Source: Anaeromyxobacter dehalogenans 2CP-1
GTDB taxonomy: Bacteria; Myxococcota; Myxococcia; Myxococcales; Anaeromyxobacteraceae
NCBI RefSeq assembly: GCF_000022145.1
Contig: NC_011891.1
Location: 1,240,001-1,304,000, forward strand
Direction: 5' to 3'
Length of the DNA stretch: 64,000 bases
The notes below the pieces were generated by a model, which was given only the letters and a program-made list of their open reading frames with translations, made no database searches and was not told the DNA's origin. Shown in pieces: positions 1 to 64,000 of this stretch. Every line of letters starts with the position of its first letter. The first letter of the stretch is position 1. The translations under genes were made by a program, and so were the position numbers.

Positions 1-12
1 TGACGAGATCAT
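1..12 (-). CDS. start codon of a further leftward gene, cut by the window edge
   Basis: On the minus strand the stop codon of the QueC-like gene (11-9) overlaps an ATG at 12-10 in an ATGA arrangement. The same arrangement joins the two genes upstream, so translation of a third cistron probably restarts here. Only four codons (Met-Ile-Ser-Ser) are inside the window, so no function can be given. Confidence 0.35.
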
Positions 13-1352
13 ACGCGTTCCTCGGAGCTGGCAATCTTGGGGCGCGGCCTGCGAGCGGCATAGAAGCTGTCGAGTTCCGCGCGATGCCGCCCGAACAGGT
101 CGCGGATGCGATCGGCGACAACGGCGGGAGCGGTTCCCCGCCGCTTCGAATAGCTCGCGATGAGGGCAAGGCTCGGATCCGACCGCAGGAGAGTCGACCA
201 GTCCTGCATCCCTCCGAAGCGGCGAGCCTGCTGCTCGAACGCGAGCACGTCGTAATCGTCGTGCGACGACGTGCGGTTCCGGTACGGGGTAGGATCCTTA
301 TCCCCCAGCGCGGCGAAGAGCGCGCTTCGGCGCAGTAAACAGGAAGTGCAGAGGCCGCAGTGCTCGGCCGGGTCGGGCTTGCCGTGCTCGCCTTCGTCGC
401 ATGAGTTAGATGCTTGCGCGAGCGGAATCAAGTGTTCGCGCGCGTCACGGCACATCTCTCCCTTGGTGCTGAACAGGAACGGAGCCTCGAGTCGAACGGG
501 ATCGTCCTGGACGACTTCGAGGATCCCTTCAAGCGAGGCCAAGGTGCCGGGGTGCATGGCGCGCGTGTTCTGCGCACCAACCTGAGCCAGGTTCATCGGA
601 GGGTTCAATGCCCCGATACCGTTTTCGTACGTGTGGAGCGTGGAGGCGCCCACCGTCCTCGCGACGGCAGCTCCAATCGAGAGGAACAGGAAGCCGCGGC
701 ACCGCTGCGACTTCTCCGGAGGGTGCGCGTGCCGCAACTGATGGTCGAAGCTGACCCAGTGAAGCGGAACGGAGAAGAAACTCGCGCGCTGAAGCATGGT
801 GATCGCGCGCTGCTGTGCAGACGCTCGAACCTGGATGCCATGTACAGAGACAACGATCAGCTTCTTTGCGGTTCGAGACCGAAGGTACGTTCCCACGATT
901 GAATCAAGGCCTCCGCTGAACAGCCCCACCTCGGCATTCTCGCAGTTCTCGGTGAACAGGGGCTGGGGCCGCAAATGGTCGCTGCAACTCGCAAAGGTCA
1001 GGTTCCACTCGTCGTCCGTCATGAACGCGAGTAGCCGAGCGACTCGCTCGCGCGCCGCTGCCCAGCGGTCGGGATCCTCGACGGCCAGCTTTACGTGTAG
1101 CCTGCGCTGCCAGTGCAGTTCGCGCTCGAGCCCCTTCGTGCCTTGAGGGATACGCCGCGAGAGTCGGTCGACGGAGTGGATTGCCGCCGCGACGCGAATG
1201 AGGTCACGCTCGGGACGCGCGAATGGCGCCAGCCACGAGCGCTCGACCGTGTCGGCAGTCAGCTTCGGGGTCAGGATGTGAGTGCCGCCGCCGTGACTCA
1301 CGACGATGCGACCACCGCCATCGACTTCGTACCTGTACGCCGGACTCTTCAC
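9..1352 (-). CDS. QueC-like PP-loop ATPase (QatC-like), possible defence protein
   Basis: A 447-residue protein with the PP-loop motif SGGLDS at residues 146-151 and a C-terminal CGLCTSC cysteine cluster, both typical of 7-cyano-7-deazaguanine synthase (QueC). QueC uses ATP to convert carboxy-deazaguanine to preQ0 and is about 230 residues long. This protein is twice that length and has an extra N-terminal domain of about 140 residues. Long QueC relatives occur in anti-phage loci (Qat, and QueC-like partners in some CBASS loci), where they are thought to modify a protein or nucleic acid. The gene overlaps the upstream gene by four bases (ATGA) and the next one downstream in the same way, so it is the middle cistron of an operon. 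The motifs are seen directly. The defence role is inferred from family and context. Confidence 0.75.
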   Translation of the reverse strand: MKSPAYRYEVDGGGRIVVSHGGGTHILTPKLTADTVERSWLAPFARPERDLIRVAAAIHSVDRLSRRIPQGTKGLERELHWQRRLHVKLAVEDPDRWAAARERVARLLAFMTDDEWNLTFASCSDHLRPQPLFTENCENAEVGLFSGGLDSIVGTYLRSRTAKKLIVVSVHGIQVRASAQQRAITMLQRASFFSVPLHWVSFDHQLRHAHPPEKSQRCRGFLFLSIGAAVARTVGASTLHTYENGIGALNPPMNLAQVGAQNTRAMHPGTLASLEGILEVVQDDPVRLEAPFLFSTKGEMCRDAREHLIPLAQASNSCDEGEHGKPDPAEHCGLCTSCLLRRSALFAALGDKDPTPYRNRTSSHDDYDVLAFEQQARRFGGMQDWSTLLRSDPSLALIASYSKRRGTAPAVVADRIRDLFGRHRAELDSFYAARRPRPKIASSEERV

Positions 1353-1933
1353 GGGTGGACTCCTCTAAGGTCCGCGTGGAGGTCGACGGGAGTAGGCGCC
1401 GACCGCAGTTTCAACGCCCGAGCCGAAGGCCGCCGAGCCAGTTCTTGCGCAGCTCTCTTCATCACTGACCGGATCGGCCGGAGTAACTGGTCCGAGGTTG
1501 CGTCGATGCCACGAGCCGCGAGTGAGGGGATTACGCCCTCCCGCGCCTCCAAGACAAAGTGCGACACCGCATCCTCGAGAGTCGATGCGATGATCTCGGG
1601 AACGTCGATCCTGCCGGTCAGCACAGCCGCGGCGGCGGAGCGCTCCAGGACCTTGTCGAGTTTCCCCTCGCCATGCGCGCCCACGGCATCGCGGATCCGC
1701 TCCAGCGCCCCAAGCTCATCGAGCGAGCCGAAAAGCTCGGCTTGCCGCACGCCGTGGACCGTTTCGATCACAGCTTCGAGGCTGGGAATCCCGCCCGAGG
1801 ATGCAACGAGGCGTCGAAGAGCCTTTTCCACAACGCCAACGTCGGGCGGCGCACCTCCAACCATTCGCTCGAACATCGCGCTCAGCGACTTGAACGCCCG
1901 TGGTCGGCGGCTGAACTCATCGCGATCCGGCAT
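1349..1933 (-). CDS. uncharacterized partner of the QueC-like gene
   Basis: A 194-residue soluble, mostly helical protein that I do not recognise. It has no signal peptide, membrane segment or cysteine cluster. It is the first cistron of the leftward QueC-like operon, and its stop overlaps the next start (ATGA at 1352-1349), so the two products are probably made in fixed ratio. In Qat loci QatB lies just before QatC, but QatB has a recognisable glycine-rich N-terminus that is absent here, so I do not assign it. The start follows a G-rich stretch that can serve as ribosome binding site. Confidence 0.6.
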   Translation of the reverse strand: MPDRDEFSRRPRAFKSLSAMFERMVGGAPPDVGVVEKALRRLVASSGGIPSLEAVIETVHGVRQAELFGSLDELGALERIRDAVGAHGEGKLDKVLERSAAAAVLTGRIDVPEIIASTLEDAVSHFVLEAREGVIPSLAARGIDATSDQLLRPIRSVMKRAAQELARRPSARALKLRSAPTPVDLHADLRGVHP

Positions 1934-2159
1934 ACGCGCCCCCCGCCGATTCTGATACGCCTCGCGTCTGACAAAGTCAACACCGATGGCTTAAACGGCG
2001 ACAAATGGCCGACATTGTCCGGGGATCACCGCTGAACGCGGTCGGCGCGTAACATGCCGAAATGATGAGGGTTGCTACGCGTTCTTGAGGGGATGGCCGT
2101 GCAGCGAGGGGGCGACTGGCCGGCTTGACGCCTGGTTCGGGGTGGTCACGAATGAGTCT

Positions 2160-2859
2160 ATGGCGCAGCCCGACTCGACAGCCGAGCCGCCCGCTCAGAA
2201 GGACCTCCAGTACATCGATCGTTGGGAGGAGTACTGGATGGAACTTGCCTTCTCGGCGGCGCGAAGTCGAAGGACCCGCGATGCCGCGTCGGTGCGGTGA
2301 TCGTCCGGGAGAACATCGCGCTCTCGACGGGGTTCAACGGGTTTGCGCGGCAGGTGTTCGATGATCCAGAGCTTCTCAAGGACGCGGACGAGAAGTTGCG
2401 GCTGATCTGCCACGCTGAGCAGAAGCGATCCTGAACGCGGCGCGGCTCGGAGTCGCACTCGAGGGCGCGACTATTTACGTGACGAAGTTCCCGTGCCTGG
2501 CCTGCTGCAACTCGATCATCCAATCCGGAATCAGCGAGATCTACACGCACGATTCCAAGTACTGGGATGACGATCCCGCCGATGGCGATCACTCTCGCAA
2601 GAAGTCCGCTCTTCGCCAGGCTGACATAACTGTTCACGCACCGTTCCACACCGACTACGCCCCGAAGCGCGTGACCGGGAAACCACCGACAGGGTTCCCG
2701 ACGTCGGCGGGCGGCGGCGATGCTGTGCAGCAGCTCGCGGCCGTTCCCGTGCTTCCTCCCAAAACGACCAAGGAGAAGAGCAAGAAGCCGGTCCCACCGC
2801 CGGGTAAGACGATGAGCTTGTTTCCGGCGCGGAAGCCGATTCGCGGCGGTAAGGCGTGA
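2160..2859 (+). pseudogene. deoxycytidylate (dCMP/cytidine) deaminase, two frameshifts
   Basis: Three consecutive reading frames join into one deaminase-like protein. Frame 1 (from ATG 2160) gives a typical ...WEEYWMELAFSAA start. At about 2265-2267 one base appears to be missing, and frame 2 continues with SKDPRCRVGAVIV and the zinc motif CHAEQ. At 2423-2425 a second single-base loss shifts to frame 3, which carries KFPCLACCNSIIQSGI, the PCxxC zinc pair, and a low-complexity Lys/Pro-rich tail to 2859. HAE plus PCxxC defines the zinc-dependent dCMP deaminase fold that converts dCMP to dUMP. As written, the gene cannot make the enzyme. Either it is a decayed gene or both gaps are sequencing errors. 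It converges on the relaxase gene, 20 bases from its end. Confidence 0.75.
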
Positions 2860-2879
2860 GGTGCCCAATTCCCCGAGGA

Positions 2880-5660
2880 CTACCTATTACGGTCTGAGCG
2901 ATCGAGATCGAGCGCCGCGTGCTTCGCGTGCTCTCGCGCCACGGCCGCAGGAAGCCTCGCGAGGTCGTCGGTGTAGATCCGCGCCTCCTGCCGCGCCCTG
3001 CTGATCGCCACGTAATATACGTCCTGAGACGTCGTTCTGCTCTTCGTGGCCACGTCGATGAGAACGCGCTCGGCGGTCGTCCCCTGGCTGGCGTGGACGG
3101 TCGTGGCGTAGGCGTGGTCGACGTGGAGCGGCTTGTTGGCGGGCAGTTCCACTGTGCGCTTCCCGTCGGTGAGGGTGACGGTCTCACGCGTCACGTCGGC
3201 CACGGCGAAGCGGTCGCCGTTCGCGAGGTCGCGCGCGGCGTCGTTCCGGGTTATCCGGACGCGGTCGCCGGCCGCGAGCTCCGAACGCTCCGGCTCGTAG
3301 ACCGAGAGTCGGCGGCAGGTCATGGGGCTGAACTCGACCACCTCGCCCTTCTCGGCACGTACGGTGAGCCGGTTGCCGGGACCGTTCTCCACGACCTCGT
3401 ACAGCCCGCCGCGCGAGAGCCCCGCCTTCGGGTAGTCGCGCTCCGGCTGGATGACGTCGCCTGGGGAGTAGTTCTTGGAGAAGGCACGCTCGGCCTGAGT
3501 CGTGTCGCGCCGGGTGAGCGTCGCGAACTCGTGCCCGCGCCCGGCGAGGCCCAGATCCTCCCGGATCGCACGGTTGATCTCGCGCCGCGCCTCGTTCGTG
3601 CCGGCGACGACGATGGTGCTCGCGCGCTCTTCCTCGGGGAGCTGCGCGTAATCGGCGGCGATGGCCCGGCGGCGCTCGTGGTCGTCCCGGACCTCGCGGA
3701 CGTCGGAGAGGCGCGCGAGCGAGGACTCGCTCTCGCCTCGCGCAGCGAGCGACACGGCCTCCCGGAGCGCCGGATCCTTCTGCCGTTCGATCTCGGCCAT
3801 GACGGCGGTCTGCATGCCGGCCGCCTGGAGCTGGTGGAACGGCCGCCCCGCCTCGATGGCCTTCGTCTGCCCGGTGTCGCCGAGAAGCACGACGCGCGCG
3901 CCAGCTTGCTCGGCTAGCTTGAGCGCCCGTTCCATCTGGCGGGTCGGGACGGTGCCCGCCTCGTCGATGACCAGCATCGTCTTGTCGTCGAGCGCCTTGT
4001 CGCCGGCGGCCAGGAACGAGGCGAGCGTCTTCGCCTCGACGCCAAGCTCTCGCAGGGCGCGGACGTGAGCCGCATACGGTGCGAGGGCGACCACGCGATG
4101 GCCGCGCTCCTCGGCGAGTCCCTTCGCGTGGTCGAGCATGTGGCTCTTCCCGGTGCCGGCGTATCCCTGGACGCCGACGACCCGGTGTGGGCTCGTGGTG
4201 ATGAGCTCCACTGCCGCGCGCTGCCCGTCGTTGAGGTCAGTGGAGGCGAGCCGGCTCCGGATCTGGTCCGAGCCGCCGATCGGCTGCGCCGCCCCGCGCC
4301 CGTCGCGCTCGATCCGGAGGATGCGCTTCTCGCGTTCCAGGGCAGTCTGCGTAGTGAACCGCCGCTCGACAAGTACAAGCCGGCCCCCCGCGATCGCCGC
4401 ATCGATGTGCGTCCGCGCTTCGTCGCGCGCCATCCCGCGACGTACTTCCGCTGCGACCCAGGCCCCCTTCGGCGAGCCCGGCGCATTGATCGGTGCATCG
4501 GCGGCGCGGTAGAGCGGGCTCTCCGGGATGAGGTACCCGATAGACGAGAGCCGTGCGATCTCGCGGCGAACGTTGGGCAGCGTCGCGCGGCCGACGGCAT
4601 GCTTGAGGGCGACGTCGAGCAGCTCGCGCTCCTCGATGATGGCTTGGCGCTCGGTGAGGTGCGCGATCGCGAACCGGACACTGCGCCGGGCGCCCTCGCC
4701 TGCGGAGTGTGCTGCGGCGCCGGGGTCACGACGTCCGGAAGCCGTTCGGCGACGATGGCCCGCGTCGAAGGGAGCAGGTCGGGTCAGGTCGATCCGGAGC
4801 TCGCGTGCCCGGGCATGCCACCCGGCGAAGAGGGCCTGGCGATCCACCGATACCTTCCGAGGACGCGTCGCGAGCTTCACCCGCTGCTTCTGCTCGGAAG
4901 TCGCGTTCTCGGGCGTCAGCCCCTCCTGCGCCATCCGGCGTTCGATCTGTTCCGTCCTCCGGCTGAACGCGATGAGCTGCGCCCGTTCCATGTGGGCGAG
5001 TTCGAACGTGCCCTCCCGACCGTGCCGGAGCGCATACCCCACGTCCTGCAGTTCGGCGGCTAGCTCGGCCCGATACATGGCGCCGAGGTACTTCGTCGCC
5101 TTCACGATCTCGTCGTTGCGGAGCGCGCGCCAAGCGCCATCCGAACGGCGGGTGAGGTTCAGCACCAGGGCGTGAGTATGGAGCTGGGGATCCTGCTCGC
5201 GGCTCGTCTCGTGACGGAACTTCGCGACGACGAGGTTGCGCGTGTCCTCGACCCGGCTCTCGCCCTTCACCTTCTTGCGCGTCTGGGCGCGTTCCTCGGC
5301 GGCGGCGATCGCTCGCGCGACCGCCCGGTCGTGCGCCTCCACGATGCGTTCGTCCCCGCCGACGAGCGCTTGGAGCGAGACGCTCTTCGGAGCGGAGAAG
5401 GTGAGGTCGATCCCGATCCGGCTCTGGGAGTCCCGGCGCGTCGCGGAGCGGGACATCGGGTCATCCGCAGTCACCCGGCCGGCGAGAAGCTCGCGGAACC
5501 GGCGGCTGTCGACCGCGCCCTCGAGCCCGAGCGCCTCGGCGCCCTTCCCCTGCCACGCGGAGGAGTCGCCCTCGCCGGCGTAGTAGTCGTCGGCGCCGTC
5601 CTCGTAGTAGCTCGCGGCGCGGCCTACGTCCTGTCGCGTGAGCACCTTGTGGCTCAGCAT
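2880..5660 (-). CDS. trwC: MobF conjugative relaxase-helicase, TrwC/TraI type
   Basis: This 926-residue protein cleaves oriT, pilots the strand into the recipient and unwinds the donor DNA. The N-terminal relaxase domain has paired tyrosines at 18/19 and 26/27. R388 TrwC uses Y18 and Y26. The metal-binding histidines are H150, H161 and H163, the same numbers as in TrwC. The C-terminal RecD-like helicase has GYAGTGKS (Walker A) and VIDEAG (Walker B). Length is near TrwC (966). The ATG lies inside the end of the trwB-like gene, so the two are coupled. Around residues 290-325 the sequence reads better in another frame (4690-4790), as if two compensating indels were present. The rest is intact. 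Minus-strand order trwA-trwB-trwC matches R388. Confidence 0.95.
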   Translation of the reverse strand: MLSHKVLTRQDVGRAASYYEDGADDYYAGEGDSSAWQGKGAEALGLEGAVDSRRFRELLAGRVTADDPMSRSATRRDSQSRIGIDLTFSAPKSVSLQALVGGDERIVEAHDRAVARAIAAAEERAQTRKKVKGESRVEDTRNLVVAKFRHETSREQDPQLHTHALVLNLTRRSDGAWRALRNDEIVKATKYLGAMYRAELAAELQDVGYALRHGREGTFELAHMERAQLIAFSRRTEQIERRMAQEGLTPENATSEQKQRVKLATRPRKVSVDRQALFAGWHARARELRIDLTRPAPFDAGHRRRTASGRRDPGAAAHSAGEGARRSVRFAIAHLTERQAIIEERELLDVALKHAVGRATLPNVRREIARLSSIGYLIPESPLYRAADAPINAPGSPKGAWVAAEVRRGMARDEARTHIDAAIAGGRLVLVERRFTTQTALEREKRILRIERDGRGAAQPIGGSDQIRSRLASTDLNDGQRAAVELITTSPHRVVGVQGYAGTGKSHMLDHAKGLAEERGHRVVALAPYAAHVRALRELGVEAKTLASFLAAGDKALDDKTMLVIDEAGTVPTRQMERALKLAEQAGARVVLLGDTGQTKAIEAGRPFHQLQAAGMQTAVMAEIERQKDPALREAVSLAARGESESSLARLSDVREVRDDHERRRAIAADYAQLPEEERASTIVVAGTNEARREINRAIREDLGLAGRGHEFATLTRRDTTQAERAFSKNYSPGDVIQPERDYPKAGLSRGGLYEVVENGPGNRLTVRAEKGEVVEFSPMTCRRLSVYEPERSELAAGDRVRITRNDAARDLANGDRFAVADVTRETVTLTDGKRTVELPANKPLHVDHAYATTVHASQGTTAERVLIDVATKSRTTSQDVYYVAISRARQEARIYTDDLARLPAAVAREHAKHAALDLDRSDRNR

Positions 5661-7183
5661 GCCAGCCTCTCCTCGAAGGCCGGGACGCGGTTCCGGAAAC
5701 GGACCACGTCGAGCTTCACCTTCGCGATGGGGTGGTTCCCGGCGAACGCGAGGTAGCCGGTCAGGTCGGGGAGGCTCGCGATCTCGGACGGGAGCACGAC
5801 GCGCTCCCGCGCGCGCTGGAGCTGGCTGCTAGTCGAGTCGCCCCGGAGCCCGGTCGTCCTGCTGAAGCTCTCGCGCTCCACCTCGTGCTCGCCGAGGCTC
5901 TGGCTCATGTCCTCGCAGGTCCGGGGATCTGTCTTCGCGCCGCCGAGGACGACGAGCGACCGGAAGCAGCTCCGGAGCGTCTGGGCCTCCTCGCGCCCGT
6001 AGATCCGCTCGAGCTGGGCGGTCGACTGGAGGCCGGCCACGATCCGGAGCCCGGCCTTGCGGCCCTTGGTCGCGGCGTCCTCCAAGCTCGGCAGCTTCTC
6101 CAGGCTCGCAAGCTCGTCGAGGAACATCCAGACGCGCCGCTCCCGGTCCTCGCCGAGCGACAGGATGGAGGTGCACAGCACGTCGACCCAGGCCGAGATG
6201 AGCGGCTTCAGCGCCTCGGCCATGTCCTCGCGCCACGTGATGAAGAGGTTCCCGCCGGCGGGATCGGCGAGCCAGGAACGCAGCGAGAAGTCGCCGGCTG
6301 GCATGGAGAGATGCTCTGGGAGTTTCGCCGAGAGCACGAAGCGGGCGCTCGCGAGTGCCTTGTCGGCTCCGACGAAGAGCGACTCGGCCGCCGTCTGGGC
6401 GAGGAAGGCCTGGAGGTCCGCCGGCTTCGCGATGGTCGTCCAGCGGAACAGCTCGGCCACCGACGGCTGGCCCACGAGCGAGAGCTTCCGGGCGGTCTCG
6501 CGCAGGAGGAGCCGAGCGTAGGAGCACCACTCCTCCTCCTCCTTCGTCTGGCCTCGCGGGACGAGCGACAGGGCGAAGCGCTTGAAGTCGTACTCGGCCC
6601 TGATCTCGTTGAAGAAGGTCCAGCCGAGACCGCGCGAGTCGTAGGGGTTCAAGATGACGTCGCCAGGCCGGTAGAACTTCGCGAGCATGTCGCCGTTCGG
6701 ATCGGCTACCACGATGCGATCGCCGCGGAGGAGGGCCGAGTAGGCCATCTCGCGGATGAGGACCGACTTGCCGGACCCAGTCGACCCGCCGACGAGGAGG
6801 TGGAGGGTCTCTACCGACGTCGGCATCGGTACGCCCGCGACGGTGATCTGCTGGCGCCTGCGCTCGCGGGTGGACCAAGCGAGGCGCATCGCGCTCACTA
6901 CCCTCGTGCCGCGGAGGTGGAGCCGGAACGCAGCCCCGCCGAAGCCGGCCGCCCCCAGCCTGCGCGCTACGACGATGACCACGACGGCGAGGGCGAGACC
7001 GCCCAACGCCGCGACGAGAAGGAGCGGCCGCGCTCCCGTGGCCGTGAGCGTCGCGAGGTGGAGGAGCCGGCTCAGGCCCGGGTGCTCGATCTCGGCGGTC
7101 GCCCACGCCGCCGCGATCCACGCCGCGAGCGGCAGCCCGGCCACGAGGAAGGCGCCCGCCTTCATCCGATCGTCGGGGTGCAT
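5654..7183 (-). CDS. trwB: type IV coupling protein, TrwB/VirD4 family
   Basis: A 509-residue inner-membrane ATPase that links the relaxosome to the VirB channel and pumps DNA. The first 75 residues hold two hydrophobic segments (about 11-30 and 53-75), followed by a cytosolic RecA-like domain. Walker A is GSTGSGKS at 133-140, Walker B is WMFLDE, and the conserved coupling-protein segment ATKGRKAGLRIVAGLQS follows. Length equals R388 TrwB (507). It sits three bases downstream of the trwA-like gene and overlaps the relaxase start, so it belongs to one leftward mobilization operon transcribed away from oriT. Confidence 0.93.
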   Translation of the reverse strand: MHPDDRMKAGAFLVAGLPLAAWIAAAWATAEIEHPGLSRLLHLATLTATGARPLLLVAALGGLALAVVVIVVARRLGAAGFGGAAFRLHLRGTRVVSAMRLAWSTRERRRQQITVAGVPMPTSVETLHLLVGGSTGSGKSVLIREMAYSALLRGDRIVVADPNGDMLAKFYRPGDVILNPYDSRGLGWTFFNEIRAEYDFKRFALSLVPRGQTKEEEEWCSYARLLLRETARKLSLVGQPSVAELFRWTTIAKPADLQAFLAQTAAESLFVGADKALASARFVLSAKLPEHLSMPAGDFSLRSWLADPAGGNLFITWREDMAEALKPLISAWVDVLCTSILSLGEDRERRVWMFLDELASLEKLPSLEDAATKGRKAGLRIVAGLQSTAQLERIYGREEAQTLRSCFRSLVVLGGAKTDPRTCEDMSQSLGEHEVERESFSRTTGLRGDSTSSQLQRARERVVLPSEIASLPDLTGYLAFAGNHPIAKVKLDVVRFRNRVPAFEERLAC

Positions 7184-7186
7184 GGG

Positions 7187-7510
7187 CTATCTCCAGGACG
7201 AGAGGCCGCGCCGCTCCACTTCCTTCTGGGCGACGGCCGACTTCTGCGGACCCGCGAGCGAGCGGAGCAAGAGCAGCACCTCGACGAGCGTTCCCGAGTC
7301 GCTCGGGGGGTCGCTTGCAGCGGGCTGATTGCGAGCGGCAGCGTCGTGCTCGGCGGCGGCCCGGAGCGCGAGCTCGGCGACGAGCCGGTCCTGCTCCTCG
7401 AGGCGCTGGCGCAGGTAGGTGCCCAGGGCGACGCCTCGCGCCTGCGCCTCGGTCGAGTAGCGGGTCCAAGCGTCGCTGCTCAGGCGGACGCTGACGTGGG
7501 TAGAGCTCAT
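7187..7510 (-). CDS. trwA: relaxosome accessory protein, TrwA-like ribbon-helix-helix
   Basis: A 107-residue protein whose first 45 residues fit a ribbon-helix-helix DNA-binding fold (beta strand VSVRLSSDAW, then two helices with GVALGTYLRQRLEE). A predicted oligomerization tail follows, LVEVLLLLRSLAGPQ. R388 TrwA has this size and layout, binds oriT, stimulates TrwC nicking and represses its own operon. The gene is first in the leftward mobilization operon and directly borders the oriT region, as in R388. Symbol assigned from position and fold; sequence similarity to TrwA itself could not be measured. Confidence 0.75.
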   Translation of the reverse strand: MSSTHVSVRLSSDAWTRYSTEAQARGVALGTYLRQRLEEQDRLVAELALRAAAEHDAAARNQPAASDPPSDSGTLVEVLLLLRSLAGPQKSAVAQKEVERRGLSSWR

Positions 7511-7548
7511 TGGGTCTCTTCTCCATCGAGAGTTGACGAACCGCGAAC

Positions 7549-7584
7549 GGCACGGTTAACGTGCCTGGCATGGTGAGCCGTGCC
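7549..7584. promoter_or_regulatory. tandem palindrome operator at the mobilization/oriT promoter region
   Basis: Two adjoining inverted repeats: GGCACG-N5-CGTGCC (7549-7565) and, one base later, GGCATG-N6-CGTGCC (7567-7584). The same half-sites recur in front of three other operons in this window (19131-19148, 26995-27030, 38125-38142). Here they lie between the leftward trwA-like gene and oriT, where promoters for both directions are expected. A TTGACG at 7533-7538 could be a -35 for rightward transcription, with the repeat over the -10. A repressor site is the simplest reading. TrwA-like protein or the product at 22004-22507 are candidate binders. Confidence 0.65.
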
Positions 7585-7676
7585 GTACGATGCAACGCCC
7601 CCGAGGGGAAGATCAACTCCCGGCGCAGCTCCGCCCCGAACGGCGGCGCGGTCGGGCCAAGCGGCGCCGATGACAG

Positions 7677-7744
7677 CCTGGTGACAGCCACCGTCAGTCA
7701 ACCCGCGAGGTTGAGCGGCGTCTGTCATCCTCCTGGTGACAGCC
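7677..7744 (+). repeat. direct repeat CCTGGTGACAGCC x2, with extra TGACAG/CTGTCA half-sites
   Basis: The 13-mer CCTGGTGACAGCC occurs at 7677-7689 and 7732-7744. Another TGACAGCC precedes the first copy and an inverted CTGTCA lies at about 7721-7727. Spaced short repeats beside a nic site are typical binding sites for relaxosome accessory proteins such as TrwA. That role is inferred from position, about 60-140 bases before the nic motif. Confidence 0.5.
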
Positions 7745-7789
7745 GTCCGCGGGCTGCTTCCGGAAAGCGCCGTGATTGCGCGCGCCTGA

Positions 7790-7830
7790 CGGCACACGGA
7801 GGGTGCGTATGGTCTGTGACCGTTAAGGAC
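7790..7830 (+). other. oriT: oriT nic region, R388/TrwC type
   Basis: Positions 7804-7815 read TGCGTATGGTCT, matching 11 of 12 bases of the R388 TrwC site TGCGTATTGTCT, which is cut after the final T. Nicking is therefore predicted between 7815 and 7816 on the plus strand. A short imperfect stem (GCAC ... GTGC) lies directly 5' of the core, where R388 has its proximal inverted repeat. TrwC would attach to 7816, so transfer would lead with the parB side and the trw genes would enter last. The relaxase in this window has TrwC-type catalytic residues, which supports the match. The exact oriT limits are not known. Confidence 0.8.
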
Positions 7831-7857
7831 CCGAGGAGGTTCCCGTACAAGCGGCAC

Positions 7858-7941
7858 TTCGCCGGCCGTGCGATGCCGGCGAAAAGGGCGTCCCAACACC
7901 GAACGGGCGCAGCCCGTTCGCATTTCTGGACGTTCAGAAAT
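7858..7941 (+). repeat. three consecutive perfect hairpins between nic and parB
   Basis: Stem 1 is TTCGCCGGC/GCCGGCGAA (7858-7866 and 7875-7883, loop 8). Stem 2 is CGAACGGGC/GCCCGTTCG (7900-7908 and 7912-7920, loop 3). Stem 3 is ATTTCTG/CAGAAAT (7922-7928 and 7935-7941, loop 6). They are on the leading side of the nic, where they would fold when the strand enters the recipient. They may act as a single-strand promoter or priming site, or as leader structure for parB. No U-rich tail follows, so plain terminators are less likely. Confidence 0.6.
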
Positions 7942-8078
7942 CGGGCGCCGTTTCGTGCTGAGCGCGAGTGCGTGCGGGCAGCGGAGCGAGCACGGCCGGA
8001 AGCCCCGGATACGAGCGTCAGCGGCGCGCGCCGACGCCGACGAGCGGCGGCAAACGCCGCCGCAGGAGACAGCGAGCT

Positions 8079-9146
8079 ATGAGCGATCGCGTGAGTGGAA
8101 GGAAGGCCGGGAGTGAGGAGCGGGCCGTGCCCGCGGAGCCGTTCGAGAAGAGCGCGCAGGCGGCGAAGGTCCTCGGGAACGCCGAGGCGGAGCTCCGCCT
8201 CGAACTGCGGGAGATCCCACTCGACGCGATCGAGCCAGACCCCGCTCAGCCCCGCCGCGTTTTCGATGAGGAGAAGCTCCGGAGCCTCGTCACGAGCATC
8301 CGGAAGTACGGCGTGTTGCAGGAGCCCGGTGTGGTTCCGGTCGCCGGCGAAGGCGCGAGCGCAGCGGTCCGTTACCGGCTGATCTGGGGAGAGCGGCGCT
8401 GGCGGGCGAGCCGGCTCGCGGGCCTCACCGCGCTTCGCTGCAAAGTGCTCCCCCGCGCCGCCGACTCGGCGATCGAGAAGCTCCGCACGAAGGAGCGGCA
8501 GTGGGCCGAGAACATGGAACGAGAGGGCCTCTCGCCCGTCGAGGAGGCGATCGCCATCCGCGATGCGGCCGAGCTAGAGCGGACGCTTCGGCCCGAGGTC
8601 GCGCTGGGCGAGCTCATTGAGAAGGTCGGCGCCGAGCGCGGTCTCCACGGCACCGTCGCGCGAAACCTCGTTGCGCTACTGAAAACTCCGGACTCTCTCC
8701 AGCGCGCGCTCCTCGCCCGGAGCATCAAGCGGGAGGTTGGGTTCGAGCTCGCCCGCCTCTGGAACAAGCTCCTCGCCCAGAACAACCTGCGAGGCGGGGC
8801 GAAGCGGGAAACGCAGTACCGAAACCTTGTTGCCTCGTGGGCGCGCGCACGGGGCCTCGAACTCGGCACGCAGGCCATGACGCGCTACGCTGCGGAGACC
8901 TTCCAGGATCCGAAGATCGTGAAGGCGACGTGCCGCAAGGCCGAGGAGTCGGAGCGCGCGCTCCTCTCGCGGTTCGACGATGTCGTCACACGCGCGGCGA
9001 AGGAGCGGTGGACGGTCGCGAAGACGAAGGCGGAAGTTGCCGCCCTGCGCCGGGACGCGGCTGACGGTCGGCCGCCCACGGCGAGCTCTAGGGTGGAACG
9101 GGTGGAAGACGGCCCAGCGCCCGGGCCGTACACTGGAGCACCGTGA
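8079..9146 (+). CDS. parB: ParB-like partition/regulatory protein
   Basis: A 355-residue ParB/Spo0J-family protein. The ParB N-terminal domain (about residues 45-145) shows the motifs DPAQPR and GERRWRASRLAGL, the CTP/nuclease-fold signature, followed by ENMEREGLSPVEEA and a helix-turn-helix region. The rest is helical. The ATG at 8079 follows AGGAG with good spacing. The open frame extends upstream but through the oriT leader. ParB proteins bind parS and help segregate plasmids or ICEs, and some act as transfer regulators. No parA is seen nearby, so a role at oriT or in gene control is as likely as partition. Confidence 0.85.
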   Translation: MSDRVSGRKAGSEERAVPAEPFEKSAQAAKVLGNAEAELRLELREIPLDAIEPDPAQPRRVFDEEKLRSLVTSIRKYGVLQEPGVVPVAGEGASAAVRYRLIWGERRWRASRLAGLTALRCKVLPRAADSAIEKLRTKERQWAENMEREGLSPVEEAIAIRDAAELERTLRPEVALGELIEKVGAERGLHGTVARNLVALLKTPDSLQRALLARSIKREVGFELARLWNKLLAQNNLRGGAKRETQYRNLVASWARARGLELGTQAMTRYAAETFQDPKIVKATCRKAEESERALLSRFDDVVTRAAKERWTVAKTKAEVAALRRDAADGRPPTASSRVERVEDGPAPGPYTGAP

Positions 9147-9215
9147 AGCCGGAGCCAGCTGGCGCACCTCGTTCTGGGCGCCGGTCGCGCCGCGCCCCCG
9201 GCGGGCGGCCGCCGC

Positions 9216-9299
9216 TCACATCTCGAGGATCGCGGTGACGCTCAGCCCACCCGCGGCGCAAATCAAGATGAGCCCGTGGCCGCCTCCGTTCTCGTAGAT
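9216..9299 (-). pseudogene. 3' remnant of a thiolase-like gene
   Basis: On the minus strand a short frame ending at 9216 reads MIYENGGGHGLILICAAGG and then LSVTAILEM-stop. This resembles the C-terminus of acetyl-CoA acetyltransferases (pattern ..GLvT.C.GGG.G.a...E). Upstream of about 9299 the frame no longer looks like thiolase. It is probably a scar of an insertion or deletion in a chromosomal-type gene. The rest of the 270-base gap between parB and the DUF2026 gene shows nothing else. Confidence 0.4.
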
Positions 9300-9416
9300 C
9301 ATCTTCGCGACCGGTCGCGACGATGCGCCCGCGCGTGGCTGCAAAAGGGTAGCGCAACCCGACGCTGCCACCCTTGCGGTTCAGCTAACATGCGCCAACC
9401 AGTCTCGAGGTCGCCG

Positions 9417-10049
9417 ATGCTTATCCCGTTCAACGACTACGTGCGCGCCTACCGGGTGATTCGGTCCGTCATCGACAGCTACCCGCGAACGGATGCCCGC
9501 TACTCCTGCATCGCATTCGCGATTGGGGGCATGAGGATCTTGCGCGACCACTACGAGCTCGAATCCACGGTCGCGGTCGGCGGAGCGGTCTACCGTCTGG
9601 GAGAAGAAGAGGAGGATACGCTCGCGTTCGGCCGGATGCAGGGCGGCGAGTGCGTACCCGACCGCGATGCCTTCCATTGCTGGGTCACGGCCGACGACCA
9701 CGTCATCGATTTCATGAGCCCGCTCTTCCCGGACGTCATGCGAAGCGAGGGCCGGCCAACGAAGAGCGTCCCGAAGATGTTTCAGCGTCGGCACGACGAG
9801 GTGAAATACCTCGACGACCTTCAGAACCCCGGAGACTTCGCGCTCCACACGCTCGACCAGGACGTGGCGGTCGAGATCCTCTACGACTTCTTAACGAAGC
9901 CGGTATACGAAGACATGTGGATGACGATGACACGATGGTTCGTCCCGACGCCGAAGAAGATCCGGCGCTCCGTCGATCTCTACGACCAGCGGACGAACGG
10001 GACGATCACCATCCCGTTGAGCGATGCGCCCGTCGATGGCAGCTGGTGA
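9417..10049 (+). CDS. DUF2026 family protein
   Basis: A 210-residue cytosolic protein matching my recollection of DUF2026: a helical N-terminus, a cysteine in YSCIAFAIGG, then HCWV and DHVIDFMSP. The spaced Cys, His and Asp (SC, FHCW, HVIDF) suggest a papain/transglutaminase-like active site, but no activity is established. The start at 9417 is preceded by GAGG at 9407-9410. An ATG nine codons earlier (9390) has a weaker site. It stands alone on the plus strand, about 100 bases before a DUF4917 gene, in the cargo between parB and the MoxR operon. Confidence 0.65.
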   Translation: MLIPFNDYVRAYRVIRSVIDSYPRTDARYSCIAFAIGGMRILRDHYELESTVAVGGAVYRLGEEEEDTLAFGRMQGGECVPDRDAFHCWVTADDHVIDFMSPLFPDVMRSEGRPTKSVPKMFQRRHDEVKYLDDLQNPGDFALHTLDQDVAVEILYDFLTKPVYEDMWMTMTRWFVPTPKKIRRSVDLYDQRTNGTITIPLSDAPVDGSW

Positions 10050-10149
10050 GCACGCGACAAGTTGTGCACGTCTGCAGCGGACATATTTGGGCATTCGCAC
10101 CGGTTCCACTTTCGTGGTCAGTTGACCCAAAGGAAACCAAGGTGACAAC

Positions 10150-11190
10150 GTGTCATTCGCATCTGAGGTACTGACGTACCAGGACGCGCTCGCAACCCTG
10201 GGGGATCGTCGGAAGCACGTCCTGCTCGGGAACGGGTTCAGCATCGCGTGCGACCCGGTCTTCAAGTACGGACGGCTCTACGACGCCGCCGTTTCGGCAG
10301 GGCTCAGTCCTCGAGCGCAGAACGTCTTCGACTATCTCGGTACCAGCAACTTCGAGGGGGTGATGAGACTCCTCGACGATGCTCACTGGGTCGCCGAGAC
10401 GTACGAGCTCGTGAGAGGGCGCTCTCAGATGCTCGACGACGTCGATATCGTGAAGAAAACGCTCGTCGATGCAATCGCGAACTCACACCTGGAGCACACC
10501 GGGAAGGTGCCCGACGAGAAGAAGGCGGCCGCACTCGAGTTCCTGAGTCCGTACTACAACGTGTTTACGACCAACTACGACCTGCTCGTGTACTGGGTGA
10601 ACATGCACAGGCGCGAGGGGCCGATCTGGGGTGACGGGTTCCGCGAAGACGAAGACGAACCCGACTCGCTGTACGTCGTCTTTTCGGAGCGTCTGGGCGG
10701 GCAGCGCGGGATGTTCTACCTGCACGGCGCGCTGCACCTGTACACAGCGGGCGGCGAGCTTCGGAAACACACCTGGAAACGTACCGGAACTCCGCTTACG
10801 CATCTCATCAAGGCCGGGCTTGCGAACAAGGAGTACCCGATGTTCGTGGCCGAAGGCTCCGCGAAGAAGAAGCTCGAGCAGATCCAGAGGAACGGGTATC
10901 TCTGGTACGCGCTCGACAAGCTCGCGCGGATCGAGGGCCCGCTCGTGGTGTTCGGGCTTTCACTCGGCGACTCGGACTCGCACATCACGCAAGCGCTCGC
11001 CGACAACGTGAACATGCCGGCGATCCTCGTCGGGCTGCACGGGGACCCCAAGAGCGCGGTGAACCAGGCAATCCACGCCTCCGTGGCGAAGATGATGGCG
11101 CGCAGGCAGGACCTAGTGAAGCGCCGGCACCGCGGGAAAACCCTTGAGGTCGTGTACTACGACAGCGCGACCGCGAAGGCATGGGGCTAA
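10150..11190 (+). CDS. DUF4917 family protein, SIR2-like fold
   Basis: A 346-residue protein (GTG start) with LLGNGFSIA near the N-terminus, FTTNYDLLVYW near residue 138, FYLHGALHLY and VFGLSLGDSD. These are the hallmarks of DUF4917 and of the SIR2-like Rossmann fold: a GNG/NYD nucleotide pocket, a catalytic-type His in LHGAL, and a GxSLxxxD segment. SIR2-like enzymes hydrolyse NAD, and several act in abortive infection. The activity is inferred. It lies downstream of the DUF2026 gene in the same direction and may share transcription. Confidence 0.7.
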   Translation: MSFASEVLTYQDALATLGDRRKHVLLGNGFSIACDPVFKYGRLYDAAVSAGLSPRAQNVFDYLGTSNFEGVMRLLDDAHWVAETYELVRGRSQMLDDVDIVKKTLVDAIANSHLEHTGKVPDEKKAAALEFLSPYYNVFTTNYDLLVYWVNMHRREGPIWGDGFREDEDEPDSLYVVFSERLGGQRGMFYLHGALHLYTAGGELRKHTWKRTGTPLTHLIKAGLANKEYPMFVAEGSAKKKLEQIQRNGYLWYALDKLARIEGPLVVFGLSLGDSDSHITQALADNVNMPAILVGLHGDPKSAVNQAIHASVAKMMARRQDLVKRRHRGKTLEVVYYDSATAKAWG

Positions 11191-11203
11191 GCATCGACGG
11201 GCG

Positions 11204-11221
11204 AGTGTCAGCGCTCACACT
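11204..11221. terminator. near-palindromic hairpin after the DUF4917 gene
   Basis: AGTGT-AGCGCT-ACACT symmetry over 18 bases, 14 bases after the stop codon. There is no T-run, so termination would be weak or Rho-assisted. From here to 11417 no gene is evident on either strand. Confidence 0.4.
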
Positions 11222-11417
11222 GGCGGTTGCTCTAGGCCCCCGAACTCGCCGCCGGTGATGTCAAGCCTCGTTCATCCGACTGTAGACGCGCGCGCCGACA
11301 AAGGAACGCCGCCAGACGGCCTCATGGCACGTGCTACGCTGCGGCGGCCTCGCCCGCCGCCACGGTAGGCGCGGCATGCGCCCCGAGCGCGCAGGACGCG
11401 CAGCCCCGAGCGCCGGT

Positions 11418-11918
11418 TCATGACCGCCGCCGCACGATGGGGGGCTTCGCCGCGGCGGTGTGCGGCTTCTCGGCACCCGGCAGCACCACGCCCGTCGGCA
11501 CCCGCGGAACTGCCTCCCCCGACCACCAGACCCGGAGCCGCGGGTCCCAACGCCACCCGGTGCTCTTGAGGGCCGTCCGGACCTCGGCGGGCGGCAAGCG
11601 CTCGAACTCGAGCGTGCATCGCTTCCCGTGAACGCGAAGCTGGGCGGTTACGGCCTTCGGCTTGGCCGCGCCGTGTCGGGCTGCGAGCAGCTCGTACAGC
11701 GACCTCTCGCACTTCTCGCAGATCTCCTCACGGACCGCGGCATCGCGCGCGTACAGCGGGAAGACCGGCTGCCCGCACGTGTCGGTCCTTCCTGGCGAAA
11801 GACCGGCGGCGGTCCGGAGGCAGGCCGGGCACCAGACCGCGTCCTCGGCGCTGTAGCCGAGCACCGCGAAGGGCTTTCGGGCGAGGATCTGCGCCACGGC
11901 CTCGTCGGTGCGCGCCAT
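11418..11918 (-). CDS. cysteine-rich protein of unknown function
   Basis: A 166-residue protein with CPAC at about residue 30, a lone CG pair, and CEKC at about residue 68, which together could bind one zinc ion. A second domain holds LKSTGWRWDPRLRVWW, a motif seen in small plasmid and phage proteins where it forms a compact beta-hairpin module. The C-terminus is basic. It is the last cistron of the leftward MoxR/VWA operon, and its ATG is two bases after the previous stop. Function unknown. Confidence 0.65.
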   Translation of the reverse strand: MARTDEAVAQILARKPFAVLGYSAEDAVWCPACLRTAAGLSPGRTDTCGQPVFPLYARDAAVREEICEKCERSLYELLAARHGAAKPKAVTAQLRVHGKRCTLEFERLPPAEVRTALKSTGWRWDPRLRVWWSGEAVPRVPTGVVLPGAEKPHTAAAKPPIVRRRS

Positions 11919-11920
11919 GG

Positions 11921-12094
11921 CTACGCCTCCTCCGGCTCGGCGCCGTCGTAGGGCGTGATCGGCTGCATGTGGATGTCGGGCGGGTGGTAGTCGCCGCAGA
12001 GCTCGCAGCAGACGATCTCGAGCTGCACGTCCTCGAACAGCTTCTCGATCGCGTCGTCGAGATCGGTGAACCGGGCTGCCTTCGTGTAGAGCAT
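11921..12094 (-). CDS. small CxxC protein
   Basis: A 57-residue acidic protein starting MLYTKAARF, with CCELCGDYHPPDIH in the middle. The Cys and His residues there could form a zinc site. The start was chosen because CAGGGAGAC lies just upstream, the same leader found before the genes at 18761 and 15711. An ATG nine codons earlier lacks such a site. It is coupled to the next gene by a two-base gap. Function unknown. Confidence 0.6.
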   Translation of the reverse strand: MLYTKAARFTDLDDAIEKLFEDVQLEIVCCELCGDYHPPDIHMQPITPYDGAEPEEA

Positions 12095-12112
12095 GTGACC
12101 GTCTCCCTGTTT

Positions 12113-12161
12113 GGGCGGCATCGCGCCGCTCTCACCCGAAGTGGAGCGGCCGATGACGCCC
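12113..12161 (-). repeat. intercistronic hairpin, family member 1
   Basis: Imperfect inverted repeat GGGCG-GCATCGC-GCCGCTC with GAGCGGC-CGATGA-CGCCC, directly 5' of the CAGGGAGAC ribosome site of the 12094 gene. In transcript sense it contains GGGTGAGAGCGGC, closely matching the element at 18781-18832. The rest of the 241-base gap up to the VWA gene has no gene. Confidence 0.6.
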
Positions 12162-12335
12162 GGGAGCGCGCGGAGGCCGCGCCGGTGCCGGCCCCGCCGC
12201 AGTTCGGCGGCGACCGTGCCAGCGAGCCTCTCGGAGCTGGCGCGGTCGCGCGCGCGGGGCCCGGCGGCTTCCCGGCGCGGCCGGAGCAAGCGTGGGAGAC
12301 GGTCTCGTGCTCGGCGGCAGCGCCGCCCGCTCCCA

Positions 12336-13628
12336 TCACGAGAAGAGGGCGTCCGCAACGGAGGGCTCCAGGGTCGCGAGGTCGGTGACGCCGTGCGCCT
12401 CGTCGCACCATGGCGACAGCGCTCCCGCAGGCATCCCGATGGCCAGGCCGTAGATGCTGACGCCCAGTTCCGCGGCGCGTGCGCGTAGCTCGGCGGCGGG
12501 ACCAGCCTCGTCCTCGCCGTCCGAGACGAGGACGAGGTCGGCGGTCCGGAGCATGCCGCGCGTTCCAGCGATGACCTCGAGCCCGCGCTCGATCGCGGCC
12601 GCGATCGAGGTTCCGCCCGAGCAGCGCACGAACAGCGCCTGTTCCGGCAGGGCAGCGCCGGGCGACACCACCTCGACATGGAATGGAGCGGCGTTGTACG
12701 CGACGAGCGCGAACGTCCTGCGCTCCGCGCGCGCCTGCTCCAGCAGCGCGAGCGCGAGTGCGGTCGCCCAGACGTCGCGCTCGCCCCCGCCGCCGTCCAT
12801 CGACGAGCTCTTGTCTAGCAGCACCACCAGGGGGCCGCGGCCGAGCCGGTCGCTCCCGGTGAGCTGGTACTCGAGGACCTGGTGCTCGAGGAGGCTCCGG
12901 AAGAAGTCCAGCCGCCGGCGCGGGTCGGTGAGCCGGGCGAGCTCGAACGGCAGGGCACGGGCCAGATCAGCGCCCTGCACGACGTCGTTCACCTCATCGG
13001 CGCCGTGCCGCACGCGCGAACGGCGCTTCGAGGCGGCGATGCGCTTCATGCGACCGGCGAGGAGCGCGATGCGCCGTAGGCGCGAGTCGCTCCGGAGCCG
13101 CGCCGCGAGCGACTGCGCGCGCCGTCCGTCACCCGCGGCGCCGCCCGCCGTGGACGAGCCGGGGGCGAAGCCCACCCCGGCGAGACCCTCCACGGCGTCA
13201 CGCACCTCTCCGATGGCACGCGACGCCGCCGCGCAGGCGGCGAGAAGCGGGCGCCGAAGGGGATCCTTGCTGGTCCCAGGTGCCGCGTCAGGTCCTGGCG
13301 CCTCCGGCGGTGGAAGCTCGCCGAGGGCGTCCAGGAGCGACTCGACGGCAGCCGCGGCGGCGCTGGCGTCGCCGCGGCACTCCGCGGCGAGCCGGCTGAA
13401 CTGCGGGAGTGCCTCGCAGCTCGCGTGGATCCGCTCGGCCCACGCGCGCAGCGCGGGCACGCATTCGTCCTCGGACAGAGGTTCGCACTCGCCGGCGTAG
13501 AGCCGCTCGAAGAGCTCGTCCGCCAGCCGGAGCTGCGGCGAGTCGTTCGTCGCCGGCAACGGAAGCCCCCGCGCGTCGCGGTGCTGGATGAGGTGCCACT
13601 TCGGGACGTCGTAGATGTTCCGTCGCAT
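12336..13628 (-). CDS. VWA-domain protein, partner of MoxR ATPase
   Basis: A 430-residue protein ending in a von Willebrand factor A domain (about residue 260 onward). It has the metal-site motif DKSSSMDG, a conserved threonine in SGGTSIAAAIERGL and VSDGEDE. The N-terminal half is helical and Ala/Pro-rich. MoxR ATPases with VWA partners act as chaperone-like machines that load metal or remodel complexes, as in the RavA-ViaA and CbbQ-CbbO pairs. The ATG at 13628 has GAGGAGG upstream and lies 11 bases after the MoxR stop. The open frame continues upstream, but only as antisense-like low-complexity residues. Confidence 0.85.
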   Translation of the reverse strand: MRRNIYDVPKWHLIQHRDARGLPLPATNDSPQLRLADELFERLYAGECEPLSEDECVPALRAWAERIHASCEALPQFSRLAAECRGDASAAAAAVESLLDALGELPPPEAPGPDAAPGTSKDPLRRPLLAACAAASRAIGEVRDAVEGLAGVGFAPGSSTAGGAAGDGRRAQSLAARLRSDSRLRRIALLAGRMKRIAASKRRSRVRHGADEVNDVVQGADLARALPFELARLTDPRRRLDFFRSLLEHQVLEYQLTGSDRLGRGPLVVLLDKSSSMDGGGGERDVWATALALALLEQARAERRTFALVAYNAAPFHVEVVSPGAALPEQALFVRCSGGTSIAAAIERGLEVIAGTRGMLRTADLVLVSDGEDEAGPAAELRARAAELGVSIYGLAIGMPAGALSPWCDEAHGVTDLATLEPSVADALFS

Positions 13629-13639
13629 GGCGCGCCTCC

Positions 13640-14809
13640 TCAGCGGGCGGTGGCGAGCCCGAGCCCGTGCGTCACGCAACGGGCGAGGTCCGCGTGGAGC
13701 TGCGCGATCTCCTGCCCGGCGTCGGCGAGGGCCACCTTGGCGCGCGGGCCCGCCCCGCGCGCCAACTCGGCGAGCCGCGCCTGCTGCGCCTTGAAGTCGT
13801 CGAGCGCTTGCGCCGCGCTCGCGATGTAGGCCTTCCGGTCGGAGGAGCGGAGCCCGGCGACCTTGGCGGCGGTCTCGCGGGCCGCGTCGAGGATCTCCGC
13901 CGCTTTCGCGCTCACCGGGTCGGCGAGCTCGCCGACGAGCCGCGCGACCTTGGCGCGCTCCTTCGGCTCGCGCCAGAGCGCGTCCACGAGGACGAGGAGG
14001 TCCTCGGGCGTCGTCGCGGCCTCGCCGGCGAGGAATGCGTGCGCCTGGACGACGCGGAGGCTCTTCTTCCAGCGGCGATCGGAGGCGACGATGCCCTCCG
14101 CGGAGCACGCGTCGCGCACCGCCACGAGCGCGTCCACGGTCGCGTCGGTGATGGCCACCGCCGCGGCGGCGGCCTGGGCCTCGAGGAGGTCCTGGAGCGT
14201 GAACGCCGAGGGGAGCGCCGGCTCCGGGCCCGTCACGACCGCGCGGAAGCTCGCGGGCCGGCGGAGGTACTGCACGTCGAAACGGAGGAGGAAGCGGTCG
14301 AAGAGCGCCTCTAGCTCCTTCCCATCGGGGAGTTCGTTCGACGCGCCGAAGAGGCTCACGAGCGGCATCACCAGCGGCGCGCCGTCGTTGTGGAAGAGGC
14401 GCTCGTTCATCGCGGTGAGGAGGCTGTTCAGGATGGCGGAGTTCGCCTTGAAGACCTCGTCGACGAAGGCGAACTGCGCCTCGGGCAGCTTGCCCGCGAT
14501 GACCCGGGCGTACCGATCCTGCTCGAGCGCCTTGAGGCTCACCGGGCCGAACAGCTCCTCGGGAGTCGAGAACTTCGTGAGGAGCCGCTCGAAGTAGCGG
14601 CCCCCGAAGGCCCGGGCGATGGAACGCACGAGGGCGCTCTTCGCCGTACCGGGCGGTCCGAGGAGGAGAACGTGCTCGCCGGCGAGCACGGCACAGAGCG
14701 CGCCGTCGATGACCTCGCGGCGCTCCGGGAATCGGGCGTTGAGCTCCTGCCGAAGCTGCTCGACTGGGACGCGCAGGGCGGAAGACGTGGTGGTGGCGTT
14801 CTGGGACAT
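13640..14809 (-). CDS. MoxR-family AAA+ ATPase
   Basis: A 389-residue ATPase with Walker A GPPGTAKS at residues 51-58, Walker B FAFVDEVFKAN, and the MoxR signature SAILNSLLTAMNERLF followed by FGASNELPDG (sensor 1). The lid domain follows, then an Ala-rich coiled tail. It probably remodels a target together with the adjacent VWA protein. It is preceded 26 bases upstream by the unknown 291-residue protein. All are on one leftward operon with radC and a ParB-like gene, an arrangement I have no named system for. Confidence 0.9.
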   Translation of the reverse strand: MSQNATTTSSALRVPVEQLRQELNARFPERREVIDGALCAVLAGEHVLLLGPPGTAKSALVRSIARAFGGRYFERLLTKFSTPEELFGPVSLKALEQDRYARVIAGKLPEAQFAFVDEVFKANSAILNSLLTAMNERLFHNDGAPLVMPLVSLFGASNELPDGKELEALFDRFLLRFDVQYLRRPASFRAVVTGPEPALPSAFTLQDLLEAQAAAAAVAITDATVDALVAVRDACSAEGIVASDRRWKKSLRVVQAHAFLAGEAATTPEDLLVLVDALWREPKERAKVARLVGELADPVSAKAAEILDAARETAAKVAGLRSSDRKAYIASAAQALDDFKAQQARLAELARGAGPRAKVALADAGQEIAQLHADLARCVTHGLGLATAR

Positions 14810-14835
14810 GTCGTGACCTCGTGAGTGATGCGGGA

Positions 14836-15711
14836 TCAGGAAGCCTTGGCCTGGAGGAGGCCCTCGACGTGCCGGGTGAGGTCGTCGAGCTTCGCATCCA
14901 GGTCGGAGACCTGGACGTGGAGCACGGAGTGGTAGAGGCGAGCCTTCGCGCGCAGCTCGTCGAAGGTTGCGAGCCGGCGCGTTAGCGTGGACACGCGATC
15001 GGGCGGCTCCCGCAGGAAGGCGTCAATCTCGGCGGTGAGCAGGGCGAGGTCCTGCTCGAGCGCGGAGCGCGCAGCGTCGCCGAGGGCCTTGGAGGCCTCC
15101 GGTGAAGCGTGCACCGGGACGACGTCGATGCGGCTCCCGCCGATCCCCGCCACCGCCATCTGGAGGCGCCGGAGCGTCGCCGCGAACGGCGCGGGCACCC
15201 AGTAGATGCCGCCGTGCTCGCGGAGCGTCACCGCCGCGCAGGAGGCGAGCGTCTTCACGAGCGCGCGCCGGACGTCGTCCGGCGTGTGCGTGCGGAGGAG
15301 CCCCTCGTAGCGCTCCCGCACGGCACGGACGAGCTCGTGATCGGGCGCGTCGCTCGCGAGAGCCGGCGTCGCCTGCTTCTGAAGGATGAGGCGCGCCTCC
15401 TGCCGGTAGCTGACGTTCCCGGCGCCGTCGCGCTGCTCCTCGACGACGGCGAAGACAAGCTCGTCGTCGTCCTCTTTCCCGAGGCGGATGAGGTGGCCCT
15501 GCTGCCCGACCGCCGCCTCTCGGACGGCGGTGCGGAGCGCCTTCTCCGGCGTCGGCGGCTCGGGGAGGAGCGCGGTGGACAGCCCGGCGCCGGTCCAGAC
15601 CTCCTCCAGGCGTGCCCTGCTGATGCGGGCGTCCTGGAGCGTCCACCAGAGCATGTCTCCGACGTGCTCGCCCGCGGTCTGGAGGTGGTTTCGGATGAGC
15701 GAGAGGCTCAT
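14836..15711 (-). CDS. uncharacterized protein in the MoxR/VWA operon
   Basis: A 291-residue soluble protein, helical at both ends, with a central mixed region holding GGIYWVPA. The last 70 residues look like a coiled coil (heptads through LDAKLDDLTRHVEGLL). It may be of the DUF6744 type found beside MoxR genes on plasmids, but I am not certain. The start has GACAGGGAGA upstream, matching the shared leader of this operon, and a 13-base-pair hairpin just before that. A substrate or adaptor of the ATPase is a reasonable guess. Confidence 0.6.
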   Translation of the reverse strand: MSLSLIRNHLQTAGEHVGDMLWWTLQDARISRARLEEVWTGAGLSTALLPEPPTPEKALRTAVREAAVGQQGHLIRLGKEDDDELVFAVVEEQRDGAGNVSYRQEARLILQKQATPALASDAPDHELVRAVRERYEGLLRTHTPDDVRRALVKTLASCAAVTLREHGGIYWVPAPFAATLRRLQMAVAGIGGSRIDVVPVHASPEASKALGDAARSALEQDLALLTAEIDAFLREPPDRVSTLTRRLATFDELRAKARLYHSVLHVQVSDLDAKLDDLTRHVEGLLQAKAS

Positions 15712-15739
15712 GGCTTAGATCTCCCTGTCGAACGAGCGC

Positions 15740-15779
15740 GGCACCGCGCCGCGCGCCACGCGTGAGGCGGCGCGGTGCC
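15740..15779 (-). repeat. intercistronic hairpin, family member 2 (13-bp perfect stem)
   Basis: GGCACCGCGCCGC (15740-15752) pairs perfectly with GCGGCGCGGTGCC (15767-15779) around a 14-base loop. It lies between the radC stop and the ribosome site of the 15711 gene. The same stem sequence recurs at 18472-18510 and partly at 16502-16545. Confidence 0.75.
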
Positions 15780-15807
15780 CGCGACCGGTGGGGAGAGGGT
15801 GCGGCGG

Positions 15808-16479
15808 TCACCTGCGCCAGCGGCCCGCCTCGACGAACGAGTAGTACCCGCCGCTCGCGAGGATCAGATGGTCCCTTGCCGTCAACCCGACCAGCTCGGA
15901 TGCCGCCCTGAGACGCTCCGTGAGGTCATGGTCTTCCGGCGACGGGTCGGCAGATCCGCTGGGATGATTGTGCGCGAAGATGACTCCGTGCGCGCCGACG
16001 CGCAGTGCCTCGCGGAGGACGTCTCGTGGCGCCACGGGGCACTGGGTGAGCGAGCCCTCGGAGATCTTCGCCGTCTTGATGAGCCGGCAGCGTACGTCGA
16101 GGAGCACGACGTGGAACTGCTCACGCTCGGCGTGCGCGACGTCGCGGAGCAGCTCGTACACGCGCGCCGGGTCCTGAAGTCGCTCCCCGCGCTTCGGCGG
16201 CGACCACGCACCGCGCCGGCCGAGCTCGAACGCGGCGACGAGCGCCGCCGCGCGCGCGGGCCCGATCCCGGTCACCTGGCGCAGGTCGTCGGTGGAGGCC
16301 CACGCGATCTCGGGGAGCGGCTTCTCGTCGAGCAAGCGGATAGCGGCGTCGCGCACGTTGTTCGCGCCGGCCGTGGGGCCGAGCAGGACCGCGACGAGCT
16401 CGGCGTCCGAGAGGGCGCGCGCTCCGAGCAGCTCCAGGCGCTCGTGAGCGCTAGGCGTTTCGACAGTCTTCGACTCCAT
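15808..16479 (-). CDS. radC: RadC-like JAB/MPN domain protein
   Basis: A 223-residue protein of the RadC family. N-terminal helix-hairpin-helix residues (VTGIGPARAAALVAAFELGRR) are followed by the JAB domain, with the metal motif FAHNHPSG and the downstream PS and D residues, and ending HLILASGGYYSF. Length equals typical RadC (about 225). RadC relatives are common on integrative elements and are linked to recombination or anti-restriction, but the biochemical role is not settled. It is preceded by a large hairpin and the GAGGTGG ribosome site. Confidence 0.9.
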   Translation of the reverse strand: MESKTVETPSAHERLELLGARALSDAELVAVLLGPTAGANNVRDAAIRLLDEKPLPEIAWASTDDLRQVTGIGPARAAALVAAFELGRRGAWSPPKRGERLQDPARVYELLRDVAHAEREQFHVVLLDVRCRLIKTAKISEGSLTQCPVAPRDVLREALRVGAHGVIFAHNHPSGSADPSPEDHDLTERLRAASELVGLTARDHLILASGGYYSFVEAGRWRR

Positions 16480-16499
16480 GGGCCACCTCGTCTGTGTGA

Positions 16500-16637
16500 C
16501 GGCGGCACCGCGCCGCCTTCCCCGTCAGGGAGGCGGCGGCGCCGACGGGAGGTGGGAGCGAACTCTCCGGCGGACCAGCGAGGTCGGTCCGCGCTTTCTC
16601 ACGAGAAGAGGCCCCCGGGGCCAGCTGCCCCGGGGGC
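16500..16637 (-). repeat. two intercistronic hairpins (family member 3 and a 10-bp perfect stem)
   Basis: The gap between the ParB-like stop (16731) and radC holds two structures. At 16611-16620 and 16628-16637, GCCCCCGGGG pairs perfectly with CCCCGGGGGC around seven bases. On the minus strand it is followed by CTCTTCTC, so it could terminate weakly. At 16502-16545, GGCACCGCGCCGCC and the GGCGGC run form an imperfect stem related to the elements at 15740 and 18472. No gene is seen in the 251-base gap. Confidence 0.65.
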
Positions 16638-16730
16638 CCGCGGTCGGCCGTGACAGGGAGGACACGCCTACCGCAAAACGAAACGGGCGCGCCGCGCGGG
16701 GGTGCAACGCTTCCCGCAGTGGCTCGAGCG

Positions 16731-18449
16731 CTACGCGCCGGCGGGCCTCGCCTTGGCGAGGCGAGCCGCGCGCTTCGCGCCGAGCTCCTCCGCGACCGCG
16801 CGCTCGATCCCCACGGCGTCGATGCCGTAGGTCTCGATGGCGCGAGCGAGGTCGCGCGGGTACTTCTCGCTCGACATGACGAAGTAGGCGCCGCGCGAGA
16901 GGCACAGCTCGAGGACGAGGGCCCGGAGCGCCGGCGCTTCGACACCGGACGCGATGGTCGCGAGCGCAGCCGTGGGCTGCTCGCCCTTCGGCACCCTGCC
17001 GAGGCGGCGCTTCACGGTGTCCACTACCGCGTTGTGGTACCCGCCGTGGAGGATCGTCTCGTAGACGAGCGCAGCGAACCGGTTGTCGTCGGGTGGCGCC
17101 GCCTCGGCGGCGGCCACGACGGCGGCCAGAATGCGCTGGCGGATCGTGCGGGCGACGTCCGCGGCGAACCGCGCCTTGGCGGGATCCTGAATCGCCGAGG
17201 GTGCCCGCGACGCTTCCGCCGCGTCCTCGAACGGCTCCTCGCCGTCCTCGGGGTCGGTGAGCGGCTCCACTGGCGCGCGCAGCGCGCCGAGGTCGATCCC
17301 GTTGCGCAGGAGCGCGTCCGTGACCTCTTCCTTCATCGCGAGGCGCACCGGCTTTCCGGCCGAGGTGAAGGCCAGCACCGGCGGAGGGCAGAAGTCGCCG
17401 AGCAGCTCGCGCCACGGCACGCGGTCCGGGTGATCCGGGCACGCCGCGTCGACGTCGATCCAGGCGCTGTTCCAGGGGAGGGTGGTGCCCCCGTTGAATA
17501 CGCGCCTCGACTCCTCCTGGAGGAGCACGGTGCCGCCAGCCGCGAACACCTCGCGGCGCTCCCGGTCCACGGACGCGGCGACCTTCGTCCGCCAGCACGC
17601 GACGTCCGTGCAGACGTCCTTGCTATCCGGTTCGGAGAAGAGCGCGGGCTGGTTCACGCTTCGCTTTGGGCAGGTCGTGCACGGACCGGCCGGCGCGACC
17701 AGCGTCGCGTCGCTCACGGGGAAGGGAGCGCCGTCGAGCCGGAAGGCGTAGTCACGTTCGATCACGGCCTCGATCGCGGCGGTCCCGAAGTGCCCGCCGT
17801 CGTCGAGCTCGTCCTCGTACGCCTTTTCATCGGCGTAGCGCTTCATGCGCGCCCAGGCCTCGATCTGGAGCGCGGTCGGGATGCCGCGCGCGATGAGGAA
17901 GGCGCCCGTGACGGTGAGTTCGCCCGCATAGAACGCCTTGCGCAGCTCCGGGGCGAGCGCGGTCAGCTTGAGGCGGTTGTAGACATGGGCCGGGGAGCGT
18001 CCCGCGACCTTTGCGATCGACTCCGGCGTGTGGATCGGCTTGCCCTTCCGGTCGCGCATCGCGAGGAGCCGCTCGTACGCTTCGGCCTCCTCGAGCGCGT
18101 GCGGGTCCTTCCGCTGGGTGTTCTCGAGGACTCGGCGCGCCTGCGCCTCCTCGTCGGTGAGGTCCTCGATGGTGGCCGGAATCGTGTCGAGGCCGAGCTC
18201 CTTCGCCGCGCGCCACCGCCGCTCTCCGAAGACGATCTCAAAGCGGTCCCCCTTCGGCCGGACCTTGATCGGCATCTGGATGCCGTAGGTCCGCACCGAC
18301 TCGACGAGCGGAGCGAGGTCGACGTCGGCCTGGCGGTTCTCCGGCGAGGGGTCGATGGCAGTGACGTCGAGCAGCGCGACCGCGATCGGCTTGGTGGCTG
18401 GGCGGCGCTTCACCGTTCGCGCCGCGCTCTTCCTGGCAGTGGCTGGCAT
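16731..18449 (-). CDS. second ParB-like protein, large, with cysteine cluster
   Basis: A 572-residue protein with a ParB N-terminal domain (DPSPENRQADVDL, then GERRWRAAKELGLDTIPA), ENTQRKDPHALEEAEAYERL and a HTH stretch (TPESIAKVAGRSPAHVYNRL). About 350 residues without a partition counterpart follow, including a CTTCPKRS...CTDVACW cysteine group that may hold zinc. ParB-like proteins of this size on conjugative elements are usually regulators or nucleases, not segregation factors. The ATG at 18449 follows GAAGGAG. The frame runs nine codons further up into a hairpin. It is the second cistron of the leftward operon. Confidence 0.85.
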   Translation of the reverse strand: MPATARKSAARTVKRRPATKPIAVALLDVTAIDPSPENRQADVDLAPLVESVRTYGIQMPIKVRPKGDRFEIVFGERRWRAAKELGLDTIPATIEDLTDEEAQARRVLENTQRKDPHALEEAEAYERLLAMRDRKGKPIHTPESIAKVAGRSPAHVYNRLKLTALAPELRKAFYAGELTVTGAFLIARGIPTALQIEAWARMKRYADEKAYEDELDDGGHFGTAAIEAVIERDYAFRLDGAPFPVSDATLVAPAGPCTTCPKRSVNQPALFSEPDSKDVCTDVACWRTKVAASVDRERREVFAAGGTVLLQEESRRVFNGGTTLPWNSAWIDVDAACPDHPDRVPWRELLGDFCPPPVLAFTSAGKPVRLAMKEEVTDALLRNGIDLGALRAPVEPLTDPEDGEEPFEDAAEASRAPSAIQDPAKARFAADVARTIRQRILAAVVAAAEAAPPDDNRFAALVYETILHGGYHNAVVDTVKRRLGRVPKGEQPTAALATIASGVEAPALRALVLELCLSRGAYFVMSSEKYPRDLARAIETYGIDAVGIERAVAEELGAKRAARLAKARPAGA

Positions 18450-18471
18450 GGGGCTCCTTCGCGTGTAGGGC

Positions 18472-18510
18472 GGCACCGCGCCGCCGCGCCGGACCGGGCG
18501 GCGCGGTGCC
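18472..18510 (-). repeat. intercistronic hairpin, family member 4 (14-bp perfect stem)
   Basis: GGCACCGCGCCGCC (18472-18485) pairs perfectly with GGCGGCGCGGTGCC (18497-18510) around 11 bases, just 5' of the ribosome site of the large ParB-like gene. The arms match those at 15740-15779. Confidence 0.75.
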
Positions 18511-18575
18511 CGCTCGGCTCGCCCGCGCTGAAGCGAGGACGGCGGGGGCGACAGGCGCCCCCGCCGCGGGCGAAA

Positions 18576-18761
18576 CTACTTGCCGGCGCTCTCGGTGTCG
18601 CGCGGCTCCTGGAGAAAGACCGCGAACTCGCCATCGAGGTGGTGCAGGAAGAGGACGCCGTTCTTGCCGCCCTCGCGGATGAGGAGCTTGCCGATCTCCT
18701 GGTAGAACGTCTTCTCGCCCTGCTTCTTCGCCTTCTTCACGGTGTACGTGGTGTTGGCCAT
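18576..18761 (-). CDS. small conserved-looking protein, first cistron
   Basis: A 61-residue Lys-rich protein starting MANTTYTVKKAKKQGE and ending in an acidic tail, predicted as a small beta/alpha domain (GVLFLHHLDGEFAVFLQ). A clean ribosome site, CAGGGAGACGG, precedes the ATG, and a hairpin at 18781-18832 precedes that. Position makes it the leader gene of the ParB-RadC-MoxR-VWA operon. Small proteins of this kind are common in ICEs. Function unknown. Confidence 0.65.
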   Translation of the reverse strand: MANTTYTVKKAKKQGEKTFYQEIGKLLIREGGKNGVLFLHHLDGEFAVFLQEPRDTESAGK

Positions 18762-18780
18762 CTTCCGTCTCCCTGTGGTG

Positions 18781-18832
18781 GGCGCGGCTTCATGCCGCCC
18801 TCACCCGGGGTTGGGGCGGCTGAGGCAGCGCC
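18781..18832 (-). repeat. leader hairpin, family member 5
   Basis: GGCGCGGCTTCATGCCGCCC pairs imperfectly with GGGCGGCTGAGGCAGCGCC. In transcript sense it carries GGGTGAGGGCGGC and is followed by the CAGGGAGACGG ribosome site, the same order as at 12161-12095. From here to 19130 the divergent gap has no supported gene on either strand. Confidence 0.65.
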
Positions 18833-19130
18833 AGAAGCGCGGAGAGCCGGCCGATCGCGCGTCCGACGCTTCACGGCGCCGCGGCGGAGCCCTCCGGAGG
18901 AGCCGTGCCACCGAAGCTTCATGTGAGGTGGCGCGGGCGGGCGCGGAGGACGCGCAGGCTTTCGGCCGGCTCGGAGCGCGGCCACTCGGAGCGGGAGTGG
19001 CGACGCCGGGCAGAAGCGCAGCGACAGGGCGCCGTCTTCCAGGAGTCTCAGGCCCCAGCCGGGCCGCGACCGGGTGGCGCGGGTTGCGGCCTCGCCACGC
19101 GCCAGGCGATTGCGGACCCCCCTATGCCAT

Positions 19131-19148
19131 GGCACGATGAGCCATGCC
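19131..19148. promoter_or_regulatory. palindrome operator copy before the kinase operon
   Basis: GGCACG-ATGAGC-CATGCC, a 6-6-6 inverted repeat identical in design to those at 7567-7584, 27013-27030 and 38125-38142. It ends 46 bases before the chosen start at 19195. This argues against the upstream in-frame ATG at 19144, which would lie inside it. Confidence 0.65.
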
Positions 19149-19194
19149 GTGGTTACATCCGTCGCTCGCAGGCGAACGGAGGAGGTCCGCGGAC

Positions 19195-20106
19195 ATGGCG
19201 CGCGTCTGGACGCTGGTGCAGTGCACGGTCGCCCTCGCGATGCTAGGCGGTGCTCCTCGCGCCCTCGCCAAGGGCGCGGCCCAGGAGGCAGGGGTAAAGG
19301 GCGTTCGCCAGATCGTGCTCGACGAGAAGACGGTCGGAAAGGCCATCGCCATCCGGACTGCGCGGAACCTTCTCACCACGGTGGAATTCCCCGAGGACAT
19401 GCTGGGCGCGCCGTCGTGCGGCGACTGCACCGACGGGAAGAACCCGGACAGCGACGCGCTGTTCCGCGTCGAGCCGGTCGCGCAGGGCCGGTACCTCGCC
19501 ATAACGCCGAACGGCGACGCGGGGCGGCGCACGAAGCCGGGCGAGGAGCCGGTGACGACGGTGCTCGTCCGCCTCGAGCACACGACGCTCATGCTCTACC
19601 TGGAGCGCGTCGAGCGGAAGTCGGCAGCCGACACCCGGGTCGTGCTCGTCTACCCGAACCGCTCCGGCGAGAGCGAGTACGTGCGAGCGGAGAAGGCGAA
19701 GCTCGAGGCGGAGAGCGCGACCCGGATCGAGTCCGAGGTGAGCGGCCGCTTCCTGCGCGCGTTCAGCGAGCCGCACCACTGCTCAAAGAAGGGCGCGCGC
19801 GCTCGGAACGACGACGTGGTGTTGGAGGTGACCGAACTCTGCTACTTCGGTCGCGAGGTGATCCTCTCGTTCACCGTCGAAAACCGCGGGCGGATCCCGG
19901 TCGAGATCGGGTCGGTGATCGTTAACAAGGGCGCGAGCAAGCGCGAGTACCTCTCCGAGCGGACGATCGAGTTCCAGAAGGTGAGCAGCGGGGTCGTGTC
20001 GCTCCGGCTCCCAGAGGGTGACACAACGGGCGGGCCATTCGAACTCACCGTCTCCGAGGGAAGTGGGAAGCGCCGCGCCGTCACCGTGGGCGGCCTCGAC
20101 TTCTAA
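19195..20106 (+). CDS. secreted DUF2381/VirB9-like protein
   Basis: A 303-residue exported protein. A signal peptide (about residues 1-23, VALAMLGGAPRALA) is followed by an all-beta N-terminal region with LLTTVEFPEDM and a C-terminal region with VTELCYFGREVILSFTVENRGRIPVEIGSV. The layout recalls DUF2381, a myxobacterial family, and more distantly the VirB9/CagX two-domain beta fold. I cannot decide between them without profiles. The start at 19195 has GGAGGAGG upstream and gives a proper signal sequence. It is followed six bases later by the kinase gene, so the two probably act together at the envelope. Confidence 0.65.
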   Translation: MARVWTLVQCTVALAMLGGAPRALAKGAAQEAGVKGVRQIVLDEKTVGKAIAIRTARNLLTTVEFPEDMLGAPSCGDCTDGKNPDSDALFRVEPVAQGRYLAITPNGDAGRRTKPGEEPVTTVLVRLEHTTLMLYLERVERKSAADTRVVLVYPNRSGESEYVRAEKAKLEAESATRIESEVSGRFLRAFSEPHHCSKKGARARNDDVVLEVTELCYFGREVILSFTVENRGRIPVEIGSVIVNKGASKREYLSERTIEFQKVSSGVVSLRLPEGDTTGGPFELTVSEGSGKRRAVTVGGLDF

Positions 20107-20112
20107 CCCGCC

Positions 20113-21990
20113 ATGACGTTCACGGGCGACAGGCCGGGAGTGCTGCGGTCCCGCTCCGGCGGAGCCACCGTCACGACCACCTCGGGCAGCGGCGCCAGTC
20201 TGAGCGGCGCGCCTCGGCCTGGAGAAACCCTCGAACTCGGCGCGGAGGCGACGCGGTACCAGATCGTACGCTCGCTCGGCATGGGCGGCACGGCGGAGGT
20301 GTTCCTTGCGCGCCGGCTCGGCCCAGCCGGCTTCGCTCGCCCGGTGGCGCTGAAGTGCATCCTCACAGGCCTCGACGTCGACGAGTCGACGCGCCGGGCG
20401 TTTGTGTACGAGGCGCAGCTCGCGAGCAAGCTGCGCCACCCCAACATCGCGGAGGCCTACGACCTCGCGCTGGTCGGAGACCGCTACTACCTCGTCCTCG
20501 AGTACGTGGACGGCGTGACGGTGAGGGGCGCCCTGCGCGCCGCCCGCAGGGCGGAGCGCCACCTCAGCGAGGCGTTCTGCTGTCACGTCGCCGCGAGCGT
20601 CGCCGAGGCGCTCCATCACGCCCACACGCTCACCGACGAGGACGGGAACCCGCTCGGGATCGTGCACCGCGACGTCACCGCGGTGAACGTCATGATCTCG
20701 CGCAGCGGCGCGGTGAAGCTCCTCGACTTCGGCGTGGCGCTCGCGCGCATGGAAGGGCGCGAGCGGACGCGGACCGGACAGTTCAGGGGCACGTTCGTCT
20801 ACGCCAGCCCGGAGCAGGCGCTGAGCGAAGAGCTCGACGGCCGCTCCGACCTGTTCAGCCTCGGCGTCGTCCTGGTCGAGATGCTCACGGGCCTCCGCGT
20901 CTTCGACGCCGGGACGGACATCGGCACGATGCGGAAGATCGCGGAGTGCAGCCCCGAGGACGTCGAGGCGGCGATCGCGGCCCTGCCGCGGGAGCTCGCC
21001 GGCATCTGCGCGAAGGCGCTCGCGCGCAGGCCCCCGGATCGGTTCCAGGATGGAGCGGCGTTCTCCCGCGCTCTCCGGGAGTACCTCACGGCCAGAGGCA
21101 TCACGTACTCGCCGAGCGACTGCGCCCAGGAGCTGGGATCCCTCGGCCTGCTCGCGGCGGCGCCTGACGCGTCCGATCCGGTGGCCGTCGCGGAGGACGT
21201 TTCGAACTCTGCCGCGAACAGCGCCGAGGGCATGACGGCAGCGCCCGACCCGGCCACGGCGCAGCCCCGCCGGCGCGCCTGGCGCCGGCGAGCGGTGGCG
21301 AGCGTGGCCGTGGTCGCCGGCGCGGTCGCGATCCTCGCAACGGGCTCCGTCAAGCTCCTCTCGCGCAAGGACCTCCGGACGGCCGCGCCGGCGGTGGCGG
21401 CTTCCGCGCCGGCGATGGTCCAACCGGCGGGCGCGAGCGAAACCGAGCCGACGCCTAGAGCGAGCGCGGCCGGACGCGACGTCCGCACGGAGCCCGAGCC
21501 GATCGTCCGGCCGAAGGCGTCGGCCAGCGGCGGTCGCGTTGCGGCCACCGTCCGGGCGAAGCCGCTCTCGGCGCCCGTCCGCCGGGAGCATTCGCCCTTT
21601 AGGACCAGCTCCGCCGACTTCGCGGATCGCGCGACGGTTGGGAGCCCGCGCGCGACGTTGCCGCGCGGGACCCTAGTCGCAGTGAAGCTCCTGCGCGTGC
21701 TCGCCGGGCCGAACCCTGGCCGCGCGGAGGCGATCGTGACCGAGGAGGTCGCGGCCGACGGTGTCGTGCTGGTCCCGAAGGGAAGCACAGTGAGCTGCTC
21801 GGCGAGGCCCCCGGCCGACGGACGTGTCCCGCTCTCGTGCGACTCGATCAGCACGTCGGACCGCGTCCTCACGTTCAGCGGCGTCGCCGTCGGCGAGGGA
21901 CAACACGTGGGGCTCCGTCTGCTCGACGACGAGATCGCCGCCGGCACGCCGTTCGTCGTATACGTGAGCGCGCCGGCCGCGCTCCGGTGA
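20113..21990 (+). CDS. membrane Ser/Thr protein kinase with VirB10-like periplasmic domain
   Basis: A 625-residue Hanks-type kinase. The Gly-rich loop is LGMGGTAEVF (about 55-64), followed by VALKC lysine, HRDVTAVNV (about 185), DFG (about 207), SPEQ and DLFSLGVVLVEML. One transmembrane helix (about 397-415) follows a basic RRRAW stretch. A long Ala/Pro-rich linker then leads to a roughly 110-residue C-terminal domain: LPRGTLVAVKLLRVLAG, VTEEV, VLVPKGSTVSC. These spaced features parallel the TrbI/VirB10 beta domain (compare VLLDRGSRVVG in this window's VirB10). Both share a cytosolic N-terminus, one TM helix, a Pro-rich linker and a periplasmic barrel. The kinase is certain; the VirB10 relation is my inference. 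Confidence 0.88.
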   Translation: MTFTGDRPGVLRSRSGGATVTTTSGSGASLSGAPRPGETLELGAEATRYQIVRSLGMGGTAEVFLARRLGPAGFARPVALKCILTGLDVDESTRRAFVYEAQLASKLRHPNIAEAYDLALVGDRYYLVLEYVDGVTVRGALRAARRAERHLSEAFCCHVAASVAEALHHAHTLTDEDGNPLGIVHRDVTAVNVMISRSGAVKLLDFGVALARMEGRERTRTGQFRGTFVYASPEQALSEELDGRSDLFSLGVVLVEMLTGLRVFDAGTDIGTMRKIAECSPEDVEAAIAALPRELAGICAKALARRPPDRFQDGAAFSRALREYLTARGITYSPSDCAQELGSLGLLAAAPDASDPVAVAEDVSNSAANSAEGMTAAPDPATAQPRRRAWRRRAVASVAVVAGAVAILATGSVKLLSRKDLRTAAPAVAASAPAMVQPAGASETEPTPRASAAGRDVRTEPEPIVRPKASASGGRVAATVRAKPLSAPVRREHSPFRTSSADFADRATVGSPRATLPRGTLVAVKLLRVLAGPNPGRAEAIVTEEVAADGVVLVPKGSTVSCSARPPADGRVPLSCDSISTSDRVLTFSGVAVGEGQHVGLRLLDDEIAAGTPFVVYVSAPAALR

Positions 21991-22003
21991 AGTTGGAGAG
22001 AGG

Positions 22004-22507
22004 ATGCCAGTGGCCCGAGTCCAGCCTGTCCAGGAGCACCGGAAGTCCTTCCGCACGAAGACGCTCCGGCTCCATCCGCTCGAGAACCTCATCTTCGAGC
22101 AGGCGTGCGGAGCGCTGAACGGCATGGAGCGCACGCAGCTCATGCAGGAGGCCGTGATCCACGAGGCCGCGCGCCTCGGGGTCCGCTGGACGCTCGAACC
22201 CGCCCCGCCGCTCACCTCGTCGTGGCCGTACATGCCGCAGCGTGGGGACGAGCCGACCGAGGTGCGCGTCTCGATCACCGTGAGCCTCCCGGTCGCCGAG
22301 ATCATCACGCGCGCCGCCGAGCACGTTCACGCTAGCGAGCCGATGTTCATCATCGGCGCGACCCTCGCGCACATCGGGCGCCTCAAGGCATGCTTCAAGG
22401 GGGTCCACGCCGAGACGCCGGAGGAGGCCCGTGACATCCGGGCTGGCCTCGAGAAGATCAAGCTCCCGCCGCAGTACCAGTATCCGCCAAAGGCGAAGCG
22501 GCGCTGA
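22004..22507 (+). CDS. possible ribbon-helix-helix regulator
   Basis: A 167-residue protein preceded by GGAGAGAGG. Residues about 15-55 (KTLRLHPLENLIFEQACGAL then RTQLMQEAVIHEAARLG) fit a strand-helix-helix pattern of RHH/CopG-type DNA binders. A second segment (VRVSITVSLPVAEIITRAA) looks like a repeat of that pattern, which would give a two-repeat protein. The C-terminus is basic. It is third in the kinase operon and is a candidate for binding the shared palindrome, but there is no direct evidence. Confidence 0.5.
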   Translation: MPVARVQPVQEHRKSFRTKTLRLHPLENLIFEQACGALNGMERTQLMQEAVIHEAARLGVRWTLEPAPPLTSSWPYMPQRGDEPTEVRVSITVSLPVAEIITRAAEHVHASEPMFIIGATLAHIGRLKACFKGVHAETPEEARDIRAGLEKIKLPPQYQYPPKAKRR

Positions 22508-22525
22508 GCCTCACGTCGAACGAAA

Positions 22526-22547
22526 CGGCCGCTCTCGCGAGCGGCCG
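22526..22547 (+). terminator. hairpin terminator after the kinase operon
   Basis: CGGCCGCTC (22526-22534), TCGC, GAGCGGCCG (22539-22547): a perfect 9-bp stem with a 4-base loop, 19 bases after the stop of the 22004 gene. There is no T-run. The rest of the gap to 22825 holds no supported gene. Confidence 0.6.
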
Positions 22548-22825
22548 GTCCGGTACTGAATCAGCAAGTCGCGGCGGCCGGCTCCGACGGCAATCGAGTC
22601 TGGGGCCCGTGCTCGGCGCCGAGCTGCGGCCCGTGCGCGGGCGCCTCCCGCGCCGAGAGCTTCGTCCGGGTGCGGCCGCCCCGGCCCGCGGCGTAGAAAG
22701 AGAGTGACGTGGCGGCGCCGAGGGCGTCGGGCTAAGCGCTACGTCTCGCACGACCGGCCTGCTTGCGGGCGAACAGGCGTTGACCGTTGCGAAGCCCCGC
22801 TGTACTCGTCAAGCGGGAGGGACCG

Positions 22826-23692
22826 ATGGGGATTGAAGACCTCGCGGAGCGAATCCTTGTGGCGCTCGCTGAGTACGAGAAGCACCCGGGCGACACTGGC
22901 CGGGGACGCTATGGGTTCAACGGCGCCGAGCTCTCGGAGTTGATAAACCGCGACGCTAAGGCGTCACCTGACGAGATCAACGACGCGATCGAGTACCTGG
23001 ACGACAACGGCCTGCTGGAGCGCCGGGATTTCTTAGGAACTCACCCGTTCTCGTTTGGTCATGTAGGTTTAAACTCGCGCGGCAGACACGCGTACGAGAA
23101 GCTGAAGGCACCTGAGCGACCCTCCGTCGCGACTGCGACGGTGGAGCGGCCATACCGACCACCACAGCGGCCTCCAACCCCGTTCGGATTCACGGAGTAT
23201 CACTGGGCTGAAGTCGACGCACTGGTCGCACAAGGAAAGATTCGAGTCGTGATGGGATACCAGTGGAATTCTGCCCACTACGATCGCAAGCTGCTCGTGT
23301 CGCGCATCGAATCGCAATTCCGCTGGGCGCTCGATCTGTACAACGAGAAGCCGAAGGCCGGCCCCAAGGAGATGGTCTTCACGGAACTCGCCGCAGGCTA
23401 TGGAGAGCACCTCTTCACCAACATCATCCGCGACATCCTCGCAGCAGACATCGCGGTATTCGATACGTCTGACCTGAACCCGAACGTCATGCTGGAGCTT
23501 GGGGCAGCGCTGGCGCTCGGGGTGACCGTGCTACCGATTCGAGCGGCGGCTGGCGCTAAGCCTCCGAGCGACATCGTTGGGTTGACCTGGGCCGAGTACT
23601 CGAATTCCGCTGAACGGTTCGCGGACCACCCCGGTCATCTGCTTCGCCTCGCTGCGCTCGTCGCTCGTGCGGCCGAGAGGCACCGCGGGTGA
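22826..23692 (+). CDS. wHTH plus TIR/nucleotide-binding-like domain protein
   Basis: A 288-residue protein. Residues 1-90 look like a winged helix (INDAIEYLDDNGLLERRDF). The C-terminal 150 residues form a Rossmann-like domain with VMGYQWN, AADIAVFDTSDLNPNVMLELGAALALGVTVLPIRAA split over one strand-loop-helix unit, and VGLTWAEY. The D-x-S-D-x-NPNV-x-x-ELG pattern is shared by TIR-like (PF10137-type) and nucleoside deoxyribosyltransferase-like effectors that act on NAD or nucleotides. The ATG at 22826 follows GGGAGGG. It neighbours an Abi_C gene and a TIR-like gene, so an immune role is likely but inferred. Confidence 0.65.
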   Translation: MGIEDLAERILVALAEYEKHPGDTGRGRYGFNGAELSELINRDAKASPDEINDAIEYLDDNGLLERRDFLGTHPFSFGHVGLNSRGRHAYEKLKAPERPSVATATVERPYRPPQRPPTPFGFTEYHWAEVDALVAQGKIRVVMGYQWNSAHYDRKLLVSRIESQFRWALDLYNEKPKAGPKEMVFTELAAGYGEHLFTNIIRDILAADIAVFDTSDLNPNVMLELGAALALGVTVLPIRAAAGAKPPSDIVGLTWAEYSNSAERFADHPGHLLRLAALVARAAERHRG

Positions 23693-23838
23693 GACTTCGA
23701 TCCTCCCGTGCGGAGCTGGAGCTGGCGCTCGCCGCGATCCAATACCCAGCGGAGGGCGCGGCGCCTGAGGAGGTGCTGCGCCTCGCGGACGACCTGCTCT
23801 TCGGAGAACGCGGTACGACGCGTCCCCGCAACCGGTGA
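23689..23838 (+). CDS. possible small protein coupled to the TIR-like gene
   Basis: A 49-residue frame starts with GTG overlapping the previous stop (GTGA at 23689-23692) and reads through LELALAAIQYPAEGAAPEEV, LRLADDLLFGERG. Codon use is consistent with coding, and the overlap suggests coupling, but the length makes chance possible. From 23839 to 23933 nothing is seen. Confidence 0.35.
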   Translation: MRLRSSRAELELALAAIQYPAEGAAPEEVLRLADDLLFGERGTTRPRNR

Positions 23839-23933
23839 GGCTTGGTCGGCGCCACCGCGGCGTCGCGGCTGGCGCTCGGCGCCGTTCGGCCCCGTCAGGG
23901 ACGCCAGTATGATGCGTCGTCTGGAGGCTTTGT

Positions 23934-24899
23934 ATGGCGCTGCTCGACCGGATTTCTCGACGACGCAAGCCACCTCAGCCGCTGGTGAAGCATGACCAGA
24001 TCCCGCCAGCCTTCCGACTCCAGGCGCAAATGATCCTCCAGGATGCGCTCGGTCGGGACGAGTACGGCCGCCAGCAGCGACTCATCGAAGAACTCGGTCG
24101 GATGTTGTACCGAGAGATTCCCACCCCGTCGTTCGAGCTGCAGCGCGTAGGCAGTTGGATTCGGGGAAACATCACCGCGCCCGACGTGCTGTACCAGTAC
24201 GTCGCGGTTGGCAACACCGACGAGTGCCTCGACGCCATCGAACTCGGTTTTCGCGCGATCAACGGCGAGATGCGGGAGCGGTGGAACAAGTCGCAGCACG
24301 ACCGTAAGTCGTATCTGCATTGGCACGGCGCAAAGCTGACGCCCGACGAAGCAACGGAAGAGCTGAATGTTCGATTCGCTGATCACGGCTTGGGCTACAG
24401 GTTTTCCGTCGAGGCGCACCAACTCATACGCAGCGACTCACAGTACATGCAGCAGGAGGTGGTCGAGCTGGCGTGGCGCCTACTTCATGAACTCGGGTTC
24501 GACGGCCCCGCCGAGGAGTTCGCGCACGCTCACCGGTGCTTCCGCCGCGGCGGTGCGAAGGACCTGGAGGACGCGATTACGAACGCCGCCAAGGCAGTCG
24601 AGAGCACGGCGAAGGCGATCTGCGCTCAACGCCGCTGGAAGCATGATCGGGGCGCGACCCTCAAGCCTTTGCTGAAGCTCTTGTTCGACAAGGGCCTCGT
24701 GCCGACGCGACTCGACTCGTTTTTCGCGGGGCTGCGGACCGCGCTCGAGTCCGGGCTGCCGCCCATCCGGAACAGCCAGGGCGGGCATGGTCAGGGGGCG
24801 AAGCCGCGCGAGATCGACGATCACGTCGTGGAACTCGCGCTGAACCTCGGCGCGTCGTCGATCGTGTTCCTGTGTCAGGCGCACAGGGCGATGAAGTAA
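23934..24899 (+). CDS. Abi_C (abortive infection C-terminal) domain protein
   Basis: A 321-residue cytosolic protein. The last 110 residues match the Abi_C pattern: YEDAI-like LEDAITNAAKAVESTAKAI, a Lys-rich turn, TLKPLLKLLFDKGLVP, LRTALESGLPPIRNSQGGHG and a final ASSIVFL helix. The R-N-x6-H arrangement (IRNSQGGHGQG) is typical of HEPN-related Abi_C domains, which are often RNases. The N-terminal 190 residues belong to the STM4504/CBY_0614-type or AbiJ-like group by overall look. The usual outcome of this family is growth arrest on phage infection. It has its own promoter region or is read from the TIR-like gene upstream. Confidence 0.7.
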   Translation: MALLDRISRRRKPPQPLVKHDQIPPAFRLQAQMILQDALGRDEYGRQQRLIEELGRMLYREIPTPSFELQRVGSWIRGNITAPDVLYQYVAVGNTDECLDAIELGFRAINGEMRERWNKSQHDRKSYLHWHGAKLTPDEATEELNVRFADHGLGYRFSVEAHQLIRSDSQYMQQEVVELAWRLLHELGFDGPAEEFAHAHRCFRRGGAKDLEDAITNAAKAVESTAKAICAQRRWKHDRGATLKPLLKLLFDKGLVPTRLDSFFAGLRTALESGLPPIRNSQGGHGQGAKPREIDDHVVELALNLGASSIVFLCQAHRAMK

Positions 24900-25043
24900 G
24901 CGCGCCGGCCGCCGGACGCCGAACGTGAATGGGAGCGCTCTGGCGTCGCCGGCTCCAGTGGACCCGTGGACCCGCGCGTGTCAGCCCCGGCGCATATCAT
25001 GCGGGTGCTGGGCCGAAGCGTGCGCCCGGGGAGGAAGGGTCAC

Positions 25044-25478
25044 GTGAGCATCACCGGAGCCCACACCGCCGCGAGGGCCGGCTCGGATGAGAACCTCTCC
25101 GCGCATCTGCAGATGATCCAGGGCGTCATTGGGCGGATGGGCCAGAACGCGTTCAACGCGAAGACATGGGCGATTACAGTGATGGCTGCGGTGTTTGCAC
25201 TCGGCTCCACGTTCACAAGCAGTCGGACGGACGCTGCGATCGTAGCCCTCGCCCTGCTGCTCTTCTGGACGATGGACGCGTACTTCCTGCGGCAGGAGCA
25301 TCTCTTCCGCGACCTGTACGACGCGGTGGTCCGGGGCGAGGCCCCGATGTTCTCGATGGACACGTCTCCGCATAGGGCGGTCGTGGGCAGCACGTTGCGC
25401 TTCGTCGTCTCCCGAAGCGTGTGGCCCGTCCACCTCATCACCGTGCTCGTCGTCGGGGCGAGGGCGTTCAAGGGTTAG
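25044..25478 (+). CDS. two-TM membrane protein beside TIR-like gene
   Basis: A 144-residue protein starting at GTG 25044, after GAGGAAGG. Two hydrophobic helices (about 44-62 and 68-85: WAITVMAAVFALGS and AAIVALALLLFWTMDAYFL) are followed by an amphipathic region LRQEHLFRDLYDAVVRG and a third weakly hydrophobic end. The pattern recalls SLATT-like or other two-helix pore modules that partner nucleotide-sensing proteins. The gene ends six bases before the TIR-like gene, a tight two-gene unit. A membrane effector switched by its neighbour is a hypothesis. Confidence 0.6.
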   Translation: MSITGAHTAARAGSDENLSAHLQMIQGVIGRMGQNAFNAKTWAITVMAAVFALGSTFTSSRTDAAIVALALLLFWTMDAYFLRQEHLFRDLYDAVVRGEAPMFSMDTSPHRAVVGSTLRFVVSRSVWPVHLITVLVVGARAFKG

Positions 25479-25483
25479 TTGCT

Positions 25484-26020
25484 ATGGCACGTCGCGTCTA
25501 TTTCGCCTTCCACTACGAGCGCGACATCTTCCGCGTGAACGTGGTGCGCAACTCCAACGTCGTGCTCGGCACGACCGATGCCGGATTCTTCGACAAATCC
25601 GAGTACGAGGAAGTGAAGCGCAAGAACCCGCAGGAGATCGCCCGGCGCCTGCTCGACAAGATGAAGGGCACGAGCGTCACGGTCGTGCTCATCGGGCGGG
25701 AGACGTGGCAGCGCTCCTGGGTCGCGTGGGAGATCGAGCAGTCCATCGCGAACAAGAACGGTCTACTCGGCGTCTACATCCATCACGTGAGCAGTCTCGG
25801 GCAGGCCGACCCTAGCACGCCGACGCCCCCCGTCCCCGCGGTCCCGCGCGGCGTACTGTTCCCGATCATCTACTGGAACTCCCGCGACCTCAGCCAGTTC
25901 GCTCGGGAGGTCGAGGCCGCCGGGCAGCGCTCCGACAGCCTCCGCGCAGCGGAGCGGGCTGCGTTCCAGCTGATGCTCGCCGCGAAGCTCGGCAAGAAGA
26001 AGGAGTGGTGGGAGACGTAG
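25484..26020 (+). CDS. MTH538/DUF1863 TIR-like domain protein (ThsB-like)
   Basis: A 178-residue protein that is nearly all one TIR-like domain: RRVYFAFHYERDIFRVNVVRNS at the start (split beta-alpha unit), FFDKSEYEEVKRKN, KGTSVTVVLIGRETWQRSWV and WEIEQSIANKNGLLGVYIHH. This is the PF08937-type fold also used by ThsB in Thoeris, where it makes a cyclic ADP-ribose isomer from NAD. No ThsA gene is near, so this is not Thoeris as known. It is coupled to a two-TM protein immediately upstream. The start at 25484 was chosen to begin at the conserved first strand. Confidence 0.8.
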   Translation: MARRVYFAFHYERDIFRVNVVRNSNVVLGTTDAGFFDKSEYEEVKRKNPQEIARRLLDKMKGTSVTVVLIGRETWQRSWVAWEIEQSIANKNGLLGVYIHHVSSLGQADPSTPTPPVPAVPRGVLFPIIYWNSRDLSQFAREVEAAGQRSDSLRAAERAAFQLMLAAKLGKKKEWWET

Positions 26021-26107
26021 CCCGCGCCGCTGCGACGAGACGTCGCCCGCCCGTCGCCGACGCGCCGCGCCCTGCCGCTACCTCCATTCCACCGAACCCG
26101 TGTGGCG

Positions 26108-26126
26108 CACCGACCATCAGTCGGTG
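26108..26126. repeat. perfect inverted repeat before the DUF2188 gene
   Basis: CACCGAC-CATCA-GTCGGTG, a 7-bp perfect stem, 60 bases upstream of the DUF2188 start and 88 bases after the TIR-like stop. It could be a weak terminator for the TIR unit or an operator for the next gene. Confidence 0.45.
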
Positions 26127-26185
26127 TCAGAGGCTGGTGCTACATCCGTTCAGCGACGGCTCGGCCCGCCCAAGGAGAACGCACG

Positions 26186-26419
26186 ATGGCGAAGAAGGAC
26201 GTGTGGGTCACGGGGAACCGGAGCGACGGCTACAAGGTGCGGAGCGAGGGCGCAGGGCGCGCGGCAAGCGTCCACCCCACACAGCGCGAGGCGATCGACG
26301 CCGCCCGCGACAAGGCTCAGGCGCGGAAGAGCGAGCTCATCGTGCAGGACCAGCACGGGCGCATCCGGCAGAAGGACAGCTTCGGCAACGACCCACGCGC
26401 GCCAAAGGACAAGCGTTAA
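26186..26419 (+). CDS. DUF2188 family small protein
   Basis: A 77-residue protein with the DUF2188 signature: WVTGNRSDGYKVRSEGAGRA, then HPTQREAIDAARDKAQ and ELIVQDQHGRIRQKDSFGND. Length and pattern fit the family, whose function is unknown and which occurs widely on plasmids and ICEs. AAGGAG precedes the ATG with 7-base spacing. Confidence 0.85.
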   Translation: MAKKDVWVTGNRSDGYKVRSEGAGRAASVHPTQREAIDAARDKAQARKSELIVQDQHGRIRQKDSFGNDPRAPKDKR

Positions 26420-26434
26420 GGTCGTACTGGCTCG

Positions 26435-26644
26435 CTACTCGCAGCGCGGGCAGGACCCACCGGCAGGGTATCGCCGGTGGCAGCGCTCACATACGTCGTA
26501 GCTCGCGACGAGGATTCCGGCACCGCTGCGGTACTTATCGGCTTTCTTCTTCGCTGCCGCAGCACGGCGGCTGCCCTTCGGGCGTTGAGTCTTGCGCGCC
26601 GACGTACGGTGCTTGCTGCCGTTCTGCGCGGTTCGCTTTCGCAT
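26435..26644 (-). CDS. small basic zinc-ribbon protein
   Basis: A 69-residue protein with a Lys/Arg/Ala-rich first half and a C-terminal CERCHRRYPAGGSCPRC knuckle that fits a four-cysteine zinc ribbon. The minus-strand ribosome site GGGAAGACAGG precedes the ATG. It converges with the DUF2188 gene (15-base gap). A nucleic-acid binding role is plausible from charge and zinc motif. The family is not recognised. Confidence 0.55.
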   Translation of the reverse strand: MRKRTAQNGSKHRTSARKTQRPKGSRRAAAAKKKADKYRSGAGILVASYDVCERCHRRYPAGGSCPRCE

Positions 26645-26980
26645 CCTGTCTTCCCTGTCTTCCGTCGATGTCGCACATGGTCCTGGCCGCGATCGCTAGG
26701 TGAGCCGCCGGTCGAGCAGCCAGACCGTACCGGCGGCTATCTGGATGACCCAACGAGGTACGCGACCTTCGGTTTCACCTCGACGATGGCCGTGTGGCCG
26801 ACCGCCTTGCGCTGAAGGATCTGACCGCCGACGAGGCAAGGATCGCCGCCTCGCGAAGAAATCGGTGAGCGGAAGGTCGAGGCTCGCGACCGGGCCGGCC
26901 TGTCTACGATTTCGAGGCGGTTCGATCAGCAACCGTCGCAAACCGACTATTCCCCTGATGGGCGGATCGCTCCCGCGCGC
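26645..26980. other. gene-poor stretch with decayed coding sequence
   Basis: No intact gene is supported. On the plus strand, 26749-26868 reads EVRDLRFHLDDGRVADRLAL and LKDLTADEARIAASRRNR-stop with no good start, which looks like the tail of a lost small gene. The stretch leads into the virB promoter. Confidence 0.4.
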
Positions 26981-27030
26981 TTGACAGAGTTCGAGGCACG
27001 CCGCACCATGCCGGCATGGTAGACCGTGCC
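26981..27030 (+). promoter_or_regulatory. virB promoter with tandem palindrome operators
   Basis: A consensus -35 box TTGACA lies at 26981-26986. At 17-base spacing the -10 position (27004-27009) falls inside two back-to-back palindromes, GGCACG-N6-CATGCC (26995-27012) and GGCATG-N6-CGTGCC (27013-27030). The design matches the double site at 7549-7584. A protein bound here would block RNA polymerase, so the T4SS operon starting 38 bases later is probably repressed in the resting state. Confidence 0.75.
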
Positions 27031-27068
27031 TCAATTTGTGCTGTCGCTCTAGGCGACGGGAGGAGCGC

Positions 27069-27719
27069 GTGACCGGCCTCAGCGCGCTCATCGTCGCATG
27101 CGGAATCGTACGCCACGTCGGCCTGATCGAGGCCATCGTCCGGGTGGAGTCCGGCGGCAATCCGTTCGCGCTCGCGGTAAACGGCGCAGTGGAACTGGTG
27201 CACGCGCCTCGCGATCGGGACGAAGCTGCGGCGATGGCCCGATGGCTCGCGGCGCACGGCTACAACTTCGACGCCGGGCTCGCGCAGGTGAACAGCGCCA
27301 ACCTGGCGCGGTTCGGACTCGACACCTCCAGCGTGTTCGAGCGCTGTGCGAACCTCCGTGCAGCGAGCCGCGTGCTCGAGGAATGTCACGAGCGCGCGCT
27401 CCAGCACTGGGACGACGAGGAGCGCGCGATGGCGGCAGCGCTCTCCTGCTACAACACGGGCCACCTCACGCGCGGATTGAGGAACGGCTACGTGACCGCG
27501 GTGCGAGCGGCCGTGGACTCGCTGGCGCCGGGGCCAAATCGCGACGGATCGCGCGGCGACGAAGCCTGCCACGTGTGGGGTCGCTCCGCGCGCCGCAACC
27601 CGGCGCGCGGGAGCGGCCGGGCGCGGGCAGCGATCGGCGACACCCAGCGGGACGAAGTGTTCGCGATGTCGCTGGCGGATGCCTTCGCCACGCGCTCGCA
27701 CGAGGAGCGGGTGCGATGA
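27069..27719 (+). CDS. virB1: VirB1-like lytic transglycosylase
   Basis: A 216-residue SLT-domain enzyme that opens peptidoglycan for T4SS assembly. The catalytic Glu lies in IVRVESGGNPFA, followed by GLAQVNSANLARFG and the AALSCYNTGH motif, the standard order for lytic transglycosylases. The first residues after the GTG start (GGAGGAGC upstream) are hydrophobic, consistent with export. First gene of the virB operon and directly behind the tandem operator. It overlaps the next gene by ATGA. Confidence 0.88.
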   Translation: MTGLSALIVACGIVRHVGLIEAIVRVESGGNPFALAVNGAVELVHAPRDRDEAAAMARWLAAHGYNFDAGLAQVNSANLARFGLDTSSVFERCANLRAASRVLEECHERALQHWDDEERAMAAALSCYNTGHLTRGLRNGYVTAVRAAVDSLAPGPNRDGSRGDEACHVWGRSARRNPARGSGRARAAIGDTQRDEVFAMSLADAFATRSHEERVR

Positions 27720-28114
27720 CGGACGCCATCAACACGCCGCCCGCGGCCAGCAACGAAGTCATGGGCGCCCGGGCCTTCTTCCCGTGGCACGACACATACG
27801 GCCGAGAGCACCCGGACATCCCTCGGTGCGTCGGAGCGATGAGGCCTCGCAACTCGTGGTCGAAGCGGCGGACCTGGCGCGACTGCCAGCGGAAGGGCGT
27901 CGTCAAGCGCGGCACGTATGCCGGATGCGAGGCGTGGTTCTGCCTCCAGCACGATCCCGCGAAACGCGACGAGCGACGCGTCGCGAAGCTCGCGCCCGTG
28001 TCCATGGAACTGCTGCGGCAGGCGCTCGACCTGATGCCGCGGACGAAGCGATCTGGCGACTGGCTGCGCCGAGCCGAGGCCGTACTGGCCAGGGCGGAAG
28101 GGCGGCGTCCGTAA
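27716..28114 (+). CDS. small Cys/His-rich protein in the virB operon
   Basis: A 132-residue protein coupled to virB1 by ATGA. It contains CVGAMRPRNSW, a basic stretch, then CQRKGVVKRGTYAGCEAWFC and LQHD. The C...C...C.....C..H spacing resembles a short zinc module found in phage and plasmid proteins. The remainder is a basic helix pair. It has no signal peptide, so it is not a channel part. I do not recognise the family. Confidence 0.6.
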   Translation: MTDAINTPPAASNEVMGARAFFPWHDTYGREHPDIPRCVGAMRPRNSWSKRRTWRDCQRKGVVKRGTYAGCEAWFCLQHDPAKRDERRVAKLAPVSMELLRQALDLMPRTKRSGDWLRRAEAVLARAEGRRP

Positions 28115-28171
28115 GCGGTCGCGGGCAGCGAACTGACGCGTGGTTCACCAGGCTGGAGCAAGGAGGATTCC

Positions 28172-28447
28172 ATGGCGGCGGTGTTCAAGCGATTCGTGTT
28201 CACGGTGGCACTGGCATCTTCGGCGACGAATACGGAGGCGCAGGGGCTCTCGCGGGCACGCTCGACCCTGCAGAACTTCCAGTCCGAGCTCATGCTGTTC
28301 GTGCCGATCGTCGCGGTCGTCTCGCTCATCATCCTCGCGATCCTCTGGGGCCTGCGGATCATCCACTTCCGGACGCTCGCGCAGTGGGGCGGCGGCGTCC
28401 TGATTGTGGGCGCCGCGAGCCAGCTCGTGAACATGCTGCTCTCCTGA
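28172..28447 (+). CDS. virB2: VirB2/TrbC-like pilin
   Basis: A 91-residue protein with an N-terminal signal region ending near EAQG and two hydrophobic helices (about 42-62, LFVPIVAVVSLIILAILWGL, and 71-90). This is the standard prepilin size and layout of VirB2. AAGGAGG precedes the ATG. Position before virB3 and virB4 confirms the role as pilus subunit. Confidence 0.82.
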   Translation: MAAVFKRFVFTVALASSATNTEAQGLSRARSTLQNFQSELMLFVPIVAVVSLIILAILWGLRIIHFRTLAQWGGGVLIVGAASQLVNMLLS

Positions 28448-28456
28448 GGGCACGCC

Positions 28457-28807
28457 GTGGCCGCGCGATTTCCGCTCTTCAAGGGTGCGACCCGGGTGCC
28501 GACCGTAGCCGGCGTCCCGCTCATCCCGGCGGTCGTGCTCGTCATCACCGTGGCCAGCGCGACCGTGTTGCTGGGCTTCAGCTGGCTCGCGCTCCTCGCC
28601 CCGGGCTGGCTCCTCATGGCCCAGGTGACGCGCACCGACGATCGGGCGTTCCGGATCCTGTGGCTCTGGGCGCAGACGAAAGTTGCGAATCGCCTGCGCC
28701 TCGGCGCTCGGCGCGGCGTCCACGATCTCTGGGGCGCCTCGGCCTACGCGACCTCCGACCGCCGTTTCCGGAGCTGGGAAGGAAGGAGCAGCCGATGGGC
28801 CGGGTGA
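28457..28807 (+). CDS. virB3: VirB3-like inner-membrane component
   Basis: A 116-residue protein (GTG start) with FPLFKGATRVPTVAGVPLIP, the usual VirB3 opening, then two adjacent hydrophobic segments (about 22-52) and a soluble tail ending just over the virB4 start. VirB3 docks VirB4 at the inner membrane. Overlap of 13 bases with virB4 supports coupling. Confidence 0.82.
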   Translation: MAARFPLFKGATRVPTVAGVPLIPAVVLVITVASATVLLGFSWLALLAPGWLLMAQVTRTDDRAFRILWLWAQTKVANRLRLGARRGVHDLWGASAYATSDRRFRSWEGRSSRWAG

Positions 28808-31245
28808 ACCTGCTGCAGGCGAGCCGGGGCGAGTTGCCGGCCACCGCCTTCGTTCCGTACTCGCACCACGTCACGCCGACGATCGTGGCGACGCGCGGAG
28901 GCGAGTACCTCTCCGCGTGGAAGCTCGGCGGGCGCGCGCACGAAGCGGCGTCCGCCGGCGAGCAGGCGGAGTGGGTGGCGGACCTGAACAACGCCTGGCG
29001 CGGCCTCGCCGAGGCCGGCGTGGCGTTCTGGTCCCACGTCGTCCGGCGCCGCGCGGATGCCTTCCCGCGGAGCGCCTTCGACGGGCACTTCTGCCGGCGG
29101 CTCGACGCCGCCTATGCGGCGACCCTCGCCGGCGCGCGGTTCATGGTGAACGAGCTGTACCTCACGCCGGTCGTCCGGACGGTGGGCGACGAGGTCCTGG
29201 AGGCGCTCGGCCGCCGCGAGAAGGAGGACGTCCCGGCGAAGCTCCGGCGGCAGCAGGACGGCATCGCGAAGCTCGACGACCTCAACCGGGCGCTCGGCTC
29301 GACGCTCCGGCGCTACGGCGCGGAGCTGCTCCGGACGTACGAGGGCGAGGGAGGGAAGCTCTTCTCGGCCCCGCTCGAGGCGCTGGGGCAGCTCGTGAAC
29401 GGCGAGCGCCTACCGATGCCGGTCTGCCGCGACCGCTTCGGCGACTACCTCGTCGTGAACCGGCCGCTCTTCGGCTGGCACGGCGAGGTCGGCGAGCTCC
29501 GGCTCGTGGACCGCGTCCGACGGTTCGGGATGCTCGAGATCGTCGAGTACGACGGGAAGGGTACTACCCCGGGCGACCTCGATGGACTCCTCCGGGCCGA
29601 GTTCGAGTTCATCCTGACGCAGAGCTTCGCCGCGCTCTCGAAGCACGCCGCGAAGGGATTCCTGGAGCGCCACAAGCAGCGGCTCCTCGACGCCAAGGAC
29701 GTCGCGAGGAGCCAAGTCGCCGAGATCGACTTCGCACTCGACCAGCTCATGTCGGGGTCGTTCGTCGTGGGCGAGCACCACGCGACGCTCCTCGCCTTCG
29801 GCGAGAGCGCCGACGAGGTGCGCGATCACTTGGCCTGGGCCAGGTCCGAGCTCCTCGACCGCGGCATCGTGGCGAAGCCGGTGGACCTCGCGCTCGAGGC
29901 GGGGTTCTGGGCGCAGCTGCCGGGGAACCTCCGCTGGAGGCCCCGGCCGATGGCGATCACCTCGCAGAACTTCCTCTGCTTCTCGCCGTTCCACAACTTC
30001 ATGACCGGCAAGGCGGCCGGGAACCCCTGGGGTCCTGCGGTCACGGTTCTCCGGACCGCGAGCGGGACGCCGCTCTACTTCAACTTCCACGCGTCGCCAG
30101 CCGGCGAGGACTCCGAGGGCGAACGGCTTCTCGGGAACACGCTCATCCTCGGCCAGTCGAGCGCGGGCAAGACCGTGCTCCTCGGCTTCCTCCTCGCACA
30201 GGCCCAGAAGTACCGGCCCACTGTGGTCGCCTTCGACAAGGACCGGGGCCTCGAGATCGCGATCCGCGCCATGGGCGGCTGCTACCTCCCGCTCAAGAGC
30301 GGTGAACCGACCGGCTGGAACCCGGTTCAGCTCGAGCCAACGAGCGCGAACCTCCTCTTCCTGAAGGGGCTCGTGAGGGCGCTCGTGTCGGCGAACGGGA
30401 GCGAGGTCACGCACGAGGACGAGGTGTGGATCGATCGCTCGGTCGACACGGTGATGACGCTCATCGACCGGAGGCATCGCCGGCTGTCGCTCCTCCTCGA
30501 GTGTCTGCCCGATCCCCTGAACGAGGACGGCGCGCATCCGAGCGTGGCGGCGCGTCTCCGACGCTGGTGCGAGGGTGGGCCGTACGGCTGGGTGTTCGAC
30601 AACGCCGAGGACGTGCTCGATCTCGGAACGAACCGCGTTTACGGCTTCGACATCACCGAGCTCCTCGACTGCGCCGACGCGCGAGGGCCGATGATGAAGT
30701 ACCTGCTCCACCGCACGGAGGCGATGCTCGACGGCCGCCGCTTCATCTACGTCTTCGACGAGTGGTGGCGCGCGCTCAGCGGCGAGGACTTCGCCGAGCT
30801 CACGAAGAACAAGGGGAAGACGATCCGAAAACAGGACGGGTTCCTCGTCCTGTGCACGCAGGAGCCGGACGACGCGCTCCAGAGCCCCGTGGGCAAGTCG
30901 GTCATCCAGCAGTGCGCGACGCTGCTGCTCCTCCGGAATCCGAACGCCACGCGCGAGGACTACGTCGAGGGTCTGAAGCTTAGCGAGCCCGAGTACGAGC
31001 TCGTGCGGTCCCTTCCGGAGCAGAGCCGCCGGTTCCTCGTGAAGCAGGGTGGCGGCTCGGCGGTGGCGGAGCTCGATCTGTCGGCCATGCCGGAGGCGCT
31101 CGCCGTGCTCTCCGGCACGCCGGACCGGGCCCGGCTCGTCGAGGCTCTCGCGGCGGAGTGTGGCGAGGCTCCGGAGCAGTGGCTGCCCCGGTTCTGGGAG
31201 CGGCTCGGCGTGCCCGTCCAACCGCTCGAGCAGGAGACGCCATGA
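28795..31245 (+). CDS. virB4: VirB4 T4SS ATPase
   Basis: An 816-residue ATPase powering pilus assembly and substrate passage. The N-terminal VirB4 domain has PATAFVPYSHHVTPTIVATR and ARFMVNELYLTP. Walker A is GQSSAGKT near residue 453, the following motif is VAFDKDRGLEIAIRAMGG, and Walker B is FIYVFDEWWRAL with CTQEPDD nearby. Size is normal (about 800). The ATG at 28795 has AAGGAGGAGC upstream. The longer open frame before it is out of context. The stop overlaps the primase start (ATGA). Confidence 0.95.
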   Translation: MGRVNLLQASRGELPATAFVPYSHHVTPTIVATRGGEYLSAWKLGGRAHEAASAGEQAEWVADLNNAWRGLAEAGVAFWSHVVRRRADAFPRSAFDGHFCRRLDAAYAATLAGARFMVNELYLTPVVRTVGDEVLEALGRREKEDVPAKLRRQQDGIAKLDDLNRALGSTLRRYGAELLRTYEGEGGKLFSAPLEALGQLVNGERLPMPVCRDRFGDYLVVNRPLFGWHGEVGELRLVDRVRRFGMLEIVEYDGKGTTPGDLDGLLRAEFEFILTQSFAALSKHAAKGFLERHKQRLLDAKDVARSQVAEIDFALDQLMSGSFVVGEHHATLLAFGESADEVRDHLAWARSELLDRGIVAKPVDLALEAGFWAQLPGNLRWRPRPMAITSQNFLCFSPFHNFMTGKAAGNPWGPAVTVLRTASGTPLYFNFHASPAGEDSEGERLLGNTLILGQSSAGKTVLLGFLLAQAQKYRPTVVAFDKDRGLEIAIRAMGGCYLPLKSGEPTGWNPVQLEPTSANLLFLKGLVRALVSANGSEVTHEDEVWIDRSVDTVMTLIDRRHRRLSLLLECLPDPLNEDGAHPSVAARLRRWCEGGPYGWVFDNAEDVLDLGTNRVYGFDITELLDCADARGPMMKYLLHRTEAMLDGRRFIYVFDEWWRALSGEDFAELTKNKGKTIRKQDGFLVLCTQEPDDALQSPVGKSVIQQCATLLLLRNPNATREDYVEGLKLSEPEYELVRSLPEQSRRFLVKQGGGSAVAELDLSAMPEALAVLSGTPDRARLVEALAAECGEAPEQWLPRFWERLGVPVQPLEQETP

Positions 31246-32606
31246 TCTCGCCCGACATCATCGAGGAGGTGAAGCGGCTTGCCGACCCCGTCGTCCTCAT
31301 CGGCGCCCGGGTGAGGCTCTGGAAGAGCGGCATCGCGTACGCGGGCTCCTGCCCGTTCCATGAGGAGCGGCAAGCGAGCTTCCGCGTCTATCCGAAGGAC
31401 AAGCACTTCGTCTGCTACGGGTGCGGCGCGAGCGGCGACATCTTCCAGTTCTTCCAGCGTGCGGACGGGAAGGCCTTCCCGACGGTGGTCCGCGAGCTCG
31501 CGGCGTCGCTCGGCATCGTCATCCCGCCCGAGCGGCCCGCGACGGCACAGGAGCAGCGAGAGCGCGGCGAGCGCGCCTCGCTCCTCGCCGCCTGTGAGGC
31601 GGCGATGAGCCACTGGCAGCGGAACCTCTGGGGGAGCGAGGGCGAGAAGGCGCGCGAGTATCTCGCGGAGCGGCGGGTGACCGACGAGGCCGCGCGCGCG
31701 TTCCGACTCGGGTTCGCCCGTCCGGACTGGCACGACCTCGAGCGTGCGCTCGGCGCGGCGAAGATCGCGCACGCGGTCCAGCACGCCGCCGGGGTGATCA
31801 CGTCGCGAGAGGTGCCGGGGAAGGGCGTTCGGTACCACGACCGGTTCCGCGATCGAGTCGTCTTCCCGATCGAAGACATCCAGGGCCGCGTCACCGGATT
31901 CGGAGCCCGAACGCTGGGCGCCGAGCCGGAGGCGAAGTACCTGAACGGCCCGGAGACGCCGCTCTTCAAGAAGTCTCGCGTGCTGTTCGGGCTGCGCCAG
32001 GCGCGAGATGTGATCCGAAGCACCGGGAGAGCGCTCCTGGTCGAGGGCTACTTCGATGTCATCGCGCTGCACCAGGCGGGCTTCACCTCCGCCGTGGCCG
32101 CCTGCGGCACGACGCTCTCGCGGGAGCAGGTCGAGCAGCTCGCCGGCGCGGGGTGCATGGAGCTCGTCCTCCTGTTCGACGGCGATGAGGGGGGCGCGCT
32201 CGCGGCAGCGCGGGCGGCGCGTGTGCTTCTCCAGGCGAACCTGAGCGCGACCGTGGCGCGGGTACCGACCTCGAGCCACGGCGGCCAGAGCGACCCTGAC
32301 GTGCTCGTCGCGCGCTCGGGCCGTCGCGGCATGGAGGAGGTCCTTGCTGCGGCGAAGCCATTGACCGAGTTCCTCATCGATGACGCCGTCCAGCGGCACG
32401 CGGATGGCATTGGCGTCCAGGCGCCTGTCGAGCACAAGCTCGCGGTGCTCCGCGCGGTGATGCCGTTCGTGCTCGCGACGCCAGATGGTCTCCCGCGGGC
32501 GACGTTCGAGCGAGCCGTCGCGCGCCGGCTGGGGATCGACATCGGTCCGCTGCGGCAGGAGCTGCAGAGGGCGGCCCGCACCGAGCGGCCAGGGAGCCAT
32601 CCATGA
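31242..32606 (+). CDS. DnaG-like primase inside the virB operon
   Basis: A 454-residue primase. The zinc domain (SCPFHEERQASFRV ... FVCYGCGASGDIFQF) is followed by the DnaG core and TOPRIM residues LLVEGYFDVIALHQAG and LLFDGDEGG. The C-terminal helicase-interaction domain is short or replaced. Chromosomal DnaG is about 600 residues. It is translationally coupled to virB4 and virB5, an unusual place. It may prime the complementary strand in the recipient, like TraC or Sog primases, or act in replication of the element. Confidence 0.88.
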   Translation: MISPDIIEEVKRLADPVVLIGARVRLWKSGIAYAGSCPFHEERQASFRVYPKDKHFVCYGCGASGDIFQFFQRADGKAFPTVVRELAASLGIVIPPERPATAQEQRERGERASLLAACEAAMSHWQRNLWGSEGEKAREYLAERRVTDEAARAFRLGFARPDWHDLERALGAAKIAHAVQHAAGVITSREVPGKGVRYHDRFRDRVVFPIEDIQGRVTGFGARTLGAEPEAKYLNGPETPLFKKSRVLFGLRQARDVIRSTGRALLVEGYFDVIALHQAGFTSAVAACGTTLSREQVEQLAGAGCMELVLLFDGDEGGALAAARAARVLLQANLSATVARVPTSSHGGQSDPDVLVARSGRRGMEEVLAAAKPLTEFLIDDAVQRHADGIGVQAPVEHKLAVLRAVMPFVLATPDGLPRATFERAVARRLGIDIGPLRQELQRAARTERPGSHP

Positions 32607-33298
32607 AACACCTCCGAACGTTGGTAGTCGCCGGAGGCTTCGCGTTCGCGACCGCGGCGCACGCGCAGGGCATCCCGGTGTTCGACTCGTCGAGCTTCGG
32701 TCAGATGGTTCTGTCGGTGAAGGCGCTTGGGGATCAGCTCAGACAGCTCCAGGCCACGTACCAGGCCGTGAGCGGAACCCGTAACCTCGGTGAAGTGCTC
32801 TACAACCCGGCGCTCCGAGGTTACCTGCCGGCGGACTGGGCGCGCGTTTACGACACCGCGGCCGCAGGAGGCTACCCCGGGATCTCCGGGCCACTCCGGG
32901 CCGTCCAGGACGGTGAGCGGCTTCGCGGCACCGTCACCGACGCGCAGGCGAGCATCGCGGCTCGGAGCCGGACGACAGCGATGGCCGACAAGGCTACGGG
33001 CCTGCATGCGTTCGAGGGTGCGCGGGCGCGCCTCTCCCAGATCGAGCAGCTCATGCGGCAGATCAACCTCACGCACGATGCCAAGGGCGTACAGGAGATC
33101 CAGGCGCGCATCGCGGTGGAGCAGGCCGCGGTGCAGAACGAGACGACGAAGCTCCAGCTCGTCGCCATGCTCCAGCGCGCTGAGGAGCGGCTCGTCGAGC
33201 AGCAGAAGACCGACCTCGCGCAACGGATCCTCTCCGCATCCAACCGCGGGATGCCGCCGTGCTGCTCGGTCGACCCGGGCGCGGGCGCGCGGAGGTGA
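32603..33298 (+). CDS. virB5: VirB5-like minor pilin
   Basis: A 231-residue exported protein with a signal peptide (MKHLRTLVVAGGFAFATAAHA) and long helices rich in Gln and Glu (SVKALGDQLRQLQATYQAV; LVAMLQRAEERLVEQQKTD), as in VirB5/TraC tip adhesins. It ends with a Cys pair. It overlaps the primase by four bases and precedes virB6. Confidence 0.8.
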   Translation: MKHLRTLVVAGGFAFATAAHAQGIPVFDSSSFGQMVLSVKALGDQLRQLQATYQAVSGTRNLGEVLYNPALRGYLPADWARVYDTAAAGGYPGISGPLRAVQDGERLRGTVTDAQASIAARSRTTAMADKATGLHAFEGARARLSQIEQLMRQINLTHDAKGVQEIQARIAVEQAAVQNETTKLQLVAMLQRAEERLVEQQKTDLAQRILSASNRGMPPCCSVDPGAGARR

Positions 33299-33299
33299 C

Positions 33300-34175
33300 A
33301 TGTTTCGCCTGTTCACGCCGCTCTTCGCGGAGCTCGACCGCATCAGCACCGCCTTCGCGCAGGACGTCTCCTCGCGCGTCATCGTGGCCATCACGCCCGT
33401 GCTCGCGGCGGGCCTCACGGTCTGGTTCATCGCCTGGGGGATCCTCGTCATGCGGGGCGCCGTGGACCAGCCCGTGCGTGAGTTTCTCGGGAAGGTCATC
33501 CGCACGGCGCTCATCGTTTCGGTAGCGCTCGGAGCAGGCCTCTACCAGCGGGACGTCGTCGAGGTGATCCGCACGGTCCCTGACGACCTCGCCGCGGCGG
33601 TCGCCGGCGGCGAGGCGAACGTCCGGTTCGGCGCGGGTCCACTCGACACCGGCAGCACCCAGGCCGCCCTCATCGACCGGGCCGCGGGTCAGGGCCTCCT
33701 GAAGGCGGAGGACGCCTTCGAGAAGGGCGGCCTCATGACGCAGCAAGGGATCGCCTTCTACACGTTTGGCGTTCTCATGCTGCTCGCGACCGTCGTCATG
33801 GTCGGGGTCGGCGGCGCGCTCATCCTCGTCGCGAAGGTGATGCTGGCGCTCCTCGCCGGGCTGGGCCCGCTCTTCATCGCGGCGCTCCTCTTCGACGCGA
33901 CCAGGCGCTTCTTCGATCGGTGGATCGCGATGATCGCTACCTACGCGCTCGTCGTGGTGCTCTTTGCGGCGGTCTTCACCTTCATGCTCGCGATCTTCGC
34001 GAACTACATGTCCGGCGTCGCCCTCGACGGGAACATGAACGTCGCCTACGGCATCGGCGGCGCGCTCATCCTCACGGTCGTCTCGGTCGCGATCCTGAAG
34101 GAGCTGCACCACCTCGCGGTCGGGCTGGGCGGCGGGTACGCCCACCGCATCCTCCTCCTGGAGCGGTCGCGATGA
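33300..34175 (+). CDS. virB6: VirB6 polytopic membrane protein
   Basis: A 291-residue inner-membrane protein with a hydrophobic segment at about 30-57, a periplasmic loop, and then a cluster of five or more TM helices (about 155-275) including the TrbL/VirB6-type sequence LLAGLGPLFIAALLFDATRRFFDRWI. It forms the inner part of the DNA path. The ATG at 33300 follows GGAGG; upstream in-frame residues are not protein-like. Overlaps the virB7 start by ATGA. Confidence 0.88.
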   Translation: MFRLFTPLFAELDRISTAFAQDVSSRVIVAITPVLAAGLTVWFIAWGILVMRGAVDQPVREFLGKVIRTALIVSVALGAGLYQRDVVEVIRTVPDDLAAAVAGGEANVRFGAGPLDTGSTQAALIDRAAGQGLLKAEDAFEKGGLMTQQGIAFYTFGVLMLLATVVMVGVGGALILVAKVMLALLAGLGPLFIAALLFDATRRFFDRWIAMIATYALVVVLFAAVFTFMLAIFANYMSGVALDGNMNVAYGIGGALILTVVSVAILKELHHLAVGLGGGYAHRILLLERSR

Positions 34176-34363
34176 GGCCGCTCCTGTTCATCGCGCTGGC
34201 CTGCGCCTGCGCCACGGCGCCCGGACCCAAGCGGCCAGACGAGTCCCACCGGGTCCCCGTGAACCGGAGGGTGCCGCCCGAGGTGGAAGAGGCCGTGAGG
34301 GCGAACCATGCCAGCGGAGCGCAGCGGCAACCGCGACCCGAGGGCGAGGTGGAGTGGCGATGA
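34172..34363 (+). CDS. virB7: VirB7-like small lipoprotein
   Basis: A 63-residue protein with a very short signal and a lipobox-like IALAC (cysteine near residue 11), then a hydrophilic, proline-rich tail. Size and position between virB6 and virB8 fit VirB7, which anchors VirB9 at the outer membrane. ATGA overlaps on both sides. Confidence 0.7.
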   Translation: MRPLLFIALACACATAPGPKRPDESHRVPVNRRVPPEVEEAVRANHASGAQRQPRPEGEVEWR

Positions 34364-35037
34364 GGGCGGGGGACCTGGAGCAGTACCTCGAGGAGAGCAG
34401 GGGGCTTGAGCGCGACTACCTCGAGGAGCTCGTGCGCTCGAGGAGGGTGGCGTGGCGGGTGGCGGCGAGCGCGGCCGTGCTAGTAGCGGCCGCGCTCGCC
34501 ACGGTGGTGGCGCTGGTCCCGCTGAAGCGCGTCGAGGCGTTCGTGCTGCGGGTCGACAACGCCACGGGAGCGGTGGATCTGGTGACGACGCTCCGCGACG
34601 GGCAGGCGGGCTACGGCGAGGTGGTCGACCGGTATTTCCTCAACAAGTACGTCCTCGCCCGGGAGAGCTACGATTACGAGACGCTCCAGACCGCGTACGA
34701 CACGACCGCGCTCATGAGCAGCGGCGAGGTCCAGCGCGAGTACGCGGGGCTTTTCGACGGGCCGAAGGCGCGGGACAAGGTCCTCGCGAACCGCGTCCGG
34801 ATCGTCGTGAAGGTCCGTTCAATCGCGCCTGGCACGACCCGCAACACCGCGGTCGTGCGATTCGCGACGCGCGCGGCGCACGCCGATGGGACGAGCGAGG
34901 CGGAGGAGAGCCTCGTCGCCACCATCGGATTCAGGTACGTGGGCGGCGCCATGCACGAGCAGGACCGGCTCGTGAACCCGCTCGGTTTCCAGGTGACGAG
35001 CTATCGGGTCGATCCCGAGATCGCGGGCGGCGGGTGA
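34360..35037 (+). CDS. virB8: VirB8 assembly factor
   Basis: A 225-residue bitopic protein with a short cytosolic N-terminus, one TM helix (about 31-53, AWRVAASAAVLVAAALATVVALV) and a periplasmic NTF2-like domain with VLRVDNATGAVDLVTTL and DRYFLNKYVLARESYDYETL, the VirB8 signature. It nucleates assembly of the channel. Start ATG 34360 chosen over a GTG two codons upstream because of the ATGA overlap. Confidence 0.88.
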   Translation: MRAGDLEQYLEESRGLERDYLEELVRSRRVAWRVAASAAVLVAAALATVVALVPLKRVEAFVLRVDNATGAVDLVTTLRDGQAGYGEVVDRYFLNKYVLARESYDYETLQTAYDTTALMSSGEVQREYAGLFDGPKARDKVLANRVRIVVKVRSIAPGTTRNTAVVRFATRAAHADGTSEAEESLVATIGFRYVGGAMHEQDRLVNPLGFQVTSYRVDPEIAGGG

Positions 35038-35049
35038 GGGGAGGCGTTC

Positions 35050-35823
35050 ATGCGCCGCGTGATCGTTCTCCTTCTCGCCATCGCCGTGTCCGCCGGAGCC
35101 TCCGAAGGCGGGCCGGACCGCCGGATTCGGTACGTGAGCTACGACCCGGACACCGTCGTCCCCGTGGACGCGGTGGTCGGCATCGTCACGCACATCGTCC
35201 TCGAGCCCGGCGAGAGCTACGTGACGCACGCGTTCGGCGACGGAAAGGCATGGGACTTCGCCGCAAAGGCAAACCACTTCTTCCTCAAGGCGGTCGCGAT
35301 GAACGCCGACTCGAACCTGACCATCGTCACCGACCGGCGGAGCTACCACTTCAGTCTCCGGCTCCTCGCGGAACCGAAGGCGGCGCCGACCTTCGAGATC
35401 GCCTTCCGCTACCCCGATACCGAAGCGCGGAAACGCCGCGAGGTTGCGCGGCGGGCCGCGGTCGATGACGGGTTCAAGGGCAACGGCGAGCTGCCGAATC
35501 TGGACTACACGATGAGCGGCGATCTCGACCTCTCGCCAGTGAACACGTGGGACGACCGCGAATTCACGTACTTCAAGTTTCCCGGCCAGCGCGACATCCC
35601 GTCCATCTACACGGTGGACCTGGACGGCAACGAGTCGATCGTGAACCGCCACAGCACGGGACCGTCGAACGAGATCGTGGTCGTCCACAAGGTCGCCGCC
35701 CGCTGGGTGCTCCGGCTCGGCTCGCGCGCGCTCGCCATATGGAACGACGCGTACGACCCCGGGGGACGACGGAACGTGAGCCGGACGGCCTCGCCGGACG
35801 TGAACCGCGTGCTCTGGAGGTAG
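35050..35823 (+). CDS. virB9: VirB9 core-complex protein
   Basis: A 257-residue secreted protein with a signal peptide of about 17 residues, then IRYVSYDPDTVVPVDAVVGIVTHIVLEPGESY (N-terminal domain) and the C-terminal domain with DDREFTYFKFPGQRDIPSIYTVD. It builds the periplasmic/outer-membrane ring with VirB7 and VirB10. Placed between virB8 and virB10 in canonical order. Confidence 0.92.
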   Translation: MRRVIVLLLAIAVSAGASEGGPDRRIRYVSYDPDTVVPVDAVVGIVTHIVLEPGESYVTHAFGDGKAWDFAAKANHFFLKAVAMNADSNLTIVTDRRSYHFSLRLLAEPKAAPTFEIAFRYPDTEARKRREVARRAAVDDGFKGNGELPNLDYTMSGDLDLSPVNTWDDREFTYFKFPGQRDIPSIYTVDLDGNESIVNRHSTGPSNEIVVVHKVAARWVLRLGSRALAIWNDAYDPGGRRNVSRTASPDVNRVLWR

Positions 35824-35825
35824 CC

Positions 35826-37016
35826 ATGGCGGAGACCATCGTCGATGCGGCGGTGGAGCTGGAGAAGCGCGAGCGGGAGCGGGCGCGCGCCGAGGAGGCG
35901 GCGCCGGACGTCGAGGGGGCGCGCGGGAAGGCGCTCCTCGCGGGCGCCCGGCGGCAGTGGCCGGTTGGGGCGCGGACGTTCTTCGTCGTCACCGGGCTCG
36001 TGGCGGTTGGGCTCATCTCCGTGCTGCTTCTCAAGGCGCGCTCCGCGCGGAGGGAGGCCGAGGCGCGCGAGCACGAGAGCCCGGCGAAGACCGAGAGGGT
36101 TGAGCGCCACGTGCCGCCGCTGGAGCTCGCCGCTCAGGCGCCCGTTCCGCTGCAGGCGCCACCTGCGGCGGTCGCCGTAGGTGCGGGTGGCGACGCCCCC
36201 GGGGCCATCGCGAGCCCGGAAGCGGAACTCGTCCAGCGCCGCCTCTCGCGCGGCTTCGGAGCGGGGGAGGGCGATGGAGGCCCCCGCGAGCAAGCCTCCT
36301 CGGCCGCGCCGCACCAGTCGCTCGCACCCGACGGTGCGCCGGCGGTGCCGAGAAGGCCGGGCGGGCTGGAGGAGAAGCTGGAGGCGGTGGAGCTCAGGGC
36401 CGCCGCGGCGGACGTCCTTCCCGATCGCGATCACATCCTCACGCAGGGCGCGATGCTGGACTGCGTTCTGGAGACGAGGATCGTCTCGACCGTCGCGGGC
36501 ATGACGTCGTGCCACCTGACTCGCGACGTCTACTCGACGAGCGGCCGGGTCGTGTTGCTCGACCGCGGCTCCCGCGTCGTCGGGCGTTACCAGGGCGGCA
36601 TGCAGCAGGGCGACACGCGCGTCTTCGTCCTCTGGATGCGCGTCGAGACGCCGGCCGGCGTAGTCGTCGAGCTCCAGTCGCCGGGGGCGGGGCCGCTGGG
36701 CGAGGCGGGGCTGGGCGGCCACGTCGACACGCGATTCTGGGACCGGTTTGGCGCGGCCGTCCTCCTCAGCGTCATCGAGGACGGTGTGGACGCGGCTGCG
36801 GCGCGCGCCGCAGGGACGGCGCAGGGTACGAGCATCAACGTCGGGAACACCGCGAACGCGGGGAAGGAGGTCATCGCGCGGTCGATGGAGCCGACCATCA
36901 ACATCCCGCCGCTGCTCGTAAAGAACCAGGGGGAGCGGGTCGGGATCTTCGTCGCGCGGGACCTCGACTTCAGGAGTGTCTATGGGCTGGAGCGCTTCAC
37001 CCGCACCGGACGGTAG
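35826..37016 (+). CDS. virB10: VirB10 core-complex protein
   Basis: A 396-residue protein with a cytosolic N-terminus of about 47 residues, one TM helix (TFFVVTGLVAVGLISVLLL), a Pro/Ala-rich linker and the TrbI/VirB10 beta domain (ILTQGAMLDCVLETRIVS, CHLTRDVYSTSGRVVLLDRG, then antenna-like helices and the final INIPPLLVKNQGERVGIFVARDLDF). It bridges both membranes and gates the channel. Start at 35826, two bases after the virB9 stop. Confidence 0.93.
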   Translation: MAETIVDAAVELEKRERERARAEEAAPDVEGARGKALLAGARRQWPVGARTFFVVTGLVAVGLISVLLLKARSARREAEAREHESPAKTERVERHVPPLELAAQAPVPLQAPPAAVAVGAGGDAPGAIASPEAELVQRRLSRGFGAGEGDGGPREQASSAAPHQSLAPDGAPAVPRRPGGLEEKLEAVELRAAAADVLPDRDHILTQGAMLDCVLETRIVSTVAGMTSCHLTRDVYSTSGRVVLLDRGSRVVGRYQGGMQQGDTRVFVLWMRVETPAGVVVELQSPGAGPLGEAGLGGHVDTRFWDRFGAAVLLSVIEDGVDAAAARAAGTAQGTSINVGNTANAGKEVIARSMEPTINIPPLLVKNQGERVGIFVARDLDFRSVYGLERFTRTGR

Positions 37017-38049
37017 CAGGCCGCCACGCAACACGGCGCTCCGTCAGCTCCTGCGCCCGCTCGAGCCTTACCTCGCGCGGCGCGAGGTGACGGAGCTGGC
37101 GGTGAACCGCCCCGGAGAGCTGTGGATTCGCTCGCCGGACGGCTGGGCGCGTCAGGAGATGCGGGAGCTCACCGCCGAGTACCTCGACGCGCTCGCCACG
37201 GCGATGGCCGTCCACAGCGGTCTCGCGGTGCGGAGCCTCGCGTCGGTGATCCTCCCGGGCGGCGAGCGCGGCCAGCTCGTCCGCGCCCCGGCGTGCGTCG
37301 ACGGAATGGCACCCATGACCATCCGGAAGCACCTCCCTGCGGTCCGGACGCTCGCGGAGCTGGAGCGCGAGGGCACGTTCGACCGCGCGCGCGACGTGAG
37401 CTTCCATCGTCCTTCCGCGGAGGATGCGCTCCGCGAGTCGGAGCGCAGCGACTCCGGGCGGCTCGACCCGCTCGACGTCGAGCTCCTGGCCCTCAAGCGC
37501 GAGGGCCGGTTCGCCGCGTTCCTGCGGCGAGCGGTGCAGGCCAGGCGGAACGTCGTGATCGCCGGCAGGACGGGGTCCGGGAAGACGACGCTCACGCGCT
37601 CGCTCATCGAGGAGGTGCCGGCGAGCGAGCGCATCGTGACCATCGAGGACGTGCACGAGCTGGCGCTGCCGAACCACCCGAACCGCGTCCATCTGATGTT
37701 CGGCGGTGGCCCGGGCCGCGTCACTGCGGAGGAATGCCTCGCCGCGTGCATGCGGCTCTCGCCCGACCGGATCTTCCTCGCCGAGCTGCGCGGGAGCGAG
37801 GCGTGGGAGTACGTGCAGAGCCTCAACACCGGGCACCCCGGATCGGTGACGACCACGCACGCGAACGGCGCGGTGCAGGCGTTCGACCGGATCGCGAGTC
37901 TCATAAAGAACAGCGCGACCGGTCGCGGCCTGGAAGTCGCCGAGATCCGGCGCGTTCTGCACGCGACGCTCGACGTCGTCCTCTTCATGGCAGAGCGGCG
38001 CGTCACCGAGGTCTACTTCGACCCGCTCCGCGCGAGGGCAGTGCGGTGA
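36982..38049 (+). CDS. virB11: VirB11 traffic ATPase
   Basis: A 355-residue hexameric secretion ATPase. The N-terminal domain has VTELAVNRPGELWI, Walker A is IAGRTGSGKTTL, and the Asp box and Walker B region are TIEDVHELALPNHPNRVHL and DRIFLAELRGSEAWEYVQSLNTGHPGS, with THANGA following. It switches VirB4/TrwB between pilus assembly and DNA export. The ATG at 36982 has AGGAG six bases upstream, and the gene overlaps virB10 by 35 bases. Last gene of the virB operon. Confidence 0.95.
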   Translation: MGWSASPAPDGSRPPRNTALRQLLRPLEPYLARREVTELAVNRPGELWIRSPDGWARQEMRELTAEYLDALATAMAVHSGLAVRSLASVILPGGERGQLVRAPACVDGMAPMTIRKHLPAVRTLAELEREGTFDRARDVSFHRPSAEDALRESERSDSGRLDPLDVELLALKREGRFAAFLRRAVQARRNVVIAGRTGSGKTTLTRSLIEEVPASERIVTIEDVHELALPNHPNRVHLMFGGGPGRVTAEECLAACMRLSPDRIFLAELRGSEAWEYVQSLNTGHPGSVTTTHANGAVQAFDRIASLIKNSATGRGLEVAEIRRVLHATLDVVLFMAERRVTEVYFDPLRARAVR

Positions 38050-38124
38050 GCGGTCGCACGCGGAGTGCCGGACGCACGACCCGTAAAAGACGGCCCAGGG
38101 GCCATGCGCTCGGTCGGCAGCGCT

Positions 38125-38142
38125 GGCATAGTAAGGCGTGCC
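38125..38142. promoter_or_regulatory. palindrome operator copy before the lipoprotein operon
   Basis: GGCATA-GTAAGG-CGTGCC, a single copy of the 6-6-6 element (one half-site is degenerate). It lies 57 bases upstream of the lipoprotein start at 38199. A weak -10-like CATAGT overlaps it. Confidence 0.55.
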
Positions 38143-38198
38143 TTGCGATCGGACGGTATCCACACGGGTGCCCGGATCTGAGGCTCGCTGGAGGGGTC

Positions 38199-40145
38199 AT
38201 GGGCTACCGAATCCGGTCGGCCTGGCTTGCGTTTGGGGCCGGCGCCACCCTCGCCGCCTGCGGCGGCGGCCGCCCGGACTACTCGGCGCTGAGCACGCCG
38301 CCGGAGGTGTCGTTCGTAACCCCTCCGCCCACGTATACGGCGTCCGTCACGCTGCCCATCGGCATCGCGGCCAGGAATCCGACGGGCGTGAGAGCCGTGT
38401 ACGCGCTCACCGGCTCGCAGCGCTTCGCGGCGAAGCAGCAGGGCGACGGGACGTGGGTGGCCACGGTGCAGCTCCCAGTGATCGGCAAGAATACGGTGAC
38501 GGTCTGGGCCGAGGACATGGCCTCCCCGATGCCGAACAGCGGTCAGGGGATGGACCCGCCCTACCAGCTCGTGCAGGACGTGGTGTACGACCCGACGCCG
38601 CCGTCGGTGAGCTACGACGCGTCGTTCCCTTCGTACAGCGACGAGCGGACCCTCGAGCTCGAAATCGACCTGAACGGCGTCGCGAAGGTCCCCGCAGCGT
38701 ACGTGGCGGGCCCGAAGGTCGGAGTCCAGCCCGGCGGCGACTTCTACAAGGCCTGGTCGCGCCTCAGCGGCGGCGCCGACATGACCGCGAGCGAGCTCGA
38801 GACGATGAATGCGAGCAACATCCCGGTGCTGCGGTTCGTCGTCCCGTACAACCGGAACACCGACTCGCCCGTCCAGACGCCGACGTTCGTGGCGCATGTG
38901 AGCTGCCCGCCACCGTGCCCGGTCTACCCTGATGCCACGGGGGAGCTCCTGCCCTCCGCGACGCCCGACGACCAGCGCGCGCTCTTTGATCTGCCGCTCG
39001 CGACGGAGACCATCCCCGCCCTCGCGAGTCTCCTCGGACCGGCCGACGTCTCGATCTCGCTGACGGTCGCGGACGCGGCTGGGAACGCGGTGACCGTGCC
39101 CGGCTTCAACTTCAAGTTCCATGCGATCGGCCCGCCGCTCGCCCTCGTCGAGGACACGCAGTACCCGGCGGCGGCGAAGCCCGAGAGCACGTTCGTCTAT
39201 CACCTCGCGGACAACACCTACGGCGTGATGTGGACGCTCGGGGCGCAGTTCGGATCGAACGTCGTGCGGCTCATCCGATACTTCATCACGAACCCCACCC
39301 CCGAGCCCGTAGCGGTCCAGCTCGACTATGCGCAGGACGCGCGCGGCTCCTGGCAAGCCGTCGAGACGTGGAATCGCTTCAGCGCGGGCGAGCCGACGGG
39401 ACGAAACGCGGACGGCAACTATTACCTCAACGTGCCATCGTCGTCCGTCGCCTTCACGATGGACGGCTTCACGTTCCACAACCCCACGTACTGGGAGGTC
39501 CCTTACGGAACAATGACCGGAACCCTGTCGCAAGGGGAGTACGGCCCGCATCCGTGCGGGAGCCCTTCGGGCGGATACATCCTCCATAGGATGGGCGACA
39601 GGACGAACAAGTACGTGTGCAGCGCGGATTTCGCGGTGAACTTGTTCACGACGACTCCGGAAACGGCTGCGTTCTCAACCAGTGACGTCGCCATCCGACC
39701 CTATCGGATCTCTCCGGAGCTGCAGGGGCAGGAGCGGGACCCGGACCTGGACCCCTCCGGCCGCTGGTTCCTCGTCCCGCCGGCTGCCGGCGCGGTGCCG
39801 GGCACGCTCGTGGTCTACCTGGCGCGCCCGGTGCTCGCGCAGCGCACGCGGCCGCTGCAGTGGAACGCCGCTGTCAGCTCGCCGCCGGCGAACATAGCCG
39901 TCAACCACTATCAGGACTGGGACTACGAGTTCTGGTGGGGCTACTACCAGCCAGCGAGCTACCTCTACCCAGGCTACGACACGTACATACTCATGCGGAT
40001 GGGCGCCTATCTCACGGCCGCGCAGGAGAATCTGTACGGCACGTTATTGGCCACGACGCAGGCGTACATGGGAACGAATCTCCTCGGGGAACCCGCGCCA
40101 CGGCTGTCGGTCGACCTCGCGCGCGAGCCGTTGGCGACTCACTGA
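38199..40145 (+). CDS. large surface lipoprotein of unknown function
   Basis: A 648-residue exported lipoprotein with a signal and lipobox (FGAGATLAACGGG, Cys near 20). It then has an Ig/FN3-like start (PEVSFVTPPPTYTASVTLP) and a long all-beta body with many Tyr, Trp and Asn residues (for example DWDYEFWWGYYQPASYLYPG). The in-frame region upstream is part of the virB11 gene, and ATG 38199 follows GGAGGGG. It heads a three-gene envelope operon with a small lipoprotein and a barrel-like protein, directly behind the T4SS genes. It may be a surface exclusion, adhesion or exposed-fibre protein. This is inference. Confidence 0.7.
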   Translation: MGYRIRSAWLAFGAGATLAACGGGRPDYSALSTPPEVSFVTPPPTYTASVTLPIGIAARNPTGVRAVYALTGSQRFAAKQQGDGTWVATVQLPVIGKNTVTVWAEDMASPMPNSGQGMDPPYQLVQDVVYDPTPPSVSYDASFPSYSDERTLELEIDLNGVAKVPAAYVAGPKVGVQPGGDFYKAWSRLSGGADMTASELETMNASNIPVLRFVVPYNRNTDSPVQTPTFVAHVSCPPPCPVYPDATGELLPSATPDDQRALFDLPLATETIPALASLLGPADVSISLTVADAAGNAVTVPGFNFKFHAIGPPLALVEDTQYPAAAKPESTFVYHLADNTYGVMWTLGAQFGSNVVRLIRYFITNPTPEPVAVQLDYAQDARGSWQAVETWNRFSAGEPTGRNADGNYYLNVPSSSVAFTMDGFTFHNPTYWEVPYGTMTGTLSQGEYGPHPCGSPSGGYILHRMGDRTNKYVCSADFAVNLFTTTPETAAFSTSDVAIRPYRISPELQGQERDPDLDPSGRWFLVPPAAGAVPGTLVVYLARPVLAQRTRPLQWNAAVSSPPANIAVNHYQDWDYEFWWGYYQPASYLYPGYDTYILMRMGAYLTAAQENLYGTLLATTQAYMGTNLLGEPAPRLSVDLAREPLATH

Positions 40146-40158
40146 TCGGAGACCAGCG

Positions 40159-40551
40159 ATGAATGGCCGTCACTTTCTGCACGCTGCCGCGGTCGCTCTC
40201 GCGTTCATCGTCGTGGCCTGCGAGGGCGGCACCGGCCCGCAGGGGCCCGCCGGTCCCCCGGCTGATCGATCGAAGCTGTACTGCCGTAGCAGCGGCGCCG
40301 TCCTGAACGCATCGAACCTGACGACGTCGATCACGTGCGACGCGAAGACGGACATCCCGTGGGAGGGATCTTGCGAGGCGCCCGAACTCCCGGACGGCCT
40401 CTACCTCGCGCGGAGCGAGCCGCTGAACTGGAGTGACCTGAACGAGCTCCCGGGCTGGACCTGCACGTGGGCCGCGTTCGGCGCCGTGCCGAACTTGAAC
40501 TTCGGCGCGAACGCCATCATCTGCTGTTTCGCGATGGGCCAAGCCCCGTGA
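40159..40551 (+). CDS. small lipoprotein with collagen-like segment
   Basis: A 130-residue protein with a lipoprotein signal (LAFIVVACEGG) followed at once by GPQGPAGPP, a short collagen-type repeat, then a cysteine-rich globular part (CRSSGAVLN, TCDAKTD, CEAPELPDG, CTWAAFG, CC). The six or so cysteines likely form disulfides outside the cell. It ends in a GTGA overlap with the next gene. Confidence 0.65.
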   Translation: MNGRHFLHAAAVALAFIVVACEGGTGPQGPAGPPADRSKLYCRSSGAVLNASNLTTSITCDAKTDIPWEGSCEAPELPDGLYLARSEPLNWSDLNELPGWTCTWAAFGAVPNLNFGANAIICCFAMGQAP

Positions 40552-41288
40552 CGAGTCGCACGCCCTCTCGCCCTTCCATGGCCGCATGGGGCGCACTCGC
40601 CCCGATCGGCGACGCGGCCGGTGCCGTTCCCGACGCAGTCCGCGCTGGGCGCCGCCGCGCTCGCAGGGTGGGCCAGCTGCTGCTGGCGATCGGTCTCTGC
40701 GTAGCGGGTTCGGCGCGTGCGGACGTGAAGGAGCTGTATACGGTCGTCGGATACGAGCCGGCCGTGAGCCGCTACGATCTTCCTGCGAGCGGGTCCGGCT
40801 CCGCGACCGCGTTGACTGGCACGTTCGATCTCAGCGGCTACTACGGCCTCACGAACACCTGGCATGTCGGCGGGCGCATCCGAGGGAGCATCAGCTCTGA
40901 TGTCCACCTCGCCGACGTCTGGGTGAACATGCCGGACGGCAGCGTCTCCAGCGGCGACGTCTACCTGGACCACCGGTCCGTCGGGATCGGCGCCCTGGCG
41001 CTCTACCGCCTCGACACCGGCCTCCATCTCGCGCCGTTGCTCGAGGTGGAGGCCGGATTCACGTCACACCAGTACCGTAGGATCGCGCACGTGCCGACGG
41101 GCGTCGCCTACATCATCCCGTTGTCCGAAGTCTCCGAGACGGTCTTCCACGGCGCCGCCGCCGTGCTCGCCGAGTACCGGTTCGGCAACAGGTGGATCGC
41201 CGCCGGCGGCGCCGGCGTCCAGGTCGAGCCCGGCGCGCGCGTGCCGTGGTCGGTGAACCTCCCGCTGCGGGTGGGAGTCATCTGGTGA
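40548..41288 (+). CDS. putative outer-membrane beta-barrel protein
   Basis: A 246-residue exported protein from GTG 40548, coupled to the previous stop. A signal segment lies at about 42-58 (VGQLLLAIGLCVAGSARA), which is deep for a signal. A start closer to it is possible. The mature part shows alternating hydrophobic residues in strands (LTGTFDLSGYYGLTNTWHVGGRIRGSI; HGAAAVLAEYRFGNRWIAAGGAG) and ends LPLRVGVIW, an outer-membrane type C-terminus. It likely partners the two lipoproteins. Confidence 0.6.
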   Translation: MTSRTPSRPSMAAWGALAPIGDAAGAVPDAVRAGRRRARRVGQLLLAIGLCVAGSARADVKELYTVVGYEPAVSRYDLPASGSGSATALTGTFDLSGYYGLTNTWHVGGRIRGSISSDVHLADVWVNMPDGSVSSGDVYLDHRSVGIGALALYRLDTGLHLAPLLEVEAGFTSHQYRRIAHVPTGVAYIIPLSEVSETVFHGAAAVLAEYRFGNRWIAAGGAGVQVEPGARVPWSVNLPLRVGVIW

Positions 41289-41299
41289 AGCGCGTGCCC

Positions 41300-41309
41300 G
41301 GGGGGGGGG
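41300..41309 (+). repeat. ten-base poly-G tract at a ribosome binding site
   Basis: Ten consecutive G residues end eight bases before the ATG of the PH-domain gene, and supply or adjoin its ribosome site (GGGAGG). Such tracts can slip and change spacing. They are also prone to sequencing error. Confidence 0.6.
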
Positions 41310-41316
41310 AGGACGC

Positions 41317-41697
41317 ATGAGGTACATCGATTCCATCGTCACCGCCCCCGAGGAGCGCATTCTCCACCGGGCACGCCTGCACTGGACGATCTTCCTCCGC
41401 CCGTCGTCGATCCTGACGCTCTTCCTGCTCCCGCTTGTGCGATGGCTGACGTGCGAGGCCGTCGTCACGAGCCGGCGCATCGTAATCGCGAGCGGCTGGC
41501 TGACGCGTTACACGTTCGAGATGCCGCTGAGCCGGTTCGAGTCGATCCGGATCGAGCAGAGCATCATCGCGCGGCTACTCGGCTTCGGGTCAGTGCTGGT
41601 CGTGGGGGTCGGCGGCGGACGGCAGCAGTTCGCGCAAATGGCGCGGCCACTCGCGTTCCGGAGGGCAACGGAACTCGCTGTTCGGGAAGCGGCGTAA
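41317..41697 (+). CDS. bacterial PH domain membrane protein (YdbS-like)
   Basis: A 126-residue protein with a hydrophobic stretch around residues 26-46 (TIFLRPSSILTLFLLPLVRWL) and then the bPH_2 pattern: CEAVVTSRRIVIASGWLTRYTFEMPLSRFESIRIEQSIIARLLGFGSVLVVG. These proteins are small membrane-anchored PH folds of unknown job. The start follows a poly-G/GGGAGG site. A stretch from 41698 to 41811 beyond it holds no supported gene. Confidence 0.75.
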   Translation: MRYIDSIVTAPEERILHRARLHWTIFLRPSSILTLFLLPLVRWLTCEAVVTSRRIVIASGWLTRYTFEMPLSRFESIRIEQSIIARLLGFGSVLVVGVGGGRQQFAQMARPLAFRRATELAVREAA

Positions 41698-41811
41698 GCG
41701 CGCGACCCCGCGCGTGTGCCACGTGAACGGGTGTAGCGCAAGCGCGGCGTACCGCCCTCGCCGGCATTCCTGCTGTCACCGTCACTATGCGCAGGCGCCT
41801 AACGTGGAGGG

Positions 41812-43287
41812 TCAGGTGCGGAGCTGCGCGAGCCGCTCAGTGAGCTTCACGAGCGCAAGCGTGTCCCGCTCACAGTATGCGCGCAGCTGCTTCCGCAGCG
41901 TCCTGCCCTCAGCTGCACCGATCGACTCGGGCGCGAGGAGGAGCGCCTCGAGCGCGGTGGACGCCGTGTCGCCGTCGGCGATGTCGAGATCGTCGTAGGC
42001 GAGAGCGGGCACGAGCGCCGGCAGCACGGCCTTGAGCCCGAACCCGCCTGCGAACCCCGGGTGGTAGACGTGGTCCCGCACGATGGGGAGGAGGTCGACG
42101 AGCCGCTCCCGGATCGACCACAGCGGCTTCCGGAGCTTTGGGACCGCGTCAGCCAGGTGTTCGAGGCACTTCGCCTCGAACCCCGCGTTGTACGCGACGA
42201 CGCTTCGGACGCCCTCGCAGGCGCCGACGACCGCCTCCGCGAGGGCCGCCCGCGGATCGCCGGCCGCGTTCGCGAGGTGGTCGTGGTGCTCGGTTCGTCC
42301 CCGCGCGCCGACGACGTGGCAGCTCACCTGGACCGGCACGTGCTGGTACGGACGGCAACCATCCCAAACCGGCACGGCCGGGTTGATCGACTCGAAGTCC
42401 AGGAATGCAGCCGGGTACTCGATGGCGGCCAGGGCTTCGCCGAGGCCATCGTCGACGACGAGTTCGCCGGCCTTCACCGCGCGAACCTGCCGCGCCGCGA
42501 CGTTCGACAGGCGGACGTCGTCGGGGATGTCGTGGATCGTCTCGAATCCTGCCTCGTCGAACTCGGCGCGGCGCTTCGGGTGAAGCCTGTAGAGCGTCGA
42601 GACGTGGTGCTCGGGCAGCTCGGGGTGACAGCGCGCCACGAACGGGCAGTCGTACGGTGAGCTGCACTGCTCCCCTGGCTCGATCTCCGGGAGCTTCCCC
42701 TCGAGCGAAGCGCGCATCTTCCGGATCTGCCGCGGGATCGCGGGGAGGAGCGCCTCCACTTCGTCCGTGACGTCGTCGCGGACGAAGAGGTCGTCCAGGT
42801 CCGGGTAGGTGCAGTCGCGATTCAAGTGCATCAGCTCTGCACCGCGAACGTCCACGCCGGCGGCGCGGGCAGCGTAGAGCTGGACCGCGACATCGGGCAG
42901 AAATTGCTCCTTCACGTCGAGGGTGGCCTTAACCTCGACAAGCGTCCACGCGCGCTTCCGCTTCTCGAGGACGTCGAGCGCGGCGAACACCCCGCCCGCC
43001 GCGAAGCTCGCCTCGAAGACGACGTTCGCGCCCGCGCGGAGTGCCGCGGCGGTCGCGTCGACGCGCTCGCCGACCTTCCATGGCTCGAAGTCGATGAGCG
43101 TCCCGCCCACGAAGCGCTCCCGCGCGAGCTCGCCGACGCGGTGGCCGCGGTCGAAGACGGCCTGCAACCGGTCGTCGGGCTTGAGCTCAGGCGCGTCTGG
43201 CTCGTGGATCTCCCACCAGAGCCGCCGTAGGCACTGAAGCCCGACACAAAAGCGAGACTTGGAGATGTTGCGGGGAGGTGCGGCCAT
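41812..43287 (-). CDS. DUF2779 nuclease-like protein (Cas4-like plus RNase H-like)
   Basis: A 491-residue protein. The N-terminal half has cysteines C14 and C19 (FCVGLQCLRRLWW), EASFAAGGVFAALDVL with LVEVKATLDVK (PD-(D/E)XK Asp and ExK), and later cysteines in GEQCSSPYDCPFVARC, the arrangement of Cas4/AddB-type iron-sulfur nucleases. The C-terminal half has FLDFES, YNAGFEAKCLEHL and AYCERDTLAL, a DEDD-type exonuclease pattern. This is the DUF2779 layout. It is read away from BREX and four bases before the next leftward gene ends. The nuclease folds are inferred from motifs. Confidence 0.8.
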   Translation of the reverse strand: MAAPPRNISKSRFCVGLQCLRRLWWEIHEPDAPELKPDDRLQAVFDRGHRVGELARERFVGGTLIDFEPWKVGERVDATAAALRAGANVVFEASFAAGGVFAALDVLEKRKRAWTLVEVKATLDVKEQFLPDVAVQLYAARAAGVDVRGAELMHLNRDCTYPDLDDLFVRDDVTDEVEALLPAIPRQIRKMRASLEGKLPEIEPGEQCSSPYDCPFVARCHPELPEHHVSTLYRLHPKRRAEFDEAGFETIHDIPDDVRLSNVAARQVRAVKAGELVVDDGLGEALAAIEYPAAFLDFESINPAVPVWDGCRPYQHVPVQVSCHVVGARGRTEHHDHLANAAGDPRAALAEAVVGACEGVRSVVAYNAGFEAKCLEHLADAVPKLRKPLWSIRERLVDLLPIVRDHVYHPGFAGGFGLKAVLPALVPALAYDDLDIADGDTASTALEALLLAPESIGAAEGRTLRKQLRAYCERDTLALVKLTERLAQLRT

Positions 43288-43290
43288 TGC

Positions 43291-43962
43291 CTAGCGGGCG
43301 GTCGACTGTGGAGTTCGGATCGACCGCAGGAGGTCGCGCACATACGGCCAGAGCCCCCGGTGTTCCGGCGGGATTCTCGCGAAGTCCTGTTCTGCGAAGG
43401 ACTCGAGCGAGAAGAAGTGGTCGACGGCCTTTTCGGCCTCGGTTCGCAGCACCGAGGGCGCGAGATACGCGATCACGATGGGCTCCTCGTCGGTTCCCGC
43501 AAGCGCCGCTATCGCGCTGCGGAGCTTCTCGTACTTCCGCTTGTGGCGCTTCTCGGTCCGCTCGAAGACGAGCCCGAGGTCTTCAATCAGCTCGCGCATG
43601 CCGCGGTTCTTCGCGATCGCGTAGAGGTCGGCTTGTTCGGCGTCGAACGACCCGGCGTCGGTCTTCAGCTCGAGGAAGAGCCATCGGGGCGCGTCGCCCG
43701 GCAGATGCAACAGGTAGTCGGCGTTCACCGTCCGACCCGAGAGTTCCTGCCTGCTAGCGCGAGCGCCCTTCTCCCGGAGGTCGCTCAGGAGCGGAAACTC
43801 GGGGGCGACGAGGACTGCGGGCCGCTTCAGCTCGTCCGTGACGAAGCTCTCCAGGAACGGCGTGAGGAAGATGTCCACCCGTCGCTCGAGCTGGTATTTC
43901 GGGAACCCCGACCAGTCCGTGAGGCGGGTCATGATGCTCGCGATCGAGTAGTCGAGGCTCAT
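43291..43962 (-). CDS. PD-(D/E)XK nuclease-like protein
   Basis: A 223-residue protein with a central NADYLLHLPGDAPRWLFLELKTDAG. The Asp and ELK are spaced like a PD-(D/E)XK active site, with a preceding helix (EFPLLSDL) and a following helix containing Gln (FDAEQADLYAIA). The remainder is helical and basic. It is first in a two-gene leftward unit with the DUF2779 protein and is divergent from brxE, so it may belong to the same defence island. No family name is certain. Confidence 0.6.
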   Translation of the reverse strand: MSLDYSIASIMTRLTDWSGFPKYQLERRVDIFLTPFLESFVTDELKRPAVLVAPEFPLLSDLREKGARASRQELSGRTVNADYLLHLPGDAPRWLFLELKTDAGSFDAEQADLYAIAKNRGMRELIEDLGLVFERTEKRHKRKYEKLRSAIAALAGTDEEPIVIAYLAPSVLRTEAEKAVDHFFSLESFAEQDFARIPPEHRGLWPYVRDLLRSIRTPQSTAR

Positions 43963-44320
43963 GCGCGTAGCGTATCCGATGGTCCGGACACGACGCGGTA
44001 GCGGGTCGCGTCACTATGTCCCGCGAGCGTGGGGGCGGTGTGGAACGGTGGGTCAGGGGAACGCGGCAGCTCCGCGGGTCGTGATCGTCTGGCAGACGAA
44101 CGTCACTCCGACAGCCGTCGTGCAGAGATGCCACGGCGCCGCCTGATCGAACACCCACGACTCGCAGATCAAACATCGCGGATGCGTAGTGCTTTCGCGG
44201 AGAGACCGGTTCGCGCGTGTCGCTCCCCGTTGTAGGATGCACCGCGTGGGGGCTGAGTCCCGGGCGTACAGCTCGGGCGCCCGAGCTCCGTGAAAAGCGC
44301 CGTTGTCTTGCGAGGTTCGC
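43963..44320. promoter_or_regulatory. divergent intergenic region upstream of BREX
   Basis: This 358-base gap has no supported gene. It holds a perfect 15-base palindrome, TCGTCTG-G-CAGACGA (44085-44099), a possible operator, and a -10-like TAGGAT at 44233-44238 without a clear -35. The nuclease pair (left) and brxE (right) are probably both controlled from here. No BrxR-type regulator gene is seen in the window. Confidence 0.45.
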
Positions 44321-44899
44321 GTGTCGGCCCCCGTCACCGTCTCGACCGTCGATTCCATCCTCGCCGTCCAGCTCACGGTCGCCTGGGCTGGCGAGTCGCG
44401 AGAGACGACGAAACGCCTCGGCTGGTGGCACACCGACCTCATCGACTCCACGGGAGGCGGCGACTTCCTGGCGCGCCTGCTCCCTCGAACGCACGCGTGG
44501 TCCTCCCTCGAGGCAGTGCGTGAAGCGGCCCGCCGCACCGACGAGGCGGCCCGGCGGGGGATGGCGGATCCGGATCAGGTTCGGACGCTCTACTTCCTCG
44601 GTTTCGACCTCGATGAGCGGCTCGCGGAACGGCTCGCGGAGCTGAAGCGCGGTGGCCAGCCGCCCGCATCGGCGCTCTCGTTCCTCGTCGCGCTCGACGC
44701 CCCGTTCTCGAGCGAGAAGCTCACGGAAGCGCTGGCATTCGGCGCTGGGCGTGCGCCGGCCTACGACGTTGTGCCCGGCGGTCGGCAACTCAAGGGCACG
44801 GTGCCGTCTGCCCCCGAGCTGCTCGTCCAGAACCTCGCCGCCGCGCTGCTCCCGCTGGCCGAGCGCTACCCGACGCCGTTCTACCGGGTGAGGCCGTGA
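44321..44899 (+). CDS. brxE: BrxE, type VI BREX protein
   Basis: A 192-residue protein from GTG 44321 (GAGG upstream) with the BrxE pattern: ILAVQLTVAWAGE, LGWWHTDLID, FLARLLPRTHAWSSLEAVREAARR, and VRTLYFLGFDLDERL. BrxE is the gene that marks type VI BREX and always precedes brxA. Its biochemical role is unknown. It couples to brxA by GTGA overlap. A TTG six codons upstream is possible but less likely. Confidence 0.8.
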   Translation: MSAPVTVSTVDSILAVQLTVAWAGESRETTKRLGWWHTDLIDSTGGGDFLARLLPRTHAWSSLEAVREAARRTDEAARRGMADPDQVRTLYFLGFDLDERLAERLAELKRGGQPPASALSFLVALDAPFSSEKLTEALAFGAGRAPAYDVVPGGRQLKGTVPSAPELLVQNLAAALLPLAERYPTPFYRVRP

Positions 44900-45690
44900 T
44901 CGAGCTCGGTGAGGTGCGGGAGCCCGTCGCCTCGAGCGCCACGGCTCCGTCCGAGGAGACAGAGGTACACACCCGCATCCTCCGACTCGCGCTCGGCATC
45001 GAAGAGGCCCGCGCGTACTGGGCGCACATGGATCCAGCCGTCCCGCCCGGCGCGCGTGCTCTCCAGGCATTCGATCAGCGCTGGTTCGGCGCGAAGACCC
45101 TCGAGCGCGTCAAGACGCTCCTGCCCTACCTCGCCGCGCGGTACGACGCGTTCCCGGAGGCACTCGACGTGCTCCGCCGTTGGCGGCACATGGACCCCGC
45201 CGCGCGCCAGGTGATCTGCCACTGGCACGTCCAGCTCAGCGACCCGATCTACCGGCGATTCACCGGCGAGTTCCTCGTCGAGCGGCGCACGCTGCTGGAC
45301 CCGAAGGTGCATCGCCCCGGCGTGGCGCGCTGGGTGCGCCAGGCGTTCCCCGGCCGCTGGACCGAGTCCACGATCGTCCAGTTCGCGTCGAAGCTGCTCT
45401 CCGCGGCGTCCGAGGCCGGCCTCGTCTCGCCGAAGCGCGATCCCCGGTCGCTGCTCTTCCCCAAGGTGCCGGACGACGCGATCGTCTACCTCCTGCACCT
45501 GCTCCGCGGCATCCGCCACGAGGGCTCGCTCACGGAGAACCCGTACGTCGCGTCGGTCGGTCTCGCGGACGGGTTCCTCGACCAGCGCCTCAGGACGATC
45601 CCGGCGGTCACGCTCCGCCGCATGGGCGCCCTCGTCGAGCTCGACTGGGCGCACCCGACCCTTACCGCGTGGGCGGAGGCCTCGCTGTGA
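44896..45690 (+). CDS. brxA: BrxA (DUF1819) BREX protein
   Basis: A 264-residue protein with LLPYLAARYDAFPEALDVL, VICHWHVQLSDPIYRRFTGEFLVERR and RWTESTIVQFASKLLSAASEAGLV, the conserved DUF1819 segments of BrxA, a small DNA-binding helical protein. Overlaps at both ends (GTGA) show tight coupling with brxE and brxB. Confidence 0.88.
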   Translation: MIELGEVREPVASSATAPSEETEVHTRILRLALGIEEARAYWAHMDPAVPPGARALQAFDQRWFGAKTLERVKTLLPYLAARYDAFPEALDVLRRWRHMDPAARQVICHWHVQLSDPIYRRFTGEFLVERRTLLDPKVHRPGVARWVRQAFPGRWTESTIVQFASKLLSAASEAGLVSPKRDPRSLLFPKVPDDAIVYLLHLLRGIRHEGSLTENPYVASVGLADGFLDQRLRTIPAVTLRRMGALVELDWAHPTLTAWAEASL

Positions 45691-46322
45691 CGGAGCCGCT
45701 CTTCCAGCAGTCGACGCTCGACGACGCGGTCCAGGCCCTTCGCCGCGACCTCCTCGCGGATGGCGGGCCGCGCATCAGCACGATGCGCAACTACCGGTTC
45801 GCCATCCTCCCGTACAAGCCCGCCGAGGAGTTCAAGCTCCGCAAGCTCATGCGCCGGCTCGCGGACGATCTGAAGGGCGAGGGGTGGGGCGTCCTCGCCA
45901 TCTCCTTGCAGAAGCTGCTGCTCGACCGCATCCGCGCGACGGGAACCTCGAACGTCGAGGCGCTGATCGCGCGAGAGAAGTCGCTGCACGGGCGCGATCC
46001 GGAGCGGGCGCTCGAGCACCTCCGTCAGAAGATCGGGCCGCTCATCGAGGGCCCGGGCGGAATCGCCGCCGACGTCGCGCGGCTGATCGACGGGTTCGCC
46101 GCGGCGAACCCCGACGCGGACCGGACCCTCGTGCTCGTCGGCCGGAGCGGCGCGCTCTACCCCTTCTTCCGCACCTCGGCGCTGCTCAAGCACATTGACG
46201 GCAAGACCCGGAACATCCCGGTCGTCCTGCTTTACCCAGGCGAGCGGCGGGGCACGACGGAGCTCTCCTTCATGGGCGAGCTGAAGCCTGACCGCGATTA
46301 CCGTCCCCGCATCTATCCGTAG
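45687..46322 (+). CDS. brxB: BrxB (DUF1788) BREX protein
   Basis: A 211-residue protein with YRFAILPYKPAEEFKLRKLM and the C-terminal RTLVLVGRSGALYPFFRTSALL ... VVLLYPGERRGTTELSFMGEL, the DUF1788 hallmark. GTG start overlaps brxA; the gap to brxC is 12 bases. Needed for BREX defence and methylation in studied systems; mechanism unclear. Confidence 0.9.
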   Translation: MTEPLFQQSTLDDAVQALRRDLLADGGPRISTMRNYRFAILPYKPAEEFKLRKLMRRLADDLKGEGWGVLAISLQKLLLDRIRATGTSNVEALIAREKSLHGRDPERALEHLRQKIGPLIEGPGGIAADVARLIDGFAAANPDADRTLVLVGRSGALYPFFRTSALLKHIDGKTRNIPVVLLYPGERRGTTELSFMGELKPDRDYRPRIYP

Positions 46323-46334
46323 CGAGAGGGATCG

Positions 46335-49300
46335 ATGAAGATCCAGGACCTCTTCGTCGCCGACGTCACGCGGGACATCCCGCCGGTCGTCTACTTCCAC
46401 GAGCAGAGCCCCGAGAAGCTCCAGGCCGAGGTCGCCGAGTACATCATCACGGGCGGCTACCGCGACGGGCATCCGCAGGCGCGCCGGCTCAAGGCGGGCA
46501 TCCACGAGCAGTTCGTTCACCTGCTCCGGGCGATCGTGAGCGAGCAGGCGAAGCCGAACGGCCCCGAGCTGCCGGCTTCCTGGATCTCGGGGTTCTACGG
46601 CTCCGGCAAGTCGAGCTTCGCGAAGTTGCTCGGGCTGGCTCTCAACGACGCGAGGCTGCCGGGCGGGAAGCCACTCGTGGACGCGCTGATCGCGCGCGAC
46701 GAGTCGCCGCTCCGGCAGGAGTTCGTTGAGGCGTGGAAGGCGCTGCGAGCGGCGCTCGACCCGATCGCGGTCGTGTTCGACATCGGCGGGGTCGCCCGCG
46801 ACGACGAGCACATCCACGTCGCGGCGCTCCGGCAGATCCAGGTGCGGCTCGGCTACTGCTCGAAGAGCCACCTCGTCGCGGCGCACGAGCTGATGCTCGA
46901 ACGGGACGGTGAGTGGGACGTCTTCCTCGCCGCGGCGGAGAAGACACTCGGGAGGCCATGGTCTAAGGCCAAGGAGGACCAGCAAGCGGACGACCACTTC
47001 TCGCACGTGCTCTCGGTGCTGCACCCCGAGCGCTACCGCGACCCGATGACCTGGATCGACTCGCGCGCCGGGTCGAAGACGGGGGCCGGAACCGCCGTGA
47101 AGGAGGTCGTCGATTCCATCGAGGCGATGCTGAGCATCCGCGCGCCCGGGAAGGCGCTCTTCATCGTCGTCGATGAGGTGAGCCAGTACGTGCACCAGGA
47201 CGACAACCGGATGCTGAAGCTCCAATCGTTCGTGTCGGAGTTGGGGCAGCGGCTGAAAGGTGCGGTGTGGCTGTTCGCGACCGGCCAGCAGAAGCTCGAG
47301 GACACGAGCCAGGCCGACAACATCGGCAAGCTGAAGGACCGATTCCCGCTCCCGCTCCGGGTCCACCTCCACCCGAGCAACATCCGCGACGTCGTCCACA
47401 AGCGGTTGCTCGCGAAGCGGAAGGATCGCGAGGCGCTTCTCCGCGAGCTGTTCCAGAAGCACCGGAGCGACCTCAAGCTGAACGCGTACGGATGCGAGGA
47501 GATTACCGAGGAGGACTTCCTCGAGGTCTACCCGATGCTCCCCGGGCAGGTGGATCTGCTCATGAAGATCACGTCGAGCCTGCGCACCCGCTCGACCCGC
47601 GTCCAGGGCGACGACCACGCCATACGCGGCCTGCTGCAGCTCCTCGGCGAGCTCTTCCGCGAGCAGAGGCTCGGGGAGCATGAGGTCGGAGAGCTCGTGA
47701 CGCTCGATGCGATCTTCGAGGTCCAGCACTCCGCGCTCGAAGCCGACGTCCAGACGACGCTCGCCCGCATCTTCGACCACGCCGACGTCCGCGACGACGC
47801 GCTCGCCCAGCGCGCAGCCCGCGCGGTCGCGCTGCTCGAGCTCATCCAAGAGCAGGAGCCCACCACGCCCGAGCTGGTCGCGAGGTGCCTCTACCGAAGG
47901 CTCGGGGACGGTAGCCAGGTGCAGGCGGTGGGGCAGGCGCTGGAGCGCCTCCGGGAGTCGAACCTCGTCGCCTACTCGGAGAAGCTCGGGTTCAAGATCC
48001 AGAGCTCCGCGGGGCAGGAGTGGGAGCACGAGCGTGAGGACATCCCGGTCACCGGAGAGCAGGTCTCCGAGGTCGTCCGGACGAAGCTGAAGGAGCTGCT
48101 CGCGATGCCGGAGCTGCCCCGATACAAGGGCTGCTCCTTCCCGTGGGCGGCGCTCTACAGTGACGGCCGGCAGCTCGCCGACGAGCGCGTGCAGGGCACG
48201 AACGCTAACGCAGCCGTGACGGTGGACTTCCGGTTCCTGCGCGTGAAGGACGATCGCACCTCGACGACGTGGATCCAGCGGAGCGACAAGGAGCCGCTCA
48301 CGGATCGCCTGCTCTGGCTGGTCGGCGATCCCGGCCCCATCGAGAGCATCGCCCGCGAGTACGCCCGCTCCGACCACATGGTGAAGCGGTACGGCGTCCG
48401 CCGCGAGTCGCTCACGAAGGAGAAGGGGCGGCTCCTCCTCGAGGAGGAGGCCCGCTACGAGGAGCTCGAGAAGAAGGTGAAGGCGGCCGTCGCCGACGCG
48501 TTCCTCGACGGCACGATGTTCTTCCGGGGGCGGCCTCTCGAGGCGCGGACCCTCGGAAGCGCCTTCGCGACGGCGCTGAGCGCCGCCGCGACCCGTATCC
48601 TCCCCGACCTCTACCCGCACTTCGTGGACGTCGCGATCTCCGACGCGGAGCTGAATCAGCTCCTCGAACGTCACCTGAACGGACCCTCGAACAAGTTCAT
48701 GGAGGGGCGGCTCGGGATCCTGTCGCTCGACGCTGGGCGCTACGTCGCGACCTGCGCCGGCGCCGAGCCCGCGCGCATCCTGCAGTACGTCGAGAACGCT
48801 AACGGCGCGTCCGGCGCGACGATCATCTCCCACTTCGGCGGTCCGCCGTACGGCTACCCGGTGGACGTGGTCCGCGCTTGCCTCGCCGGCCTGCTCCGGG
48901 CCGGGAAGATCCGCATTCGACCGGACGGGGAGCCCGAGATCACGTCGGTGAACGACCCGGGCACCCGCGACCTGTTCCGGCGCGACCGCGACCTGCGCCG
49001 CGCCGACGTGTTCCCGGCGCGGGAGGGAGCGATCACCGCCCGGGACAAGGTGGCGATCGCGACCTTCTTCAAGACGCACCTCGAGCTCGATCTCGAGCGC
49101 GAGAACGACGCCTTCGCGGACGCCGTATACCAGCAGTTCCCCGGGCGGCGGGAGCGGCTCCGCGAGGTGGAGGCCCTCTACGACCGGCTGCCGGGCCGTC
49201 CGGCGCTCCCGGCGGCGCTCGAGCGGCTCGGGAAGGCCCTCGAGGACTGCCGCCGCTCGCGGCAGGTCGAGGAGACGGTCCTCGCGCTCAAGCGGAACCT

Positions 49301-49955
49301 CGACGCCCTCCGTGACGGCCTCGAGCAGCTCGCGATCATCCGCGCCGAGCTGACGGACGACGCACTCCACGCGCTCGCGCGCGCCGCGCAGGTCCGAGAC
49401 GTCGAGCTCGAGCAGCTCCGGCAGGTCGAGGCGCTTGGCGGGGTCGAGGAGGACGGCAGGGCGCTCGCGGAGCACCTCTCGGGCGAGCGGCCCTGGCGCG
49501 GCATCGCCGACGCGGCGCCCGCGGCCGCGCGTATCCACGAGCGGTACGTCGAGGCGAGGAGGGCGCTCCTCAACCGGCAGAACGCGGAGGCGGAGGCCGC
49601 CCGCGGCCGGGTCAAGGCGCGCTCGGGGTTCGAGAAGCTCTCCGCCGACCAGGCGCACCACGTGCTACGGCCCGTCGCGGAGGCGCTGTTCGACACCGCC
49701 GCAGACGCGGTCGCGCCCGCGCTCGCCGACCTGCAGGCGCGCTTCCCCCAGCGGCTCGCGGCGGCCGAGGAGCTCGCCCAGGAGCGGCTCGACGACGCGA
49801 TCGCGAAGCTCACCGAGTCGCAGGTCGTGAAACTCGAGGCCGGTCTGCGTGGCCGCGAGATCAAGAGCCGTGACGAGCTGAAGACGGTGCTCCGTGAGCT
49901 GGAGGAGCGGATCGGCGCCGAGATCGACAAGGGCCGCCGCATTCGCCTCGTGTGA
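46335..49955 (+). CDS. brxC: BrxC/PglY BREX ATPase
   Basis: A 1206-residue AAA-type ATPase, the usual size of BrxC. Walker A GFYGSGKS lies at residues 86-93, a DEVSQYVHQDDN segment serves as Walker B, and GAVWLFATGQQKLED follows. There is a long helical C-terminal part. BrxC binds DNA as a large oligomer and is required for both protection and modification. A REP-like inverted repeat sits just behind the stop codon. Confidence 0.93.
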   Translation: MKIQDLFVADVTRDIPPVVYFHEQSPEKLQAEVAEYIITGGYRDGHPQARRLKAGIHEQFVHLLRAIVSEQAKPNGPELPASWISGFYGSGKSSFAKLLGLALNDARLPGGKPLVDALIARDESPLRQEFVEAWKALRAALDPIAVVFDIGGVARDDEHIHVAALRQIQVRLGYCSKSHLVAAHELMLERDGEWDVFLAAAEKTLGRPWSKAKEDQQADDHFSHVLSVLHPERYRDPMTWIDSRAGSKTGAGTAVKEVVDSIEAMLSIRAPGKALFIVVDEVSQYVHQDDNRMLKLQSFVSELGQRLKGAVWLFATGQQKLEDTSQADNIGKLKDRFPLPLRVHLHPSNIRDVVHKRLLAKRKDREALLRELFQKHRSDLKLNAYGCEEITEEDFLEVYPMLPGQVDLLMKITSSLRTRSTRVQGDDHAIRGLLQLLGELFREQRLGEHEVGELVTLDAIFEVQHSALEADVQTTLARIFDHADVRDDALAQRAARAVALLELIQEQEPTTPELVARCLYRRLGDGSQVQAVGQALERLRESNLVAYSEKLGFKIQSSAGQEWEHEREDIPVTGEQVSEVVRTKLKELLAMPELPRYKGCSFPWAALYSDGRQLADERVQGTNANAAVTVDFRFLRVKDDRTSTTWIQRSDKEPLTDRLLWLVGDPGPIESIAREYARSDHMVKRYGVRRESLTKEKGRLLLEEEARYEELEKKVKAAVADAFLDGTMFFRGRPLEARTLGSAFATALSAAATRILPDLYPHFVDVAISDAELNQLLERHLNGPSNKFMEGRLGILSLDAGRYVATCAGAEPARILQYVENANGASGATIISHFGGPPYGYPVDVVRACLAGLLRAGKIRIRPDGEPEITSVNDPGTRDLFRRDRDLRRADVFPAREGAITARDKVAIATFFKTHLELDLERENDAFADAVYQQFPGRRERLREVEALYDRLPGRPALPAALERLGKALEDCRRSRQVEETVLALKRNLDALRDGLEQLAIIRAELTDDALHALARAAQVRDVELEQLRQVEALGGVEEDGRALAEHLSGERPWRGIADAAPAAARIHERYVEARRALLNRQNAEAEAARGRVKARSGFEKLSADQAHHVLRPVAEALFDTAADAVAPALADLQARFPQRLAAAEELAQERLDDAIAKLTESQVVKLEAGLRGREIKSRDELKTVLRELEERIGAEIDKGRRIRLV

Positions 49956-49961
49956 TGACCA

Positions 49962-49996
49962 GCCGCTCGCCCTGAGCCTGTCTAAGGGTGAGCGGC
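49962..49996. repeat. REP-like inverted repeat between brxC and pglX
   Basis: GCCGCTCGCCCT (49962-49973) pairs with AGGGTGAGCGGC (49985-49996) around GAGCCTGTCTA, with one mismatch. The core CCTGAGCCTGTC-AAGGG is a common proteobacterial intergenic repeat. It occupies most of the 62-base gap and lies on the in-frame GTG at 49988, which favours the later ATG for pglX. Confidence 0.7.
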
Positions 49997-50017
49997 GCTG
50001 CCGCCGAACGGTTCCCG

Positions 50018-53000
50018 ATGCCCACGCTGACCCCCGACGCGAAGCAGCTCCTCTCCCGCACCGTCCGCGAGCTGCGGGCGAGGCTGCTGCGCGACCTGAA
50101 CGATGAGGCAGAGCGGCGGTACCGGCTGTCGATCCCGCCGGAGAAGGCGAAGCTCCCGGAGGACCTGCGCCGGAAGCGCGAGCGGCTCGACGCCTGGCTC
50201 GACGAGCGCGCCCGGACCGCGAACCCCAAGAACAAGAGGGAGATGGAGTCCGCCCGCGCGCGATTCCTCGGCGACGCCGTGAAGGAGGCGGCTGCGACGC
50301 TGCTGAACCGCCTCGTGCTCCTCCGGCACCTCGAGGCGCTCGGCCTGCAAAAGCCGGTGTTCGTGACCGGCGGCTGGAACTCGAAGGGGTACCGCGAGCT
50401 GCGCGAGTTCGCACCGGCGCTGCTCGGGGACGAGACCGAGGGGTACGCGGCGATGCTGCGGCTCGTGTTCGACGAGCTCGCTCTCGAGCTGCCGGGCCTC
50501 TTCGGCGACGTGGGCCTCACTCGGCTGTTCGCCGTCCCGCCTGCGACGCTCCGCGAGGTGGTGGAGCGGCTCGACGACCCCGGGCTCGAGCCGGCCTGGA
50601 CGGACGACACGACGCTCGGCTGGGTATACCAGTACTGGAACGATCCGGAGCGCGAGGCGCTCGATGCAAAGCTGAACGCCGGCGGGAAAATTGAGCCGCA
50701 CGAGATCGCGTCGAAGACGCAGATGTTTACGGAGCGGTACATGGTCGAGTGGCTGCTCCACAACAGCCTCGGCCTGACGTGGCTCTGCATCTGCAATAGG
50801 AACGGCTGGACCGCGGATGCCGAAGCCGTGCTTTCCGTGCTCGATGCCCGGCGTGCGGAGTGGCGGAAGAAGCGTGAGGCCGGCGAGGTCGCACACGACG
50901 CCCTGATGCCCATCGAGGGCGAGCTCGAGGAGCACTGGAAGTACTACGTACCGCAACCGATCCCGGACGAAGCGGTGGCGAGCGCACCGGCATCGATCCG
51001 CGCGCTCAAGCTGCTCGACCCCGCCTGCGGATCGGGCCATTTCCTCGTGATCGCCTTCGACCTGCTCGCGGGGATGTACCGCGAGGAGGCCCGGCACCGG
51101 GGCGAGGTATGGAGCGACCGGGAAATCGCGGAGGCGATCCTCGAGAACAACCTTCACGGGATCGACATCGATCCGCGAGCGGTTCAAATCGCCGCAGCGG
51201 CGGTGATGCTGAAGGCGAAGCGGCAAGCGAAGGACGCGCGGCCGAAGCGGGTGAACCTGGTCGCGCCGGTGCTTCGGCTCGGGAACCTGCCTGACGACGA
51301 TCCGGCGCTCATGCGGCTGCGCCGCGAGGTCAGGGCGGAAACTGGGATTCCCGAGGAGCTGACCAGCCGGATCGTGAAGGCGCTCGCGGGAGTCGATCAC
51401 CTCGGTTCGCTGCTCAAGGTGGACGCAACGGTCGATGAAGCGATTGCAGACAGCGAGCGCATCTTGAGACCAGGAGCGCAGCTCGAACTGGGCGGAGATG
51501 CAGGAAAGACGCTGGAGCGTAGCCCGAATGAAGTCCGGGCTGCGTTGCACGAGAAGCTGGAGCAGTTCTTAAGGCAGCATTCGGGAGAAGAAGATCTCGG
51601 ACTGCGGCTGGATGGGGAGCAGCTCGCAGCAGGAATACGGTTTACCCGCGCAGCGAGAGAGGCGAGCTACGATGTCGTCGTTACCAACCCGCCGTACCAG
51701 GGGACGGCCCGTATCTCTGGTGCAGAATACTATGTTCGAGAGTATCCGCGCGCCGTTGCCGATTTGTATGCGGCTTTCATGGAGAGAGCGCTTGTCCTCG
51801 CGCGTCCGCACGGGATAGCTGCGTTGGTCACGATGCGTGGATGGATGTATCTGGCCCAGTTCGAGGAGTTGAGAGCCGCGTTGCTGGATTCGTGCGACAT
51901 CCGCTCACTAGCCGACATCGGTACGGGCGCGTTTGGTTCGCGCTCAATGGACGATGTGATCTCGTCCGCGATGGTGGTCGTCCGCCGGGGGAGGCCCGAT
52001 GGTAAGGCTATCGCTCTTCAAGCGGCCCCGCTGGCCGACGCCAGCCGTGATTCCGGCAAACCGTTGCGGCGGGCCGCGGCGTTGCTGTGCGGGCAAGGAA
52101 GATACGAGTTCGAGGCCGGGTGGTTCGAAGCTGTTGAAGGTAGGCCGATCATCTACTGGTGGGATAAGGGCTTCCTCGCGCGATACCGGGCCGCGAAGAA
52201 GCTCGGGGAAGTGGCTCCGGGGCGCAACGGGATGTCTACGCAGGACAACGTTCGATTCCTGCGCAAGTGGTGGGAGGTGAGGACGGAAGATGTCGCCGTA
52301 ACGCGCCCGCTGTTACGTCGGAACGGTTTTGGGCTCGCGAGATGGGCGCCATATGTGAAGGGCGCAGCGGGCCGCCAATGGTTCGAGCCAATGACCGACG
52401 TCGTGGATTGGGAAAGGTTCGGGCTTGCTCCGAAGGTGTTTTGCGAACACCTCTACGGGAGTTACTCGCGCACTATCAAGAACGAGCCGCTCTACTTCCG
52501 TCGGGGCATTGCTTTCACTGTGATTGGGTCCTCGTTCGGGGCAAGGGCGCATCGCGCGGAGAGCGTATTCGGGCACATGGGGGCGTCGGTGTTCCCGGAC
52601 GACATCCCGGGTGTGCTCTGCCTTATGAATGCTTCCGTATCGAAGTACGTCCTTTCGTCGCTGAACCCCGGGTTGCATTTTCTCGTGAGTGACGTGAATC
52701 GCTTGCCAGTGTTTGAGGTTCCGGACTCTGCGAAGATCTACGCCGTTGTGGAACACGTGTTTATTGACCATGAGAGCGGACGTGAAGCGTCTTCCGAGTT
52801 CCGACGCCCCCAGCCCTCTGAATGGGAGTACGCTCAGTCTTGGGCGCAGAGGGCAGTGGATCGAGGTCCTCTTGAAGCGTTGCCACCCTATTCACCAGAA
52901 CCCGTGCCGGCCGCTGGCATCGATCATCTGTCTTACGCAGTGGGTGTAGCGCTGGGTCGGTTCGGTTCTAAAGGCGAGGGGGTACTAACCGAATCGCGTG

Positions 53001-53992
53001 GGAGCGCGCTTCCGCTAGGAATGTTGTTCATCTCCGCGGCGTTGGGTGACGGGTCTCTCGCGCACGCCGCATGTGCCTCGCTACGCAACGCGTGGGTGGA
53101 ACACCAGGCCGGCGACTGCGCCGATCTCTGTACTTGGCTCCGCACCGGCTTCTTCAAGCACCACAAGTCGGTCTACGAGAACCGCCCCATCTACCTCCCG
53201 CTCTCTTCGGCGAAGAAGAGCTTCGTTGCCTGGGTGAGCATTCATCGTTGGGACGCGCAGACGCTCTCGAACCTCCTCGCGGAGCACCTCCACCCCGAGA
53301 AGCGCCGGCTGGAGGGCGAGCTCGAGGACCTCCGGCACGCGCGCGCGAAGGGAGAGAAGAGCGGGAAGGGCAAAGCCGAGAAGCGCTTTGCGGATGTGTC
53401 GAAGCTCCTCGAGGAGCTGACCGCGTTCATCGATCTCGTGACGGAATGCGCGGAGCGTGGCCCGCCGCCGACGTCGCCCGACGAGCCGCTGCGCGAGCGG
53501 GATGCGCGCTACGAGATGGACCTCGACGACGGCGTCATGGTGAACAGTGCCGCGCTGTGGCCGCTCCTCGAGCCGCAGTGGAAGGACCCGAAGAAGTGGT
53601 GGAAGGAACTCGCCACCGCGAACGGCCGCAAGGATTACGACTGGGCACACCTCGCGAAGCGCTACTTCCCGGAGCGGGTGGAGAAGAAGTGCGTCGAGGA
53701 TCCCTCGCTCGCCGTCGCACACGGCTGCTTCTGGCGCCTCCACCCCGCTAAGGCGTACGCCTGGGAGCTTCGCCTCCAGGACGAGATTCGGCAGGAGTTC
53801 ACCATCGACGAGCCCGGGTCCGAAAAGGCGCGCGCGGCGTTCCTAAAGTCGCACGCGGACGAGGCCAAGGCGATCCGGCTCAAGGAGCAGGAGCGCCGCG
53901 AGCGAAAGTCGCGGAAGAGTGATCCCGAGGAGAACCTGTCGCTCTCGCTAGAGTCGTCCGAGGTCGAGGCGGAAGCCGAGGAGGTCGAGTGA
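50018..53992 (+). CDS. pglX: PglX BREX adenine methyltransferase
   Basis: A 1324-residue N6-adenine methyltransferase that marks host DNA and directs BREX specificity. SAM motif I LDPACGSGHF lies near residue 334 and catalytic motif IV NPPY at 557. An N-terminal helical domain and a C-terminal Lys/Glu-rich tail with EAEEVE end it. About 51440-53100 (residues 475-1027, covering motif IV and the presumed target-recognition domain) drops to about 50% GC, against about 70-80% on either side, suggesting replacement. The ATG at 50018 is preferred over a GTG ten codons upstream. The stop overlaps pglZ. Confidence 0.93.
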   Translation: MPTLTPDAKQLLSRTVRELRARLLRDLNDEAERRYRLSIPPEKAKLPEDLRRKRERLDAWLDERARTANPKNKREMESARARFLGDAVKEAAATLLNRLVLLRHLEALGLQKPVFVTGGWNSKGYRELREFAPALLGDETEGYAAMLRLVFDELALELPGLFGDVGLTRLFAVPPATLREVVERLDDPGLEPAWTDDTTLGWVYQYWNDPEREALDAKLNAGGKIEPHEIASKTQMFTERYMVEWLLHNSLGLTWLCICNRNGWTADAEAVLSVLDARRAEWRKKREAGEVAHDALMPIEGELEEHWKYYVPQPIPDEAVASAPASIRALKLLDPACGSGHFLVIAFDLLAGMYREEARHRGEVWSDREIAEAILENNLHGIDIDPRAVQIAAAAVMLKAKRQAKDARPKRVNLVAPVLRLGNLPDDDPALMRLRREVRAETGIPEELTSRIVKALAGVDHLGSLLKVDATVDEAIADSERILRPGAQLELGGDAGKTLERSPNEVRAALHEKLEQFLRQHSGEEDLGLRLDGEQLAAGIRFTRAAREASYDVVVTNPPYQGTARISGAEYYVREYPRAVADLYAAFMERALVLARPHGIAALVTMRGWMYLAQFEELRAALLDSCDIRSLADIGTGAFGSRSMDDVISSAMVVVRRGRPDGKAIALQAAPLADASRDSGKPLRRAAALLCGQGRYEFEAGWFEAVEGRPIIYWWDKGFLARYRAAKKLGEVAPGRNGMSTQDNVRFLRKWWEVRTEDVAVTRPLLRRNGFGLARWAPYVKGAAGRQWFEPMTDVVDWERFGLAPKVFCEHLYGSYSRTIKNEPLYFRRGIAFTVIGSSFGARAHRAESVFGHMGASVFPDDIPGVLCLMNASVSKYVLSSLNPGLHFLVSDVNRLPVFEVPDSAKIYAVVEHVFIDHESGREASSEFRRPQPSEWEYAQSWAQRAVDRGPLEALPPYSPEPVPAAGIDHLSYAVGVALGRFGSKGEGVLTESRGSALPLGMLFISAALGDGSLAHAACASLRNAWVEHQAGDCADLCTWLRTGFFKHHKSVYENRPIYLPLSSAKKSFVAWVSIHRWDAQTLSNLLAEHLHPEKRRLEGELEDLRHARAKGEKSGKGKAEKRFADVSKLLEELTAFIDLVTECAERGPPPTSPDEPLRERDARYEMDLDDGVMVNSAALWPLLEPQWKDPKKWWKELATANGRKDYDWAHLAKRYFPERVEKKCVEDPSLAVAHGCFWRLHPAKAYAWELRLQDEIRQEFTIDEPGSEKARAAFLKSHADEAKAIRLKEQERRERKSRKSDPEENLSLSLESSEVEAEAEEVE

Positions 53993-56850
53993 CCGGCGGA
54001 CTGACCGCTTTGGCGCTCGAGCAGGAGCTCCTTGGCGAGCTGCGTCGCCGCGGTGTCGTCGTCTGGCTCGACGCGCACGGCACATACACCCCCTTCGTGG
54101 ACGGGCTCTCCGCCCGCGCGAAGCAGGGTGAGTTCCCGTTCCCGGTCGTCGCGTTCCGAGGCAGCTTCCTCGAGATCGTACTCGCGCTCGAGCCGTACGG
54201 CAGCGGCCTCGACAACGCGCCGCTCCTCATCCACATGCCGGCTTTCACGGAGGACAGCATCCGGGCGACACCGGTGCTCGAGCTGTACGAGCCGGGCTTC
54301 CGGTTCCGCAAGGACCCGAAGACGCTCGTCCGCGAGGTCGCGCGCGGCCGCGTGGCGCCCGATGCGCTCGAGCAGTACCTCGCGGGCGCGGGCACCGTGG
54401 ACCTCGCGGCCGCCGACGCCTGGCTTGCGAGCCAGCTCACGCACACGCGAGAAGGGCTCGCGGCGCTCCTGGAGCAGCTCGGACCGACGCTCGTCCTCGA
54501 CGCACTCGTCGATGTGCTCGAGCGGCGGGAGAGCTTCCTCCTCCAGCGTGTCGGCAGCGACGCCGAGAGGGAGGTGCTGGAGGCCTGGCTCGCGCGCCAG
54601 ACCGGGATGGACGCCGCATGGCTCCGGTTCTACGGGAGCGACCCGAAGGCGACCCCGCTCGCGAGCGTCGCGGGCGCGCTCGTCGGCTGGCTCCTCTCGG
54701 TGGAGTACGTCCACGATCTTAACCGGCCACCGTTCGTCGCCGAACTCGTGCGCCTGCGGGACCTCTCGGCGCCGCTCGTGAAGGCGTCCCTCGCGCTCGT
54801 CGACCACATCAGAGGGAAGCACACGGACTCGTACGCGTCGCTCGCCGACGAGGTGGAGCTTCACCTGCACGAGGAGCTTCCGGCGATCAGGCCCGAGGAC
54901 CTCGGCAAGATCGACACGTTCCGGAAGGAGGAGCAGCGCGTCCTCCAGGGCGCGGTGGACGCGCTCCGGGCCGGCGAGTGGGAGAAGGTCCGCGGCTGGG
55001 CCGAGGCTCGGAACGAGGAGCGGTCATACTGGCTCCGCCGCGATCCGGCGCGGCGGCGCGCGTGGGAGCTCGCTCGGGAAGCCGCGGCGCTCGGGAGCAT
55101 GCTCACGGCGCGGCCGCGGCCGCTCGAGGGCGTGCGGTCGCTCGACGCGGCCGTTGAGCGCTACGCCGCCACCGCGTACGAGGTAGATCGCGCGCACCGG
55201 CGGTTCGAGCAGCGCCAGGCCACGCTCCTCGACTCGCAGCTGCCGCACTTCGGTGACCTGAAGGAGATCGTCCGCGTGCTCAGGAGCGCGTACCGGGGCT
55301 GGGCCGACCGGCTCGCGCGCGATTTCGCCGCGGCGTGCCGAGCGGCGGGGTTCCTCCCCGACGCCACTCTCCAGCAGCGGGCCGTGTTCGAGCAGGTGGT
55401 CCAGCCGCTCGCGACGGACGAACGTGTCGCGCTGTTCCTCCTTGACGCCTTCCGCTACGAGATGGCGACGGAGCTCCTCGCCGAGCTGAAGGCGCCCGGG
55501 ACCGTCGTGGACCTGAAGGCGCGGCTCGCCGAGCTCCCGACCATCACCGCGGTGGGAATGAACGCACTCGCGCCGGTCAGCCAGGGCGGGCGTCTCCAGG
55601 TTTCAGGGACCTTCGGCGGGTTCCGCACCGGCGAGTTCACGGTCCGTACCCCCGACGACCGCGCGCGCGCGATCGGCCTCCGCACGGGCGCGAAGCAGAG
55701 CGTCCTACTGCAGCTCGGCGAGGTTTGCGAGCTCGAGCCGGAGAAGCTGAAGCGGAAGATCGCGAGCGCGCGCGTCGTCGTCGTCCACGGGACGGAGATC
55801 GATGACGCCGGTGAGGCGAACCTCGGCCCGGCAACGTTCGAGATCTTCCTGCGGCAGCTCCGGACGGCCTTCGCGCAGCTCCAGAAGGCGGGGGTGAAGT
55901 CGTTCGTGTTCACGGCCGACCACGGGTTCCTCCTGCTCGACGAGACGACGCAGAAGGTGCCCTACGGCTCGAAGCGCGACCCCGCTCAGCGCTACGTGCT
56001 CGACGAGCATCCGCGCGCCGAGCAGGGCATGGTGAACGTCTCGCTCTCGGCACTCGGCTACGACGGGCTCGCGGGGTACCTGCTCTTCCGCGAGGACACC
56101 GCGGTGTTCGCCACCGGCAACGCCGGGGCGACGTTCGTGCACGGCGGCAACAGCCCGCAGGAGCGGATCATCCCTGTCTTGACCGTCCGGCGCGAACGGC
56201 CGTTGGGGCGGACGCTGATGGCGTACCGGGTGGACGCCGAGCGGCTGCCAGATGCGATGGGCCTCCGCCGCGTCCGCGTCCGACTCCGTGCGGCCCACGA
56301 CGACGCCGGCCAGCTCGGGTTCGTAGCGGCGCCCGCGGTGAGCGTCGGGATGCGCGCGCCCGGTCATCCCGAGGTACGCGCGACCTTGAAGGGCGTCTCA
56401 GGTCCGGGAGCCGTGGAAGACGGCACGCTCCGCCTCGCAATGGACGCCGACTGGACGGAAGTCTTCTTCGCGCTCGAGGGTCCGTCGTCTGAAGCCGTGC
56501 GGCTCGAGGTCTACCACCCGGACGCGGTGGAGAAGGTCGCGCCGAAGCCGCTCGACGGCTGGTTCGACGTGGACTGGCGGCGCGGCTCCGTGGAGCCGGT
56601 CGCCCCGCAGCCGGAGCGGGTGCTGGACTGGTCGGACGCGCTGCCCGCTGGCGGCGTTCGCGCGGTGTTCGAGCACCTCGCGGTGCACGGGGCGATCACC
56701 GAGACCGAGGTGACGCGCATGCTCGGGTCGCCGCGCGCGTTCCGCCGGTTCTCGCTCGACTTCGACGAGCACGTTCGCAAGGTGCCGTTCCGAATCCGCA
56801 CCGAGCCGGGCTCTGACGGCAAGCGGTACGTGAAGGAAGGGGAGAGGTAG
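53989..56850 (+). CDS. pglZ: PglZ BREX alkaline-phosphatase-fold protein
   Basis: A 953-residue protein with an N-terminal PglZ region, LFLLDAFRYEMATELL (metal-site Asp, about 487), AELPTITAVGMNALAP and VFTADHGFLLLDE, which are alkaline-phosphatase-superfamily motifs. The last 75 residues, beginning near VLDWSDAL and containing HLAVHGAITE and LGSPRAFRRF, form a separate domain repeated in the next gene. PglZ likely is a nuclease or phosphodiesterase. GTG start overlaps pglX; pglZ ends exactly where the next gene begins. Confidence 0.92.
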   Translation: MTGGLTALALEQELLGELRRRGVVVWLDAHGTYTPFVDGLSARAKQGEFPFPVVAFRGSFLEIVLALEPYGSGLDNAPLLIHMPAFTEDSIRATPVLELYEPGFRFRKDPKTLVREVARGRVAPDALEQYLAGAGTVDLAAADAWLASQLTHTREGLAALLEQLGPTLVLDALVDVLERRESFLLQRVGSDAEREVLEAWLARQTGMDAAWLRFYGSDPKATPLASVAGALVGWLLSVEYVHDLNRPPFVAELVRLRDLSAPLVKASLALVDHIRGKHTDSYASLADEVELHLHEELPAIRPEDLGKIDTFRKEEQRVLQGAVDALRAGEWEKVRGWAEARNEERSYWLRRDPARRRAWELAREAAALGSMLTARPRPLEGVRSLDAAVERYAATAYEVDRAHRRFEQRQATLLDSQLPHFGDLKEIVRVLRSAYRGWADRLARDFAAACRAAGFLPDATLQQRAVFEQVVQPLATDERVALFLLDAFRYEMATELLAELKAPGTVVDLKARLAELPTITAVGMNALAPVSQGGRLQVSGTFGGFRTGEFTVRTPDDRARAIGLRTGAKQSVLLQLGEVCELEPEKLKRKIASARVVVVHGTEIDDAGEANLGPATFEIFLRQLRTAFAQLQKAGVKSFVFTADHGFLLLDETTQKVPYGSKRDPAQRYVLDEHPRAEQGMVNVSLSALGYDGLAGYLLFREDTAVFATGNAGATFVHGGNSPQERIIPVLTVRRERPLGRTLMAYRVDAERLPDAMGLRRVRVRLRAAHDDAGQLGFVAAPAVSVGMRAPGHPEVRATLKGVSGPGAVEDGTLRLAMDADWTEVFFALEGPSSEAVRLEVYHPDAVEKVAPKPLDGWFDVDWRRGSVEPVAPQPERVLDWSDALPAGGVRAVFEHLAVHGAITETEVTRMLGSPRAFRRFSLDFDEHVRKVPFRIRTEPGSDGKRYVKEGER

Positions 56851-57603
56851 ATGACTGGATTTGCACCGTTCACCGTGTTCGGTGAGCTGCCCAACGGCGG
56901 CCCGGGCGGCGACACCGACCCGCCGCTGCGCGCACCGATCCAGCCGGAGCAGCACGAGGAGCTCCTCCGGATCGCGCGGGACGTCATTCTCGTGGCGACG
57001 GGCCCGAGGGACGGGCTCACGTCGCCGCTGGACCGGCACGCCTTCGACGCCGCCATCCGGTCGTACATGCCGCTCGGCCATTACGACCGCTCGCCGAACC
57101 AGCCGGTCTCCGCGATGGATTACAAGATGTACGCGTGTCGCTTCGTGCATCGGCTGCTGAACGCGGTCACCGGCCGCAGGCTGAAGGTCGCGGGGACGTA
57201 CCAGAGCCACCTCGGCACCAATGCGCGGGCGAACGCGCTCTACGAGACGCTAGTGGAGATCGTCGCCGCGGGGTCGGCGGCGCGGTCGCAGGCCGCGCCC
57301 CGAGCGCTTGCTCCCGCCGCCGAGCCCGCTCCGTCGCCCGCGGTTCGTTCGCCGCCGCCTGCGACGGGACAGGTGCCCGCCTGGGTCGAGGCGTTGGCGG
57401 ACGACGGCGTCCGGCGCGTGTTCCTGCACCTCGCCGTGCACGGCTCCGTGACGGAGCCGGAGGCGACGTCGTTCCTCGGCTCGCCGCGCGCGTATCGGCG
57501 GTTCGCGCTCGAGCTCGAGGAGCACGCACGCCACGCACCGTTCCGGGTACGCGTCGAGGCGACAGGCGACGGGAAGCGGTACGTGAAGGACAGGGAGAGC
57601 TAG
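56851..57603 (+). CDS. extra BREX-locus protein sharing the PglZ C-terminal domain
   Basis: A 250-residue protein not in the standard type VI list. Residues 1-145 are an unrecognised helical domain (EQHEELLRIARDVILVATGP; AMDYKMYACRFVHRLLNAVTG). A Pro/Ala linker (about 148-175) leads to a 75-residue domain: VFLHLAVHGSVTEPEATSF, LGSPRAYRRFALELEEH and GDGKRYVKD. That domain aligns without gaps to the PglZ C-terminus (HLAVHG, LGSPRA-RRF, GDGKRYVK), about 60% identical by eye. It has a winged-helix-like strand and helix pattern. It starts on the base after the pglZ stop and ends three bases before brxD. It probably binds the same partner or DNA as PglZ. Confidence 0.8.
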   Translation: MTGFAPFTVFGELPNGGPGGDTDPPLRAPIQPEQHEELLRIARDVILVATGPRDGLTSPLDRHAFDAAIRSYMPLGHYDRSPNQPVSAMDYKMYACRFVHRLLNAVTGRRLKVAGTYQSHLGTNARANALYETLVEIVAAGSAARSQAAPRALAPAAEPAPSPAVRSPPPATGQVPAWVEALADDGVRRVFLHLAVHGSVTEPEATSFLGSPRAYRRFALELEEHARHAPFRVRVEATGDGKRYVKDRES

Positions 57604-57606
57604 CCG

Positions 57607-58932
57607 ATGGGACTCACCCGGCGGGACGTGAACCACATCTTCGAGCGGCTGCGGTCGGGCGTGGTGCCCGAGCGCGGCCTCGACGCCTTCGCGGTCGGCA
57701 TCGAGCGGCAGCGCGCGGAGCTCGGCCGGGTGCTCGACCTTGCACACGCAGGCGAGGGCGTCTTCAAGTTCCTCCGCGGCGGCTACGGCTGCGGGAAGAC
57801 GTTCATGTCTCGCCTCGCCGTCCTGGACGCGCAGGCCCGGGGGTTCGCCACGAGCTTCGTCGTGGTCTCCGACAACGACCTCCATTTCCACCGCTTCGAC
57901 GAGCTGTACCGAAAGATCGTCCAGGAACTCGGGACGAGCTCGTGCCCGCGCGGTGCGCTCGCCGACATCGTGGACCGCTGGATCGCGAAGGTCGAGAACG
58001 CGCTGGTCGCGGCCGGCGCGAACGAGGAGGCGCCCGGGTTCGACGCCCAGGTGCAGAAGCGGATCGGGGAGGAGATCACGTCGCTGACCGGCGGCAAGGC
58101 GCCCGAGGACTTCGCGCGCGTGCTGCGCGAGATCTTCGCGCTCAAGCAGGCAGGGAAGGGAGCAGACGCGGGCGCGCTGCTGTCCTGGCTGTCCGGGAGC
58201 GGCAACGTGGCCGCCCAGCAGAAGAAGTCCGCCGGCATCAAGGGCGACATCACGAGCGCCGAGGCGCTGGATTATCTTCACGGGCTACTCGAGATCGTGA
58301 AGGCGGCCGGGTACAAAGGACTCGTCATCGTCATCGATGAGGCGGAGACGATCCTGCGGATGCGGCAGGACGTGCGCGGGAAGTCGCTGAACGGGATTCG
58401 CCAGATCTGCGACGCAGCCGACCGGTACCACGGGCTCCTCTGGATCTTCACGGGCACCCCCGACTTCTTCGACACGAAGCGGGGCGTCGCCGGCCTCCAG
58501 CCGCTCCACGATCGGATCCGGTTCCTCTCGCAGCCGGGCTACGTGAGCCTCAGGCAGGCGCAGCTCGAGCTAAAGCCGTTCGACGCCGGTCGGCTGAAGG
58601 AGGTCGCGCTGAAGCTCCGCGAGATCTACCCCGCGAGCGACCCGCCCGGGCTGGAGGCGCGTGTCACGCCGGAGTTCATCGAGCGGCTCGTGCGCGAGGT
58701 GACGAAGGGCTTCGGCGGCGACGTCGGCATCGTGCCGCGGCAGTTCCTGCGGCAGCTCGTGAACGTGTTCGACCTCACGATCGAGTTTCCCGAGTACGAC
58801 CCGGAGAAGCAGTTCAAGTTCGAGCCGCAGGGCACGAGTGACTACGAGGCGCGCAAGCTCGAGGGGAAGCCTCCGTACGACCCCGAGCCCGGTGACGACA
58901 AGGGATACCCGACGACGTCCGTGGAGTTCTGA
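57607..58932 (+). CDS. brxD: BrxD BREX ATPase
   Basis: A 441-residue P-loop ATPase (DUF2791-like). Walker A is GGYGCGKT at 58-65 and Walker B is LVIVIDEAETILRM near residue 240, followed by LLWIFTGTPDFFDTKRGV and a conserved PRQFLRQLVNVFDL near the end. BrxD is found in type II and type VI BREX next to brxHI and may load the helicase. Three-base gaps on each side. Confidence 0.9.
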   Translation: MGLTRRDVNHIFERLRSGVVPERGLDAFAVGIERQRAELGRVLDLAHAGEGVFKFLRGGYGCGKTFMSRLAVLDAQARGFATSFVVVSDNDLHFHRFDELYRKIVQELGTSSCPRGALADIVDRWIAKVENALVAAGANEEAPGFDAQVQKRIGEEITSLTGGKAPEDFARVLREIFALKQAGKGADAGALLSWLSGSGNVAAQQKKSAGIKGDITSAEALDYLHGLLEIVKAAGYKGLVIVIDEAETILRMRQDVRGKSLNGIRQICDAADRYHGLLWIFTGTPDFFDTKRGVAGLQPLHDRIRFLSQPGYVSLRQAQLELKPFDAGRLKEVALKLREIYPASDPPGLEARVTPEFIERLVREVTKGFGGDVGIVPRQFLRQLVNVFDLTIEFPEYDPEKQFKFEPQGTSDYEARKLEGKPPYDPEPGDDKGYPTTSVEF

Positions 58933-58934
58933 GC

Positions 58935-61040
58935 GTGAGCGCGTTCTCACGGTTCCCCGCCCGGCTGCAGCAGGCGATCGTCTCGCGCCTCGGGTGGACG
59001 GCGCTGCGTGCGGTGCAGGAGCTCGCGGGCGAGGCGATCCTCGATGGGAAGAACGCGGTCGTGCTCGCGCCGACCGCAGGCGGCAAGACGGAGGCGTCCA
59101 TCTTCCCGGCGCTCGCGAACCTCGTCGAGAACGGGTGTGAAGGCGTCGGCGTGGTCTACGTCGCGCCCATCAAGGCACTCCTCAACAACCAAGAGGAACG
59201 GCTCGGCACGTACACGGAGATGGTCGGCCTGCGCCGCTTCGTGTGGCACGGGGACGTGCCGGACCGGGACAAGCGCGAGTTCGTTCGGGAGCCCGCCGAG
59301 CTCCTGATGACGACGCCCGAGTCGCTCGAGGTGATGCTGCTCTCGCCGCGCTTCCCGACGCCGAAGGTCTTTCCCGACCTTCGCATGGTGATCGTCGACG
59401 AGGTGCACGCGTTCGCTGGGACCGAGCGCGGCGCACACCTCATGAGCGTCCTCGAGCGGCTCATCAAGAGCACGAAGAATGACGTCCAGCGGATCGGGCT
59501 GAGCGCGACTGTCGGAAACCCGGAGGAAATCCTCGGATGGTTGCAGGGGACGTCGCGCCGGGCCGGCGTGGTCGTCGATCCGCCGAAGGTGTCCGCCCGG
59601 CGCGAGTTGCACGTTTCACTCCACGAGAGCGTCATCGACATCGCCCGGGACGCGGCTCGGCGTGCTGCGGGGAACAAGAGCCTGTTCTTCTGCCAGAGCC
59701 GCGCGTTGACCGAGTCCGTCGCTGAGAGGATGCGTGGGCACGGGACGGAGGTGTTCGTTCATCACGGCTCGGTGTCACGTGAGGAGCGCCACGACGCGGA
59801 GGCGCAATTCAACCACGGTACGAACGCCTGCATCGTCTGCACGTCGACCCTCGAGCTCGGGATCGACGTAGGAGATCTCGACCTCGTGATGCAGGCGAAT
59901 GCCCCGAGCACCGTTTCGTCGTTCCTCCAGCGCATGGGCCGGACGGGCCGGCGCGCCGGGCAGACCGCGAACACGAGCTTTTTCTGCGAGGACGAGGACG
60001 CGGCGCTCCAGGCGGTCGCGCTCGTCGAGCTCGCGCGCGAGGGCTGGGTGGAGCGGGTGCCAGCCGCACGCCGGTGCTGGCCGGTGTTCGCGCACCAGAT
60101 CTTCGCGCTAACGCTGCAGTACGGAGCGGTGAGCCCGGAGCGCTGCTGGGAGCACCTCCACGTCGTGCGGGACTTCGCGGACATCAGCCGCGACGAGTTC
60201 GAGCGCGTGCTCGACCACATGAAGCGCCACGAGTACCTCTTCGAGTCCGGCGGCCTCCTCTCGCTGGGCCAGAAGGCCGAGCGGGTCTACGGGAAGCGGA
60301 ACTTCCTCGAGCTGTACGCGGTGTTCTCGAGCCCGGTGCTGTACCAGGTCGAGACTGCCGCTGGCCGGGCGCTCGGCTCCCTCGAGCAGAACTTCGTGGA
60401 CCAGCTCGTCGAGGAGATGAGCGCGTTCCTTCTCGCTGGTCGCGCGTGGCTCGTCGAACACGTGCACCACGAGGACCGCGTCGTCCGCGTCCGAGAGGCG
60501 CCGCGAGGCCAGAAGCCGAGCTGGGGTGGATTCGCGCCTTCCCTGCTCGGGTTCGAGATCTGCCAGCGCATGAAGCGCGTCCTGACCGACTCGACGCCGG
60601 TTCCCTACGCGGACGCTGCCGCGATGCGCGCGATCGAGGCCCGCCGCAAAGACCTCGGGGATACCCTGCGGCGGCCCATCGCGATGCAAACGGACGAGGG
60701 GGTGGTGCGGTGGTGGACGTTCGCCGGGGGCAAGATTAACCAGACCCTCAAATACGGGCTCGAGTGGAGTCACGACTGGTCGGTGAAGGGCGATAACTTC
60801 GAACTGCGGATCTCGGGCGCGGGGGTATCGGACGGTGCCGTCCGCGAGGCCATCCGCGAGGTGTCTTCGGCTGCGTTCTGGGACAAGCCGGAGACCAGAT
60901 CGGCGATTCTTGGTCGGCTTCCGGCGTACCGCCTGAGCAAGTTCCAGGACGCGCTGCCCGACGTGTTCGCTGTAGAGCTGGTGGGCAACTACTTGCTAGA
61001 CGTGCCGCGCGCGCAGGCGTTCGCGCAGTCGGTCCTCTGA
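58935..61040 (+). CDS. brxHI: BrxHI Lhr-like DEAD/DEAH helicase
   Basis: A 701-residue SF2 helicase. Motif I is APTAGGKT at 45-52, motif II DEVH at 155-158, motif III SATVGNPEEIL, and the second RecA domain has TSTLELGIDVGDLDLVMQ and QRMGRTGRRAGQ, followed by an Lhr-type C-terminal domain. BrxHI closes the type VI operon. Starts two bases after brxD. Behind it, 61041-61166 carries no supported gene. Confidence 0.92.
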   Translation: MSAFSRFPARLQQAIVSRLGWTALRAVQELAGEAILDGKNAVVLAPTAGGKTEASIFPALANLVENGCEGVGVVYVAPIKALLNNQEERLGTYTEMVGLRRFVWHGDVPDRDKREFVREPAELLMTTPESLEVMLLSPRFPTPKVFPDLRMVIVDEVHAFAGTERGAHLMSVLERLIKSTKNDVQRIGLSATVGNPEEILGWLQGTSRRAGVVVDPPKVSARRELHVSLHESVIDIARDAARRAAGNKSLFFCQSRALTESVAERMRGHGTEVFVHHGSVSREERHDAEAQFNHGTNACIVCTSTLELGIDVGDLDLVMQANAPSTVSSFLQRMGRTGRRAGQTANTSFFCEDEDAALQAVALVELAREGWVERVPAARRCWPVFAHQIFALTLQYGAVSPERCWEHLHVVRDFADISRDEFERVLDHMKRHEYLFESGGLLSLGQKAERVYGKRNFLELYAVFSSPVLYQVETAAGRALGSLEQNFVDQLVEEMSAFLLAGRAWLVEHVHHEDRVVRVREAPRGQKPSWGGFAPSLLGFEICQRMKRVLTDSTPVPYADAAAMRAIEARRKDLGDTLRRPIAMQTDEGVVRWWTFAGGKINQTLKYGLEWSHDWSVKGDNFELRISGAGVSDGAVREAIREVSSAAFWDKPETRSAILGRLPAYRLSKFQDALPDVFAVELVGNYLLDVPRAQAFAQSVL

Positions 61041-61166
61041 GGGGACGTCGTTGCGGCCGTAGCGCTCCACGGCTTCGTCGACCAGCTTCTTGGCCTGCCG
61101 TGGTCGGTGACGTCCGGTTGGCCGAAGGATGGGGGTCAGCGGCTGCAACGACGCGGCGTCGAACGG

Positions 61167-61949
61167 TTACACCTGCTCGATCTGCTTCGCAAGCCAGTCC
61201 GCGATCGCGGGCAGGAGTGGGCCTGCAACGACGCACAGGTCGGAGCGCCACCCGCTCTGAATCGCGACGAGAAAGTAAGAGACCTGGCCGTCGTCCTTCA
61301 CATTGAAGCCGATGATCGGGGATCCACTGAACCCATCCATGTCGGTGAGCGTCGCGCCGGTATGGGGATTCACCAACTGCGGGGGGAGCTTGCCGTAGAA
61401 GCGGGGGAACGCCTTTGCCATAACCGGCGGGGCTTCAACTGCGTTCATGTAGACGAACGTCGGGAGCACGGCCGTTGCGTCGGGCCCGCGTGTGATGAAT
61501 TGCTCGGGGAACCCGATGACGGCGTGGAGCCGCATGTTCGCTGGAGGCTTTCGCCAAGTACTCTCGACGAAGGGCACGATCCCGTTCGCCTGGAGCCCGC
61601 GTCGGAACAGCTCGTCGAGGAGGATAAGCCCGAGATCGAGCCCGTCGAAGTCTACGGCGAAGGTCCTGGCATCGAGCAGGGGGAACGGGATCGGAAACCG
61701 GCTCGCTCCGGGATGCCATGCGTCGAAGAGACTGCAAGCGACGTTCGGAAGCCTGGGTAGGCCGGAGCGCAACTTCTCCAACCCGTGCCCCGAGGTCGCG
61801 AGGAACCACTCTCCCCACATCTCGAGCACGAAGCAGGAGTATACATCCCTTCCGCGCGTGCCGTCCGGCATGTCGCACTCGACGTTGAGCGCGACGACGT
61901 GCCTGAGGTAGTGGCGAACAAACCGGTCGTCGAACTCGGGAGTCCCCAT
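61167..61949 (-). CDS. trypsin-fold protease-like protein
   Basis: A 260-residue protein with the elements of a chymotrypsin-like fold: WFLATSGHGLEKL (His), DFDGLDLGLILLDEL (Asp) and MDGFSGSPIIGFN (nucleophile Ser in GxSGSP). It is shorter and looser than HtrA and has no signal peptide, so it acts in the cytosol. Start 61949 is chosen for its AGGAGG site; ATGs at 61952 and 61970 are possible. It runs convergently against brxHI. Cytosolic trypsin-like proteases occur in several immune loci, which makes it a possible add-on effector. Activity is not shown. Confidence 0.6.
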   Translation of the reverse strand: MGTPEFDDRFVRHYLRHVVALNVECDMPDGTRGRDVYSCFVLEMWGEWFLATSGHGLEKLRSGLPRLPNVACSLFDAWHPGASRFPIPFPLLDARTFAVDFDGLDLGLILLDELFRRGLQANGIVPFVESTWRKPPANMRLHAVIGFPEQFITRGPDATAVLPTFVYMNAVEAPPVMAKAFPRFYGKLPPQLVNPHTGATLTDMDGFSGSPIIGFNVKDDGQVSYFLVAIQSGWRSDLCVVAGPLLPAIADWLAKQIEQV

Positions 61950-62044
61950 CATCGCCTCCTGCGCGGCCATCGCCGAGGAGGCGACGCGTTGGGGATGCTA
62001 CTGCGCCGGGCTGGCGCGTGGGGGCCTTCTGGTAACGTTCCGGC

Positions 62045-62896
62045 ATGGAAGGCACCGAGGTTTCCCCAGTCGGCGGGTTCGTCTACCACTATACGAAGGC
62101 CTCGACCGCGCTCGAGCTCATTCTCGAGTCGATGACGATCCGGCTGGGCCCAATCTCGGAGACGCACGACCCGCTGGAGGGGCACCGCGAGTACACGGGG
62201 TTCTCCGCGGCGGACGATGGCCTGCCGGACCTTTCCGCCTGGGACAAGGTCGACGACGTGGCAAAGCGGGCGCGAGTCGCGTGCTTCTGCCTAGACGGCG
62301 ACCTCTCGTCGCCTGACCCGTGCGCGCTGGACTTCGCTCCGCCGTGGGCCGGTTGGGCGCGGGACCGGATGTGGGCGCAGTACGCGGGTGGCCACACCGG
62401 GGTGTGCCTAGCGTTCGACCGGCGGAAGCTTGTCGACGCGTTCAACTTGGCGCTGGCGAGCCGGGGGGAGTGCATCGCCCAAGAGGTCGCCTACAGCGAC
62501 GACCCCGTCTCCTCCGTCGGGCCGCGCTCGCTCTCATACGACAACGAGCGGATCCAGCAGGTCGGCACCGAGAAGTACGCCGCCGAGTACCGGCGGCAGC
62601 ACGCGCCGACGCTCTACCTGACGAAGCGCCTGGACTACGAGGGCGAGCGAGAGTTCAGGCTCGTGCTCCTCGATGACGACACGTCGGGGAAGGAGGCGCT
62701 GGTCCCGATTCGCGGCGCGCTCGTCTACTTCATGCTCGGGGATCGCTTCCCGCGAGCGTACCTGCCATGCGTCGACGCGATCATGCGGCGCGAGGACGTG
62801 CCCACCTACCAGTTCAAGTACGAGTCGGGCCGGAACGTGAGCGCGTACACGTACTTCGCGTCCGACCGGAGTCTTTCCGGAACCTGCCCGCGCTGA
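62045..62896 (+). CDS. DUF2971 family protein
   Basis: A 283-residue protein with the DUF2971 layout: FVYHYTKASTALELILES (opening), HDPLEGH, VACFCLDGD, DRMWAQYAGGHTGVCLAFD and YEGEREFRLVLL. The family is often carried on mobile or defence islands, and its fold may be ADP-ribosyltransferase-like, but no activity is established. It is divergent from the protease-like gene across 95 bases. Confidence 0.75.
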   Translation: MEGTEVSPVGGFVYHYTKASTALELILESMTIRLGPISETHDPLEGHREYTGFSAADDGLPDLSAWDKVDDVAKRARVACFCLDGDLSSPDPCALDFAPPWAGWARDRMWAQYAGGHTGVCLAFDRRKLVDAFNLALASRGECIAQEVAYSDDPVSSVGPRSLSYDNERIQQVGTEKYAAEYRRQHAPTLYLTKRLDYEGEREFRLVLLDDDTSGKEALVPIRGALVYFMLGDRFPRAYLPCVDAIMRREDVPTYQFKYESGRNVSAYTYFASDRSLSGTCPR

Positions 62897-63069
62897 TCCC
62901 TGCTCATTCCACATGCCCAGGGAACGGGTCCAACTCGTCCGTGTGGAGTCGATCGGACCGAACGCCAGTATAGGAGGGCCTGCGCCTGAACCTTCGTCGC
63001 TGAACTTCCGGCCCGAACCTGCAGCAGCTCCCGGTGCGAAAGAAGCCACTGGTCCTCTACGAGGACGTG

Positions 63070-63693
63070 CTACTCGTGCGGCGCGTACAAATCATCTGGG
63101 TAGGGGAGCCTGTCGTTCACGGCTCGAAGCAAGCCGAGATAGGCTCGCAGCGCAAGCTGGAACTCGACCCCGTTCCCTATCGGCCGATCCTTGAACGCGT
63201 GGATGGCGTTACGACGATTCTGCACGTGTTCGACGAGTGCATCGCCTTCCTCGCCCAGCAGCTGCCTGGACTTACAGTATAGGCGAAGATGTTCGAGCGC
63301 CAGCCCGTCGGGGGGCTTTGCTTCCTGCTTGTTCTTGTCGAAAGCGTTTGCCTTCTTGAGGTGCTCGAGGTCTGCCCTGTAAGTCTCGTAGTAAACCGAG
63401 AGCAGCGTCTTAACAGTTCCCTCAAGAAGGCTGCCGAGGTTCGCCCATGCAAGGATGAGCTCCCCTGGCGTGAGTGCGTTAGGGTCGTCACGAATCCAGA
63501 GCCGAAGCGACGCGGACAGCGAGGCTTGCCAGTCGAGTCGCGACTTGCTCAACAGCTCGGCAGCCGCGATGGGCGCCCATCCTTGGTTGTCCCCCCAGAA
63601 CGACGCGAGGTCGTTGTTGAGCCGCTCTATCCTCGCAATTACTTCGACTATTGGCAATTCGGAGAACCGTGCAGCGTTGGAATCGACGAACAT
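63070..63693 (-). CDS. possible HEPN-like protein
   Basis: A 207-residue helical protein containing LGSLLEGTVKTLLSVYYETY and the segment VQNRRNAIHAFKDRPIG. Its Arg-x4-His and the N-rich turn match the HEPN RNase motif pattern. Composition is lower in GC than the neighbouring genes. The ATG at 63693 has AAGGTGG upstream. The open frame extends to an ATG at 63780 with no clear ribosome site. It sits in the defence-rich flank beyond BREX. The HEPN relation is suggested only by motif and helical content. Confidence 0.5.
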   Translation of the reverse strand: MFVDSNAARFSELPIVEVIARIERLNNDLASFWGDNQGWAPIAAAELLSKSRLDWQASLSASLRLWIRDDPNALTPGELILAWANLGSLLEGTVKTLLSVYYETYRADLEHLKKANAFDKNKQEAKPPDGLALEHLRLYCKSRQLLGEEGDALVEHVQNRRNAIHAFKDRPIGNGVEFQLALRAYLGLLRAVNDRLPYPDDLYAPHE

Positions 63694-63809
63694 GTCCGTA
63701 TCCACCTTGGGGGGCTGCTTCAGTCGCAAGCGAAATCGAACCGATGGGATGGTTGTTACAAGCGGCGTGTTACATGGCAACGCTGAAGTAGAGCGCCAAC
63801 TATCGACGC

Positions 63810-63835
63810 GGCTTCGCGCTGTTCAGCGCGAAGCC
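63810..63835 (-). terminator. strong hairpin after the partial gene at the right edge
   Basis: GGCTTCGCGCTG and CAGCGCGAAGCC form a perfect 12-bp stem around two bases, three bases after the minus-strand stop at 63839. There is no T-run. It probably ends or separates transcription of the right-edge gene from the HEPN-like gene. Confidence 0.6.
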
Positions 63836-63838
63836 ACA

Positions 63839-64000
63839 CTAAGAGTCACCTTCTTGCTCGCTGCCATTTCGGGTGAGCGGGTCCATCTCGTTAGCGACGG
63901 AGCGCGCCCACGTAGCCCAACGCTGTTGCGCTTCGTCGTCTGGTCCGCGTGCCTGAAGCACCGCGGCGGTGTAGTCCCGGAGCAGCGATGCCTCGCGCCA
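63839..64000 (-). CDS. C-terminal end of a gene running off the right edge
   Basis: The last 53 codons of a leftward gene: WREASLLRDYTAAVLQARG, PDDEAQQRWATWARSVANEM, then DPLTRNGSEQEGDS and stop. The W-x-x-WAR-x-x-A-x-x-x-DPL ending is seen in uncharacterised defence-island proteins. Too little is present to name it. Confidence 0.55.
   Translation of the reverse strand, partial: WREASLLRDYTAAVLQARGPDDEAQQRWATWARSVANEMDPLTRNGSEQEGDS

Follow-up and report, generated by a model that had tools for sequence, protein, structure and literature searches.

Directly between pglZ and brxD of a complete type VI BREX operon in Anaeromyxobacter dehalogenans 2CP-1 we identified a gene, hereafter termed X, whose predicted product ends in a copy of the C-terminus of the neighbouring PglZ. 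Based on the sequence comparisons described below, X has about an even chance of being a rare accessory subunit of this system, composed of a foreign domain, a linker and the duplicated 3' end of pglZ, and placed where the tail of PglZ goes. The window analysed was a stretch of 64 000 nucleotides of the genome (contig NC_011891.1, 1 240 001 to 1 304 000), and positions refer to this window unless a numbered locus is given.

Gene X and the type VI BREX operon

All eight genes of a type VI BREX system were recognised in the window, each on the forward strand. They are the type VI marker gene brxE (44303-44899, 198 amino acids; PDLC02495, E 7e-91), brxA (44896-45690, 264 amino acids; PDLC02448, E 1e-139), brxB (45669-46322; PDLC02459, E 3.5e-106), the true start of which probably lies some codons inside the frame, brxC (46335-49955, 1206 amino acids; PDLC02486), the methyltransferase gene pglX (49988-53992, 1334 amino acids; PDLC02523), type VI ('type 6') pglZ (53989-56850, 953 amino acids; a full-length match, with 1639 bits to NF033443, and also matching PDLC02548), brxD (57607-58932, 441 amino acids; NF033438, 573.7 bits) and the helicase gene brxHI (58935-61040, 701 amino acids; PDLC02501). 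Just downstream of the operon, on the same strand, a gene at 62045-62896 encodes a DUF2971 protein with a weak match to PADLOC PDC-S31 and is possibly a further defence gene.

X (56851-57603, forward strand) has an ATG start and encodes a polypeptide of 250 amino acids, as delineated by its open reading frame and translation, coding bias and the alignment to PglZ. It is wedged between its neighbours as the first-pass annotation of this DNA had stated: the last nucleotide of the pglZ stop codon is 56850 and X begins at the next one, 56851 (0 nt), and X runs with its stop codon to 57603, leaving 3 nt before the start of brxD at 57607. The GC3 of 0.90 and codon usage of the N-terminal half, which favours the annotated frame, are signs of coding, and codon use and GC3 of X are in keeping with the rest of the operon. 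The protein consists of a foreign helical N-terminal domain (residues 1-140, 56851-57270, forward strand), a Pro/Ala-rich linker (residues 139-176, 57265-57378, forward strand; 58% Pro plus Ala, with low pLDDT in the model) and a copy of the C-terminal winged helix of type VI PglZ (a predicted fold; residues 173-250, 57367-57600, forward strand), the last delimited by the PglZ alignment, the structure model and conserved columns.

Profile searches with each half of X assigned the tail to the end of type VI PglZ and left the N-terminal half without a known family. No Pfam, NCBIfam, PADLOC or PHROG model matched the N-terminal half and no catalytic family was recognised in it with these collections; the statement of the first-pass annotation that the published type VI gene set lacks such a gene fits the absence of any model for this half from PADLOC, NCBIfam and Pfam. 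No match to the N-terminal domain was found in phages or plasmids, nor in genome and viral contigs, using patterns built from only two sequences or one, so that its apparent rarity is in part a limit of the search. The sole relative among about 195 genomes of the phylum (42-43% identity, E 5e-21) was found in locus L070 of genome G011, in which PglZ and BrxD were not detected. This relative begins with a zinc ribbon (WKCPGCG) and is located outside BREX, near relaxase and coupling-protein genes (named by sequence reading) as well as genes for a VRR-NUC protein, a PLD-like protein and a protein that weakly matches PD-(D/E)XK. Weaker matches in the phylum (E 0.002-0.1) were lost on rescoring with a two-sequence profile and were rejected. 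A single-sequence model of the N-terminal half gave a loose helical bundle of low confidence (pLDDT 67), for which structural comparison returned only generic helical-bundle matches (Z 5.9 or less, Foldseek E above 0.4).

The PglZ tail and its copy in X

Residues 170-249 of X aligned gap-free with residues 873-952 of PglZ, with 46 of 80 positions identical (58%, E 2e-26), a match that as a sequence alignment is far beyond chance; the gap-free relationship reported in the first-pass annotation was thus confirmed, over about 80 residues rather than 75. Profile matches of the X tail fell solely at the C-terminal end of models for type VI PglZ (877-955 of 958 in NF033443, E 5e-26; 880-957 of 961 in PDLC02548). 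Compared with type VI PglZ as represented by these models, X shares the last 80 or so residues, with all strongly conserved ones kept; missing from X are the N-terminal region, the PF08665 phosphatase/nuclease core and the stretch that adjoins the tail. No match to PF08665 was found in X at E values up to 10, whereas this domain is present in the neighbouring PglZ.

At the DNA level, the two tails form a direct repeat of 248 nt (71% identical, spacing 753 nt) that crosses the stop/start junction; the counterpart in PglZ lies at 56614-56850 (forward strand), as delimited by the alignment to X, the scan of other loci and the repeat. Codons were shared at 35 of 45 identical residues against 24.6 expected (s.d. 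3.0), and because this exceeds expectation the X tail looks recently copied from the local pglZ or a close relative. Gene conversion alone was rejected as an explanation, as the codon sharing fits a fairly recent copy, not a full one. The divergence of the tails (Nei-Gojobori; dN 0.30, dS 0.60) indicates that the X tail is changing fairly fast, and relaxed constraint is therefore possible. Even so, all 15 columns with a conservation of 90% or more among tails are retained in X (15 of 15), though only 45 of its 78 residues match PglZ (hypergeometric 8e-5), which argues that the tail is probably working. A tree of 85 tails, which has too few columns for a firm placement, put X on a long branch close to type VI tails of Myxococcota.

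Of the type VI loci scanned, which come from many phyla (L072-L151, the best 80 of 178), 79 of 80 have a PglZ that ends in this tail; in the exception, L150, the PglZ match ends at residue 675, near the contig end. Several of the loci compared in this study are from metagenome assemblies. Type VI PglZ thus has the tail as a regular part and not through an accident of one strain, and the possibility raised earlier that the shared domain is absent elsewhere does not hold. An AlphaFold2 model of the X tail, using an alignment of 53 tails, gave the arrangement H-E-H-H-E-E with a two-strand wing at a pLDDT of about 97, so that a winged helix is predicted with high confidence and the previous suggestion of a docking or DNA-binding module appears a fair guess. 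Structural matches to the model were mostly winged-helix proteins (over 60-74 residues, at Z 5.6-7.7, where common arrangements also score), Foldseek matches had E values of 0.1 or above, and Pfam HTH_39 matched weakly in 11 of 53 tails. Neither a search of the sequences of solved structures with the alignment of X and tails nor a query of a viral structure library returned anything useful. The likeness to PF0095 (2qlz), SSV1 F-112 (2vqc) and ArsR/MarR regulators is one of predicted tail fold only, with no sequence relation shown.

Winged helices usually contact DNA through the recognition helix and the wing. PglZ tails show hardly any variation at R213, R216, K242, R243, W178, F218 and Y244 (numbered as in X), and in the model R213 and R216 are located in the recognition helix and K242 and R243 at the wing. 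From these conserved basic residues we infer that the tail may bind DNA. Type II PglZ, according to PMC12839542, ends in a winged helix.

Occurrence of tail-bearing proteins in other loci

Among the 77 type VI loci in which pglZ and brxD could both be seen (from the best 80 of 178), a tail-bearing gene between the two was present in one, that of the window. With a single occurrence in 77 loci, X does not belong to the core of type VI BREX, is dispensable for it, and is far from being a constant feature of type VI loci; the idea that it is an overlooked member of the set was not upheld. Since the comparison covered the best 80 of 178 loci, further X-like genes may exist. The spacing between pglZ and brxD was at most 60 nt in 64 of the 77 loci, and that between pglX and pglZ exceeded 300 nt in 32 of 63 (both from the best 80 of 178). 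The pglX-pglZ junction is a hotspot for extra genes in this set (L072-L151, the best 80 of 178), unlike the pglZ-brxD and brxD-brxHI junctions. Extra genes in the pglZ-brxD gap were rare, occurring in the window, in L139 and in L073. In the Pseudanabaena locus L139 this gap contains a gene for a 140-amino-acid aspartyl-protease-like (gag-asp) protein (12894-13316), and in L073 it contains a 7-kb stretch; unlike X, neither has a PglZ tail. In a type VI locus of Sorangium, an AIPR-family gene separates brxD from brxHI (L103, 14163-15956). Scanning plasmids and viral sequences for additional type II or VI loci brought up only ordinary or distant ones.

X resembles the accessory genes of other type VI loci, which are likewise extra, in or beside the operon, and vary by locus. 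Auxiliary effectors of BREX loci have been surveyed (PMC12839542), with type II and type VI loci reported there from hundreds of taxa, and stand-alone copies of the PglZ tail are not described in the literature on BREX parts that was searched, including the main text of that survey.

When the whole phylum was searched for the tail by profile, 11 genomes yielded 14 matches, and 11 of these matches were PglZ; the remaining three were X, a zinc-ribbon protein in L137 and a protein in L034. Outside the phylum of the window, genomes were reached through PglZ searches only. The 348-amino-acid zinc-ribbon protein (L137, 16882-17928) follows brxHI directly and precedes genes for a McrB-like AAA protein and McrC. 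Like X, it is a small protein bearing a type VI PglZ tail beside a type VI operon; it differs from X in that the region before the tail was copied too, the protein being a diverged copy of that region plus the tail (31% to PglZ 714-948), and in its position after brxHI and before mcrBC. In L151 the tail occurs on two proteins (16778-20986 and 16044-17246), a helicase of the AAA_11/AAA_12 type that also has an MTES_1575-like nuclease domain (PADLOC PDC-S37) and a second, smaller one, both on the opposite strand beyond brxHI, and in L104 on a 459-amino-acid protein encoded upstream of pglZ. The L034 protein (13196-19462, 2088 amino acids) has an M48-like peptidase domain fused to a PDC-S37-related helicase-nuclease and ends in a type VI tail, and in its genome the PglZ domain and BrxD were not detected. 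Taken together, these carriers indicate that the tail is nearly specific to type VI PglZ yet has moved several times, once outside BREX. As neither PglZ nor BrxD was detected in the genome that encodes the L034 helicase-nuclease, the tail cannot serve as a plug for BREX alone, and DNA is favoured over a BREX partner as its target.

A parallel was found in type II BREX, where the profile of type II PglZ matched a second time just after pglZ in genome G181. In this locus (L179), pglZ (8597-11419) is followed by a gene encoding 221 amino acids (11478-12143), brxD (from 12140) and brxHI. The 221-amino-acid protein, which NCBIfam and PADLOC recognise merely as a PglZ fragment, joins two hydrophobic segments through a linker to a copy of the end of its own PglZ (56 of 100 residues identical, gap-free, E 2e-36). 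The letters GTGAGCCA follow the pglZ stop codon and recur where the brxD junction begins. With synonymous divergence saturated and a dN of 0.35, this copy is old at synonymous sites yet constrained as a protein; by its divergence and codon sharing the duplication in X is the younger one. A similar copy was not seen in the other type II loci examined. The L179 protein is like X in its slot, foreign N-terminus, linker and tail from the PglZ of its own locus; it is unlike X in its tail family, its hydrophobic segments in place of a soluble helical domain and its older duplication. As profile comparison of type II and type VI tails detected no homology, the two proteins look like independent inventions, probably the same design made twice in the same slot.

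Proposed role of X and alternative explanations

Were X an accessory subunit, it would be translated beside PglZ and BrxD, and its tail would carry it to the site of the tail of PglZ itself. This site would most likely be DNA, contacted by the recognition helix (R213, R216) and the wing (K242, R243); the other candidate is a partner within the complex. At this site, the N-terminal domain might add a regulatory or sensing activity or tune the number of PglZ molecules engaged.

The tail could instead have no role of its own and be a by-product of insertion, in which foreign DNA entered the pglZ-brxD junction along with a duplicated pglZ 3' end, which preserved the ribosome-binding and coupling sequence ahead of brxD. 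Such an origin is suggested by the crossing of the stop/start junction by the 248-nt repeat, by the junction sequence repeated after pglZ in L179 and by the codon excess that marks the X tail as a recent copy. Against it stand the retention of all 15 most conserved residues in X, the synonymously old, protein-constrained copy in type II and the tails on proteins away from any pglZ-brxD junction (L034, L137, L151), and we regard it as unlikely. No more probable is that X is a regulator and not an added effector, either as a DNA-binding repressor or as a competitor at the site of PglZ that restrains the nuclease (an immunity or dosage brake). Its small size, its tail shared with PglZ, its place directly after pglZ and the lack of a recognised catalytic family in its N-terminal half would suit this function; its absence from most type VI loci and the lack of any regulatory hint in the N-terminal domain argue the other way. 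The least probable account makes X a cargo gene whose task is unrelated to BREX, such as a separate defence activity directed at other elements, with the winged helix merely as a DNA-binding tail. The relative of its N-terminal domain near relaxase, coupling-protein and nuclease-like genes outside BREX and the tail-bearing helicase-nuclease without BREX point in that direction, and both the tight coupling of X inside the operon and the type II protein with a different N-terminus in the same slot point away from it.

An accessory subunit carrying a copied tail would be a protein of a new sort in a known system, possibly with a general scheme behind it. To our knowledge, the BREX types with BrxD and BrxHI are types II and VI. 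We tentatively propose, as a possibility clearly less probable than the role suggested for X itself, that in these types the PglZ tail is a plug that has been copied onto unrelated proteins, which join the complex at the site of PglZ; X and the L179 protein would then be independent plug-in subunits at the pglZ-brxD junction, and the zinc-ribbon and helicase-nuclease carriers further cases. Copying of the tail may thus be a repeated way of adding parts to BREX. The correlation of BrxD and BrxHI with winged-helix PglZ tails in types II and VI is worth testing, and X, tail mutants and tail swaps offer a direct handle on what the PglZ tail touches. The tail is also a signature for more accessory BREX subunits, currently modelled merely as PglZ fragments, and its repeated transfer to other proteins shows that it is a functional part that can be separated from PglZ.
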